DNA from: Calonectria ilicicola
Taxonomy: Eukaryota; Ascomycota; Sordariomycetes; Hypocreales; Nectriaceae
DNA: 64,000 nt
Assembly: GCA_020809705.1 (NCBI GenBank)
Contig: CP085826.1
Location: forward strand, 7,564,001 to 7,628,000
Direction of reading: 5' to 3'
Shown here: positions 1 to 64,000 of the stretch, in pieces
Numbering within the stretch: position 1 is the stretch's first letter
How the letters are laid out: every line of letters starts with the position of its first letter
Program-made: the position numbers and the translations under genes
The notes under the pieces: model-generated
The model's database searches: none
The model's input: the letters and a program-made list of their open reading frames with translations, nothing else
Told to the model about the DNA's origin: nothing

Positions 1-50
1 CATTAAACAATAACTTAAAAAATAAAACAATCATCAATCGCTTCCTGCCC

Positions 51-3000
51 TTAATCAAACTTGAGAGAAATCAATCTCGATTCCTTTGCAACAAGACCTG
101 CCAGCTCCTTAATGCTGCTAGTCTTACGAAGAACCAAAATCGGGATGTTTGCCTGTAAGAAGGCATTGATCCAGTTCCTGAGTTCCACAGAAACCAGAGA
201 GTCCAGACCATAGTCATTCAGACTGCGATCCTCAGAGAGATATTTGATGGGGGTTGCGAGCAGTTTGCTCAGCTGCTGGATCACAGACTGAGAAATAAGA
301 CTAACGGCCTCCTCCTCAGTCTGAGCCGCACTAATACTGTCACCCACATCGCCAGATTCCTTGGACTCATTTGCTCCGTTGTTGCGATGGGTGAGGTGGC
401 GGAGTTTGCTGTCATTGAGCCACACACCTGGTCGTAGGCCAAGCTCGTTGCCCTTGGGCACCATGCCCATGATGGTTTGGAAGTCATCAACCCCGGCGGC
501 TGTCGTGTTTGCCAAGACGTGATCGAGAACAGCCAAGATTTCCCATGTCTCAACAGTCCCGAAACCCTTTCGTCGCAACGCCGTGGCAACTTCAGGGTTT
601 TCAGCGACGAAGCCGCTATCAGCCACGGCACCGATGTTGATAGAAAAGCCAGGAATGCCTTGAGTGCGGAGGTAACGGGCAAGGGCATCCTGGTATGTAC
701 AAGCTCCAGCGTAGTTGGACTGGCCAGCATTGCCGCTAATACCAACCATTGAGGATAGCATGACGAAAAAGTCCATCTTCTTTGGCAGTGCCGAGTACAA
801 GTTCCAAGTTCCTCTAGTCTTGGGCCAGTGACTAGAAAACCATTGGTCGTAATCCATATTGGCAAACATGGTATCCTAGAAAAGGCGCGTTAGCAATCAT
901 GAAAAGAACTACTGTGTAGCATTATATCTTACCTTGACCACCATAGCTGCTTGAATCACACCCCGAATAGGTGTGCCATTTCTGCCATTTTGGATCTTGC
1001 TCACTAGGGATTTGACTGCAGCCAACGATGTAACATCACATCGTTCGATCTCAACGGAAACTCCGTGTTCCTTGAGATCTTGGATGACGGCCACAGCCTC
1101 ATCATCGCAGGTGCCAGATCGTGACACGGCGATAATGCGTCGGGCTCCATGGGCTCCCATCCATCGAACAACTCCCTTTCCGAGACCGCCTAGACCACCA
1201 ATGATGAGATAGGCAGCATCGGGCTTCAGCTGAGCCGAAGTAGGCGCGGGAGGAACAACCTGTGGGATGTTAGTATTTTGATGAATTTTAATTAGGACGC
1301 AAAACAGCTTACCTTGACCTCTTGATCCTCCTCGACCTTCAAGATAACCTTGCCCATGTGCTTACCCGCCTGGATGTGACGGAAAGCTGCTTCAATCTCC
1401 GAGATTGGCATGGTGGTGATTGTAGTTGGGCGAATAGCACCAAAGGACATGAGGTCGATGACATTCTGCAGCAATTGACCGACAAGAGGCTTGTTGTCAT
1501 CAATGAGAAGGGCCAGATCCACATATGCAAAGGTGATATTCTTGAGCAAGAATCTCACAGGCATAAGCATGTCATCAAGGAATTCCTTTCGGCCAATCTC
1601 TACGAAGCGGCCATAAGGAGCCACGGTGTTGCAAGTCTCACGGAAGACATCGCCACCAAGCGAATTCAGCACCAGATCAACACCGCCCTTAGGGGTCATA
1701 TCTCTGATAGCCTTTCCAAAAGCTGTTGTTCGGCTAGAGAAGATGTGGTCATCGGGGATACCGTAGGTTTCCATAAGGAATTGTCGCTTCTCAGGGCTGC
1801 TGCAAGTAACGAACACTTCGGCGCCGATGTATTGGGCGAGGATAATAGAGGCCTGACCAACTGCACCAGCAGCTGAGTGAATCAAAACGGTCTCACCTTT
1901 GGCCAATCGACCCTTATGCACAAGCGAGTAGTAGACAGTGCCCCAGACGATGGGTAGTGAGGCACCTTCCTCGAAACTAAGTCCATCTGGGATAATGGCG
2001 CAGCAGTCGCCATGGACAGTGGGTCGGTTCGTGTACGACTTAGAGATGTAGGCACATACTCGGTCACCCTTCTTGAAGCGATCCTGCATGTTTTCACCAA
2101 CCGCAGTAACAACACCAGCACAGTCGTTTCGCATGTCAGAGAGGCCCTCGAGCTGGCCAGCAGCGATGAGAACATCCTTGAAGTTGATACTGGCAGCGCG
2201 GAGCTCGAACTGGATCTCATCAGGACCCGGGGGACCGGCGTTGGGGTCATTGATCCATCGCAAAGTATCGAGGAGGCCAGTGACCTCAGTCTGCGCGTAC
2301 AAGGTTCGTTTCTCGTCCATGAACTTGGCCATCTCAGGCTTGGACTGACCATGCGAATCACGAACATGCTCATTGACAGCCTTGTCGTGGAATGCGCGAG
2401 GAACATATAGCTGGCCCTCAAACTCGGAAAACTCGTGCTCAATGTCTGTGTCCTTCTGGTCCATGTCAAATGAGGGGCTCTTCAAGATCTTTGTGATCAT
2501 TTCGTTGCAAGTCTTCTTGTCTGTGAACAGATCAAGGTCGATCTTGATAAATCGGGTTTCTTCATGTTCAATTCTAAGACTGCGTGTGAAACCGTTAAGC
2601 ATGGCGCCCTGGGGTCTCTTGCAGTCTCGAGTGGCACCCTTGGTAATAAAGAGAACCGCCTTTGAGTTCAAGAGACGATCCTTGAACTTGAGCCATTTCT
2701 CAGGGTCCACGTCCTCGATAAAAGCCTCGCAGACTTCAGGGGGGAAGACAGAGATGATACCAGATGGAGCAGCAGCCATAATGTCTGAAGTGCTGACGTT
2801 GTGTTCTCCAAGAGAAGTCTTCAAGGACTCCTCAAGACCTGGCATCTCGGTGGGCTTTGTCTTGTCCTGAACGAGATGCACCTCGTAAGTCAATGACGCA
2901 GGGACTGGTGGTGCTGCGGTGGCGACAAATACACTAAGAGTGCCCCCAGAGGCGTCATCGTAATCTTTAAACGTAGCCATGGGCTTATTAAAGCCATGAG

Positions 3001-6000
3001 AGGCGAGAAGTGTATGCCACTGGTCGTCGGGAATAAGAGGCGACATAACTCGACCCTCGTCGTGGCCAGCCCACCAGCCAGAGAAGGATCCGAAGATCAG
3101 GTTGTACATGAGTGCATCCTTGGTAATCTCCATGAGAAGGAAAACACCGCCTGGACGGAGAAGGGATCTCACACGATCGACGGAGGCAGCGATTGAAGAA
3201 GTCGCGTGAATAACGTTGCAGGCGACCACAAGATCATATGAGCCTTCTTCAAGACCCTGAGCCGCCATGTCCTTCTCAACGTCTAGCACGCGGTAGTTGA
3301 GAACATCAGAAAAGTCAGCCAGACGCTCCTTCGCGGCTTCAAAGAAACCGGAAGAAATATCGGTAAAGTCATACTTGGAGACTAAGCTCCTGCCATCAGG
3401 ACTCATGGCTTTCAGCATACACTCAGCCGCGGAACCAGTTCCGGCACCGATCTCAATGGCCTTCAAGCCAGGCTTCTGTCGGGCGAGCTCTCGCACATAT
3501 GCAAACATTTGGCTATAGCATCGCTGGCATCGCTCGTTGGAGTAGAGACGGGAAAGCAGATCGCCCTCTTGCAAGAGGTCAATGGAATCTATCTCGCCCT
3601 TCAGAATTTTAGGCAAGTTGCTTCCAACTTTGATGACACCTTCTATTTCCTCTTCGAAATCCTTGTCCAAGCCCTTGTTTCCGAGCTTTGCAGGATCGAC
3701 CTTCTTATTAGCAAGAGTTTCCATCCAGTCGTACCACTGGTGACGGTAGCCTTCGGGTACTTGGCTGCGGGGCACCGCTTTAAGTGCGCGCTGGATTTGC
3801 ACCAAGATTCTAGCATCGAGATGTTCATTGTGTTCCTGGATCGAGTCTGATGTGACAGTTGACTTGCACATTTCATCAATGTGTTTAGGAGTGATATCCT
3901 CAGTGTATGTCACCCAATCTATCCTATGAACAAGCTCACGGGAGCTAGAGAGAATCACGTCACCGGGAAGCTGGGTTGTAGTGACTCCCTCAGCCCTAAC
4001 GACCACCTTTTCATCGGGGCCAGATCCTGTGCTGGCACCCACATCAAAGGTAAAAGGACCATCATTCCTCTTAGAGTAGCAAGAGAGCTGAGAACCCTGC
4101 ACTTCAGAATACTTGCCTGAAACGTAGAGATCCTTGATGAAGGTGGGTACAACCGGGGAGCTCATGCCGTTCTTTAGGAGAAGAACGGAGCATAGGCCAT
4201 GGAATAGAGTGGCATCCAGGGTACCTGGGTGAACAGCATACTTAGGATCCCCGAGGGTCGTGGTGTTTGAACCTACATCGGGGCACTGCACCTTATAGGT
4301 GGAAGTGCCATCGCCAATCTTGAGCTCGACAACGTTGTCAAAAGGCGATCTCCAGTCAAGGCCAATGTCCTTGCTTAAGTAATAGAACTTGGCTGGGTTA
4401 ACACCCTGCTTGCTGTTTTCCACTGCTGGCTTAGCATCCCTCAAGAAGGTTGCTACATCAGAGGGCTTGCTCTCGAGTTTCTCGTTCTCTTCTGTGGTGG
4501 TCACTTTGATTAGACCACGGCAGTGCTCATCCCAGCTCTCGTCTGAAGCAACACTGAAGATTCTAAACTCCATCCAGGAACCAGAGGAGCCGCGAGCAGA
4601 TCGAGGCTCAGGTCGAATAGAGAGACACACTTCATCAGTTGAATCCTGGCTCATGACCAAGGCCTTGGAGATGTTGACATTGTGGAAGTTGTAGCCCTCA
4701 ATCTCAGCCTCAGGGTCGCTTGTCTTCTTGAAACGTCGCATTCCCTCCAACGCCATGGCGAGGTAACCAGCAGCAGGAAAGACGATCTGGCCCTGAATGA
4801 TGTGGTTCTGTACCCAAGGGACCTCTTTAAGAGACAGGATGCGACGCCATCGAGGCTCAAGGCGGTTTACATCTGGCGTCAGGTTGCCAATCAGTTCATG
4901 GGGAGGGAACTGGCGCTGAGTAAATTCCTTGGATACTCTGCCCTCGTGCCAGTAAGTCTGTTCGTGATCAAATGCGTACGGGGGCGCCTCAGGCATGAGA
5001 GTCATCATGTTCTCTTTGAATCCGCTGTTGGCGAAGTGAAAATCCAAGTCAACTCCGTCGCCAAAAAGGTGACCCAAGCAGTTGAGAAGAGAAGCAGAGG
5101 CAGACATCTTCCTCTTCAACGTGTTGATATACCCGACAGATCTGGCGTCACCCTCAAAACTTTGAATGGTTTGTTTAACGGGTCCCTCAAGGGTCGCATG
5201 AGAGCCAATTTCTACCACTGTGTCAATGATCGCAGAATCATCGTCATCTCCTTGGCATAGGCCCCAGATAGCATCTTCAAAGTACACTGGAGAAACAAGG
5301 TTGTTTGCCCAGTAGTCTTCGTTAAGCTCTTCGGGGTCCTCAATAAGCGATCCAGTCAAGGATGAAATCATTTTCACGCCAGAGTCAAAGGTTTCCACTT
5401 CAAGTCCTGTCAGGGCCTCACGGTAATCATCCTCGATGCGGCACATCTGCTCAGAGTGGTATGCTGCTCCTCTTGTGCGAAGCACGCGGTTGAAGATCGA
5501 ATTTTCCTCTAGCAGTTTGCTTAGCTTCTCGATGACGGACATGTCTCCAGAAACTGTAACGCTTGAGGGGCTGTTGTAGCAAGCAATGGTGAGTCGCTCT
5601 CCATCGGATCCGAGACGCGCAATGTAGTCGCCAGCATCTTTTGAAGAGGCACCAACAGCAATCATACCACCCTCCAGGTCACTGTTCTGATCAAGGAGTT
5701 CACTGGTGAGACGACCTCTGTGATAAGATACCTTCATCGCATTCTCAAAGGAGAGGTATCCAGCAGCGTAAGCAGCGGCAATTTCGCCACTGGAGTGACC
5801 TGCGACGGTCTTGGCCTTGATTCCAAGGGCGGAAAGGGTATCAACCAGAGACAATTGGATGGCAGTGGAAAGAGGCTGTCCAAATCGGGGCTCATCAAGT
5901 AGAGAGTCCTTGGAGTCTTTCTGGAGCTCAGTGAAAACGTCCCAAGTTGCACCCAACTTAGTTAACACACGATTAGCTCGCTCTAGCGACGCAGTGAACT

Positions 6001-8002
6001 CGGGCCAAGTGTTGATGAGTTCCCGTCCCATGTTAAAGTACTGAGCACCCTGTCCGCCAAAAACAAAGCCTAGTCTAGTCTTCTTGCCACCGCTAGTCGC
6101 TGGCACAGGCTTTTCAGCGACTGCTTTAAGGTTTGCGGCTAGGATCTCGGGGGTTTCTGCAACAACGACAGCGCGGTGGTTGTACACAGCTCGCCTGTTC
6201 AAAGTATAGGCGAGCTGGTCCATCCAGTCATCATTCATTTTTGAAGCAGGTGTCGCTTCGACAAATTCAGCAAGGGTTGCCGCAAAGTTTTGGCAAGCCT
6301 TCTCGCTCATTCCACTAAGAACGAATGCGCGAGGCGGGTCTACGCCTGCAGGTGAGGGAGGTGAAGGCGGAGGTGCTTCGATGAGGTGCTTAGCACTTTC
6401 AACAATCACATGTGCATTTGTACCTCCATAACCAAAACTAGACAAAATATTGTAAGTTGGTGAAAATAAATCGGCTTTGAGCAGGTCGACATACCTGTTG
6501 ACTGAAATGCGGTTAAGCTTTCGAGCTTCCAGCTCAGTATTGATCTAGAGACTGGTTAGTGTCACAGTGGGGGAGGTCAAGGGCATGATACTTGCCTGCA
6601 GTTTCCAATCATCGACTAAAATCTTCTCGTTAGGCTTCTCAAAGTTTACTTGGGGTGGGATAAGACCCTTTTCAAGCATGAGAACAGCCTTGATGAGACC
6701 TGCAATTCCAGCAGCACTCTCTGTGTGGCCAATATTACCCTTGATTGAACCAATTGGGAGTCTGTTGTTTGGGTCGCGGTTCTTGGATAAAGCAGTTGCG
6801 ATAGCTCCCACCTCAATGGGGTCGCCAACAGCGGTACCAGTACCATGGGCCTCCACATAGTCCACGTCGAGGTCCAGCCCCGCATCCTTGTAAGCCTTTC
6901 GGATGGCCCTCTCCTGTGCATCAGCACTGGGGACACTGATACCTGGCGTCCTGCCGTCCTGGTTAAGGACTGTGTTGCGGATAATGGCGCGGACATTATC
7001 ACCATCTCGCAACGCCTTGGAGAGGGGCTTCAATACGAGACCACCGCAACCCTCACCTCGACCATAGCCGGCAGCACGGTGGTCAAAGGCGAATGATTTG
7101 CCAGCATTTGAGAACATCTTCATCTTACTCTGGTATGTGAAACGCTGAGGGTCGAGAAGGAGATTCACGCCGCCAACAAAGGCCATATCAGACTCCTTAG
7201 ATCGTAAACTCTGCATAGCCAAATGCAGTGCCACTAAACTTGAGGAGCAGCCTGTATCTACTGTCATACTGGGTCCTAACAGGTGAAACTGATAGGAGAT
7301 TCTGTTGGAGGTAATTGCGGGACCTGCTCCTGTAACGTGGTAGGTAGCAGGGTTCTCAGTGTCTCGTGCCATAACTTCAGCATAGTCTGAAGTCCACTGG
7401 CCTACATAGACACCTGAGTTTGATGACCACAGCTGTTCTAAGGTCACACCAGCATTCTCAAAGGACTCATATGCTACTTCCAACATCAGGCGTTGTTGGG
7501 GGTCCATAGCCTAACCGCAACCATAAGCGTGTGCACCAAGAAACAGCCTCAAAGTATACTTACTCTCGCCTCGACGGCGTGGATGCCAAAAAATGAGGCA
7601 TCAAATGCAGCAACATCTTCATCAAGGAAGTGGCCGCCGCCTGTGTTTGTCTTTAACTAAGTCAGAATAATCCAAGCCAAAATAATAAAAAAGAGTGTGG
7701 CTTCAATTGAACGATCGGGAAATATCAGTCAATGGTATGAACTAATGTCTACTTACCACACTTCCTGTGCTGTTGTTTGGGTCCTGGAATGCCTCCATGT
7801 TGAACCGATTTCCCGGTCCTTTTGACCAGGCTGAGGAGCCTTTCTCGAGATTGGCCCATAACTTCTGTGGGTTTGATGCACCACCGGGGTATCTACAACT
7901 CATTCCAATAATAGCGATGGGCTCGAGGGCCTCACCGCCAAGCGCTCCAGGCGCTTCATGTTCGTCCACTATTAAAGGCTCATTATTTAGTAAGTGGCCC
8001 AT
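51..8002 (-). CDS. Highly reducing type I polyketide synthase (KS-AT-DH-MT-ER-KR-ACP)
   Basis: Iterative fungal PKS that would build a reduced, C-methylated polyketide. Seven exons join in frame to 2524 aa: 8002-7757, 7650-7564, 7510-6596, 6544-6495, 6437-1313, 1259-933 and 875-51. The acceptor of exon 2 (7650) was chosen over an alternative three nucleotides upstream. Visible motifs are the KS active site DTGCSSS with EAHGTGT and GNIGHTES (residues about 25-450), the AT motif GHSSGE (about 647), the DH motif HxxxGxxxxP (HIIQGQIVFP, about 980), the methyltransferase motif IEIGAGTGS (about 1440) and the ER nucleotide-binding motif HSAAGAVG (about 1970). They continue with the KR motif GGLGGLG (about 2160), KR catalytic Ser/Tyr in LSSMVG and NYAGA, and the ACP phosphopantetheine Ser in GLDSL (about 2475). 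There is no thioesterase or release domain, so release needs a partner or hydrolysis. The third intron uses a GC-AG donor. No broken domain is seen. The product is unknown. Confidence 0.95.
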
Positions 8003-8176
8003 CTTGGATGAGAACTGAAGGAGGTGTGCTGATCGGCGACGGGTGGGTGGGTATAGTAGGGAGTGTAGAGAAGGATACTGTGAGAGGTTTCAGTTTGGCA
8101 ACGCTGGTTTGTTTTGGGTTGAAGAGCCCGTTGGGGAACGAGAATGTTGATCGATGCAGAATTCTGCAGCCCAAGG

Positions 8177-8183
8177 TATATAT
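8177..8183 (-). promoter_or_regulatory. TATA-like element upstream of the PKS
   Basis: A TATATA run lies about 175 bp upstream of the PKS start codon at 8002, at a usual distance for a fungal core promoter with a leader of roughly 100 nt. Placed by inspection only. Confidence 0.4.
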
Positions 8184-11100
8184 GCTGGAGCACTTTTTTA
8201 TTGCAACGGCAATCACATAACGTCACACAAGCGCAAACAACAGGATCCTTAGACACCGTGTCTGCCTATCCTCGCCCTGACTAACACGAGGTTGTGGCCG
8301 TTATTCCTTAGATGTGGATACAGAGCAAGGGTACTACGAGCTAGTGTTTGATGCGGGAGATTTTAAGGTTAACCATGTCTAGCAAGGCCTGAGCCTTGGG
8401 GGTTCCTTGGCCTTTATAAAGCTAATTTGCTGACTGGCCGACGCCATCGCCGATTGCCACGCGATAGACTTCGCTTCGACGTCATCACACGACGGTCCCC
8501 ATAAAGATTCAATTACGATGGGCATAGTGGCCCTGTTTTTAGGCTTTCCCGTGGCATTAAATGGAAACAAAGGCTATGCACCAGCCAGTAATACCATGCA
8601 AGATCTGAGTAAACCACCCATAACCCAGCTTCATTCGCCGACGTCCCCCACGGCGAGAGGGCGGTGGCTTGGAGGATGCCAAGTACCTGCCAAGAAGGTA
8701 TGAAGAACGAATAAAGGCAAAAGTTTGGTTTACAAGACTGGTTCCATTTTTATACCGTAAAGTACACAACGGGAAAGGGAACCGTTTATGGAAGGGGGAG
8801 CAAAAAGACCAAGTATGATGATCCCATTGCGGTAGCATCTCAGCTCGCAAACTACCAGAACTCTTCGTTTTTGTTTTTGTTTCCATCTCATCTTTTTCTT
8901 ATCATTCATTGCCGTAGCTCAAATCTTCTTATTCATTCTCCAATCTAAGTTGCATAGAATAAATTAAATAGCTCATGCTATACAAGATGCATCCCATCTT
9001 GGAACAGTGACATGCCAGATGGATTCCACTGGAACATCGATGGAATCTGCCTTGAGTTTCAACACCCAGTTGCGACAACCCAAGCCTTGGCAATCCAGTG
9101 GGACTCGTATGACATCCGCTTCCCCCGATTAGCTTCCTCCTGGACTCCCTGCCACCCCCAGGCGCACGGAGCGTCCAGCACTGCCTCTGCCGATCTGCAT
9201 GGTCTGGGAGTGGTCTAACCCCGTTTCAACAAAAGGCCCGCCCACTATGGGGCTGGAGGAACAAGGCTCCTGCAGGAACGAGGCGACAGCATCAAGATCA
9301 TGGGTTCCATCACACACACGAGTTTGCCAATGAGGCTGCAGAATGTGCAGGCGAGGTGCCACATTTTCGTGACCACCTTCCAAACGCCATGTAGCAGGAA
9401 GGCTAGGCCATGCCAGACAATGTATCAGAAACAACGGCTATGCTCGCCGAATTGACAACCCTGCTTCCAGAACCTGCTTGCTATACGAATTCCACGTCAG
9501 GGACCGAATATGATAATTCCTTAATTGAGTGAACATAGGCAAAATCGACCAATGTGTTTTGGCCACACAATGATCGGCCGCTTGCATCCCATATTACGTT
9601 GCCGCAGACACACATGAGCCCGAATACAAGGGAAATCGGCGATAATGATGGCACACGCCGATTATTTCTTGAGCTGGCAAGGTAGTCCTCCTTGAAGGAA
9701 GTCAATTTTTTTGTTACAACACGAGCAAAGCTATCGAAACTTTGGAAGCCAGATCGCGTGTTTTTTCGAATAAGCGATGCAATGCAGTGGGAGGCCCCTG
9801 AGATTAGTTTGTTCTTAATTTTCTTTTATTATTGTTTTATCCATCCTATTCGCAATCGCCAAGCTCGTTAGCAAAGCGATGGCGAGAGCCAAGAGAGCTT
9901 GAATGAGCAGCGGGCGTTTTGGGGAGCCCTGACCACCCCTTGACCTTGACGTCATGCAATGGTATTATTGTTGTGGGCCTATTTCTTGCAACCACTACCA
10001 ATCAGAAGCCGGGCAACGATCCAGTCCGTTTCAGGCCTCATCCCTTCGGAATACCCAAACAAGGATCTCCCGAAATTCCGCCATGATGATCGGATGCGTT
10101 CAGACCAAGTTGAGCGTTCAGAAACCAAAAACGATCTCCATTGTGTGCCTCTAGGGTAAACATTTATACGAACTTCTCCAGTTACAAATATGATACATCA
10201 TGAATTATACTCAGTTGACATGAGTATGTGGCTATTTGATACTAAGCACCAAGAAAGCTACTACGATTGCGATAGCGAGATAACAATAGCTGCAAAATTT
10301 ATTACAAGTAATGCCGGAAAATCCATCTACAAAATATCGAACATCAAATTAGTAACGTCCATCTGCTGGCCAAGAAAGTGTGCAGCCTGACAGCGAGAAG
10401 AAGATTCTCACCAGTTCTAAGAATACAGACTGGTGCTAGTTTACCCAATTTCTAAAGAAATTAGGATTGCGGATTTGTATTCTGAGAACTGGTGAAATTT
10501 TGTTGATCTACCCCAATCAGCAAATGTTCCTGCACCAGTATTATTTTGAACCGTGCGAATCTTCCAAACTGCCCGTTGACATAGCGCCTGTGTGGAAACC
10601 ACGATCTTCTGGTTCCTTGTCCTATTTTTTCTCTTTTTCATCGATCTGATTCCATAAGACACGTGTCCACCACGAGGGGGCATGATCTGGGTGTCACATT
10701 ACAGTAACCTGGCGGTGCCTACTTGATGATAAAGTGGGAATGGAACTTTTAGTGTCGGACCGAAACCGAGGGTCACATGGGCTGAGATGAAGCATTTTGT
10801 CACGGTTCTAGACCAGCCTTTGCCTAACGACTGCCGGCCCCATTCAAACCTTGGCATATCCAACAACCTACAGCCGTACATGGTAAATTGGCAAACAAAG
10901 CCAATCGTCAAACTAAACCCCAGACTTGCTAAATTCTCCATGATGTTTATTTCCCGCGTATTCGCTCGAGTATGGCTTGTGGCTCCTTCGATGAGTGGGG
11001 TTACTTGGAAAACACCGTGAATAGGGTTTTCAGGGGCGTCGGCTAATACTCTGAAATTACTCGATTGTGCCGCGCATTAAAGATGCAAGTGTGCATAGCT

Positions 11101-14100
11101 GATAACCCTCTCATAAGCAATTCTCCTATCTTAACTTCTTGTATTATGATGGCAAGGCAGACGGGAAGTGATTGATCAACAATGTGTTCTAACCGGCCCG
11201 ACAAACCCGTTGTGCCGGACTCCTTGTTCGCAGATTCACTTTGATCCTTCGCGTGCCGTTGATCAAACATCGATCACACTTGGCATTTGAAAAAATGCTC
11301 CAAAATTCTAGTGCGCATACAATGCTTTCAACAACTTGCCAAGCATCGTGGTGACCAGAATAGTGAATCCTACCTCTAGGATCATATTCCAAACAAGCCT
11401 TTTGTTCCCTGCACCCCAGCGCCCTAGGATTGTGCTTCCCCACCTACGCTCGCTTCTCGGGGTTCAAAATGCTTGTTTGGAGGAGCACTGCGTCACCCAG
11501 AGTCGGGGCCTCGGGTGTAAAGCTGGGCTCTCCGCTTACTTAATTCTCCCTCTCAATTAATTCTCCTTCAGTGTGTTTTTAATTCTCCTTACTGACAACA
11601 GCGCTTGCTTTTAGTAGCCCTCAAGATGTCCCCTGTTTCTTACCTCGCAAGGGCTAGCTCCCATATCAAGTAAATTCTCCGGGGCGGGCCCGCTCCGGTC
11701 AACTGTTTCCCGATTCGCCCATTTTCTGAAATTCGCCTCGGGCAACTCAATCAAATTCAAAATTTACTTGGCACCTGTGGCTGATGGATGTGGCTCCTCT
11801 TGAGGCGCTCCAGTCGTCTCAAGTGAGACGGGGTTCTCCTAGGGGCAACACGAACCCGGAGCATTGCAAGGAGGTCCCTCTTATTCAGACCTGATCATCA
11901 TGGCCCTTGCACTCTTTCGGCATATTATCGCCGTGCGCACATGAAAGTAGAGATGGGCACGTGAGATTTTGCAATCACGCATCCCACAGTAGGCACGTAA
12001 TAATCATACCTGAATGCAAGCCCCAAACCTCTAGGGAGTGTCTATATATAAAAATAAAAATAAAAAAGGAAGATGAAAAAAAAAAGATTCTTCGGCTCAT
12101 AAAAGCAACCCGACATCACAAATATCAGATCATTATGTCAACATCTAGTGTAACCCCCCCCCCGATTGACCCGATTTAACAGATTCTGACCATGCATTCG
12201 ATCTTCATTCGTGCATGCTCAAAGGATTGCCGATCATCATCAAACCCCGTATGTGGTCAGAAGCATAAACACGTGTTATGAGCAAGGCGTGTCCAATTAT
12301 AGATACAGTTACGGAAGGGATCGGCTTTAGGGTGAACTCAATGCCAGTTAGCCCAATTTAGCCATGCTGATATCCAACCGAGATGGACAAGAATTAGTTG
12401 TTCTTGATACTTTTCAACTCTTCTAATGAGAGCATTGGCCATTTTGTATCACTAGCCGAGCAGATCAATAATGATGTCAGCTCGCTAAAATCCATGAAAG
12501 GGGCTCAGGACCTACAGGTACTCAGTGTGTCTTTCGTGTGGTTATTCACACCATATCATAAGCTAGGTTCGTGTCAACAAAATAAACTCGCATCGAATAC
12601 TTAGTACACACAACATTCATACTTGGGTTAGAAAAATAAGATGAATGAAAACTCAGACTAGTCGTAAGAGCCCTTGCATGATGGACAAGTCTTGTCGAGT
12701 GTGGGAAGCATTACACCACGCCCTAGTGTCAAAATGGCTTCTACTTCTCGAAATTATCCCATAATTGCTGATTCTTCGCTCAAATTTTTAAATGCTGTCA
12801 AAGATTTATATGCTTCAAAGCCTATCACATGCCGCCCCGCGCAGGATGTTGCCTCGTCCTTGTACCGCCTTGCCCACGTCAAACCACCCTCCCTTCTCAA
12901 GCTCCACGCGAATTCTTTTCTGGGTTTGTATACCTTGCATAAATTCTTGTTTTTTTCTAGAACCCTCTTCTTAGTGTTCCAATGCCGGATGAGCACTCTG
13001 CTTGGCAAAGTTTGAAGAATTTCCATAAACAAGATCGAACAAACAAGCTATTTTCTCCACCGTTGATTGCCTCTTCCAAATGTGTCATCCAGGATCTAAC
13101 GAGGAAACATCCACTAGGACTTACTTAAATTTACTGTCAGATGAATCCCCGTTGAATTCTACATAAAGATCCAACAATCGAAACAGTACCTCTCACATTG
13201 AGGCTTCCATGCATTAGCCACTTCCACCAGAGCAGAAGAGCGCCAGTTTGCAAGCATCTGTAGTGATATCCCGCGTGTCATTACCAATGCTTTGCAGGCT
13301 CAATCATCTAAAGAACTGATTCTTGGAGCTGGGCAGCTGCGGCATGGTGTGACTCTAACAACGAATGCCTATAGCTAGTGGTTGCATACCATATTACGTA
13401 GCACGGGTTCCTGGTGTGGCTCAATTTGGAAACCTTCCTAGTTCCATCTACCCACACCCTAGTCATTCAATTCATTAGCCCTTTTCATGGCATTCACATT
13501 AGGTACACCCTCACCGTAGTCAAGAGTGGCACCAACTCCGGACAATGTCTTACTTTAAACCAATCAATTCTTTTAAAATCTGAGTTTTGGTTAAAGCTCT
13601 ATGGCTGGTCTATTACATATAGTACATAGAGCACGATAGGCGCCATCGTGCATCAAATTTGGGTTACACCTGTTCCATCAATAGCTATTTCAACTTGGCA
13701 CTTGACGGTGATTAACCATAATTCCTTCTCAAAAATGTACAATATTATCATCGTGCCAAGTCCAATGATGTATGAAGCAAACGGCTGAGGATACAGTTGC
13801 ACTCCGTTGCAGCCTGATTCACCGTATCAGGCTCTTTATGAACTGATCATATACAGGGGCTCTTCAGCACTATTGCGCGCTTCAGTACTTACCGCAACAG
13901 CGATCATCCGACAATCATTTACCAACCGGAACAACAGCCATGTAATCTTGATTCCATCCTCGATATAGAAGAGAACACAATACCGCTCATTAGTGAGTAT
14001 ATACACTGACTACTGACCACAGAGCGAGTGAATCTCACGTTCTTGAGCAATCTTTTGCCACGGAGCACAGTGGTCAACAACACACTGACTAGAAGAGTTC

Positions 14101-14780
14101 CCCAGGTCAATTAGGCAGCCGACTTAACAACGGTATCGATCATTACGTGTGATATTGAGTCACTAAGATTGAAGAACACATTGCTCTGTGGCTTGGACAG
14201 ACTCCCTTCAGATTTATCGCCACGTTTCGTGATTCATCACTACTTTCCTTCCCAGGAGTCGATTGGAAAACAATTCTAAACGTGGTTTCTGTGGAATTTG
14301 CACAAGAAAAACATCTCTTCCATCGCTCTAGTATGCTTTTATGGGGTGAGGGGTTATCTTAAAGTCGCGTTCTTGGTTGACAATGATGATAATGATGATG
14401 ATAGAATATGTTGCAACGCGGGGCCAGCTCTTAGGAACACTCAATCGTCATGGGACACACCTGATTTGGATAATTTTCGCACAAGCTTAATTAGCCCTGC
14501 GTAAGTATACAGTGTACCATGAAACTAGACTTGACCCGAATAGTAACTGATGCGTGACAATTATAACTCATTCAACCATTAACATAGCTTCCTAATTTTT
14601 CCTTCCCAACGTAACTTTACGTATCGCAAATGTTGGGAGCTGTTGCCAAAGTTTGGTTGTAATAAAAGATAGATCAATTCGAGGCAGATGGGATTCTGAT
14701 GCTTTTCTATGAACTGTAAAGGGCCAAAGGATTGATGAGAGGTTTTTTTCATTATTTCATTATCTGTCATGGTAAATTTA
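8184..14780. other. Long gene-free region upstream of the PKS
   Basis: About 6.6 kb on both strands hold only short open frames (under about 115 codons) with no recognisable domain, no convincing multi-exon chain and no tRNA. The base composition is mixed, with A/T-rich stretches and a few homopolymer runs (for example a C run near 12150). Four copies of an AATTCTCC motif near 11.6 kb are listed separately. I see no transposase or terminal repeat. If the PKS has partner genes, they are not here. Confidence 0.6.
11542..11680 (+). repeat. Four AATTCTCC direct repeats
   Basis: Identical octamers occur at 11542-11549, 11559-11566, 11581-11588 and 11673-11680. The first three are spaced 17 and 22 bp apart. 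They lie in a CT-rich stretch about 3.6 kb upstream of the PKS start. The function is unknown; they could be protein-binding sites or a chance low-complexity cluster. Confidence 0.4.
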
Positions 14781-15275
14781 TTACAATGCAACAATAGCCT
14801 CAACTTCCATCTCAGCGCCCATGGGCAGTTCAGCTACGGCAACACAGGTTCTGGCCTTCAATTTGTTAATACATGTCCTAATCCAACCATCAGTGTGTTT
14901 TTACTTACCGGCTTAGGGTCCTCAGTAAAGAACTTTGCATAGGCCTCATTAACCTTGCCGTAATACTCCATGCTAGACAAGAAGATGGTGATCTTCACTG
15001 CCTTGCTCAAGCTTGTGCCTGCTGATTCAAGAATTGCGCTAAGGTTTTGCAGAGCCCGGGTCTGCAGCGTAGAATAGTGAGTCTCTTGCCGGAATTGGTA
15101 CTTTGTAAGTGCTTACCATGCGATCTGCGGTATCTCCCTCTACAAACTTCCCAGTAACAGGGTCAAGACCAAGGGCTCCAGAGCAGTACACCATTCCATT
15201 GCAAATGATGGCCTGGGACATCAAAGGGCTAGGAGCCGGGGCATTTTGGCTGAGAGCTGCGGTACGGGTGGCCAT
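14781..15275 (-). CDS. RidA/YjgF/YER057c-family imine deaminase
   Basis: Small trimeric enzyme family that hydrolyses reactive enamine/imine intermediates (for example 2-aminoacrylate) released by PLP enzymes. Three exons, 15275-15117, 15061-14909 and 14855-14781, give 128 aa, the normal family length. Conserved blocks are the N-terminal region leading to VYCSGALGLDP, the central TRALQNLSAILESAG, the FLSSMEYYGKVNEAYAKFF helix and the C-terminal RTCVAVAELPMGAEVEVEAI, which contains the family's conserved substrate-binding Arg. The last intron must end at an AAG acceptor, because the nearer TTAG acceptor leads straight into a stop. No organelle presequence is obvious. It stands alone between gene-poor stretches and lacks the CGG-N8-CCG element of the proline cluster. 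Family assignment is secure; the substrate is not known. Confidence 0.93.
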
Positions 15276-18200
15276 TTTGAACAGTTGTGGTGATAAATCG
15301 ATGATGATGTGTTAGTGAACGTGGTGTGAACAGGAATGGCCGACAAAAGAAGGATATTGCTTTTATGCTTTTTCGATTCCCTTAGGCAAGCCGGTTCCAA
15401 AATAAGGAATCAGAAACTGTCATCTCATCTCCATCTCTTTGTTTCTCTCCGGATCTAAACGGTGCTTTTTCGGTGTTGGAAGAAATCCGAGGCGAGCCCC
15501 ATCAGACTAGCGCGATACTGATACGGCAGTTCACGGCGACAGTCAGTAACACTCAGCCAAGTTACTATTTACCCCGCTTGAAACTGCAATCCACAATTCA
15601 GTAGTGGTAATCAGTTCCTCTAACCGTTTAAAATGCAAATGGCGATGGTCCGAAACGGCCATTTTCGCCTTGTTGAGCCTCTTTTCTGAGAGGAAGTTGA
15701 GAGCGGTCTATACATATGGATGACAAGCGACGCCTACACATTCCTCCCATCCATTTTGGAGACTGGATGTGGAATCGCACCCAGTCTCATGATACACTCA
15801 CTTATTGTGCTTTTACTAATCGCTCTGCCTTCTCCCTCTTGAGGGGAAATGAACGTCTTTGTATAGGGTAGGTAGGTCACAAGGAATTGAGATGGAGATG
15901 AAAATATTCCATGTCCAACAACTTTCTCGTCTTTAAACTTCAACACGCGTAGACATAAAAACAAAGGAAAATGCCTTCCCTTTTTATTATACTTATAAAA
16001 TATATGTTACGCATTCTAAAGTTTCTAGCAATGTTCCCTTCCAAAAACATACCGTTTCTTTTACGATTAGGGCTGTCACAAGAAAAGCCCGCAGAAGTTT
16101 ATCAGGCCCAACCTTGATTGTAAACAGCGTGGCTAAAATTTAACCCTTTTATTACCATTATATATTGCATGCAATTGAGGTTTATGATGCCGACGCATGA
16201 AGTATGCTTTGCAGTCGCCTTTCATCAAAGCGACCGAAATTCATCGCACATGAAGTTCAGCTTGATAGTGAAGGGGGGAGTGGGTCGGAATTAAAAAATC
16301 CTCTCATCGGCAGCTGGCGGCACCTGCACTAGCTGTGAGGTGCTAAAATTGCAGTGCATTTTTTCAGCTCGTCCAGCCACCGACCCTACCCCACTGGATA
16401 TTTGTGGCTCGAAGCGATTGCTCCAAGAGTGAATTTGGACTGCTGGGCTGACCACCAGGCCGCATATGCATTATTGAGCTGAGAAAATCCACTGGCCCTA
16501 AATCTATTGATTTTTCTTCATACCTTAACGTCAGAAATGAAGCATGCCATGTCCTTCAACCGCACACAGGCTGTACCTTCGTTAGTTAAAAACGCGGCAA
16601 AAAATTTAGCCAATTGCTCTCCCCAGTCCCGCCAAGGCGGCCGACTACGATCGCTTCGGGCCCGAGCGAGTTCGGCCGTGATCGACGCGTCTTGTCTTGT
16701 GATGCGCCAAGGCCAAAACAACAAGCTCGACGCCACGTCCTTGTAAGGCATCATGACAAATGCCGACTTCCTCCGTGGCAGCAGCCAGTTGCCTCGGAGG
16801 CGTCAATATAGACTTTCAGGGCCGTACATGTTGCGTCGCCGCCGCAGTCCTGAACTAACAGACATCATCTCGGAACTCGCCCCCGAACGCGCCCGCCCAT
16901 ACTCGACCAAAGACGACCCGAGGTTCAACGAACGGACACAGTTCCAGTTTTATCCTTTACGCGAAATGCACCGTAGCTTAACTTCAGGTACCCGGCAGAA
17001 AACACCACGATGCGACAAGTTAAGACAGGGATTTGGTTCCATCACATTGCAACGTATGGTTTCATTTGAAAAAGGTTAAAGGCGGATTTTGTGGTCCTTA
17101 GGCGGTCCAAGGCGATGGGACGAACCTGAAGCCGATTGCAGGAGCGAAAACCATGTCAGGTAGAGAAAATTCAGATGCAAGGTTACCATCTTCAGCTGCA
17201 TGTGCCGCACGTCAGGTCATGTTGATCATGCATAGATCAAAAAAGCGAAAACCCGTATCCGCATAAAATAAATCTTGATGCGGCTCAATTAAACCTAAAG
17301 CCACTTGCTGGAATCGTAGTGAATCGTTTCTGGCGTGCCGATACGTATACGTATTTCCGGCTGGATCAAGTCCGGGGTAGATGGGTGGCGTGGTCATTTT
17401 CTGATGCTGTCAGACGTTTAAGCTATGGACCTAACAATCCAGCACGTGGGCCAGGTCTGAACGGGATTTGAAGGTCAAATATGGATTCCAATAATTTTTT
17501 TTCGTCTATATTGTGCTGCTCATAAACTGATTTTGTCGGGAATATCTCCAATCCTGTAGCCTGCATCAAGAAGCTCAATCGATACCCTGCATACGCCAAG
17601 ACTCTGCCGATTACGGCTTACGTACGACAATGATCCCTCCGAGGCAATTGCCCTCGTGCGCATTTGAGCCGTCAGGAATGGGAATGTGGCGCGCGGGCTT
17701 AGTGCGACAAAACGGGATGTTGACCGTGGAGGGACGCTGAAACCAACCCTCTATCAAGAGCAGGCCAACCAGATAGATAGATAGATAGTAAGCATAGATA
17801 GCGAGAGCCGTACTCAAAGCCCACAGCCATCACATGCCTTGGTTCTTCAACCAATGTTCAAATCGCGTCGGTTTGTGGGAGTGGGGTGCTGATAATTATC
17901 GTAACCAGTCCCCTCGCCCCTAATTTTACTCTGCCCAGGTTTTTAGTGCCGTTCTACCCGACCTTCGGGGATCCACCTGCGTGCGGGACAATGCTACCTC
18001 CCACCAATGCAATGTCACGTCGGGGATTCCGTGTTGTTGGTTCTTTGAGACAGAGGGATAGACAGATATGGAACCGAGGCAAGGAAAGAGCGAAAGAGAA
18101 ATAGAGGGATGGAGAGTAATGAAGTGTGAGAGGAGATATATGGTTGATTGATATGAATTCGCAACCTCACCCAAACTTGGCATCCTGAAACGTAAAAAAA

Positions 18201-18947
18201 ACAACCTGTCCCCCCCCTGTGAACGAACATGTGGTGTTCACGCGTCTTCCCCGGCACGGCTCTGCCGTCTACACGGGCTCCATGGCCCATGTGGGGTGTC
18301 CAAGGCCCAAGACGGCAACACATCGACAAGCTGGGTGCTCGGACGATCCATGGTACGTCAGCGAAGTCTAAATGATTGTGGTCAAAAGGCCCAACCAGCT
18401 CGGCCGTGGCCACCACGCACCAAGGCCGGGAGCTGAATCCAACCAGACGCACGGCGCTATCATGGTCGTGGGCAAGGCTCTGGGGCGCCTCGCCACCAAC
18501 GACAGGATCTTTGTCTCCCCTGTGGGGTCTGTCTCTCGGCTGGCAGCCAAACAAGACACCTGATTGCCCTGTGTTATCACGCTGCGACCCAACGGCGCCC
18601 TCCATGTGCATCTGCTCCCTTGCCTGGGTTCGCGGGCTCACCTCGTTCTTGACCCCAAGCCCGAACATCCCTCCCCTCTGATGTGAAATCAAGAAGGGCC
18701 CTGCTATTCCAAATATGGGCACCGAGGCAGGCTGCCATTCGATTTTTTTTATCGACTGAATCCCTGACTGCAGCGGGCCTATCTGGATGGCTTATCCGTC
18801 CTCGTGTGACACCCGCAGTGATGCCGCTCCCGTGCATATAACCTGCACATCACTTGCCGATCGCTCCCCCTCCTTCAATTGTGAAACCCCGATTTGTTTT
18901 CACCATTGCCGCGCCCAATTCCCATCGCGACAACTGCTGCTGCTGCA
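15276..18947. other. Gene-poor region between RidA and the MFS permease
   Basis: The 3.7 kb contain several open frames of 60-235 codons on both strands (the longest on the minus strand at 18015-18722). None has a recognisable domain and they overlap each other, as expected in GC-rich non-coding DNA. The last 300 bp are C/T-rich and form the leader and promoter of the permease at 18948. A short GATA microsatellite is listed separately. Confidence 0.55.
17771..17789 (+). repeat. (GATA)n microsatellite
   Basis: Tandem GATA units, about four and a half copies, in non-coding DNA. A simple repeat with no further structure seen around it. Confidence 0.85.
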
Positions 18948-20660
18948 ATGTTGGGATTTAGCAAGAAGAGCGAGAGCTCTGTTGAGCCCGCCTCGCCAGG
19001 CTCTAACGAGCAGGAGCCCGCACGCGAGCCCGAGTTCGAGTACCAGCGACCATGGATTGAGACTATCATGCCCGTATTTGCTTGCGGTGCTGGATTGTTC
19101 TCAGACGGTTACATCAACAACGTGAGACGCTCGCCAGATTAGGAATCCACCGGGGAGCCCTTCTAACAAGTAGCAGGTCATTGGTTCCGTCAACACTACT
19201 CTTAAAGTCCAGTATGGAGAAGTCTTCACCACCTCCAATGCGTACAAGTATGTCTCCGATATCGCCTTTGCAGGTACTGTCGTTGGCCAGCTCGTCTTTG
19301 GTTTCCTCGCCGACCACTGGTCGCGAACCAACACCCTCATGGTATCTACCGTGATTCTGATCGTCTTTACCGCCCTGGCCACTGGATCCTATTACAAGGG
19401 CGAGCCTGTGGGCATGTTCAACATGCTGACTGCATGGCGATTCTTTGTCGGTGTTGGAATCGGAGGTATGAAAACCTTGATTAAACGTCATGATTGCAGC
19501 CAACCTAATGTGCGAAAATAGGCGAGTACCCCGCTGGTAGTGTAGGTTGTGCCGAGTCTAGTGGCCAGATGAAGTCTGGCTCGCGAAACCGCTGGTTCAT
19601 TCTGTTCACCAACACCATGATTGATTTTGGATTTGTCATGGGCGCTTTTGTTCCCTGTGAGTAAACTTTTGAAGCACCCACCAATCGTCAGCTGACTGGA
19701 TTTAGATGTCGTTGCGGCTGCTTGCCACAATGGCCGCTATAGCACCATCTGGCGAACCAGTCTTGGTATTGGTCTGGTCTTCCCCCTGGTCCTGTTTTTT
19801 ATGCGACTTAAGCTCAAGGAGCCCGAGGAGTTTGCCACTCAGGCTATGAGACGCAAGACCCCCTGGCTTCTGGTCCTGAAGTTCTATTGGTTCCGCCTTT
19901 TCTGCGTCAGTCTGGTTTGGTTCCTATACAACGTAAGTCAATTGAATGAGAGATCCCTTCCATGTTTGCTGATTAGGCCTAGTTTTCCTCCTATGCCTTT
20001 GGTATCTACTCGTCGTCTATCCTCGCTGGAATTTACGGCGATGGTGCCAACTTGACCACCGTCTTTGGCTGGAACACGGTTATTAACTTGTTCTATATGC
20101 CCGGAACTCTGATTGGTGCCTTCTTCAGTGACTGGATTGGACCCCGATACACCCTGGCTCTTGGTGTCTCCCTCCAGGCTCTCATTGGATTCATCATGGC
20201 TGGTGTCTACGACAAGATTTCCAAGAACATTGCTGCTTTTGCCGTCGTCTTTGGTATTTTCCAGGCTCTTGGAGAGTTGGGCCCCGGTAACAACATTGGT
20301 CTTTTGGCTGCCAAGACTTCTGCCACTGGTGTCCGAGGCCGATACTACGGTATCGCTGCCGCCGTTGGCAAGATTGGTGCCTTTGTTGGTACCTGGGTCT
20401 TCCCTTACATCCAGAAGGCTGGAGGCAATGACACCGAGTCTGCCCAATATCCTTTCTGGGTCTCCTCCAGTTTGTGTGTTCTGTCGGCCATCATTGTTCT
20501 CGTCTTTATTCCCCACGTTGGACAGGACACCATTACCTTGGAGGATGAGCGCTTCCGTGAGTACCTTGAGAGCCAGGGCTGGGATACCGCTCAGCTCGGT
20601 ATGGATAAGGTCAGTGTTGAAGGAGGCGCTGCTGTGCAGGAGAGGTTCGATGAAAAATAA
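18948..20660 (+). CDS. MFS transporter, glycerophosphodiester/phosphate (Git1-like) family
   Basis: Twelve-helix plasma-membrane permease of the major facilitator superfamily, resembling the yeast Git1 glycerophosphoinositol/inositol-phosphate:H+ symporter group. Five exons, 18948-19121, 19177-19465, 19522-19656, 19706-19932 and 19983-20660, give 500 aa. The hydrophilic N-terminus is followed by PWIETIMPVFACGAGLFSDGY and an MFS loop 2-3 block (GFLADHWSRTNTLM). Then come the RFFVGVGIGGEYP motif of the phosphate/organophosphate branch, the mid-protein GAFFSDWIGPRYTL, and ELGPGNNIGLLAA near the C-terminus. The cytoplasmic tail is rich in acidic residues. The start is the first ATG after a C/T-rich leader, and introns are 49-56 bp with normal sites. 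Substrate is inferred from family resemblance only; inorganic phosphate or another glycerophosphodiester is possible. Confidence 0.88.
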
Positions 20661-21934
20661 TCTCTGGGAATTATGAGGATCGATACCCAAATTTACTTAG
20701 CCAGGGTACACGCCTAGGCCATAATAGTAGTTTCTAAATGAATCCATGAATGGAGATCTCCCATGATACCATCCCAGTATAAGCGAGTATTTTAGCATCA
20801 GCGGCAGTGTTGTTAGTTGTGTACAAACCGATACGACCAGATGCCTCATATTTTCAATGACTGTTATGCGTACTATTACGCGAGGTTATTCAAATTATGG
20901 ATTCAACTTTGAAGGTTTCAATAACTATATGGGTGCGTATACGTGCTGGTCGTTAGGCTGTCGCTGCATAATAAATCCTATGCTGTGCTCTGCTTGGCAA
21001 CTATTGCAGTATGGTAGGCCTTGCTATTAATCACCGCCTTTTAGTATGGCACTGGTGCAATGTTTGACAATATCACTACCCGGTGTGTCACTGCCTCTCG
21101 TACTTTTTTCACCTGTGATCATCTTGTGTGATTGTAGAGGAGCTATCTACGCCATGCTACGATGCATGGGACAAACTATGTCAGAGCTAACCACCGATAT
21201 ACATTTAGAGAGTCTAAAAAAATCACATTTCCCCTCATTGCCCATCACCGATCCCTAGGTTCTTTGGTGGTGAGACATCGAGGAAGCCTTCAACATCAAA
21301 TCCGATCCTGTCACAGCTGTTGGAATTTTTACTGCCCGCTTTTGAATTCAACACCGCGGCGGCAGCCAGGATCTAGTAACTATGACACCGTATGCAGTCG
21401 TAAGAACGCTTCTCCAGCCCCATCCTTCTTAATGCACAGTACAGCGTGGTTGGGAGACGAGGCAATGAGGTGACGGCCAGACTCTTCCCTAATTACTTAG
21501 GATCGTTTCATTACAAGAATCTGGGGTTAGAATTATCGATTGTTGCAAAGCTAGCGCTGTCGCGCTAGTGCCTGTTGAACTGGATATTTTGGATATTTTA
21601 GCTTTTACTGATCACAAACAGGAGTGTAGGATAGCTTACTCAATGTGGCCCTTCAGGTACACCCAAGTACCCTCCTCTAGTCACTGTGACAGGGAAAAGA
21701 AGCTCTCATAGAAGTAAAATGCAGTTTCTAGCTGAACCAAACAATTATCGATGCTTCTAGATTTGCATAATTCGTTAGAAAGTATCATATCCTCAACACT
21801 TGCTACCGAGTCTGCATCAGCTAAGTGTACTAGTGGCCAGCCATGCACGTGAGCGGCAATATTTGACTCAGCCTCACTCCTCCCTCAATCGCCAAAATTG
21901 AGGCATAAGCAATCAAACATCATTTCCAATCTAG
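20661..21934. other. Intergenic region before the NB-ARC/TPR pseudogene
   Basis: About 1.3 kb with only short unrelated open frames. No N-terminal effector domain for the following NB-ARC gene (patatin, HET, nucleoside phosphorylase or similar) can be read here in any frame. A possible two-codon first exon (ATG at 21843, GTGAGC donor at 21849) is the only candidate upstream start I found, and it is weak. Confidence 0.5.
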
Positions 21935-24575
21935 AAAAGCCTTGTTCCAATACAAAGTTTAGAAATTAGCGGAGGGGTGTACAATGGGCCCCTGACTGGG
22001 CACAATGTTCTCGCCGGCAACACCTTCTCTGGGGCGACCCTGAACTTTCAGGGGGAGCGCCCGGAATCACCACCAGATCCCAGCTCAGCTGTGATTCCAT
22101 TTCGCCGTGACCACAAATTCGTCCATCGAAAAGAGCTTGATAATGTCCACGACCTATTTTCTGGATCCACTTACGGCCGCGTCGCTCTTGTTGGTCTCGG
22201 CGGTGTTGGGTAAGTCATAACAAATGTAATGCCGTTGCATGCAAGGGTTCATTCTTCTCACACAAGATAGCAAATCTCAAATCGCCATTGAATATGCCTA
22301 CCAAGTTAAAGAGGCAAGCTTTAATACGAACAACCCAATGTGGATTTTCTGGGTGTACGCTACAACCCGCACAAGAGTAAAAGACTCGTTCAAAAACATT
22401 GCCGATGCAATTAAAATACCTCAGCGGAACAATCCCGAGGCCAACATCATGCAGCTTGTGTGCAATCGTCTTAGTATATGGGGAAAATGGTGCATGATCC
22501 TTGACAGCGCTGACGACTTGGAGGTGCTATATGATAGTATTGCTGGGGATGCTTCCGATGGAGAACAACCATTATCCACGTATTTACCACAGAGCCAGAA
22601 TGGAACAATTGTCATCACCACACGCAGTTGGGATGTAGCTTGTCGACTAACTGGAGACCGCACGGCCGTAATTGAAGTTGGCCCTATGATAGAGACTGAC
22701 GCCCTCACGCTCCTCAAAAATAAGTTAGGCCCGTCTTTAGAGACGAGTCTAGCAAGACAACTAGTGCAAACCCTTGACTGCATCCCGCTAGCAATAAACC
22801 AGGCTGCAGCGTACATACAAGAGCGAGCACCGCGATTTTCAATTCAGGATTATCTCGCTGAATTTGAGAACAGTCAGGGGAGACAATTTCTTACGTACGA
22901 TGCCGGTGACTTGCGGTGGGATGAGGGGACGCTTCACGCCATTCAGTCAACTTGGCAGGTATCTTTCAATCGGATACGTACTATGCGGCCCTCTGCGGCA
23001 GATCTTCTCTCGCTTATGAGCTTCTTCAATCAAAATAATATACCCGCATGGGTACTCAACTCTCCCAAAAATTCCTTCGACACCACAGAAAACGAAAGAC
23101 ACAATAATCCATGTCCAACTCCTCACAAAAGCAGATTTACAGAGATAAAGTTGGTTAACATTTTCAAACGTAAATTATGCTTTAAATCTGTCTTGAAATC
23201 AGCTCAGACCATCAGGAACAATGTAGATGAGAGGAAACCGGATGAGCCAGGTTTGAATTCTCAAGACGGTTATATGGTCACAGGCAGCGACTTCGAAGAT
23301 GATGTATTGATCCTCAGAAACTACTGTTTGATTACTTCAACCGAGGGCGACGCATTTGAGATGCATAGACTAGTGGAATTATCCATGAGGTGGTGGCTTG
23401 AAATGAATGGACTTCACGTCAATTTTGCCAACAGGTATATCTCCCTCATGTCTAGAGTATTCCCGACGCCGCATTTTCAAAATTGGGAGACTTGTCGAGC
23501 ATTATTCTCCCATGCGGAATCAGCATTTGATTACGAAACAAGTGATCATATAAAAAAAGCTCAGGCACATCTTTTATACAATGCGGAGTCATATGCAAAA
23601 TCCCTAGGCATGTACAGTGTTGCTGAGAAGTTGGTTCACAAAGGGTGGAAATTGGATGAAGAAATACTAGGAGCAAGATCCAAGAGAACTCTACAGTGTT
23701 CTTTGACACTCTCGGCTATATACCGCCTCCAGGGCCGATACGCAGAGACAGAAGAGCTCCAGATCCGAGTAGTTGAAGCCTATCAATCGAAATTTGGTCA
23801 ACAGAATATCTGGGCACTGATAGCCATGAAAGAGCTTGCAGATACATATCAACGTCAAGGCCGATTTGACGAAGCAGAAAGGCTATATATCCAGCTTTTG
23901 GACATTGATGGAGTCCAAAGGGGACCCAAACACCTTGATACGCCAAAAATTAAATTAATGCTCTCAACCTTGTATCAAAAGCAGGAATGATGGGAGGAAG
24001 CAGAAAAGATCCAGATCGAAGCACTGCGAGCTTGCGAAGCCAGATTTGGGGCTGAACATCGAAGTACAATTAAAATCAAAAGATATATTGCGAGAACGTA
24101 TGAAAAGCTCGGTCGAGTTGAAGAGGCAGAGAAACTATATATCCAAGTCTTTGAAGCTCGCAAAGTTAGACTTGGCGCCACACATCCCTCTACTCTATTG
24201 ACCATGTATAAACTCGCTTCATTATATTCAGACCAAAACCGATTAGAAGAAGCAAAAACGCTCTAAATTCAAGTCTTGAAAACAAGTCAAAACATATTGG
24301 GGACCCAGCACCCGGACACACTATCAAGCATGAGTGAACTCTCAACAATCCATCGAAAACAAGGGCAATTGGAGGATGCAGAAAAGTTAGCTGATCAAGT
24401 TCTGGAAGGATTCAAAGCCAAACTAGGGCTTGAACATCCTAATACATTGGGATCCATGCGAAATCTTTCAATAATTCATGAAAAGCAATACCGATATCAT
24501 GATGCACTGCCGTTGGTCGGAAATGGTCCATGGGTTTGCAAAAGCTTTTTGGTCAAAATGATCAGCAATATCTGA
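21935..24575 (+). pseudogene. NB-ARC/TPR (kinesin-light-chain-like) NLR-type protein, broken by two stops
   Basis: STAND-type NTPase of the fungal NLR-like class. The coding region opens after a CTAG acceptor at 21934 and has an intron at 22210-22270 that splits the P-loop codon. Spliced, it reads GLGGVGKSQIA. Then come a Walker B-like MILDSADD, an ITTR block (TIVITTRSWDVA), a PLA motif (CIPLAINQAAAYI), a long linker, the FEMHRLV block, and at least six degenerate TPRs of the LYxxQGRxxEAExL type. In-frame TGA at 23988-23990 and TAA at 24264-24266 interrupt the TPR array, yet the same frame continues as good TPRs (WEEAEKIQIEAL, RLEEAKTL, QGQLEDAEKL) to a stop at 24573-24575. Both stops fit C-to-T changes (CGA to TGA; CAA to TAA). 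The N-terminus is also incomplete. A truncated 21935-23990 protein could still be made. The call as decayed gene is inference. Confidence 0.85.
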
Positions 24576-25508
24576 AATCCTTATCTATTTTAGATCAATA
24601 CAAGGCTCTAATTTCCGGCCGAGATAGAGAAGATGAGTGAGAGATTAGTTTAGGGTTATCTAGGAGGAATACTGATTAGTGTAATGACTGTGCGAGATAC
24701 CAACCCTCTTGTTGAAAGGACATAGGGCACCATTGCACTACGCATTAGCGGAGTGTTGACTTCACTTTTGACGTAGCCGGTTATGTGACACTTTTTGTTC
24801 TTATTTTTGGAAGGATGAAGAAAGTTGAAAAAGTTAAGTCACCAAGGCTGGTGGATCTTCTTTTAATAGGCATCTCCAATTATGAGCACAGCAACGCCAA
24901 AAAAGAAATACCGTTTAATTAACTTCTAATTACCACAGTCCCATCACGGGTGTGAAGGTAAATCTTGAGAATATCCGTTTGGGGGCTTGTAGTGGATCTT
25001 GCCCTCTGGATGCCCCGGTCATGCTGAACATTTCTACATTGACGAGAGGAAATCCAAATTTTGGCCCACCTCCAGGAAGAGGAGACCTGGCAGATGAAGA
25101 AAGGTCTTGGATTTTGAAAAATGTGAAAGTGAGATTCGGAACTGTTGACGTGGCACACGCTGATCGCTTGGTAATTGGAGAATGTATTGAAGAAGGAGGC
25201 CTAGTTTTGGGCGCGAATAAAGGCGATGCATACTGAGGGATGACTTGACACAGCATTATAAATGGAGATGCAGAAATAAGATAAAAATTGATCAATTTAA
25301 ATTTAACCGGATTGAATTGCTTGAGTCCTTTTGTTCATAGGAACGCAGAAGACACTTTACCGCATCCGATTTTAGAAGAAACGAAAATTATTAGAACGAT
25401 CGAAATTTGGCACAAGCCGCTAATGAGGGGGGCCTGCAGCCCATAATATTTTGTAGCACCTTGATACTCTTTTAAAGAGTTTTTTTGCATGCCATGTTGC
25501 CAGTTCAA
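24576..25508. other. Intergenic region, no recognised gene
   Basis: Contains overlapping open frames at about 24930-25295 on both strands (94 codons plus, 121 codons minus). Neither has a recognisable domain, so I do not call a gene. The rest is A/T-rich. The lectin stop codon is at 25509-25511. Confidence 0.5.
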
Positions 25509-26412
25509 TTAATAACCCCGGACGCGCTGGAGAGTCCACTGCTGGTTGGGGCCACCATGGTAGTTGTAGGCGAGAATCTTGGCGCCATTAGTAGACTTGC
25601 TGGCCTCGAGATCAATGACTAGGTTGTTGTTGATCTTGCTTCGGAAGCTGTAACTTGTGAATATTTGGTTTCTTAAAGCTGCGGGAATACATACACATAT
25701 CGTCCATTAGGCAGGCGCTGGGCGATCCAGCGTACGCTGTTATCTGCAACATCCGTGATCCTCTTTGTCTTCAGTTGGACTCCAGAGCGATTGGCTGGTA
25801 AATTATTAAAAAAGGGGGAATGTAATTATATGCAAGAAAACATTACCTGGGGTTACCACCCATTCTCTAGTCCTGCGGTTGATGAGGCCGTACTCGTTTC
25901 TCCATCCCAGCCACTTTGCGACGAACTGCTGGTTGGCTCCGCCGTGTCGTCCACTTCAATGCGGATTAGTATTCCATGTATTATAGGCTGTTTAATATCA
26001 TGTGATTGGGACGTACTATCCAATGAGGTTGCCCCCAGGTCGGCTTGCTTGAAGGTCGATGACATTTCTGGGGACTGCAGCACTAGAGATAATGAAGGTG
26101 CTTCCATCTTGGATTAACTAGGGTTCGCAAAACAAATTAGCAAGAAATTGGATGCAAATTACTATATAGACTTACGCCAGACTGGTTTAGTACACTCGTT
26201 AGTAATCTGTAGACATTCAATAATCTCTCAACACGGTCTGGTAGATACATACTGCTTGCTAGTATAAGTTAGCACGGCTGAAGTGATAAGATCATAGATA
26301 CTGAAGTAGTACTTACTCGTTTTTCCAATCCTGCATCCTGGGCTCCCTCACTGACTGGGTTTGCGATAGCCAGTCCAAGGAAGGCAGTGAGAAAGACAAG
26401 AGGGCTCTTCAT
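25509..26412 (-). CDS. Secreted ricin-B-type (R-type, QxW) lectin domain protein
   Basis: Predicted secreted carbohydrate-binding protein with a beta-trefoil-like lectin domain. Exon 1 (26412-26317) encodes a signal peptide (MKSPLVFLTAFLGLAIA) and a short pro-region ending in Lys-Arg, a Kex2-type site. Later exons are clear: one ending at 26017 (GSTFIISSAAVPRNVIDLQ, GGNLIG), 25953-25847 (GGANQQF), 25794-25695 (VRWIAQRLPNGRYV) and 25653-25509 (NNNLVIDLEAS, GGPNQQWTLQ). Two QxW/QxF repeats with the IDL-x(9-13)-GxxI spacing are visible, fewer than the three of a complete trefoil. The stretch between 26316 and about 26107 is ambiguous. A 6-nt micro-exon plus an ITNECTKPVW exon, spliced to an AAG acceptor at 26108, is the only in-frame solution I found. 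The ligand is unknown. Nothing suggests a catalytic chain. Confidence 0.8.
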
Positions 26413-28235
26413 TTTTGCGAAGGTTATTAGGTAGTTGGATTTTTAGTGAAGAAAGCTGGTCTCAAAAACAAGAGAATGAATGTTGATATATTGAATGAGA
26501 ATTGAATGGATTGAAAGTGATGATGGAAAAGATTCATGATGGTCCTGAAGCATGGTTATTTATGTTGAAAAGAATGAAACATGTAGACTAAAATTGGATG
26601 ATAAACTCTCATCATAAGAAGTAATGTTCCCATATTCTGTCTTGATTTGTGATGTTTTATTTTTATGTTGTGATTTCCGTGTGACTGATGCCATGGTTGT
26701 GGGAATCGGGCCGCTGGGCGTATCAGTGTTGAATAAGTGAATATATGCGACTAAATTAATGATCGTCCCTTATCCAAGTAATAAAAAGAGGCACAATTAT
26801 TGTGTATCTGACCTTTATGCCGAGGTATCACATTCTTTATCCTCACTGGGCAATTTTGATTACAACAAAGATACCAGCAATATGGCGAACTCTGATGGCG
26901 TGATCACTCATGACAATGAACAAAATGCAGCATATGTCTTGGAAAAACAAGGCGAGATAGAGAGCATAATCGACGCTTCCAGACCTGCAGTCTTTTAAGA
27001 CAATACGAAGAGCAACGTTTCAGCTGTTGCATTCATAGACGGTCTCAGCTACTCACATGGGATCCGGGGTGACGGACGAGCGGAACTGGTTCACCCTGTG
27101 GGTTATTACATAAAAGAATTAAAATAAAGACATTGATATGATCGTGATGGGTCATTCCGTGAAATATTTGATGTAGAATTAAAGCAGAGTCATCTGTCAT
27201 AGCCTCTACTAGCGGATTAGTCTGAGGGACAATGCCCATATAGGAACCAATGATACCAATGTAGATGCGAGAACTGAAACAAAACCCTTGAATTAAATTA
27301 AGGATATGGGTCTATGCGCATCATTCTTTAGACATGCATCAAAGATAATGGCATGATGTGGTACATGCGGGTTTATTCTAGCTTGAGTTTGTTGGCATAT
27401 TCCCTGGTTCATTTTCTAGAAATTCATTGGTGCTGATGGAAAAAGAAGAGACATTTTGAGACTTGGCTATGTGATGAAGATGCTGATGGGTTGATGCGCA
27501 AGGGTCAAACGAAACATTGTTTTACTGTTCAACTCGTATTCGCCTGTGACACCTCGGCACCGCTTCCCCGCATTGTGATATCCAAGGCTTGCATTATCGT
27601 GGTGATCATCTTCAACAGCCACAAAAGATGTGTGCTTTCGTGTAAACGGCACCTTTTAGCGGCCTGGAATTGCTTTTTGCTTTTATTGACGGACTCAAGA
27701 TGGTGTTCAGCAAGTCATGGACTTGAGGAGCGTTTATGCTGGTACGTCTCTTCATTTTGCTCAGTAGCAATTTTTGTTGGGGTCTCCGCGGACGGAGCTA
27801 CCCGTGTCCCTTGAATGGCGCCATTTATAAACTCAAGACAGAACTTTTGTGCTTCAGCCTGTGACTGTTATAACGGGTCGAGAGAGCATTTTACTACCTA
27901 TTAGGTCATTTAAAAATTTCTACTATCACAGGAAACTCATATAGAGTGAAGAGAGCAAGTCTCACTTGTCGATGGCGAACCATACCGCCGTGTATCCAAA
28001 ATAGAATTTGAACATAATATATTGGTTCAAATAGATGGATATGAAGAAAAACAAGTTTTATATTGGGCTGAAGTGTATAAAATGACTTGTATATGAACCT
28101 TTGTATATTCCGCTTGATCCGAGGAGGAGTAGCCTGTTTTATCCGGAATAGCCGTGGTAGAGAATCAACTATAACCCTTTTCAAAAATCTTCCAACTTTA
28201 TTACGTGGTAAGCAGGCTCCTCGAAGGGATGGGCT
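26413..28235. other. Intergenic region, A/T-rich, no recognised gene
   Basis: About 1.8 kb with only short open frames (60-107 codons) on both strands and no domain, RNA gene or repeat that I can support. The first 150 bp upstream of 26412 would be the lectin promoter. Confidence 0.5.
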
Positions 28236-28592
28236 CTAAGAAATTGTTAGCGGTCCAGTCCACGCCATTGGGCCATATGGTAGCAGTGCCCGGGTAACAT
28301 ACTCCTTGAGTGCAGCAACGGCCTTCCTTGCAACATCCTCACCCACACAAAGGGCCTCGACGCGGACCTCAGAAATCTCTTCTAGCTCTCCAACCTCACC
28401 AATAGTTGGCTTGGCCGTGTCGCCGGGGCGAAACTGGCCGGTTCCTGTTGTGGACCAGCAACATTCCGTGTAGTTTCCGGGGCCGGGGAAGCGACCAGCA
28501 CCGGCCTTGAAGATGGCATTCTTGCAAGCAATGACGGCCCCGGGAGGCGCGTAGAACACGAGTGTGAATTTCTTGACAACGGAGGACGCCAT
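28236..28592 (-). CDS. Small Nif3/YqfO-like (NGG1-interacting factor 3 family) protein
   Basis: Intronless 118-aa protein. It matches the stand-alone version of the small domain found inserted in Nif3/YqfO dinuclear-metal proteins: a beta-strand start (KFTLVFYAPPGAVIACKNAI), then AGAGRFPGPGNYTECCWSTTGTGQFRPGD, IGEVGELEEISEVRVE and an alpha-helical VARKAVAALKEYV. The GTGQFRPG block is the family hallmark. No signal peptide or transmembrane segment is seen, so it is probably cytosolic. The biochemical role of this small form is unsettled; metal binding or a regulatory role is usual speculation. The start at 28592 leaves only three residues before the first strand. Neighbours give no functional hint. 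Confidence 0.88.
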   Translation of the reverse strand: MASSVVKKFTLVFYAPPGAVIACKNAIFKAGAGRFPGPGNYTECCWSTTGTGQFRPGDTAKPTIGEVGELEEISEVRVEALCVGEDVARKAVAALKEYVTRALLPYGPMAWTGPLTIS

Positions 28593-29990
28593 GTCTGATA
28601 TGTGGATGTGCGTGTGTGGCTCTTGAATCGTGATGGTGTGGCTTCGACACTATGGATCTGGACAGCCCGCAGCCAGCTTGGCATGTGAGAGGGGCAATGA
28701 CGATGCAAGGCGGGGGATTTGCATGTTTTAGCCTAAGGCCGCAACTGTAGGGATTACAAACCTAATCGGGATGAACAGCTTAATGTGTTTTGGTGATAGA
28801 CCTCCGGATGTTATGCTATTATTAAGCGGCGCTCGAAGCAAATTCCGGAGACTATTTTCCGCAAAACAAGGTCAAAATATGAGTATGTACATGAAGCCCG
28901 TAAGTTGCCTTGCGCAGCAGCCCCACGTAAAATGGTGTGGCTTGCAATCACTAATTTTGGATCCGATGCGGGCGGGGCTGGCCAATCTCTGCCATTGCTT
29001 TATAATATGGGGTTGGTTTGTGTGCATCTGCATGCATTGGGGAATCGAAATAATACACTGCCGTACGGCACTGCTACTGAGTGAGACATTTGAGAGGCAC
29101 ATGCATAATGGTTGGTTCATTCAAGTAATGTTTTTGGTGAATAGTGATCCAATCCAATCCAGGCTGAATTTCGAACAAGAGCAGTCAAGTCCTCAACAAA
29201 TTCACGGGTGCGCGCAGCTTAAATTGGTCTATAGGGTACCTCATTTTCCGTGCCGTTGGAATGGCATGATTGACTACAGTACGCACCGGGTTTGTCGTGT
29301 CTTCGGCTTTATAAATCCTTGGGTATAAATTCTTGAGCGCGTCATTGACCCACTCTAATATCCTCCGCGCGTGGCGTTGGATGCCATCAGCGCGCGGCGG
29401 TGAGGGCTGAAGGTGGCACATGACGGGCCTGTATCCTTGCAAAGGTTGAACCAGAACAGGACTATGGTGTCTGCTGGAAATTTACCATGAACAATCGCTG
29501 TGCCAAATCTGTCCATGCCGTTGAAACTTTGGTTAAACTCCGCTTGGCTTTCGGCGAGAACCCTGTCAACCCTCGGCCGGATCTTCCCAGTGTTTTAGTG
29601 TCCGAATATTTGGGTTTCTCAGATGGGTCCCCGAGATTCTTCAACAAATGGGCGACGCCTATTTTTACGGTGTATTTATTTGAAGTGTCAATGAGTTGGT
29701 GTTAGTGGGCATCAACGAGCAAGACAAACAACATATTTCGCAGTGCAGCATAGCGTAGCATTCGGACATTATATAGCATTGTACCAATTTTCGTAAACAT
29801 TTTTCTGTATCTCTCGTCATCCCGCATTAATGCCAAATTAAACCAACGCCCCCTCCGATACCATCTACTAACAAATCAACAAAGCGCCGTTCTATTCCGT
29901 TTCCTCTACCCAGGCCGACCTTGAACACCTCATCATATACATAATATCTTATAAACTTGTCGGTGTGGTCGCACCGTCATCATCATCCAT
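28593..29990. other. Intergenic region between the Nif3-like gene and the zinc-cluster regulator
   Basis: 1.4 kb. A plus-strand open frame of 185 codons (28771-29328) overlaps minus-strand frames and has no recognisable domain, so it is not called. The last part (29.7-29.99 kb) is the 3' flank of the regulator. Confidence 0.5.
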
Positions 29991-32633
29991 CTACCAAATA
30001 TCATGCTCTGTTATTGTATGTGATATCCACTCCGTGTCGCTGTTGGCGATTGAATTGGCCATGTCGATTATTTGCGCAGTCGTCAACCAAATATCCGTCT
30101 GGTACTCGTCCAAACCAGGATCCAAGGGCGATATTGATTCGGCGATCGAAGAACCTTCTGCTTGTCCGGGGCCAACATCTGTCATTGAGCTTTCTACTAT
30201 ATTTTGCTGGACGGGGATGTTGATCGGAGTCTGCCCAGGGCATGGCGGAAGTTGCTTCAGCATATCGTCAAGTTGTTGTAATTCGGACTGACGGAATTCC
30301 GCGATTAGATTACCGCTCCCAACCATTTCGTGGAAAACGACTTTGGAAATATGGCGCCAGTGCTCGTTTTCTAGAAACTTGGGGTCGAGAACAGGGGCCA
30401 ATACAAGATTAAAACTGGATATAAAGAGCGGGTCGAGATCGAACGGAAGAAACTTTTCTGTTAAAAGTGTTAGAGAGAGCCTACTTCACGAGGACAGTGA
30501 TCTTACCTAATAGACCTTGACCCTGAAGACAGCCAAGAATAGTGATCATCTGTAGGGAGGAATCGATACACATTTTGACCAGATTCCAGACAGTTTGAGA
30601 AGAATTAAGAGAGTCAACATAGGACCCTGGAGACTCGAATCGAATTTTCAAGAAGCAAAACAAAAGCGGTCGCGTCGCAAGAACGATACACTATACTTAT
30701 TAGTACGGCTTGCTGATTACTAAGGGTGAGATTAAAGAAAAAAAAGACTTACCTGGTGATACAAAAGATGCAAATAACCCGATGTCCTCGAAACCCCATT
30801 AATGGCTCGGTCGGTATGCATGGGAAACGTTTGGTGAAGTTCATCAGCCAATCCCGCCACGCTTTCCAACACCTCCTTCGTACTCAGCAGGAACCTCTTA
30901 TTTAGTCTTCCATCAGTTCCATAAATGCCTAGACTCTGTTAGTATACAAAGATGCGAGGTTACTTTTTCTAAATTCTTTTTTACATACCCCTGTTTATTG
31001 TTGCAATAGTACGGGCGAACCGAATCTGCATGTTGAGGGCGGCGACGCGATGTGCGGAGCCATTAAAATGAGGGAGTTGGGGATGGATGTCATCGTCGAC
31101 AATTGACTGGGGCAATCCCATCAATGATGTCATTTCCCGATCAAGAACATAGGCAGTCCACCAAGCCTTACGGCTACGCTCCACAAGCTGGTCACCTAAA
31201 TCAAGTTGAGGCATATCTGTATGCATGCCTTGCCCAAGGGCCATCCGGATGGCTTGGCCAATCTGTCCAATAGTCAGCAGGAGTGTGGAACACAGGGTAT
31301 CAGTGAGCCTACAAAGTTGTAAGAGGAGTGTCGGAAGTCGAGACATTGGAAATACAAGGCGATGCAGCAGAGGACCTCTGTTGAGAGGATTGGGTCGGGG
31401 AAGAGAATGTGGATGCTTGGGAGGAGACGGAGTGCCTTGACAAAGTATTCGGATCCAGGTGGTCGTTTGGTGGAATTGCCGTGGCGGTTGTTCTCAACCA
31501 TGGCCTTGCCAAATGCGAGAATTACCAGGAGGTGGATATACTTGAGACCACCTGTGGTTATCTGCGTAGCTGGGTCCGCGTAAAAGTCGTACAGAAACTT
31601 CATAAACGACTCCTCATCAAAGAGGTGGAACACTTGGCTGCAGTGGAACTTGACCGTGTTGATCAGGTAAATGGCGTGGTCCAGGCTGGGGAGGGGCGGT
31701 GTGTCAGGGCCAAGGGTGGTGCGGGATCCATCCCATGCGAGGTCGTATGCAAAGCCGTCAAATAGGAACTTGGACGTCGAGACTGGCGTGTTGTAAATCA
31801 GCTCGTGTGTGAGGCTGAGCACACGGCGGCTAAAGGACCAATTCGATGACGTGCCGAGATAGACTGCGCTTGTGATTAGAGGATAAAGGCCTATGAGGTG
31901 GCGGCGGTGGGGGAGGGGAGAAGAGAAGAGAGACATACAGGTTCTTCCCTCATCCGACGTGATGAACTTGGACGGCCCCGTGGATAAGGGATTTGTGAGG
32001 GCAGAGGCGATGGGGTCTAGTCTGGTATGGCTATTTGTGCCCTGAGATTCCGACTCTGCGTTGGTGGTGGTGGTGGTGACATTAGTTTGGACTAGAGTGG
32101 TGTCCTCCTCCATGTACGACGTTGCGTCGACATCTCCTGTCAGTCAGTAAGCAGCTGTGCTGTGGTCAATATTGACGGGCGACGTACCATCGGCTCTAAG
32201 TGCATCATGGCTGGTGTCGAGAGAGCCCGGGGTGACATATTCTGCACCCTCGCGTCGCCTCAGATTGGCGACCTGCTCCTGCAGATCGAGTATGTACCTG
32301 ATAACATTGTTAATCCCACTCCGAGTCGACCAGGCAGGCCTTGGCTGCTCACCCCCGGGTGACGAGTATTTTCTGGTCTCGCTCATCAAACTCGCACGAC
32401 AGCTTGCGCTTTTTGCAAGCCTCGCACGGCTGCGAGCCGGAGCACTTGATCTTCTGCTTGCGGCAGCGTGTGCATCTGCATTCCAACGTCAGCGCCCGCT
32501 AAAAAGAAAGGGTAAGATGCCCTCAAAAAGGCCACACGCACGCGTTGCCGGACCGCTTGGACACCCGCCCGCGGTCCTTGCCCGAGTCGGTGGCTCCGGA
32601 CAGTCTACGGGGACGCGAAGATTCCGACGACAT
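29991..32633 (-). CDS. Zn2Cys6 transcription factor, candidate regulator of the (hydroxy)proline cluster
   Basis: Nuclear binuclear-zinc-cluster activator. Exons: 32633-32542, 32475-32353, 32297-32188, 32136-31313, 31262-30989, 30928-30753, 30690-30507 and 30457-29991. This gives about 749 aa, or 733 if the 48-nt in-frame GTATGT-CATAG segment inside exon 4 is an intron, as the alignment-like continuity LYPLITSAVYLGTSSNWSF suggests. The first splice assembles the cluster NACTRCRKQKIKCSG, then QPCEACKKRKLSCEF (six Cys). A short coiled-coil linker follows (YILDLQEQVANLRRRE). The fungal-specific middle homology region starts at YLGTSSNWSF and includes FHLFDEESFM and the block GQAIRMALGQGMHTD, then RKAWWTAYVLDREMTSLMG. 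The C-terminus is acidic and Ser/Pro-rich. It borders the aldolase gene on the same strand and is the only regulator inside the cluster, so it is the likely reader of the CGG-N8-CCG sites (inference). Confidence 0.92.
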
Positions 32634-33194
32634 TCCTCAGGGTGCTCTGCTCTAGATGGATATGCGTGCGCGCGCAGGTCGGCTATTTGGCAGGCTTCGA
32701 GAAGGCTTCGAGGGTCGGAGCAGAGGCAAAAGACGAACGGCAATGCTGGTCAGGAGAAGTCAGGACATGCCACGTCCAGGCGCCATATCTCACACATTCC
32801 GCCCGCGGCCACCCACTGGCACTAGCGAGATGCGGGGTAACAAGGGGTTCCATTCACTATCGTACGGGGATGAACTAACTAACACCTGCTATGCCGTAAT
32901 GAGGTTGGCGATGGGCGCTCTGGTGTGCTTTCTTATCGCACACGGAGTGTCGTGATGCGGCTTCTTCGTCAGGTGAACGTTGGAGAAGCCGTTCCTTTGC
33001 ACATGCAGATTACAGCTCCACCTACAGGCAGGAAAAAAAAAATCTTTACTCCAACACACACGTTTCGGAGCGCCACGCCGACTGGCGCCCTACTCCACAA
33101 GGCGGCATGTCTCACGACGTTGTCCGCGTGTATTTCCCCAAGCAAGGCGAGCCACCACCGAGAATCACCGATATCCACGTGTATCCCACAATCT
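32634..33194. other. Promoter region of the zinc-cluster regulator
   Basis: 560 bp between the aldolase stop and the regulator start. I found no CGG-N8-CCG element here (the nearest match has a 9-bp spacer near 33066), in contrast to the structural genes, so the regulator may not control itself through that site. Confidence 0.55.
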
Positions 33195-34196
33195 TCAATG
33201 CAGGCCGTGGTGCTCGGCCTTTGCCGCCCGCCTCATTAGTTCACGGACGATCCTCTTCACCGGCTCCCCGGCCGGGTCGTACGGATGCCGGGGTGCCAGC
33301 TTCTCTTCAGCATTCTCGACACCTGCAGACTTGGCTGAGTAGCACGCAACGGCATACTTGACAGCCGCAAGGCCATTTTTACACGGGCCCTCTGCTAGCG
33401 TCGCCGTTGTCTGCAACCTCATGGCGTCCTCAAACCGCCCCTGTCTGTACAGGCCATATATTTGGGCCGTCAGCGATGGGAACACGCTTGCGAAGTCTGC
33501 GATGCAGCCTGCACTCCCGGCGGCTAATCCACCGATGAGACAGTCCGACTGTCTGCTAAACGCTGAAAACTGTTCTGGCTGCAGCGAGATTGCCAGCCGT
33601 GTGATCTTGCCCACGGAGCCACATGCAAGATTCACACCCACCACGTTAGAGCGGCCGCTTGCATGCGTAGCGGCGCTCTCGCGATATATGGATAAGATGG
33701 TCTCTGAATCAATATCAACACCGTTGCACACTTCTGGGGAATTGTAAATCACCACTGGCAAGGGCGCCTTCTCTGCAAAGTTGACAAAGAAGCGCTTCAC
33801 CACATTCATGTTTGTGGCCTTGCCAAAGTAAGCTGGCGGGAGCACAAGCAGATAGTCTGCACCCGCCTTGGCAGCATCCTCAGCCAGCTGGAGGGTCTGC
33901 TTCGTGGAGTGAGCACCTACACCCACCATCAGGGGAAACCCGGGGCCAACCGCCTTGCGGGCCGTAGTGATGATAAGAAAGCGCTCCTCTCTCGTCAGAA
34001 GAAATGCCTCCGAGTTGGTGCCCAGAACAACGATCCCTGTAAGCCCGGACCCAGCGAGATAGGCAAAGAACTTTGCCTGGGACGACAGGTCCAATTGGTC
34101 GGTGGCATGGTTGAAGAAGGTGACTGCTGGAGACCAGACCCCTGCGGAAGGAACACGAGGCTGGTTTGATGAAGAATATGGGATGACGGTGCCCAT
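33195..34196 (-). CDS. DHDPS/NAL-superfamily aldolase, candidate 4-hydroxy-2-oxoglutarate aldolase with altered active site
   Basis: Single-exon 333-aa TIM-barrel protein of the class I DapA/HOGA-type aldolase family. In hydroxyproline breakdown such an enzyme cleaves 4-hydroxy-2-oxoglutarate to glyoxylate and pyruvate. Visible blocks are the N-terminal GVWSPAVTFF strand, the GTNSEAFLLTREER loop (family GTTGE-like), GVGAHSTKQTL, the YLLVLPPAYFG strand and VVIYNSPEVCNGVDI with the family Tyr. NVVGVNLACGSVGKITRL and GGLAAGSAGCIADFASVFP follow. In family members the Schiff-base Lys occupies the position after GV (GVK...); here the codon is AAT, Asn. This is read directly from the sequence, but the alignment is from memory. 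No mitochondrial presequence is evident. Two CGG-N8-CCG sites lie 220-310 bp upstream. Other aldolases of the superfamily (for example 3-deoxy-sugar acid) cannot be excluded. Confidence 0.85.
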   Translation of the reverse strand: MGTVIPYSSSNQPRVPSAGVWSPAVTFFNHATDQLDLSSQAKFFAYLAGSGLTGIVVLGTNSEAFLLTREERFLIITTARKAVGPGFPLMVGVGAHSTKQTLQLAEDAAKAGADYLLVLPPAYFGKATNMNVVKRFFVNFAEKAPLPVVIYNSPEVCNGVDIDSETILSIYRESAATHASGRSNVVGVNLACGSVGKITRLAISLQPEQFSAFSRQSDCLIGGLAAGSAGCIADFASVFPSLTAQIYGLYRQGRFEDAMRLQTTATLAEGPCKNGLAAVKYAVACYSAKSAGVENAEEKLAPRHPYDPAGEPVKRIVRELMRRAAKAEHHGLH

Positions 34197-34414
34197 TTAT
34201 CGGTGCCTTGATGCTGCTGTGAACGAGCTGAGAGTCGCAAACCCAACAGTCCGCCACGAGCCTCTAGCCAGTCTTCCCGTGGAACCGACTCCTTATCAAG
34301 ACCCAGATTGGGCAATCAGACATCGACATCTCGAAGACATCCTATCTCTATGAACAATGCACTGAGAAAGAATGAGCTAACCAGAGGACGGATCCTTTGC
34401 CAACACACCATTAT

Positions 34415-34504
34415 CGGGTGCGCTTCCGGTGGCTGGCTCCGCGCTAGTGGAGATTGCAGTGACATTCTCCAATCATAACCAGCCACGCATCGGAAGCGGT
34501 CCCG
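34415..34504. promoter_or_regulatory. Two CGG-N8-CCG elements upstream of the aldolase
   Basis: Sites at 34415-34428 (spacer GTGCGCTT) and 34491-34504 (spacer AAGCGGTC) lie in the 724-bp region between the FAD oxidase stop and the aldolase start. Each is preceded by T and followed by G (TCGG-N8-CCGG). They are 76 bp apart. The form is an inward-facing CGG inverted repeat, as bound by zinc-cluster dimers; which protein binds is inference. Confidence 0.7.
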
Positions 34505-34920
34505 GCGTAACTTCGAATGGCGTGAAAAACGTCAAGCAACAATCCTGTTGTTAGTCATGTAATTCATAAAGCTTGTGAACAAGCCAGCCTTGGCTAGACT
34601 AGGCAAAGTATACGGATTTTATGCATAAGTGGCTAGACAATGAAATTCGAGGGATGCATCAGATGTTAACTCCGGAGTAGATTGCCTCATGATATCCTCG
34701 TATAGATAGATACTCATTATTAGACTCTGCATTATTTTATGAAATGTTTGTTTACATTGGTCACCATGTGCAATTATTAGGGGTAGATAGTTCGATTTCA
34801 AAATCATGAATTCATGTCTTATTCAGCTATAGGAATGGATCCCTATCGTATCCATTATTCGTCTTGATTACCATATTTACGAAAGAGATTCAGATAATAC
34901 ATCTAGTCTAGTCTAGATTT

Positions 34921-36305
34921 TTAGAGCTTGGCCACCGAGGGCTTGATTTCTTCAAATTCCTTGGACGATCCGAGACGCCAGCTCACCGAGGCGCCCCAGT
35001 TGCCCTCATCCTTGGCCTCGTTCTTCCATCGCCACCTAGGCACAGGCTGCTTGCCGTCCTCAGCAACCAGAAGATCCCTGACCCATTCTCCAACAATGGG
35101 GAACATCTTGAAGCCGTGGCCAGAGTCTCCAGAGAGCATTATGACGGAGGAGTCAGTACCAGGGACGTAATCGATGATGAAGTCGGAGTCCTTGGTGTCT
35201 GCGAACCAGCAGAGAGACCTCTTGACAAGGGGTCGCTCAGCGAGGTGAGGAAGGGTCTGAGCAAGGAGACGGCGGAGCTGGGCCTCGTCATGGGGAGGGA
35301 GGAAGGCACTCTCTTGCACGGTGCCTGGAGCGTGAGACACACCGGTAGCAGGGTCGGTGTTGATGTAGCCACCCCCCATGGGGCAGAGCTTCAGGAGCTT
35401 GGTAACCGGATCGGGCTCAAAGAAGAAACCGAGATCCCTGGCGTAGGTGACAGGGATGCCACGCAGAGCCGAAATCTCGTCGTCGTTGAGGAGAACGTGG
35501 GCGACGGACCAGGACTTGGCCACGAGCTGGGTACCAATCTCTGGAATAACCCTGCTTGCAGCTGCACCTGCGGCCACGATTACCAGGCCGGCGGGAATGA
35601 AGCGACCAGTGGCGGTCCTGACACCCTTGCTCTTCTTGCCCTTGGCCGTTTTCTCGTAGATGATCTCAGCCACAGCCCCATCCTTGCCAAGGAAGAACTT
35701 GACGCCTCGCTTTCTGACGACGTTGTAGAGACCCTTGACGGCGTTGCCTGAGTGGGCATAGCCGTCAAACTTGTTCAGGTATCCGTGCCATCCTGGCAGG
35801 GGACCTTGAAGCTGCCAGGCCTCGCTCAGGATAGTATCTCTACCCTTGATATCGACGACCTTGTCCTTCATAAGAGGGTTGCGCTCAGCGGAGGCTCGGA
35901 ACCTGTTGAGGGTGTCCAGAGCCTCCTTGGGGGCAGCACCAGACACGCAGTGCAGGAAGCCAGTCTGGTGGAAGTGGGGTGCAAAAAGAGGAGTTTTCCA
36001 CTTTTCAATTGCTCTCTGTATTGGAGAAGAAAAAAGTTAGATACTGGTCTTGTACTTGAAAATCAAGTTTAGCGGCAGGGGTGTTGGTTACTTACAATGG
36101 TCAAGTCGGTGTAAAAGTCATCTTCGTACTCAGCGCGGACAATCTTGTTGATGTCGTTGGCGGCCGAGAAGCGAGAAGGGACCTCCTCGTCCTTGTCCAC
36201 CACGGTGATGTCGGTGAAACCGGCCTCAAGAAGGTGATAGACGGTGGAGATGCCAAAGGCACCAGCGCCGACCACCAAGATTGGTTCGGATTTGCTGACA
36301 CTCAT
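34921..36305 (-). CDS. FAD-dependent amino-acid oxidase (saccharopine/pipecolate/fructosyl-amino-acid oxidase family)
   Basis: Flavoprotein of the monomeric sarcosine oxidase/amadoriase group that oxidises secondary amines. Two exons, 36305-36096 and 36015-34921, give 434 aa, the usual size. The Rossmann motif ILVVGAGAFGISTVYHLLEAG is followed by VVDKDEEVPSRFSAANDINKIVRAEY, the strongly conserved second block. The segment SLCWFADTKDSDFIIDY holds the Cys that carries covalent FAD in relatives. GDSGHGFKMFPIVGEWV is the C-terminal flavin loop. There is no signal peptide. The C-terminal VAKL is not a standard peroxisomal tripeptide, although its last three residues (AKL) resemble PTS1. The gene sits between the aldolase and P5CDH and carries two CGG-N8-CCG sites upstream. 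The substrate is not decided by sequence: an N-substituted or D-form proline, hydroxyproline, pipecolate or fructosyl-proline would suit the cluster (inference). Confidence 0.88.
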
Positions 36306-36461
36306 GATGGGTTGGAGAAGTGTGGAATCAATGTGACTTGATTTGTTCAAACTACTTCCAAGTGATTGAGACGGCACATATATGTGATCTTGAAATGTTT
36401 ACAAGCCGTAACAGAAGCCATTACTCGCCGAATTCGGACGGCGTTCCCCGACGGTATGCGA

Positions 36462-36491
36462 ACATCGAATTGGGGCGCGATGATTCGATGT
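36462..36491. repeat. 9-bp perfect inverted repeat in the FAD oxidase promoter
   Basis: Arms ACATCGAAT (36462-36470) and ATTCGATGT (36483-36491) are perfect complements separated by 12 bp, about 160-190 bp upstream of the oxidase start. A 10-bp perfect palindrome CCGAATTCGG lies just beside it at 36428-36437. Either could bind a dimeric regulator; neither matches the CGG-N8-CCG form. Confidence 0.55.
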
Positions 36492-36580
36492 CAGTGTTTA
36501 GCCACCGGTTACTAAGATACAGGACTCAGGTCGGGTTAGCTTAAGCGCAGTGTAGGTGACCGCTCACAAATTTGGGGTTA

Positions 36581-36624
36581 CGGGTGCGGTCCCGAGCCCA
36601 CGGACGGCGCCGGTAGGGTGCCCG
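36581..36624. promoter_or_regulatory. Two CGG-N8-CCG elements upstream of the FAD oxidase
   Basis: Sites at 36581-36594 (spacer GTGCGGTC) and 36611-36624 (spacer TAGGGTGC), about 280-320 bp upstream of the ATG at 36305 and 30 bp apart, both followed by A (CCGA). A CGG-N10-CCG arrangement, the published Put3 spacing in yeast, also occurs at 36435-36450. Confidence 0.65.
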
Positions 36625-37648
36625 AGATAAGCTAATCAGTTGAATCTGCAGGCCTAGAGGCGTACGCGAAGATCATGTGGCGACGCTATCGTGATCATGT
36701 GTTTCGTAAATGCGCCTGCATCATGCGGGGTATGCGTCGTGTGCCGATGAGATATGGGATCGATCCGACTGAGGGGCAGACGGGGGGTGTTGTAGGGGGG
36801 CCAGGTCCCTAATCTAAATTCCCGCTTAGCAACGCAAACTGTTCCCCATGGGGACGAAGCGCGCGTGGCTCGAGCTACCAGTGGAGAGACTGTTTTGGTG
36901 TCTAAAACTTGACACCTTTGGAATGTGTAGTCCAAATGTCAGACTAAAATGAGGTGCATGTTTTTTTTCACCATGCCAACTTTCAAGCCTCCATTGAGAT
37001 GCAACGGCATCCGGCAAAGTTACACCGTTCTGAATCCAATTACTAAAATCAATTCCATTCATAGTTAGTCGTCTGACAAGGTGGCAATCAAGGATGCAAT
37101 CATGCAATGTATCTACAGGGTTCGTGCTGCGAGATGCAGGGTAACAAAAAGTCGTCAAGCCAGGTGATCGTGATCTGGCACGGCGGTAAATACATGAGAC
37201 GAGCGTTGGGGTAACTTGGAGAGCCGGACCCACCGGGCGCCAAGTCATATTTCCGACAGTTGGGGCGAGACCGCCTTGTTGTTTTGGGGCATTGGGGACA
37301 TTGGAGAATCTCACAACAGTTGGGCTTACACCTCGTGATGGCGAAATCTTATCAACGCCGGGTAGGTGTTAAGTGTGGGCGATTTAAATATAGACTATGT
37401 TCCGTGTGCTACATGATGATGAATCCTAATTTATCTGGAGTCAGACTGAGCCAAAAATGAATTCATTACACTTGGGTATACAGGGATTGAAAATGTGCAA
37501 AGATGAATGATTTTTTCGTCACAACTTCACGGCCATGGTCATGGAGCAATGTTTTTTTTTTTTAACTGGTCATAAAATTTTTATTCATTTAGGCCGTGCT
37601 GCTATGGAGATACAGGTGATTCTTCTTTTGGAATCATAATATTCTAAT
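36625..37648. other. Intergenic region between the FAD oxidase promoter and the P5CDH 3' end
   Basis: About 1 kb. Open frames up to 162 codons on the minus strand (36826-37314) have no recognisable domain and no intron signals that lead anywhere. A T run is present at 37552-37563. Nothing else can be supported. Confidence 0.5.
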
Positions 37649-39573
37649 CTAGTGGTTGCTGGGGTACAAGAATTCGTTCTGGAGGAAGTACTCTTCCTTA
37701 ATTAGTCGGGGGCTGGTGAAGCGGCGGAGGACGTCAGCGCTGCCAGCTCGGTCGTTGGTACCACTGGAGCGGGCACCACCGAAGGACTGCTGGCCAATAA
37801 GGGCGGCAGTGGTCTTGCAGTCTGGAAGGGGTCGGTTAGTCTGCTGTCAAGCTGCAGTTGGGGTAGATGGGACTTACTAAGGTAGAAGTTACCGGCAGAG
37901 TATCGGAGGGTGTCTTCAGCCTCTCGGAGAGCTGCACGGCTGTTGGCGAAGACGGCACCAGTCAGGGCAAGACCGCCGCCGTTCTGGTCAATGCTCTTGA
38001 GGACAGACTGCCACTCGGAGTCCTTGTAGACGTGGATGGCCAGGACAGGTCCGAAGATCTCCTCGTTGAAGAGCTTGTGGTCAGGGGAGTCAACCTGGTA
38101 CACAGTGGGGTGGACATAGTAACCGACAGAGCCGTCGTATGTGCCACCAGCGATGAGCTTAACTGAGGAGTCGCTGTTGGCCTCATCGATGATGCCCTTA
38201 ATCTTGTTAAATGAGTTTCCGTGGATGACGGGGCCCATGAAGGCCTCGAAGTCCTTGTCGGGGCTACCAATGGTGATCTTCTCGATACCGGCCTTCAGGA
38301 GAGAGATGAACTCCTCAGCACGGGACTCGGGGATGTAAGCACGGGAAGTAGCAGAGCACTTCTGGCCCTGGTACTCGAAGGCGCCACGGATGGTGTGGTT
38401 AACGGCGTGGGGGACATCGGCAGTGGGGTGGAGGAGGTGGAAGTTCTTGCCGCTGGTCTCACCAACGAGACGGGGGAAGTCACGGTACTTCTTCTCAGCA
38501 ATACCCTGACCGACCTTGCCGTAGAGGTTGCGGAAGACCTCGGAGGAACCAACAAAGTTGAGACCAGCGAACTCGCGGTGGTTCATGACAACCTCAGTGA
38601 TCTCAGCGGCGTTGCCGGGGACGAACTGGATGACATCGGCGGGAAGACCGGCCTCGAGGAGGATCTTGTAAATGATGGTGCTGGGGTAGATGTTGTACTG
38701 GGAAGGCTTCCAGAGAACAACGTTACCCATGATGGCAGGGGCAATCAGGTTACCACCAATGGCAGTGAAGTTGAAGGGGGAGACGGCGTAGACGAAACCC
38801 TCAAGAGGTCGGTAGTCAACTCGGCTGTGGCTGGATTAGTACAAACGCCTCTATCATATGCGGTTATGCTGCAGGAAATCTTACCTCCACATGCCGTCAG
38901 TGCCACGCTCGGGCTGCTTCTCGTAGAGCTCAGCAGCGTAGTGGCAGTTGAGGCGGAAGAAATCAGCCAGCTCAGCGGCGGCGTCAATCTCACCCTGCCA
39001 GACGTTCTTGCCCTGGCCGAGCATGGTGGCGGCGATCAACTCATATCGGTACTTGGTGGTGGCGAGCTCAGCAGCACGCTGGAAGATGGCGGCACGGTCC
39101 ACGAAGGGGGTGTTCTCCCAGTCCTTCTTGGCCTTGAGGGCAGCCTCAATGGCGGCGGAGACCTGCTCCTTGGTGGAAAGAGGGTGCTTGGTGAAGGTGG
39201 TGGCGTGCTCAGCAGGGAGCACCTGGTCCTCAGAGTTGTGAATCTGCTGAGTAACACCACCGATGATGATCTCACTCTTCAGAGGGAGCTCGGAGCGGAG
39301 CTTCTTGAGGGCTTCCTCCACCTTGGCGCGCTCAGGCGAGTTGCGCTCGTATGTGGGCTATTGTAAGTGTTAGCTAAAGATGGAATCCCTGCATAAAATG
39401 TGAAATTAAATAAAAAAACATACGTTGGGCTCATTGCGAGCAGCGGGCAGTCTGAAAGGTAGGGTAGTCTTTGTGCGGCGCTGAGCAAAGGCCGAGGGCG
39501 TGGGTCGCAGACGGCGCGAGAGCATCTGGCTCTGGCGAGTCAAGTTCAACGCGGAAACCCTGGAAGAAGCCAT
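37649..39573 (-). CDS. Delta-1-pyrroline-5-carboxylate dehydrogenase (P5CDH, ALDH4 type), mitochondrial
   Basis: NAD-dependent aldehyde dehydrogenase that converts P5C/glutamate semialdehyde to glutamate and, in hydroxyproline breakdown, 3-hydroxy-P5C to 4-hydroxyglutamate. Four exons, 39573-39424, 39357-38885, 38824-37878 and 37821-37649, give 580 aa, a normal length. The first about 40 residues are Arg/Ser/Thr-rich without acidic residues (MASSRVSALNLTRQSQMLSR), a typical mitochondrial presequence. SPFNFTAIGGNL precedes WKPSQYNIYPS, the cofactor region. VGETSGKNFHLLHP holds the general-base Glu and GAFEYQGQKCSATSRAY the catalytic Cys. EEIFGPVLAIHVY and the C-terminal GARSSGTNDRAGS are also standard. 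It shares a 415-bp divergent promoter with the carrier-like gene, and a CGG-N8-CCG palindrome sits inside that promoter. Equivalent in role to Aspergillus PrnC or yeast Put2. Confidence 0.96.
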
Positions 39574-39733
39574 TGTCCCAATTGAAGAGATGAAGATCAG
39601 ATTGATACTGAATTGCAGAAAAGAATCGTTACTGGCCAGCTTCCAAGCGACTCTCTTATCCTTCTCAGGTTCTCACATCGCGAGTCAAAGCCGGCTCCGA
39701 TCCGGCGTCGGTTGACGGGTCCGACTGCGCTTA

Positions 39734-39759
39734 CGGATGCCGAGCCGGTTCGGCATCCG
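39734..39759. promoter_or_regulatory. 26-bp near-perfect palindrome containing two overlapping CGG-N8-CCG elements
   Basis: Perfect 10-bp arms, CGGATGCCGA (39734-39743) and its complement TCGGCATCCG (39750-39759), flank a core GCCGGT whose centre CCGG is itself palindromic. The palindrome holds CGG-N8-CCG at 39734-39747 and again at 39746-39759, so one operator could serve both directions. It lies 160 bp upstream of the P5CDH start and 230 bp upstream of the carrier-like gene start. Confidence 0.75.
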
Positions 39760-39988
39760 CTGGTCTGGAAGCTTGCCGAAGCTACCCATCACCGCCACCG
39801 GGAGACGATCCGATCGGGAATCTAACCAAGAATCTAGAGAGGGGTTGCTATCATGAGGTCTGCGAATTCTGCGACGTCGGATGGCATGGCGAGGAGCCGA
39901 GCATGGTACGTAAAGCATCATCGCAGCATCTCCATGTTGGCTTTTGGAAAGAAGACAATTTCCGGCTCCTCTTTCAATCAATCAGCCC

Positions 39989-40882
39989 ATGATGCAAACC
40001 CAGGCTCACGAGCGGGAATTGACCAATTACAACCCCCGTTGGGGGCGGCTGGCCGGAGATTTTGCCGCCGCAGGCGTCTCTGCCACCCTGGTGTCGCCCC
40101 CCATTACGCTCATCGACAGGTAATGCACAACCACAACAGTCCCTCTCAACATACGATGCCATGTTCCATACTGACTTTTCAGAGCCTTGTTTGAAAAGGT
40201 GTCGATGGGTAATCCCATCATCCAAGGCTTGCGTTCACATTGCATATCGGCTTTTACCCATCCCAAATATCTCTTTGCAGGGAAGCCGTTTCGTCTCATG
40301 TGGACCTTGTATGCTGGGACTTATGCTGTCGCCAACAGCTCAGACACTTTGGCCTCAGAGTTTTATGAGACTGCCGCAAGCTCGATAACCTTTGTGTTAA
40401 CAATGGCCGTCAACGTTCCCTTGGGAGTGTGGAAGGACCTAGAATTTGCAAAGATCTACGGTGCAACTGCACCAAGCACCCAGACTGCACCAGTCAAGCA
40501 AGCAGTGCCAAAGTCCGTGACTGGTGCGTTTCTGCTACGAGACGCAATCACAATTTTTGGCTCGTTTACCATGGCACCAATGCTATCCTCGGCAGTACCC
40601 GACAGCCTTGTCTCTAACCCGCATATGAAGGCCATGGTCAGCCAACTAACTGTACCTGTCTTCTCCCAATTTGGAGCCACACCAGTACATCTTTTAGGCT
40701 TAGACCTGTATAATAGACGGGGTGTCTCTTTTGGTAGTAGGATGACTCAGATCAGAAGAGATTTGGCATCAGCTACCCTAGTGCGATGTGCAAGAATTAT
40801 TCCAGCGTTTGGTTTAGGAGGTATTGCCAATATAGAAGCTAGATCAGCATTTCACAAGTTTTTTGAGCGAATCTTGAATTGA
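39989..40882 (+). CDS. Degenerate mitochondrial-carrier-like membrane protein in the proline cluster
   Basis: Two exons, 39989-40119 and 40183-40882, give 276 aa, close to the usual size of an SLC25 mitochondrial carrier (about 300). The start is the first of two adjacent ATG codons. The protein has several moderately hydrophobic helices with a carrier-like repeat feel. Repeat 1 is LAGDFAAAGVSATLVSPPITLIDRALFEKVS, listed here only as the blocks AGDFAAAGVSATLVSPP and TLIDRALFEK. A GAFLLRDAITIFGSFTMAPML segment lies in the middle and a third block is GATPVHLLGLDLYNR. The Px[D/E]xx[K/R] signatures are present only in weakened form, so this is a divergent relative or a fungal orphan family. Divergent transcription with P5CDH from one palindromic operator suggests a mitochondrial step of the same pathway, such as import of (hydroxy)proline or exchange of a product (inference). 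No substrate can be read from sequence. Confidence 0.75.
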
Positions 40883-40997
40883 AAATACATCATTCTCATT
40901 CACAAAAGCATGTTTTTCAAAAGTGTCATTGTCATTCACGTGGATAAGCACCAATGTGCAGCGTAAAATCATACTATTTATGCAGTAGTCTATTTAT

Positions 40998-41969
40998 CTA
41001 GTTCGTGTTTCGTGTATCATTAACGTGAGTGGTGTTCTCCATGAGCCGCGCCACAGTCACGGCTTCTCTAAGAGCACGTCCCAGGTGGCCCCTGACAGCA
41101 CCCTCCTCCATGACCATGAGCCCGCCAATGGTGCAGCCCTCTGGGGATGTACCCTGGTCCTTGAGGATTCCAGGGTGGATTCCACTCTGGAGCAGGGTGG
41201 CCGTGCCCAGCATGGATTGGTAAATCATGGTTTGAGCCGCGTCTCTCGGGACGCCAACAGCCACCGAGGCGTCAATGAAGGCGTCGCAAATGACAGCCCA
41301 GAAGGCTGGGGTAGATCCTCCAACTGCCGTGGTTGCGTTCATTAGTCTCGGGTGAATCTTGACCGTCTTGCCAACCTTGTCGAAAATGGCTGTAGTGAGG
41401 CTGAGGTGCTCTTCGGGCAAGGGTGGTCCCGTGGGATCAACCTCGATTGCGGTAAGTGCCTGAGCGACAGTTGCCGCAACGTTTGGCAGGGTGCGGACAA
41501 CGTAGCCCCGGTCCTTTTGGTTCTCTTCTGTTGTTGGGCTTCCAAAAATGGTAGTCTCCAGCTTTTGCCTTGTCCAGCCGGCCGCAACACTGATGATGAG
41601 CTTCTTGGCCAGGGCCTCGCGGAGCCCATCCTGCTGTAGCAGGCCTTCAATATCAGCAGGATCGACGGCAATAATTACAACCTCAGATTCCTGCGCTGCC
41701 TTGACATTCTCTCCGCGATAGACGGAGACTTTATCAGAGTACTCTGCAAATTCGCTGGCTAGAGTTTGTAGAGACTTTTCAGATCGCACACAGGCGATGT
41801 ACTTTTTGAATGGAAGGGCGCCATCGGTTGACTTGACGAGGCTTCTCAAAACGGCTCCTCCTTGGTTGCCTACACATCAACAACATGAGTTTTGATCAAT
41901 AGTAATAAAAATGACTATACACATACCAGCGCCAAGGACGCACAGAGTAGCATCCTGAAAAGTAGACAT
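40998..41969 (-). CDS. Pyrroline-5-carboxylate reductase family protein
   Basis: NAD(P)H-dependent reductase (ProC/P5CR family) that converts P5C to proline. Two exons, 41969-41927 and 41869-40998, give 304 aa; the intron splits the glycine-rich motif, which reads LCVLGAGNQGGAVLRSL when joined. VVIIAVDPADIEGLL is the NADP-fold second half, followed by KKLIISVAAGW and RTLPNVAATVAQALTAI. The C-terminal dimerisation/active-site helix region is AVGGSTPAFWAVICDAFIDA with QSMLGTATLLQSG and SPEGCTIGGLMVMEEGAVRG, where family members have the P5CR signature. It has no clear presequence. It lies between the carrier-like gene and PRODH with three CGG-N8-CCG sites upstream. A reductive enzyme in a catabolic cluster is unexpected: it might act on a pyrroline-2-carboxylate or hydroxy-P5C intermediate or form a proline-P5C cycle (inference). 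Confidence 0.92.
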
Positions 41970-42126
41970 GATGAGTAATGGCCGGAAAGTGAGTTTGTCT
42001 TGGTGTCCACTGAGTTACGAGGGCAGGTAAGACGTTGGAGGGGCGCTTTGAACAGTGATTGCGTGTGCTTCTGTCAGGGACTCACACAACACATACGAGT
42101 TATGTGTAGCACCAAAATAGAATAAA

Positions 42127-42368
42127 CGGGATCAGAGCCGAATCTACGAGAGATTGCCCAAACTACGGAGCCCTCCCCTCATTCGGGACCCGTACCGAAG
42201 TGGGGTCGCTGCCGTGTAAGTTTGGTTGAGCCGCACTCGGCTAGATCACTGGGGCTCTGCAGCTCTAGATTCTGGGGCATGACCTGGAGCTAATGACTCT
42301 GGGGCTCTTGGGCCCTGGACGCTTTGAACTCCGGGGTGATGGGGTGGCAAACGCCGGGGCCTTCGCCG
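42127..42368. promoter_or_regulatory. Three CGG-N8-CCG elements upstream of the P5CR gene
   Basis: Sites at 42127-42140 (spacer GATCAGAG), 42184-42197 (spacer GACCCGTA, with outer symmetry TTCGG/CCGAA) and 42355-42368 (spacer GGCCTTCG, in a GC-rich stretch and so more likely by chance). They lie 160-400 bp upstream of the start at 41969. An AGCCG-N4-CGGCT inverted repeat is also present at 42229-42242. Confidence 0.65.
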
Positions 42369-42611
42369 GCTCGCGACCCGCTTCTTGTCTCCCCGTGCTC
42401 CTTGTTTCCTCATTCTATCTTGTTCCCTCCGTGTTCCTTTTCCTCTTTCGTACTCCGGCCTCCGTCTTCGCTCTCTTATCAGGTGTCCGACGTGTCCGTG
42501 GGGGGCCTCAAGTCGGACCGGCTACAGCATTGAGTCACATTGGACGCCGCCAAGATTGCCAAAAGGCCGTTCATGTGATGACTTATTTTTAAATTCAATT
42601 TTTAGCTATGC

Positions 42612-44045
42612 TTATTTGCTACCGCTTCCAAACAAAAGAACACCCCGGAGTCTTCTCTTGGCCTCGTTCTTGAGTGCCGTGTACTCATCCATAGTTCGTG
42701 ACGCCGCATCCTTGTTCTCAATGGCTCTTCGGGTCAAGTAAGCCATGCACTCTGCAAGAGTGCCCCAAGTGGAGCACTTGTAAACCTCTGGGCCTGCCTT
42801 TCCATCCTCCTTAAGCTGAAGAAGGCCGAAGCTAACCTCGTCCGACATTCCGTGTAATTGCGCAAACTTGACTGAAACAGTGGGAAGACCGGCATCCAGT
42901 CGCTGCCGGTGGAGCTTGTGTGCAGTCACCACGCTCTCCCTGTTGTGACTCGCCAGCAGGAGATCCGCCGATGGGAATGGTCGTCCGTTGGGGGCGCCAA
43001 ACTCACCAAGCTCTCTTCGCAACACACCCTGGGCGATGCTGTTGTACGCGTTATCGGTGCCCTGCTTGGTGTCATGGATCAGAGATCTCTGATCAGACGC
43101 CATGTATGCGCCCCGCACCACCTTGACACCAAGTGTGAAGCCCTCCTCGAGCGCACAAGCCATGTGCTTGGCCAGAGTGTCTGGGGTGCTCTTGAGGTAG
43201 GCCTGGTAGGTGTTGTAAATAGTGGCAATACCGTCAGTGTTGTACTTTCGCATCAGGTCGATGGTCATGCGGGCAATTCCCTTTTGGAACTGCTGGGACT
43301 CGGCATCAACGAGAATAAAGGCCTTGCGCGCCTTGCACTTGGCGCTGACCTCGTTCATTGCATCGATCATCTGCTGAGGAGGGAGTTCTCCCCGGGAGAA
43401 CGCGTCTGTGACCTGGGGACCAGCTCCGGTCAACTTGACTGCCAACTGGTCGCCCTCGCTGAGGAACTCGACAGTTTCAACAGTGCCCTTTCTCCAGGCC
43501 TCGATGTTCTCGCACCACTGACCGGCCTCACTCTTTGCGCCGTTGACGCCGAGTCCTTGTGAAGTATTGGTAGAGTGATCAAAGACGGTTTCTTTGGCGT
43601 ATGTTAGGATGGTGCCTTTGAAGCCCATATCCTGCAGGCTTCGCATCGTCGCCTTCGTCTCCGCGCCATTCTCGCCAGCGCAAAATTGCTTATAAAATGT
43701 GGTTTTGAGGATAGAGCGTAGTAATGGGTTCTTTTCAACGTTAAAAAGGAATGTGCGATCTGGCTTTGAAATGAAGGATAGGAACCAGAGCGAAGGTGCT
43801 AGGAGAGCTGGTCTTGAGGAGATGGAATTAACGAAGATGGATCTTGCGAGCACTCCTGTTGGAAGTGCTGCTAAAGCTGTGTCTTCTTTGGCCTCTCCAA
43901 CATCTAAGCTCCGCACAGTAGAAGAAAGGCGGAGCTGTCTCTTGGTGGTATGTCTTAGCGCTGGTAGCATAAGAACAATGGTCTGTGTGCTGGTACCCGA
44001 GAGGGTAGATGTGGAGGGGAACTTTCGTGGGCTACCGATCAACAT
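42612..44045 (-). CDS. Proline (or hydroxyproline) dehydrogenase, mitochondrial
   Basis: FAD enzyme of the PRODH family that oxidises proline to P5C on the inner mitochondrial membrane; vertebrate PRODH2 paralogues oxidise hydroxyproline. It is a single exon of 477 aa, standard for fungal PRODH. The N-terminus is rich in Ser/Thr/Arg with few acids, as for a mitochondrial presequence. Conserved blocks are GFKGTILTYAKE, AVKLTGAGP, ILVDAESQQFQKGIARMTID (barrel strand with Asp/Glu), TIYNTYQAYLKST, LGVKVVRGAYMASD (catalytic strand), DLLLASHNRESV, QLHGMSDEVSFGLL and YKCSTWGTLAECMAYLTRRAIEN with the C-terminal Arg pair that binds the proline carboxylate. Equivalent in role to Aspergillus PrnD or yeast Put1. 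Three CGG-N8-CCG sites lie upstream. Preference for proline or 4-hydroxyproline cannot be read from the sequence. Confidence 0.95.
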   Translation of the reverse strand: MLIGSPRKFPSTSTLSGTSTQTIVLMLPALRHTTKRQLRLSSTVRSLDVGEAKEDTALAALPTGVLARSIFVNSISSRPALLAPSLWFLSFISKPDRTFLFNVEKNPLLRSILKTTFYKQFCAGENGAETKATMRSLQDMGFKGTILTYAKETVFDHSTNTSQGLGVNGAKSEAGQWCENIEAWRKGTVETVEFLSEGDQLAVKLTGAGPQVTDAFSRGELPPQQMIDAMNEVSAKCKARKAFILVDAESQQFQKGIARMTIDLMRKYNTDGIATIYNTYQAYLKSTPDTLAKHMACALEEGFTLGVKVVRGAYMASDQRSLIHDTKQGTDNAYNSIAQGVLRRELGEFGAPNGRPFPSADLLLASHNRESVVTAHKLHRQRLDAGLPTVSVKFAQLHGMSDEVSFGLLQLKEDGKAGPEVYKCSTWGTLAECMAYLTRRAIENKDAASRTMDEYTALKNEAKRRLRGVLLFGSGSK

Positions 44046-44357
44046 TGTAAAGATGAGACCAGGTGGCTGTGTTGAGAATGGAGAGTGATTATGGAGAGTT
44101 ACAAGACAAAGTTGGAGGAAGAGGCATCTGCTATTTGAATTTCATTATCTCGTTCTCGACTCCTCAGATGATTAGATTATAGGTGGCTGTGATAGCCATC
44201 GGTTCTCCTGCCGACGAGGCGATCGTGTGTGATACAGATAGTCGAGCGGGGTTGATAGTCACATGGACATTGCCAGCGCCTCCGTGCAGTAGTTTGCCGA
44301 CAATCGGAATGGGGAATGTGGGTAATATCGCCTCCTTTGAGGGCACGATTCATGGGT

Positions 44358-44846
44358 CGGAGGTGGTGCCGGCACCAAAAGCAATGCCAAAGGGTGGGAT
44401 AGATCCAATCCCTTTGATATCCGAGAGCGACTCGGCTTGCTCGCCCAGCAATCGGATCGACCGCCGTTGCTTCTTGGCTGCTCGCGGCTTAGGCCATGTG
44501 AGACGGATCACAGTCTAGAACAAATGCATCATTCGAAACCCCCACAGAATCTCTTTATATTTCCCCATGCGGAGATGTTAGAGTTACGTTCAAAGCGTTA
44601 CCGCTGACTAAGAAAAACACATAAATACGCGTCCAGATCGACCTGTTACCTAAGATTTATGTCCTTTTGTTTCAAACTATCTATTTTCCTCCGATACACG
44701 TTGGTTACGTGAGATGAGCCGAGTGGAATGCTTTCTGGTCACACACCCGATACCTAGTGAATAAGTATGATATAAATAAATAAATTTATCTAAATGTAAA
44801 TTATTTTATTTATGTATTTATTTATTTATTTTCGGCGATCAAACCG
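44358..44846. promoter_or_regulatory. Three CGG-N8-CCG elements upstream of proline dehydrogenase
   Basis: Sites at 44358-44371 (spacer AGGTGGTG), 44453-44466 (spacer ATCGACCG) and 44833-44846 (spacer CGATCAAA), each preceded by T (TCGG). They lie 310-800 bp upstream of the start at 44045, in the 940-bp region before the permease 3' end. A 111-codon plus-strand open frame at 44183-44518 covers two of them; it has no recognisable domain and is not called a gene. Confidence 0.65.
44772..44829. repeat. A/T-rich inverted repeat of TAAA units
   Basis: The 14-nt arms ATAAATAAATAAAT (44772-44785) and ATTTATTTATTTAT (44816-44829) are perfect complements around a 30-nt A/T-rich loop. They could form a hairpin between the permease 3' end and PRODH. 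A similar element occurs at about 48717-48750. Confidence 0.7.
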
Positions 44847-44985
44847 ATGTTTAGGACAGTTTATTTACATTCCTGGCAATCTTTCAAGAGGTGCATTGTA
44901 TAAAATTGCTAGTTAATTCATCATCTTAACAAGCTGTCTAGTGAACGGTAATTACTTGGTGAATATCTACATAACCAAAGGTGAT

Positions 44986-46715
44986 TTACATATCAGCGCT
45001 GGCTTGCTTATTTCTCTTGAAGCCCATCATTTGCAGGACTTCGTTCCAGAATCCAATATCGTCCTCTTCAAACGACGCCTCGTACGCATCAATTTGAGGC
45101 TTCTCCCATACCAAGTCTGCCTCATGGGGCTTAATAATGCTAGTACCCTTGCCAAATTTCCATCCAAAGTACAGAATAGGGCAAACCAGGACCATGGTGT
45201 AGTAGGTAAAGAAGGTACCCACATCCCAGTGACCGGGGAGGAACACGGAATATCCGTAAACGCAAACGACAGTGGTCAAGAAAATTCCGCTGATCCACGT
45301 TCCGTATGGCTGGAACCAACCAAAATAGGGTAGGCTTCTGCGATCCACACCTTGAGCGAGGCAGGCCTTGTAAAAGAAGATGTATGTGATGCAAATGACA
45401 ATGTAGTCAATGATTTGAGCCGCCGTGATGATGTTGGTGAGCCAAGTCAGCACCTTAGCAGAGCTGCTAGAAACATTGAGGAAAGCCAAGCAAGGGAACA
45501 GCATGATTACAACCAAGCAGTAGATTGGCACTCCAGATTTGGTACACTTGCGCAGGAACTTGGGAGCCTGGCCTTCTATCGCAAGACCGTAGAGAGATCG
45601 AGTTCCACAATAAGTGTACGCATTACCAGCAGAGAAAATACTGCTTACCAACAGCGCGTTTGTAAGGTGGGGAAGTACTCCAACTCCCAGGTTGTTCATG
45701 GCGATGACATATGGAGATGCTGAGGCAGTTCCCGCTCCCGATGAATCGCCAGAAAGAATAGACACAAGAGTCTTGTCATTGTATGGAATGGCCACTCCTA
45801 CAGTCAAGGCGCCGCCAATGAAGAAAAAGGCGAATCGCAAATAAGTCGTCTTGAATGCATTCTTGAGATACTTGCGAGGGAGTTTAGTCTCTCCAGCGAC
45901 CATGGATATATATTCGGGTCCGACGATTGTAAAGGCAGCGCTCCACAGGGAACCTAGGAATCCTTCAAACTTTCCAAGGCTGCCTTTTGTGATGTATTCT
46001 GCGAATGCGCCAGGTGTCTTCCAGTATCGGAAACCGTAGGCATCGTGTTGAGGGTTTCCACCGACCATCGTGATAAAGGTGAAGGAGAAAACGATGAAGA
46101 ACAAGAGAACTTTGCCTGAGGCCAGCCAGAACTCAGCTTCGCCGTACCATTTAACCGTAAACGCGTTGAGGAGGCTGGTTTCGTTGTGGTTAGCAATGGT
46201 GCAATATTGGCCTTGGACAGTTGGACTCACAAGTAAAGCACAACGCAAGCTGCCACAACAGCTGCCACTGGGATATCATCCCTCCAGAATGTTAAAACGA
46301 GATTCAGTGCAGAAATCTCGAAAGGAATAAGGACGGCTTCGTAGATGAAGAAGTTCCACCCGGCCATGAAGCCAAAAGCCTCATCAACCCAATGACCAGC
46401 CATTCGGATAAACGCACCCGTAACGGGCATAAAGACGGCCATTTCCGCCATGGAATTATTGCAGAGACCCAGCATCATAGAATAAAACGTATAAGCGATA
46501 AATAAACTCCCAGGACCGCCCTTGGCAAGGCCAGTTCCGATGCTGACGAAACTGGCTGTTCCGATGGAACCACCAATAGCAATCAGTTGGATTTGGCGGT
46601 TGCCAAGGTTTCGCTGGAGCTTATCCTGGCTAACGACTGATGTTCCAAGGTCGATACTGCCATTATCAGTGGCAATACGATCGACCTTTTCGCCAGCCTC
46701 TTTGTCGGATGCCAT
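44986..46715 (-). CDS. Amino-acid permease (GAP1/PrnB-type, APC superfamily)
   Basis: Plasma-membrane proton-coupled amino-acid importer of the fungal AAP family. Two exons, 46715-46231 and 46174-44986, give 557 aa with about 12 hydrophobic segments. The start codon at 46715 was chosen over an in-frame upstream ATG at 46784 because MASDKEAGEKVDRIA resembles the usual short acidic N-terminus. Family blocks include RQIQLIAIGGSIGTASFVSIGTGL (only the core IAIGGSIGTASFVSIG is diagnostic), AEMAVFMPVTGAFIRMAGHWVDEAFGF, GPEYISMVAGET and FSAGNAYTYCGTRSLYGLA. The hydrophilic C-terminus has VWEKPQIDAYE. Same strand as PRODH and P5CR, with one proximal and two distal CGG-N8-CCG sites upstream. By position it is the importer of the cluster's substrate, proline or hydroxyproline (inference from context and family). 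Confidence 0.93.
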
Positions 46716-46964
46716 GTTGGAAGGAATACGAATATGCAGTCTCAAAGTTGATGAGAACCTACGCAGTGATCGACACGGGTCCACCTGAGGCGATCACTGG
46801 CCTTTTATGGGAAAATGATCCAACTATCATGCATGTAGAAGCTGAGTGTGTTGCTATCTGGAAGCGACATGTTCGTACCACAGGGCTCCACCCCCGCAAA
46901 ATGTCTGCCTCAGCCAGGACAAGGGTGCCAAGTTAGCTATCAGCTTAGAGACTTCCCCAGGGAT

Positions 46965-47530
46965 CGGATGGATCCCCGGTGGGCCTCTGCATTATCCATA
47001 GGCTTGGGTGAACCATGGTGGCGCTATCTGGTGATGGGTGTCATTCTAGACCTTAGCGGCGCGAGGCCATTGACGAATTAGCCAGAGCTGAAAGCGGCGA
47101 TTTTGCCTCGTTGGTCACCATGTGCTGAGTCTAGATTCTAACGCTAGGCAGGTCTCTCTCACGGGCAGCTGTGCGCTAGTTCCAGCACAAGGATAGATGT
47201 TGGGGTGGATAGATAAAATGGATCATGTATTCGTCTACAGATAACTTATCATTGAATCCAGGCACGAATCTTATCTATCCTCCAATCAATATCATGCTAT
47301 CAAAATGGCCATTTGCTGCGACTATAGCTGGGTTCGCTTCTTATATCTAGCACTAGATGATTGATGGAGAACATCGTCTGATAATGCTAGATAGGAGATT
47401 GCTCCGAGCTAAATTCTGCGCCGGCGGGGCCATAAGACGCTTGCTGTGGCGAGATAGGCTGGTTTCTGGGGGCAATTCGGGAGCCCTCCCGAGTGTGCTG
47501 TGATTTAACATGATATCGGGACGGCTCCCG
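46965..47530. promoter_or_regulatory. Three CGG-N8-CCG elements upstream of the permease
   Basis: Sites at 46965-46978 (spacer ATGGATCC; 250 bp upstream of the start), 47478-47491 (spacer GAGCCCTC, with extended symmetry TCGGGAG/CTCCCGA) and 47517-47530 (spacer GACGGCTC). The two distal copies are 39 bp apart and about 760-800 bp upstream; no other gene lies nearby to claim them. Confidence 0.65.
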
Positions 47531-48903
47531 GCCACACCAACCAACGCCAAGTCACCAACCAGGACCAACCAATGTCAGAGCCATCCTCAGCCATTCCAAG
47601 AAAGGAATAAGCCCGGTAAGCGATGACGAAAAGCGTGGCAACGCGGGGTAACCTCAATATCACCAACGATTGAGTCAGGTATCAGAACCATGGTCTTTTG
47701 GAGCGGCTGAGGCGGGGACGCCGATTGGCCTTCGGACAGCAGGATACTGATGCTGCATCTATGCCAATCGTTATCATTCACCGCCCTATGATGGACCCTC
47801 AACTATCCCTATTCAAGCAGTTGGATCAAACTCATCCCTTGGATCACTTATTGACCCATGCGTATCCTTGCGAATCTGGAGAAATGGGCCCACGCATATC
47901 CACTCGTGGTTTTCCAAGTAGATAATCGCGGTTAGGTTTATGAGTTCACATAGATCTATCATTCTATGGAAGATTTTGGGTCTTTGAGTAAAGAATAAAA
48001 GAGTCAACCGTAAGCCAATCGCTGGCATCTCTAAACCGACAAACTGTTCTAGACAATATGTTTCACATAGTCGTAAGCTTACGAGTTGCCAGACTCTCAT
48101 CTTCTCTCACCATAGATAGCCAAATGCCCCAATAATCGGTTCGCGTGGATCTAAGACCACAGTTTAAGCCGGGCCATGACCCTCACAACCCAACCATTCT
48201 TGGAATCATAAAACGCATAATATTAAATGCACACCAAATTTAAGGATACATGTTGACTGTTCAGTAGCATCCTTTGGTCGGACATTTACCCTAGAGCCTA
48301 ACTACCTGATGTGTTCCTGTCAAACACCTACTTGAACTTTGGGATGTAACTCTTAGTTTTCATCATTTGTTATTAGTTTGCGATCCATAAAAATGGTGCA
48401 GGCTAATTGCTGCACTACGTTACGACCCTGCCCAGGGTTGAGAGGCTTATTACTGTCTCTTAAATACTCGTTCTAATAGTCAGATCTGGTTAATCCGCGT
48501 GTCAAGAGGGGCCACCCGAACGACGGAATATTCTTTCCGGAATCACCCGACTATCCAAAGATGCAGAAACTCAATTTAACAATAAATCCAACTTAAAGTC
48601 TTCCTGTCCGCACATATATATTGTACTAAATGTACAACTGAAGCTCTCTGGTTATGGTGTGTCGGAAATTTCTACTAAACCCTAAGACAAAAGTTTTTTT
48701 AATAAATAAAAATGTAAATAAATAAATAAATTCACATAAATATTTATTTAGTTCTTGCTTTCAACTTTTCTGTGCAATATTGTGATTTCCCCAATTTATT
48801 ATTTCCAAATTGACAGAAAGATATCCGTTTTTCCCAGAAGAGGCTTTCGTATGTGAGAAGTGCTGTTTGAGGGTCAAGTGAAAACAACGTGATATTCTAG
48901 GCT
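47531..48903. other. Intergenic region, no recognised gene
   Basis: 1.4 kb with only short open frames, A/T-rich towards 48.7 kb. It marks the right edge of the proline cluster. Confidence 0.5.
48717..48750. repeat. Second A/T-rich inverted repeat of TAAA units
   Basis: TAAATAAATA units at about 48717-48734 face the complementary TATTTATTTA at 48741-48750. It shares the AATGTAAAT core with the element at 44772-44829. The pair brackets the permease gene and its promoter; this may be coincidence of simple repeats. Confidence 0.5.
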
Positions 48904-50273
48904 TCAGGTTTCTGAGCCCACGCACTTGCCCTGTCTGATGTTAGTGGAAAAGGTCGCTTGGAAAATGTCGAGGGATACTGACCAAGTGCAATAGGTATGG
49001 TATCGTTTGTTGAGAGCTTGTCGAACTTTGGCCAACCATGCCTGAACATCATTATACTCCCAGCCCATGAGGTTTGTTAGCATGTAAAGGCCAAATCCTT
49101 CCAAACCGGTTTCCAAAGATAACTTGTTGAATTGTCCAACTTCCTTCAAACGTTGATCCGCCGGCCAACTACCCACAGGTGTCTTGACAAATTTATTTTG
49201 GATGTTATCAAACCCAGCTTCTCCCATCCAGTTGACCCACTTATCACCTTCAATAATCTCAAAACTTCGTCCACATTTTTCGCCAACGCGAGCGAATACT
49301 TCGTGCCACTCCTTGAAGATGTTGTCTCTGGCAAGGACCCATCATCGGCCTTCAACAGTGAGCTGCAGTCTTGATGTTCTAGCCAGCCACCTGGCTTAAG
49401 ACAGCGGTAACACTCGCGATACAACTTCTCCCAATCCTCAAAGCATCCTAGCATATATCTAATATGAATGTAGTCGAAACTATTATCAGGAAATATCTAT
49501 ACTTTGGAGGCGTCGTCCAATTCAAATTTGCAGTTTGGCGGGACCCAACCTGGTTGAATGGGGGACAGATCTGTACCGATGACTGCTGCCTCGGGAAACT
49601 CATCTGCAAAGTCACTATTGAGTGTTCAGTGATAATGACACATCAATTTCCATTCATTGAATCTAGTTAACTCACATAGCCCAAATGCCTGTCCCTGTTC
49701 CGATATCAAGAACCTTTTGTGGATTCTCCAGGGGTGCAAGAAAAAGCTTGTTGTCAAGTGCCAAGTACAGCATGTGATGGCTGCTCACGTTTTAATATCG
49801 GGGCCCCCGTGGATTTTATAATCAGAATTCGTACGCACTTTATATCGAGTCCCTCATTTTGCTGTTCATCATTGGGTGCCCTGGTAGGCTTTCGTCAGCT
49901 ATGGTCGGACGGGTATATGAGGTTGGGCAAGCACCAATATTCGGCGGATGAGAAGTTATGAAATGTCCGTCCATGAATCTTGCGATACTCAAGGATCGAA
50001 GATCCGATTGAAGCTGTAGACAGAGTCCTGTGAATGTAAACAGTCTTGTTTAAATACAAGTAGCATGAATTATGTACACTTCATCACTGAGAGAGGACTC
50101 ATCATCTTGGTTCTGGAACCTTGGATCCTGCCGCAACTCTATCAGTTGCCACGTCATATTTTTGTTGCAGTGGGATTGCTTACAACTGTAATTTCATCGT
50201 GAGGTTCGGCTACTGTCGCTTGGACAGCCTTGGCAGCTGACGGAGGATTGAAGGATGGCTTTGGCTCAGCCAT
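48904..50273 (-). pseudogene. LaeA-like SAM-dependent methyltransferase, decayed
   Basis: Relic of a fungal LaeA/UMTA-type methyltransferase. The probable start is ATG at 50273 (MAEPKPSFNPPSAAKAVQ). Readable blocks are SSILEYRKIHGRTFHN and AEYW, then [35 protein letters not shown] (the SAM motif, joined across an intron), [37 protein letters not shown] and RCLKPGGWLEHQD. The C-terminal part is MGEAGFDNIQNKFVKTPVG. Two lesions are visible. One is an in-frame TAG at 49497-49499 where relatives have Trp (TGG), a G-to-A change that on the other strand is CpA to TpA. The other is a one-nucleotide frameshift near 49340, where the frame of DDGSLP must shift to continue as ARDNIFKEWHEVF. Both fit decay, and the first fits repeat-induced-type mutation. 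Sequencing error could explain the frameshift but not the stop. Confidence 0.82.
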
Positions 50274-51070
50274 GGCACAAAATTTGGCCGAAACCGAATT
50301 TATTTGTTTGATAAAAAGAAAAATTGTGCTCTGGAGATGCGGGGTTGAATGTGTGGGTGGCGTACGCGAGGTATTGTTGGTTGAGATGTATTTGGGTCTG
50401 GGCTAAATGCATGGCAACGGATTATTGGCCGTATTGAGCCCTGACTGACGGGGATTTGTCTCAATTTGTATGCATAGATGGCTAGTATAAAATAAATCAA
50501 ATAGATAAATAGAGCCAATATCATAAAAATTTAAATAAAAGAGTCCTATCTTTCCTTGTTCCTATAGTTGGCTAATAGAATCATTATAGGCCAAGATTCA
50601 TCTCGAGTTGCGCACTATCTGCACAAAACTGTGCTTAATGATAAATAATACAGCCTCCTTGCATTGCAGAAACTATTAATGAAAGTACCCCTTGGTCGCG
50701 CAGCCAAGCTGGCCGACATGATCTACGCTAGAGACAGATCAACAACAAGCTAGACACTGACTCCTTGCTAGCGTTATTGGTGGGCCGGAGCAATCCCAAA
50801 CCCAGACGACCATTGGTCCATTTCTTGCATAATTTGGATTCTTTATGCAAAAGCGCAGAAATTGAGGATAAGAAAAAGAAAAATACGCGATGTGGCGACT
50901 CTTAAAATTATGTGGCTGTCCCGCACCTTTGCAATAGGGTGGCAGTCAGCCTTGGTTTCAGTTGCTTAAGATTAGGACCATGATCTGCATCAAGGCAGTG
51001 AAGCGTATAAAGTGATTAGCACCGCGTTCCGCGGCCTTGGAGTTCAAGCAGTCAGCATCAAATTAGCAAA
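50274..51070. other. Divergent intergenic region, no gene seen
   Basis: Lies between the methyltransferase relic and the Ser/Thr-rich gene. It is A/T-rich for the first 300 bp; the last 100 bp would be the promoter and leader of the gene at 51071. No shared elements noticed. Confidence 0.45.
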
Positions 51071-52357
51071 ATGTACACCCAAACTTTGCTCAAGAGTTTG
51101 GCTGTGACTACATTGTTGCTTGGCAATACCGCTGCTGGGCCATGTCTGGTACGATCCTCATCATCCGCCCTGGTCAGTACCACAACCACGGCCAGTGGCG
51201 TCTCGGCCATTCAGAGCGCGTACGGCATTGACGCCTCCTCAATCGCCGATGCCATTTCGACCTCTGGTACATTGCCTGACACTTCACCCACAACCACCAG
51301 TTCGGATGACTTATTGGCCGCTACAACTTCGTCAGCCACAAGCACATTGCCAATCCCTACCGATATCCTAACCACTACCGGAATCGTACCATCCACTACT
51401 GATGAATTGTCAACCACCGAAACCCCAGTCACTGCCGATGTCTCAACAACTACCAATATCTCGTTGACAGTCGATATTCCGCCCACCACCGACATAATAC
51501 CTACCACCCACATTACGCCCACAACTGATATCACACCCATTGACATCATACCCACCACGGCTGTCACATCTACCACTGATGTTACTCCTGATATTCTGCC
51601 GACTACTGATATTACACCTACCGCCGACCTCACACCTACCACTGATATCACATCTGCCACTGACGTTACGCCTACAATAAACCTCACGCCTAATCCTGAT
51701 ATCACATCCACAACCGATCTCACACCGACCGACGACCTCACACCTACCACTGATCTTACACCCACTCCTCATATCACATCTACCACCGATATTACGCCTA
51801 CCATTGATACCACCGATGTCACACCTACCGCTGACCTTACATCTACTGATGTTCTGCACACCATTGACACAGCAACCATCGACTCTTCAACTACCAGCCT
51901 ACCTTCAGCCCAACCAACGTCCAGTTTCCAGGTCCAAAATTCAAATTGGGCCCCCGCCAATGGCCGAACATTGCAGTGGAAGGTCGGCGGTTCATTTATC
52001 CTCCCAGCGCCAACAAACCCGCAGGGCGACTATACTGACGCTCATCTCTATCTTGAACAATCCACCAACCGCCTTATGGTTGCTCCTGGCTATTACGCTA
52101 TTGCCAATATTGCAGATGGCGTATTTCCAATGACCGCTAATGATGTAGCCAATGTCAGCGCCAATCAATATGCATACATCACTTGTGACCCTATTCGACC
52201 AGGTGTGCCGCTAAACTGTGTAGCTGAAGGTTCATTACGAAATAAATTCGTCATATTACCTCCTTCCGGCAGAACTCCTAGCAATAGCCCTATCAACCTG
52301 GCAATCAAGGTAGCCGCAGTGCAACCCCAGGTGACTGTGGATCTTGTAACGTCCTAG
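51071..52357 (+). CDS. Secreted Thr/Ser/Pro/Asp-rich repeat protein
   Basis: Intronless 428-aa protein. The N-terminus MYTQTLLKSLAVTTLLLGNTAA is a signal peptide. Residues about 100-275 are a long low-complexity array of degenerate units of the form PTTDIT (variants PTTDLT, STTDVT, TADLT) with Asp at regular steps. This would be heavily O-mannosylated and extended. The last about 145 residues form a separate, non-repetitive region (QVQNSNWAPANGRTLQW, DAHLYLEQSTNRLMVAPGYY, AYITCDP) with a balanced composition suggestive of a small folded beta-rich domain. I do not recognise a named family. No transmembrane tail or GPI signal is obvious at the C-terminus. A cell-wall or extracellular mucin/adhesin-like role is plausible (inference). 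The repeat coding region is also repetitive at DNA level (about 51480-51860). Confidence 0.8.
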   Translation: MYTQTLLKSLAVTTLLLGNTAAGPCLVRSSSSALVSTTTTASGVSAIQSAYGIDASSIADAISTSGTLPDTSPTTTSSDDLLAATTSSATSTLPIPTDILTTTGIVPSTTDELSTTETPVTADVSTTTNISLTVDIPPTTDIIPTTHITPTTDITPIDIIPTTAVTSTTDVTPDILPTTDITPTADLTPTTDITSATDVTPTINLTPNPDITSTTDLTPTDDLTPTTDLTPTPHITSTTDITPTIDTTDVTPTADLTSTDVLHTIDTATIDSSTTSLPSAQPTSSFQVQNSNWAPANGRTLQWKVGGSFILPAPTNPQGDYTDAHLYLEQSTNRLMVAPGYYAIANIADGVFPMTANDVANVSANQYAYITCDPIRPGVPLNCVAEGSLRNKFVILPPSGRTPSNSPINLAIKVAAVQPQVTVDLVTS

Positions 52358-52611
52358 TCACTAGAGAGGCCGGGCAGAGCAAGACATGTTATGCCAAATA
52401 TATCAAGGAAGCTTGATTCTCTTCGCTCTCGCCATTTTAAAAATTTAAATAGAAGAATGGTTAAAATTCGAGTTGCTTTTTCTTATCGTAGCCCTCTCAA
52501 AAGACCAATCACTTTACTTATCCCTGTCAAAAAGAGAGACATTATTGGACCTGAAGACCAAATTTAGCTCCAAAAACGACTTGTGTAGATCGAATATAGC
52601 AGACTAGTACA

Positions 52612-52960
52612 TCACTCAGAGCGGCGCTCTTTAGAAACACCTTTGAGCGGGCGATAACAGCATTGTGTCGGCACTATTCCGGGCGTGTTGCATGGCACAT
52701 CATTGAGCACAACCCCACCTTCACAGAAAGGCCTATCTGGGATTTTCAGCTCACATTTCCCGCCCCTTATTGTACATAACAGAGTGCCGGAGATTTGGGC
52801 TTCTGCCATGCCACCTGTATGCATGGTCAGTTAGGTAGATATAAGTTGGCTGTCGCTAGCACAAACCAAAGGCAGAGAGACTGGACATGTTAGCTCGACC
52901 CAGCAATACTTGATGATATGGTACTCACCTAATAATTGACACGAAGAAGGAGCACTTCAT
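52612..52960 (-). CDS. Small secreted cysteine-rich protein (effector-like)
   Basis: Three exons, 52960-52929, 52880-52867 (a 14-nt micro-exon) and 52814-52612, join in frame to 82 aa. The second donor is GTTTGT, weaker than usual. The N-terminus MKCSFFVSIISLSAFGG is a plausible signal peptide that only appears after splicing. The mature part has six Cys, with an adjacent pair near the end (C-x6-C, then FC, PC and QCC), a spacing suited to three disulfides. No family is recognised. Small size, secretion signal and Cys content fit fungal effector or antimicrobial-type small secreted proteins, but function is unknown. The gene model is my own splice reconstruction. Confidence 0.65.
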
Positions 52961-53964
52961 TATGGGCAATGGGACAAGTATCCGGTTAATTGAAGTATGG
53001 CCTGGAGTAATTCCTAAAGCTGAGTGAAGGGTTCCATCAAGCAATATTTATAGGTAGAAGTGAGACCCCAAATAAAACTTTTGTTGATGCCAAGAGCTCC
53101 CGGAATGTATTTGAGAGTATCACATCCTAATGAAGAATAAGAGAGACACCGGCTGATTGTGGCTGAACTTTTGATATGCGCAATTTTTCAGCTTTCCAAA
53201 TAGAGTTTGAGACTTGTTGCTTTTGATGTATTGGCGACCCGGGCTATCCTGTGATCACAGTGAAAGGAAAACTGTAGTGCCAATCCAAGACTCATCATGC
53301 CCCAACACATGTAACGAATGATGTTAAGTTATGGGCTCCGTTAGACTTCGAATAGAATACACTCCTCCGGTAAGATTGGGCATACCGCTGCTTGAGGAAG
53401 TTTTTGAATTGTATTATCATTCATCTTAAGTAGCAGTTAGCGGGGATGTGCAAATCCGTTAGAAAAGTCAATTGGTAATGGTTGGGAGGTCCCTTGCTGT
53501 CTCAGCCGATATCTTGGATATTCTAATATGCTGAATACCTTACAAATAATTAAATACTAATCTACATGCTGAATGTAATGACGGAGAATGTTATTAAGAC
53601 TACGTGACCTTGAGCCCTCTTTAAAGTTCCCATAGTCTACCAAAAAGTGATAGTGAAGACAATGGTTAGAATATTTATGGTGGGCTCGCAAGCTTTTTTC
53701 TTCTTTGGCTTTTGACCGATCTCCTTCACAGTCTTGATAGGCTAAATAGCATCTTACAATACATGAACTAGAATGCTAAATACTGTAGCTGCCAGAAACA
53801 GACCCATAAGTCGGAACCAGAACCTTGTTATTTCTCAGGTATTGCCTCCTCCACGCGCACATCGCGTTTGAAGTGAAATAAATCATCATGCAGAGTCGTG
53901 GTAGAGTGTAAAAAGGGCTAGCCAATTTGTTACAAACCATGACTCCATTTCCACTGATGCCTGC
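52961..53964. other. Intergenic region, no recognised gene
   Basis: About 1 kb, A/T-rich, with no open frame of note and no RNA gene seen. It includes the promoter of the small Cys-rich gene. Confidence 0.5.
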
Positions 53965-55602
53965 TCAACCTCCACGACCGACACCGCCACGACTTCCACT
54001 AGCACGGCCTCTACCTCCTCGAGGACGTCTTGAGTAGCGATCTCCCCGGCCGAGTGAATGTATAAACTCGAGACGATTAGGATTAGGATGCACTCCCAAC
54101 ATTTTGCGCTCCTCCTCATCCTCAACCCATGCAGCATAGCCATACGCTCTAGTCAAGTCCATGACTTGACCGCAATCCGGGATCAGCTTTTGAGGGTACG
54201 TAGAAACATACAGCAATACATTTCCCATATGTTTCAGAAAGCTTGTGTTGAAATAATCTTCATATTGATCTCCAATATGATCCATGGTAATCTCCTTATA
54301 GAGATCAGCTCGGCTACCACATATTTCTTGTTCCCTCATCTCATATACCAGCATCATTGTGTCGGGATCAACTGGCGGAAACGAATAATCAGCAACAGTT
54401 ATCCTATCGTACAAGTCAATCTCCAATTCTTCCATCCTCTTCGATATGTACTCGGCGTAGTGAGACTTGGCCGCTTCATATAGATCGTAAGTCGGAATTG
54501 GTTCCATGTACTCGAATGCGTCGCCACCATCGGCAATTATGAGTGCATGAGTAGACGCCTGGGCCATAGAAGAACATCGATAGGCAAGTTCCACATAAGT
54601 CTCTTCACAGGCTACCTTTGGATACCATATAAAATATGGCAGGTCGGTTTCCGGAACTTGGTCGTTTGCCCATGATAGGGCATTGTTCATGATACAGCGA
54701 GCATAGCAAAACTTTCGAAGGTTCCGGAGCTCAGGCTGCTGGTAACACCACTTGGAAAAAAAGGTGTCCCAGTGAATCCCCCTGACAATACATTGGCGCT
54801 CTCCCCTTATCATCATGGGTCTTCGCAGCCTGATGTATCGATCTATGTTGCCTGACCACGCGGTCATGAGGATAAGGAAATCCTTGTTTATAGCGGGTAG
54901 ATCAGCCGGCAATGGGGAATAAAGCAAAGTGATGACATCGTCTTCAATTGGCTGTAGAGCGATCATATCGCCCTCAATACCGAGGTTCCAGTCTTCAGCG
55001 ATGTCAAAATAGGGCTTGTGCACTTTTCCACCAAGGGGTTGCTTTTCGATCATCGCGGATCGAATGCAAGTATCTCCATTAAGAAATGCCCCCAGTGTAG
55101 GTGTCTCTCGAATGGTGCGGGTATAGTCGTCCATGACAGCATATCGAATAGGAGCCCCCATAATCAGGTTGAAGATTTCCCGACCATTAATCATATTGTC
55201 GCGAGCCTCTTCAGCAATTGCAACATCAGGGAGGAGACCGAGTTCTTCGTACAGTGCTGTGTATCCCCCCGCAGCACAGGCACGGCCGACTTGGTAGCGC
55301 ATTGCTTCGTTGCGGTTTTGGGCCAGAAGTTGGCGCAAGGTTTCTTCTGAGGGGACATCGGGATGCCAGAAGCAATAGGGAACTTCCTCGGCATCCTTCA
55401 TCACAGGAACTCGGTTGCTCATGATGTCACGGGCATTGAGGGCCCGCACGATGGACATGATTTTGGTGGCTCCCCGCAAGTGAGAAGCGAAGCCGTCATG
55501 GCAACGAATCCCACGAATGAGGCATCGAACGGTGACTGGGTCGTCGAGATCCTGCGGGACAACCTCGCCCAGTATCGCAGCTTCGTTGATGGCGACTGTC
55601 AT
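53965..55602 (-). CDS. Intronless orphan protein with C-terminal RGG-type tail
   Basis: Single open frame of 545 aa starting MTVAINEAAILGEVV. No signal peptide or transmembrane helix is evident. Two halves share a theme: FWHPDVPSEETLRQLL with ACAAGGYTALYEE near residue 80-115, and FIWYPKVACEETYVELAYRC near residue 330. This suggests an internal duplication (W/F-x-P-x-V-x-x-EET). The C-terminal about 35 residues are Gly/Arg-rich (RRPRGGRGRASGSRGG), an RGG-box typical of RNA-binding or methylated proteins. I recognise no named domain. Good codon periodicity over 1.6 kb without introns supports a real gene. The lack of introns, unlike most neighbours, could mean a recent origin, retroposition or transfer (inference). 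Confidence 0.75.
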   Translation of the reverse strand: MTVAINEAAILGEVVPQDLDDPVTVRCLIRGIRCHDGFASHLRGATKIMSIVRALNARDIMSNRVPVMKDAEEVPYCFWHPDVPSEETLRQLLAQNRNEAMRYQVGRACAAGGYTALYEELGLLPDVAIAEEARDNMINGREIFNLIMGAPIRYAVMDDYTRTIRETPTLGAFLNGDTCIRSAMIEKQPLGGKVHKPYFDIAEDWNLGIEGDMIALQPIEDDVITLLYSPLPADLPAINKDFLILMTAWSGNIDRYIRLRRPMMIRGERQCIVRGIHWDTFFSKWCYQQPELRNLRKFCYARCIMNNALSWANDQVPETDLPYFIWYPKVACEETYVELAYRCSSMAQASTHALIIADGGDAFEYMEPIPTYDLYEAAKSHYAEYISKRMEELEIDLYDRITVADYSFPPVDPDTMMLVYEMREQEICGSRADLYKEITMDHIGDQYEDYFNTSFLKHMGNVLLYVSTYPQKLIPDCGQVMDLTRAYGYAAWVEDEEERKMLGVHPNPNRLEFIHSLGRGDRYSRRPRGGRGRASGSRGGVGRGG

Positions 55603-56904
55603 GTTTGAAGATGAGGGCCTTCTTGTGGATTGAGGAAAATCCTACTCATGCTAAAGACTCCCAAAGCGCGTGCATTTATTGAACGTGAGCCACGGCCTGA
55701 CAACCAACAACCGCAAAAATAATCAGTGCGCCAGTTCAGTTGTTATCAATCAACCAACATGCATATGGGCTGAGTCTAGGCCTCGATACAGTGGAGCCGC
55801 CTGGAAATAACCCCTGAGTCATTCGGCGAACGGCCGCCGCCCCAGCGCTAAGGCACGGGAGTGGTGCCCATAGTGTCCACGAGCGCTACTCACTAACTCA
55901 CTGACTCACAGCACAAATTCTTGAGCACCGATTCCCATTAGAAATAAATGAATAAAATAAATTTACAGAGTAAAATATTCGACATGATTTATCCAAACTT
56001 TGCTTTTTTATTATCCATCGTCATTACTTCTCAAGTAGCCAACCTTCAAAATCGCAAGAACTTCGACGAAACTTCTTCCATACAACTTCATACATCAACT
56101 GTGCTGAACAAATCTGACTGTAGTTGAATGACTAAATATAATTTCACGTTCAAGCCAGCAGCACCAATATCTATCAATTGCTAGTTACGTGGGCGGTTTG
56201 ATTGTGGTTGTGAGCCTAAACGGTCGAGCGAGTCTCGCTTACCCTGTACTTAGTGAAGCCATGATGATAAAATGGCTCTTAGGGGGACCTTGAACAAGTA
56301 GAAACCAAGAAATCCTACCACATTTGACGCTAGTGAAATTGAGCGGAATTCGAACGTTGCATAAACCACACACGCGGTCTAAAGAGCCAATAATTTGGTC
56401 ATTTGCTATGGTTGGAAAAGAAGATTTGGAAAAGGTCATAGGGAAGGAAAATAAATAAAACCTGATACAATAAAAGTAAATAAAAATCATAAACATGACC
56501 AAGGCAAGTGGATAGAACGGCCTCTCTAAAAAGAGCTTTAAAATAAGCTAAAGAAACTGTTGACTGGGGTGTGTTGATCCTATTTCTGGAGTTGAGACCG
56601 GAATCCATTTAGCACTCAGACCGCTGTTGCAGCCGGACTAACTATTCTGCCGACTAGAGCTAATTTTTCAAAAGGCCGAGGGTTCGAACCCACGTTCTCC
56701 GTCACACTAGGCATTGCGCAAACTTATGTGTCTAAGGCTGGGCGAAAATTGGTGTTAGATGAAGTTTTATTGCATTGGACTTATCTAAAACCACTCTACC
56801 TAGTAAAAAGAAACCCGGGTTGAAATGAATGCTTTTCTTTTGGCACTTAAGCTTGAATCATCCACATTGTGATCCAATCTTTCGTATTTTCATTCCACAT
56901 CATC
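55603..56904. other. Intergenic region with a tRNA-like B-box motif
   Basis: 1.3 kb without a recognised gene. At 56681-56690 there is a perfect B-box-like GGTTCGAACC on the plus strand, but the flanking sequence cannot fold into a tRNA acceptor or T-stem, so no tRNA is called. The first 150 bp upstream of 55602 would be the orphan's promoter. Confidence 0.5.
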
Positions 56905-58992
56905 TTACAGATGATGGGCTGGGACCCCCTTTCCAAGATCCTCAATTATCCCCCTTGCAGCGGCGAGAGCAAAGCAGCCAGCAGTGATCGTCGGGTTACA
57001 GGCGTTTCCGGTGGGAATTACACCACAGCCTCCCAGAACAAGGTTCTTCTGGCCCCAGACTTGTCCATATTTATTAACAACGCTATCGCTGCTATCTCTT
57101 CCTGCTCGGTGGGTGCCACAAATGTGAAGCGCCGATCCAGGAGCCAGGTACTTTGGCTCGGCTCCGGGGAGGAACCCTCCAAGATTTCTTGCCACATCAA
57201 CCATGCTATTGGAGTGAATAATTGTTAGCAAATAACATTAAAATGTAACTTGGGGATGTGATAGCCTTACTCTGTAATCATCCTGTGGCAGCGTTCTGAA
57301 TCCGAATCATTCATGACAAAATTGAAGGTGGGCTGGGATGTTAGTTTCATGATGCGCATGGCAGGCTTTTGGATGGTACTGATCATAATCTACTCACCTG
57401 AGGCATTCCAAATCCATCTTCGTATTTAGATTCGAATGAAACATAGTTGGAATACTCTGGCTGCACATAGCCGAACCAGCGGAGATCAACAACCAGACGC
57501 TGATCGATCGTTGGCGGGACCTCGCCGTATCCAAAGGCGTCTCGATGGATTTGAGTGTGCCAAGGATGTTTCTCGGTCAGGGGAAAGTAAACCTGTGGAT
57601 CCAAATCTTTAAATGGGAAGGGTAGTGGGTCGGTGGGATGAGTTTCCTGATGTTCTCGAGCCTTGACTTTCCACGCGAAATTGTCCCAAACCTTGTCCAC
57701 AAGTGACTCCTTTAGGACAATTTGACAAAAGGCCATCGGCTGCTCTGTGAGGTAGTGTCCCTACAGTTATTTTGATAAGCTTTTGCATCTTTGCAGATTT
57801 GTAACAAACATCTCGTGGCTTACCAGGGCTGGAAGTTCAGCTGTTCTGAACCCTGAATTGAACAGAATGCCAGGAGTGAGAACCGCGCCAGCACAGACGA
57901 CATATTTTTGCGCCTTGATGCGATATTTTCTATTTTCACTCAAATCCACAACCTCGGCATACTCAATTTCCCCCTTCTTTTTGTCATCGCGCTTAAGCTC
58001 AAGGCATTGTGTGTTTGGCCTCATTTCGAAATATGGGTTTGTGCCCCTGGGGCTAGAAAGATCTCCTAAGATGGTAGCGGGACAGGACCACTCGATGTAG
58101 TCAGGGTTACGCAGACTGGCCTTGCAAGCTAACGGCATGTTTCTAATCTCGCGACCGGGGTAGCTTTCTTCGAGAGTGCTCTTGACTAATTGGTGGCGGA
58201 TGGAATTTTCAAATGTTGTCTCGTTGGTATTGAGAATTTCTTCCATCTTAGTGTACAAGCTATCCCATTTTGCATCGCTGAAAAGATTTGATCGTTCAAC
58301 CGTTGGGTTTTGGCGTGGCGTACAGCAGGTCCAGTGGGTTCCCATGCCACCAACTACTCGAGTTGCGGCAGCAGCAGGGAGGTTGACTTGGGGGTCTTGC
58401 AAGGGGTTTTGGCCATTCTGAAGAGTATGGGGAGCCTTTGGCCTGGTTCCCATTGTTCGTTAGAATTGCAAGAGAGATGGGTGAAAGTAGCTGACCTGGG
58501 TTCCCACGAAGAAGGCTCAAGAACCATGTCACTAGTTTTGGTCGGGACAGAGAGAGGATGAAGGGCTCCCTAAATTTAAGTTAGACTCGCTTGTAAATAA
58601 TGCAAACATCGCCTCATTATTTACCTTGACAGTGCTAATGAACACCATTAGTATGGGACATCTCGAATTAAAAGATAGTTGAATCATGCAGTTACATACT
58701 TGGTAAAAAGACTAATATTCTTTTGAGCTGCCACGCTGTTTTTCTTGTGATCACCCACACGCTGACCCTCTCTATAATATTATTAGAACACATATATTTT
58801 CTGTCTGATTATTACTTACTGAGCACCGACATCAATCATCAGCACCTTGATCCTCTCATTGACAAGGGTACGCGCGAAAACTGCTCCAATTGGGCCGGAG
58901 CCAACAATGAGAACTTCAGTTTCAACGGTTTCAACGGCGGTTGGGGAGGATCCTTTCGGAATCGGGACGGAAATGGGGGCTTGGGGAGTCAT
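56905..58992 (-). CDS. Pyranose 2-oxidase-like GMC flavoprotein
   Basis: FAD oxidoreductase of the GMC superfamily that oxidises sugars at C2 and produces H2O2. Multi-exon: 58992-58820, 58771-58700, a 10-nt micro-exon near 58640 and one encoding GALHPLSVPTKTSDMVL. Next comes the large exon of NGQNPLQDPQVNLPAAA through LTPGILFNSGF, then GHYLTEQPMAFCQIVLKES, a short FNFVMNDSDSERCHRMITE exon and a last exon ending at 56905. Key motifs are the dinucleotide fold VLIVGSGPIGAVFARTL, TRVVGGMGTHWTCCTPR, which contains the His that holds covalent FAD in pyranose oxidase, and KYVVCAGAVLTPGIL. The C-terminal SALHICGTHRAG and GVIPTGNACNPT contain the active-site His/Asn pair. There is no signal peptide, as is usual for this enzyme. 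Glycoside 3-oxidases of the same clade are an alternative. Confidence 0.88.
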
Positions 58993-60830
58993 TGTTGCTT
59001 CTTAAGATCGTCACCTTGGTTTTTGTTGGGATTAATGGTGAAATACGAGGAAATCTGGCGCTGCTATTTTCACCTTCGACGGGGTCTTTACATGACTTAA
59101 ATAAATATTCGCACTGAAAATGTTGGCATTTTTTTTAGACTTTCTTATTGAGCTGAAAGCGGTCAGATATTCTGAAACTAGAAGAATGAAGAGCATACCA
59201 CATCTACGTTCTAGATGTCAGCTTGGACGCCAACTGTGGCATGCTGGAAATTAAGCCACAGGAAGAGTTTGGTCGAGACGAGACGGATTGATCTTAGGCC
59301 CGCCAGGATATTAAAATGGCTTGGAAAGAATATTTTGGAATAGTCCGTTCTCATTCGACATGAATTTACCTTGACCATCCGTAGTCAAGGACTGCTCGAA
59401 GGATTGCAATCGAAAGCAGTTAGGGCCGATTTTAGCAGCACAGCCACAGGCGATGTCTCCAAGGAAAGTTGCTGCCTCGTTTAATCCCTCTGCGTCAAAG
59501 CTTGCTACCCCATACGAAAGAAATTGACTCTGGACATGGCAACACTCGCATTCCTTTATTTTGCAGAGGCTAACTGTCTGGTCCTACCAGTTGTCGCTAA
59601 AATGGGTGTTTCATGCACATTTTTCTTTTTGCCCGGATGATCTTTTGTCTGCGATACATATGTCTGCGCCGATCATGAGATAAATATCTAGAGTTCTCAG
59701 ATTTAGAAAACATCTGGGAGGATGCTGCAGCGCCGCTAGAAATTTATAGCCCGATGGGTGTTGCTTCCAGGACGAGAAAGTGGGCAATCCACCGATGCAA
59801 GATATCGTACTAGGATATAATTTGTCTTTTGGCTACTTACCTTGACCGTGTGCCTCATTGAAACTATAATGTACAGATATCTTATTGTTTGTATCAGCTG
59901 AAAGTTCAAGGTTTTGGTGGCAGCGCCGGTCACTACATGGGCTGAATTAGAATTCGGCCCGCCCCGCTACGGCCCATCACGGATTAATCAAAAGGCAGTT
60001 ATCATACTTTGCAGAGTTAAGCTAAGCTAGATTTCTGCTGCATATATATTACATAGCTCAAATTTGTGTGCCAGCAATTGATGTGAGATTTTAATAGCGT
60101 CAAAGTAAATGGTGCTGGAATGTGAAATAAGGACTGAAGTTTTCGTAGCACAATCATATGAGATGCCACTCATTGTGTCCGAGGAGTATGGAGCGTTTTT
60201 CTCAGGATTACTTTCGATCAGTCTAAAGACGCTTCCTTAGAACTAATGGGTACCAGTCTCAAAATATATTTTCACTGTTCTTTGATCAATAGAAATTATG
60301 CGGCACTCTGTTTTGTGGTCATAGTTTTGACAAAATCTACTTCGCTGGATGTCTTCAGATGAGAAACGAATAAGGAAGTGAGACCTAATTTGATGGAAAG
60401 AGAGATGAGATGATGAAGACAAGATCCATTATATCTTGACAAGGGCTATAGTCTAAGACTGTAAATCCTCATTTGAAGACTTTCCAAAATTATCCATAGC
60501 TTCAGAGTACAATTAAAATGATTGCAACTCTGAAGAAACTAGATGTAGTCAGCGTTTAGTCATACCATCCTTGCCATTAACTACCCCTTCCCCACACCTA
60601 GGGCGTTTATTGTGGAGTGTGAATTTTCAATGTCTCACTTGCTACCGATTAGGTTAATTCATGGGGTAGAAATTACCCTATACGTCAAGTGTAAATTCAA
60701 GTACATGTAAAATCTCAAGTCTGAGTGCTATATAAATCAGTTACCCAACTTGAACGGAAACTTCAGTTTCAACCGCTGGGTCCGTACCTTTAGGCTAGTT
60801 TTTTTGAAACCAAATTGTTAGTTATTCATC
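58993..60830. other. Intergenic region with a possible cryptic cysteine-rich exon
   Basis: 1.8 kb, mostly A/T-rich. On the minus strand at about 59574-59370 a frame with seven Cys (KECECCHVQSQFLSYGVASF, then FLGDIACGCAAKIGPNCF) is flanked by AG and GTAA sites, but I cannot build a full gene around it. Otherwise nothing is seen. Confidence 0.4.
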
Positions 60831-61904
60831 ATGGGCAAGAAGCGAGTTCTCATCAGCTACTGTGTTGATGTTGATGCAGTTGCTGGATGGATCGGATCAT
60901 ACGGAGGTGAAGACTCTGCCAATGATATCAGCCGTGGTAAGTGACTGGATACCAAACTGAAGAAGCACCATTCTAAGTTGACGAGGTATCTGGGCTGGCA
61001 CTGTCGGTACTGAACGCATGCTGAAACTGTTTGACAAACACAATATAAAAGCCACATGGTTTATTCCCGGCCACTCCTTGGAGTCGTTTCCAGAGGAGAT
61101 GGCCAGAGTTCGAGATGCTGGTCATGAGATTGGCCTACATGGATACACTCATGAAAATCCGGCAGATATGACGATTGAACAGCAAAAGATTATCTTGGAT
61201 AAATGTGTCAAACTCATCGCCGAATTTACCGGAAAGCCCCCCAGAGGAAGCGTTGCACCATGGTGAGTATCCAAAACATCGCAAATCTGCCATTGCCTCT
61301 GACAGACCGTTTCATAGGTGGGAGACCAGTAAAGAAGGTGCAGATCTTCTTCTTGACTACGGAGTCGAGTATGACCACAGTCTAAGTCACCATGACTGCC
61401 AAGCGTACTATCTCAGAACAGGTGACAAATGGGCCAAGATCGACTATTCTAAGCATCCAGACACTTGGATGACGCCACTTGAGAAGGGTGAAGTCACTGG
61501 ACTCATTGAAATCCCGGGTAACTGGTACATTGACGACCTTCCTCCAATGATGTTCATTAAATCCCACCCGAATTCTCATGGTTATGTGAACCCGCGTGAC
61601 GTTGAAGATATTTGGAGAGATCACTTTGACTACTTTTATGAGGAGTACGACGAATTTGTTTTCCCGATTAGTGTCCACCCCGACGTCTCTGGAAGGCCGC
61701 ACGTGCTTAAAATGCACGAGAGGTATATCATGAAATTAAATAATTCCAATCAGCCACTTGCTTACATTTTATATCAGGCTTATAAATTATTTCAAGCAAC
61801 ATGAAGGTGTCGAGTTCGTCAAGATGGAGGAGATTGCGGATGATTTTAAGAAGAAGAACCCTCTTCCGGAGGGAGTCCGTGGGCCGACCAAACCTATCCA
61901 ATAG
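60831..61904 (+). CDS. Polysaccharide deacetylase (NodB-type, PuuE/PgdA-like branch)
   Basis: Carbohydrate esterase 4-type hydrolase. Four exons, 60831-60936, 60986-61262, 61318-61722 and 61778-61904, give 304 aa. The N-terminal strand [14 protein letters not shown] holds the catalytic/metal Asp pair. [17 protein letters not shown] and [14 protein letters not shown] (the metal-binding HxxxH-type motif) follow, then SVAPWWETS, the [16 protein letters not shown] block and [19 protein letters not shown]. The lack of a signal peptide and the [24 protein letters not shown] segment are typical of the bacterial-like PuuE/HpPgdA branch rather than secreted chitin deacetylases, so the substrate may be a small amide or an intracellular one. 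It is not near other cell-wall genes. Confidence 0.9.
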
Positions 61905-62230
61905 ACTTATAGTCCTCTGGGGTGTTTGAGATGGATTATTATATTTAAAGATTCGATTTCAAGGACTCGGAATTCTAACCGCATTTTTCTTCTTGGTACA
62001 AATTATTCAGTGTTGGGAACCATTGCCCGTGTTACTTCTCCGAGTGGCGGGCGCTTGAGCCACCTGGGTCAAAGCCGGCTAGCGCTGAATTATTTGTCCC
62101 GCACTAAAAAACACCGTTGCAGGGGGGTTCTAGAGTTTGCACGTGAAGTGCAAAATACACTCCTGGTTTTCTACCCCATCTCTCGCTCGTACATCATTCC
62201 CATTACAATTACTTCATCCACCAATTCAAG

Positions 62231-64000
62231 ATGCCTCGGGGCAGGCCAAGAGTTCAGGTGCCTCCATGCCCTTTTTGTCAGAAACGATTTAAGCGGCAGG
62301 AGCATTTGCAGCGACATCAACGAACGCGTACGATATTTACCCCAATCCGTTCGCGGTTAGTTCTGTCGTATTAACTATTGACCAGACACCAACGAAAAGC
62401 CCTTTACCTGCTCACAATGTAGTCTAACATTTGCTCGGAAGTATGCAATCAGACCCATTATTTACACTGGCGCTTAATTATACAATAGAGACCTCTTGAC
62501 CCGCCACTGTGCAATCGCACATGGAGCCTCAAGCAATGATGACCAAGTTCAGGGACCCACAAACAAGGATGGTTCAATACTTGTAGCTACTGATACCAGT
62601 ATAAACGCTTTTAACCCTACGTTATGGGTTCCTAACATAGAAACTGGAACTTCCGGGAATTGGTCTCCAGCGCCTCCAGAAAGGCAGCACGATACCTTGG
62701 ACATAATTCATGCTGATAACTCGAATCAAAACCTTGCAGAGGGCCCTGTACCTCTGCATGGCACAGCTGAGGCTGATTCTTCTGGAGGCTTATTCGACAA
62801 TATTTCTTTAGACGCTCAGCCAGAAACGACCGAATTAGGGCTTGACAAAATTCCAGATTTCTTTACCGGACCTGACAGTTTTGATTGGTTATGGATAGGC
62901 GACTGTTCGATGGCATTTCTCAACACTGACTCTCTGTTCTTAAACAACATTGGGGACTATACACATACCGAGCCCTTTAGTGGAGATTTTGATGCGATTA
63001 ACCCTGGGCTGAATGCTGCTTCGTCTGAATTACCCCAGATAACCACAGACCCAATACACCTCTCCGAGACCGAAGTTAATTCCACTTTGGTGGCTCCTAG
63101 AAATCAAGTTGGATCCACTGCCGCACAGACGAAGTCACAAGGAAAATCTAAGGGGTTCCCATCTACAATGGAAGGAGAGCTCAAGGCTGTTGGAGATGCG
63201 ACAACCTACTGCCCTTGGAGGATTTCCAGTACTGACTATGACAAAACATGTGAAACTATATCCTCCTTTTCAGACATATTACCCGATGAGTTTGCAATGC
63301 CATCTCGGCGTACACTTTCACGATACATTGAAGGTTACTGCAGAGGATTCCATGACCATCTACCATTTCTGCATCTGCCAACCTTGTCAGTGCAGAATAT
63401 TCCAGACCTTCTGCTACTTGCCATAGCAGCAATTGGTGCTCTGTACAAATTTGAAAAGGCCAAGGGGTATCAGCTCTACTTTGCGGCAAGGGCGGTATTG
63501 TATCACCAATTCCGCAGACAAACGATTGAATCCTCGAAACACTTCCTAGGGAGGTTGCATTGTTCGGGACGGGCGCACCAACCTCGTCTGGGTGACTCCG
63601 GTATCACGCCTCCATGTTCAATCAGCGACAACCCTATCAATACGACTTCCCCTTTTTCCATAAACCCGGAGCAAAATATTACAACTGCACAGGCCCTCAT
63701 AATTATGATCGCTATATCATCCTGGGGAGAAGGTGCTTTGGTCCCTGACAGCGTTGAAATGGGAAGTCAGCTTGCTACTCTCTTACGGGCAACAAAAATG
63801 CTAGAGGAGGATGTAATTCCGTCTGACATAACTTGGAAAGAATGGATCCAGAGAGAGGGCCGCCGTCGCACAGTTCTCGCTGGATATAGTTTGCTCAGTC
63901 TTCAATCCGTCGCGTTCAACATACCATGTCCGTTAATGAGCCAGGAAATTAAAATGCATCTTCCAAGCCGCATGGATATATGGAGAGCTCAAGAAGAAGC
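62231..64000 (+). CDS. C2H2 zinc-finger transcription factor with fungal-specific domain (3' end outside the window)
   Basis: Nuclear regulator with two tandem C2H2 fingers at the N-terminus followed by the fungal_trans domain. Exons 62231-62327, 62386-62440 and 62489 onward join in frame. Finger 1 is CPFCQKRFKRQEHLQRHQRTH and is written here only as CPFCQKRF plus HLQRHQRTH. Finger 2 is assembled across two introns: TNEKPFTCSQCSLTFARKDL plus LTRHCAIAH. A Ser/Asp-rich stretch follows, then the fungal-specific region begins about residue 350: SRRTLSRYIEGYCRGFHDHLPFLH, LLLAIAAIGALY and QALIIMIAISSWGEGAL. The frame is open to the last base of the window, so the protein is incomplete. Target genes are unknown; the nearest gene is the deacetylase 330 bp upstream on the same strand. 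Confidence 0.9.

Follow-up and report, generated by a model that had tools for sequence, protein, structure and literature searches.

A CGG-N8-CCG array as the putative operators of a Zn2Cys6 regulator in a probable proline and hydroxyproline cluster of Calonectria ilicicola

In the 64-kb stretch of Calonectria ilicicola contig CP085826.1 analysed here (the window), a gene cluster that probably serves proline and hydroxyproline breakdown carries, in front of its genes, repeated copies of inverted CGG triplets set eight bases apart (CGG-N8-CCG, hereafter N8, with other spacers named likewise). The question raised by this locus is which protein these copies serve, and whether their spacing sets them apart from the sites of known proline regulators.

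Genes and sites of the cluster

The cluster and the adjoining regulator gene are laid out as follows, in window positions:

29991..32633, minus strand: Zn2Cys6 regulator, proposed binder of the sites; nine exons, 724 aa, hand-spliced open frame
33195..34196, minus strand: aldolase, DHDPS family (PF00701, E 2.1e-30)
34921..36305, minus strand: FAD oxidase, two exons (PF01266)
37650..39573, minus strand: P5CDH-like aldehyde dehydrogenase, four exons (PF00171 and splicing); lower bound approximate, the stop lying slightly below
39992..40882, plus strand: carrier-like gene, divergent from P5CDH; open spliced frame
40998..41969, minus strand: P5CR, two exons (PF14748 and PF03807, splicing)
42612..44045, minus strand: PRODH, single open frame, 477 aa (PF01619, E 1.4e-51)
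44986..46715, minus strand: amino-acid permease, two exons (PF00324, splicing)

The second-best PDB relative of the aldolase bears the name 4-hydroxy-2-oxoglutarate aldolase, and fructosyl amine oxidases are the PDB entries closest to the FAD oxidase. The start of the carrier-like gene is uncertain, with an alternative ATG at 39853, and a Pfam search with this gene returned no match above the cut-off.

A sequence-only reading of the locus had placed an N8 element upstream of every structural gene and had given start coordinates for 15 copies. When the stretch was re-scanned, all 15 were exact, and each of the six pathway genes had two to four copies 5' of it, but the list was incomplete, since matches at 39799, 40054, 42367 and 44200 had been missed in the same stretches. 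Initial hand-set 5' regions (4,313 bp) held 19 matches, or 18 without the one at 40054, which lies in an open exon and scores below all the others against the motif (8.6); once refined, the 5' regions of the six pathway genes total 5,030 bp and also hold 18. The matches, listed without strand, are:

34415..34428: aldolase, 219 bp upstream of the ATG
34491..34504: aldolase
36581..36594: FAD oxidase
36611..36624: FAD oxidase, low motif score
39734..39747: P5CDH/carrier-like intergenic
39746..39759: P5CDH/carrier-like intergenic, two-base overlap with the preceding site
39799..39812: P5CDH/carrier-like region, newly added
40054..40067: match within the carrier-like gene's open exon, left out of the site count
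42127..42140: P5CR
42184..42197: P5CR
42355..42368: P5CR
42367..42380: P5CR, two-base overlap with the preceding site, newly added
44200..44213: PRODH, newly added
44358..44371: PRODH
44453..44466: PRODH
44833..44846: PRODH, 788 bp upstream, low motif score (10.3), doubtful
46965..46978: permease
47478..47491: permease
47517..47530: permease, top motif score (19.1)

The low scores at 36611 and 44833 were counted against interpreting the array as operators, as was the regulator's own promoter (32634-33194), in which, as had been said before, there is no N8 copy. The site nearest to the ATG lies 219 bp from it in the aldolase gene, 276 bp in the FAD oxidase, 161 bp in P5CDH, 158 bp in P5CR, 155 bp in PRODH and 250 bp in the permease, and a range as narrow as 155-276 bp was obtained in 0.85% of random placements.

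Spacer specificity and the extended half-site

Within the 5,030 bp of 5' regions, the 18 N8 copies compare with a mean of 1.77 and a maximum of 6 for the remaining 30 spacers between 0 and 30. The genome holds 12,560 copies in 69.93 Mb, a rate that predicts 0.90 in these regions (Poisson P ~1e-17). The density comparison with the genome that the sequence-only reading had proposed as a check therefore came out in its favour, with the cluster at about 20 times the genome rate for one spacer alone. In the gene bodies of the cluster we found 3 copies, within the 0-5 seen for other spacers, and positions 1-30000 and 48000-64000 of the window together contained 5. The direct repeats CGG-N9-CGG and CCG-N9-CCG were also raised (13 copies together); we attribute them to N8 sites ending in CCGG and do not take them as the primary signal.

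The half-sites prefer A or T at the second and G or C at the third position inside the triplet, with 27 of 38 conforming versus 56 of 200 in background N8 sites, in an extended pattern that was picked after the cluster had been inspected and whose single positions reach a p of 0.01 only. On the outer side, where most copies had been described as preceded by T or A, the 38 half-sites have T in 18, C in 13, A in 4 and G in 3, and a pyrimidine is the better description.

A genome scan for paired N8 sites gave 52 and 41 matches on the two strands, 2 of them within the cluster. A strict form of the motif occurs at 67 genome sites; among the 50 listed, five are in the cluster and no two outside it lie within 40 kb of each other. 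At another PRODH-permease pair (C7), the N8 sites have uneven extended-half-site scores (14.6, 7.2 and 12.2), which is only suggestive of membership in the same regulon. No orthologous locus came from a viral scan, and none from a prokaryote genome scan was confirmed by tblastn.

The linked regulator and other candidate binders

The gene adjoining the cluster encodes an intact regulator with Zn_clus (PF00172, E 5.5e-8) and Fungal_trans (PF04082, E 8.9e-16) matches, both above cut-off. Its DNA-binding region is closest to PUT3 among the 26 PDB sequences matched (E 4.3e-9), and its zinc cluster and linker align with PUT3 over 52 residues without a gap. Traits of the Gal4/Put3 type are present together, namely a zinc cluster, a Fungal_trans domain and putative targets whose inverted CGG triplets keep to a single spacer. 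In a protein tree the regulator clusters with proteins from Ilyonectria, Fusarium and Clonostachys (100/99), and its nearest kin in the same genome are the N9 paralogue L032 and L034; deeper forks have weak support, and the tree joins two long N9 branches.

The N8 excess, the narrow range of distances to the ATG, the half-site preference and the adjoining PUT3-like regulator make it very likely, as judged from sequence, that the 18 copies serve the cluster's own Zn2Cys6 regulator as operator (upstream activating) sites. A parallel is found at paralogous regulators, where pooled stretches show another single spacer, N9. We infer that the linked protein would bind as a homodimer, with one zinc cluster on each CGG and the two 8 bp apart, and that it would further prefer A/T and then G/C inside each triplet. 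Such binding may jointly activate the genes for the aldolase, FAD oxidase, P5CDH, P5CR, PRODH and permease, perhaps with the divergent carrier-like gene, and the inducer would probably be proline or hydroxyproline. The zinc-cluster dimer shape that had been read into the element is supported, with the linked regulator as the predicted binder.

Comparison with known systems bears on how particular this spacing is. Put3, the proline regulator of Saccharomyces cerevisiae, uses inverted triplets as CGG(N10)CCG (PMC5729217), in agreement with the sequence-only reading. The zinc cluster and linker of the Calonectria regulator are closest to Put3, and inverted CGG triplets are common to both, but the same 5,030 bp hold only 2 N10 copies as against 18 of N8. 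In the prn cluster of Aspergillus nidulans, the Zn2Cys6 protein PrnA is linked, as here, to permease, PRODH and P5CDH genes, whereas the aldolase, FAD oxidase and P5CR of the Calonectria cluster are missing from the prn genes that this account lists (PMC5983819). PrnA is described there as targeting CCGG-N-CCGG and CCGG-6/7N-CCGG, and spacers of 1, 6 and 7 occur in the Calonectria 5' regions in 1, 2 and 1 copies. Since counts for spacers of 10, 1, 6 and 7 are low, Put3 and PrnA site types were rejected for this cluster. CGGN8CCG itself has appeared in print for ClrB (a putative site), GliZ (a suggestion) and BcSpd1 (a bound EMSA fragment), with identical triplets, orientation and spacer; those accounts, as far as they extend, concern other pathways and single sites or promoter lists, not an array across one cluster. 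The earlier idea of a distinct specificity holds against Put3 and PrnA, but the element has already been published for these other Zn2Cys6 proteins. Phrase and topic searches of an open-licence library listed no account of a proline or hydroxyproline regulator with N8 sites.

That N8 is published for unrelated Zn2Cys6 proteins also lends something to a different explanation, in which an unlinked regulator with an N8 preference binds these promoters and the linked factor uses other sites. N8 reaches 9, 7 and 6 copies per 10 kb at L035, L042 and L038, loci selected for carrying an N8 pair, and at L025, a PRODH-permease pair with no regulator found beside it, N8 is the top inverted repeat (6 per 10 kb). 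However, a regulator of the right family adjoins the cluster, and at four sampled loci a different spacer stands near other paralogous regulators; we consider an unlinked binder unlikely. Less probable still is that the linked regulator acts as a heterodimer or with a second Zn2Cys6 protein, so that N8 reflects the protein pair: many sites are imperfectly symmetrical, several pairing a CCGG end with a TCGG or ACGG end, but the best-scoring sites (47517, 34415, 34491 and 47478) look alike from both halves, and the analysis turned up no candidate for a partner. An origin by chance, through base composition or from a dispersed repeat is scarcely credible, for although N8 exceeds its two neighbouring spacers in genome-wide counts (N7 9,455, N8 12,560, N9 11,299), its surplus of 1.33-fold over N7 and 1.11-fold over N9 is far too small to account for the local excess, the flanks vary from site to site, the window's 27 copies compare with 7.85 +/- 2.66 in 100 dinucleotide shuffles (at least 27 in 0/100), and the spacer control and genome rate given above lead us to reject chance and composition.

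Spacing among paralogous regulators

Around paralogues of the regulator in the same genome, CGG-N9-CCG is the commonest inverted repeat at four of eight sampled loci, and the pooled stretches hold 39 N9 copies, with other spacers at about 12. In a further proline-type cluster, C8, the element is CGG-N1-CCG. There is no dominant spacer at the other four of the eight, nor at L026, and the link between regulator and spacer is therefore not universal.

The choice of half-site spacing by Zn2Cys6 proteins is usually ascribed to the linker (PMC6080790). Immediately behind the zinc cluster, the sampled regulators and Put3 can be aligned gap-free over 14 residues, suggesting that linker length alone does not set the spacer; as a cause of spacing it is unsupported over these first 14 residues, beyond which the paralogues run into unspliced introns. 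The spacings seem to form a series, with N8 in the proline cluster, N9 at four sister loci and N10 in yeast Put3. Whether the paralogues keep the CGG triplet and the 14-residue stretch and shift the spacing by single bases, thereby avoiding cross-talk, is a proposal that we regard as evenly balanced.

If such a spacer code is true, the spacing would depend on residues in the linker strand or dimer helix, not on linker length. Each paralogous regulator would stand beside its own amino-acid genes, giving a read-out per regulator, and a natural series within one genome would let domain swaps in yeast address the spacing question directly. The array also predicts the operator of a regulator whose relatives, among the matches listed, occur in Fusarium, Colletotrichum, Penicillium and Aspergillus.

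CGG-N8-CCG sites are concentrated upstream of the cluster genes

The sequence-only reading had listed 15 copies of the inverted repeat CGG-N8-CCG (the number after N gives the spacer length) in the 5' regions of the proline/hydroxyproline-type cluster, and all 15 were found where it had placed them. The 64 kb window contained 27 CGG-N8-CCG, compared with 7.85 ± 2.66 expected, and 0 of 100 dinucleotide shuffles reached 27. In their first version, our hand-set 5' regions held 19 N8 sites, adding those at 39799, 40054, 42367 and 44200. After refinement of the gene models, which were hand-spliced, 40054, which scored lower against the motif (8.6) than any other of the 19, fell within the carrier-like gene, in an open exon, and its removal left 18 sites in refined 5' regions of 5,030 bp. 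Over the same 5,030 bp, the 30 other spacers (0 to 30) averaged 1.77 and reached 6 at most; from the genome-wide rate, 0.90 N8 sites would be expected (Poisson P ∼1e-17). Moving the carrier boundary to a second possible start (5,153 bp) left the N8 count at 18. The gene bodies of the cluster contained 3 N8 sites, inside the 0-5 range of other spacers. Since N8 is favored just slightly genome-wide (N7, 9,455; N8, 12,560; N9, 11,299), the excess in the cluster is local.

Regulator gene, and start codons of the six pathway genes (refined gene models) with distance to the closest upstream N8 site
32633-29991, minus strand: regulator gene, spliced open frame of 724 residues with Zn_clus and Fungal_trans domains
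34196: aldolase ATG, 219 bp
36305: FAD oxidase ATG, 276 bp
39573: P5CDH ATG, 161 bp
41969: P5CR ATG, 158 bp
44045: PRODH ATG, 155 bp
46715: permease ATG, 250 bp

The closest sites thus lie 155-276 bp upstream of the ATG, a range that was equally narrow in 0.85% of random placements. After CGG, A/T at +2 with G/C at +3 was found in 27/38 cluster half-sites, compared with 56/200 in a background set (both halves of the first 100 N8 matches in the contig 1 listing); the p of 1e-6 serves as a guide, since the positions were picked post hoc, the halves of a site are non-independent, and the coding match is among the 38. A pyrimidine lay 5' of CGG in 31 of the 38 half-sites, counted in the cluster alone. 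Two stricter motifs were derived, both taken from the cluster. Of the 67 matches to YCGGRWSNNSWYCCGR in 69.9 Mb, 5 fall inside the cluster's 13 kb, and among the 50 matches that were listed, no pair outside the cluster lay <40 kb apart; CGGNWSNNSWNCCG occurs 845 times genome-wide, with 11 in the first hand-set promoters.

The linked regulator and the pathway

Among solved structures, PUT3 was the best match to the regulator's binding region (52 residues ungapped, E 4e-9). The regulator's own promoter is without an N8 site, as had been noted from the sequence. The best 120 of 313 matches included relatives ranging from Ilyonectria robusta (72%), by way of Fusarium, Colletotrichum and Penicillium, down to Aspergillus (about 50%). 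The zinc-cluster pattern was visible in 98 of these 120, and the distance from its last cysteine to the aromatic residue opening the dimer helix was exactly 14 residues in 94 of the 98, with one reading 25 and three not measurable; the window regulator and PUT3 have the 14-residue distance in common. One relative, P0055 from Lasiodiplodia theobromae, is a single predicted protein joining a DHDPS aldolase domain to this regulator's Fungal_trans domain. It is probably a merged model of adjoining genes, which suggests that the DHDPS aldolase and regulator genes adjoin in Lasiodiplodia too.

The simplest reading, in which we infer binding, activation and inducer alike, is that a homodimer of the linked regulator would bind the N8 sites and switch the six pathway genes jointly. 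What has been shown is the sites with their spacer specificity and placement, the regulator gene, and the parallel at some of the paralogous loci. Proline plus hydroxyproline is plausible as the pathway. PRODH, P5CDH, P5CR and the permease were assigned by family, and the best named solved relative of the aldolase, after a putative family member, was 4-hydroxy-2-oxoglutarate aldolase. The closest PDB relatives of the FAD oxidase (34921-36305) were fructosyl amine oxidases, so that the aldolase is the main ground for naming hydroxyproline; an oxidase of this kind is an unexpected neighbour in a proline cluster. The carrier-like gene (39992-40882) has an open spliced frame, for which a Pfam search returned no family above the cut-off.

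Other spacers at paralogous loci

With the regulator and PRODH as queries, genome searches yielded several related loci. Twenty 10-kb stretches, chosen in part for a regulator or PRODH paralogue and in part for an N8 pair, were analyzed together with one 7-kb stretch; the sampled loci are a subset of the genome's regulator matches. Beside the regulator's closest paralogue by sequence (L032, C1:7881001-7891000), there were 12 CGG-N9-CCG, and other spacers averaged 1.2. When nine stretches from eight loci picked for regulator homology (L027, L028, L029, L032, L033, L034, L041, L043 and L045) were pooled, N9 reached 39, and counts for other spacers lay between 4 and 19, averaging about 12. With L032 taken out, N9 was 27 and the runner-up spacer 18.

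Loci with N9 as top spacer in intergenic pieces (pieces delimited after sites were seen)
C7:4.66 Mb (L027-L028, C7:4660001-4680000): 7 N9; PRODH, aldehyde dehydrogenase, RidA-like
C3:1.84 Mb (L029, C3:1840001-1850000): 4 N9; aldehyde dehydrogenase, PRODH, flavin reductase
C1:7.88 Mb (L032): 10 N9; permease, NmrA-like, cupin
C3:6.31 Mb: 4 N9

Whole-stretch counts, which are free of that choice of pieces, were modest for N9 in three of these four loci (5-6, compared with means of 0.8-1.7), and a direct-repeat class outranked N9 in two of them. At L027-L028 and L029, PRODH, aldehyde dehydrogenase and flavin reductase adjoin a regulator paralogue, with N9 sites between genes. No dominant spacer was seen in L033, L034, L043 or L045 of the pool, nor in L026, a PRODH locus that contains a zinc-cluster gene and lay outside the pool. 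L034 carries a strict-motif N8 site at position 6127 (C6:56126), shortly before the start of another regulator paralogue, which may point to cross-regulation.

A different spacer prevailed at L044 (C8:4305001-4315000; P5CR, aldehyde dehydrogenase, PRODH and amino-acid transporter), with 10 CGG-N1-CCG, compared with a mean of 1.04 for other spacers. At L025 (C7:876001-886000), a PRODH 61% identical to that of the window adjoins a permease; this 10 kb has six N8 sites, of which three lie 5' of PRODH and permease, and the locus is possibly a member of the window cluster's regulon. L035 (C11:4078001-4088000), chosen for its N8 pairs, contains an AMP-binding/reductase gene and an amino-acid transporter, with nine N8 sites in their vicinity.

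Known sites and the setting of spacer length

Passages of PMC5729217 describe CGG(N10)CCG sites for Put3, plus contacts to the spacer, in agreement with the N10 spacing given in the sequence-only reading. For PrnA, passages of two papers give CCGG-N-CCGG or CCGG-6/7N-CCGG (PMC5983819; PMC12941744), the former resembling the N1 array of L044. CGGN8CCG has already been published as a putative site of ClrB, as a site suggested for GliZ and as part of a BcSpd1-bound fragment, and the N8 site type is therefore not new; the literature searched yielded no report of an array of N8 sites across a cluster of the proline type.

More interesting than the site type is the relation of spacer to protein. Half-site spacing is usually credited to the linker (PMC6080790), whereas the regulators associated with N8, N9 and the N10 of Put3 align ungapped over the first 14 residues past the zinc cluster, so that different spacers go with a stretch of equal length. 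The contacts that Put3 makes with the spacer suggest one possible way for spacing to be decided by residues and not by length.
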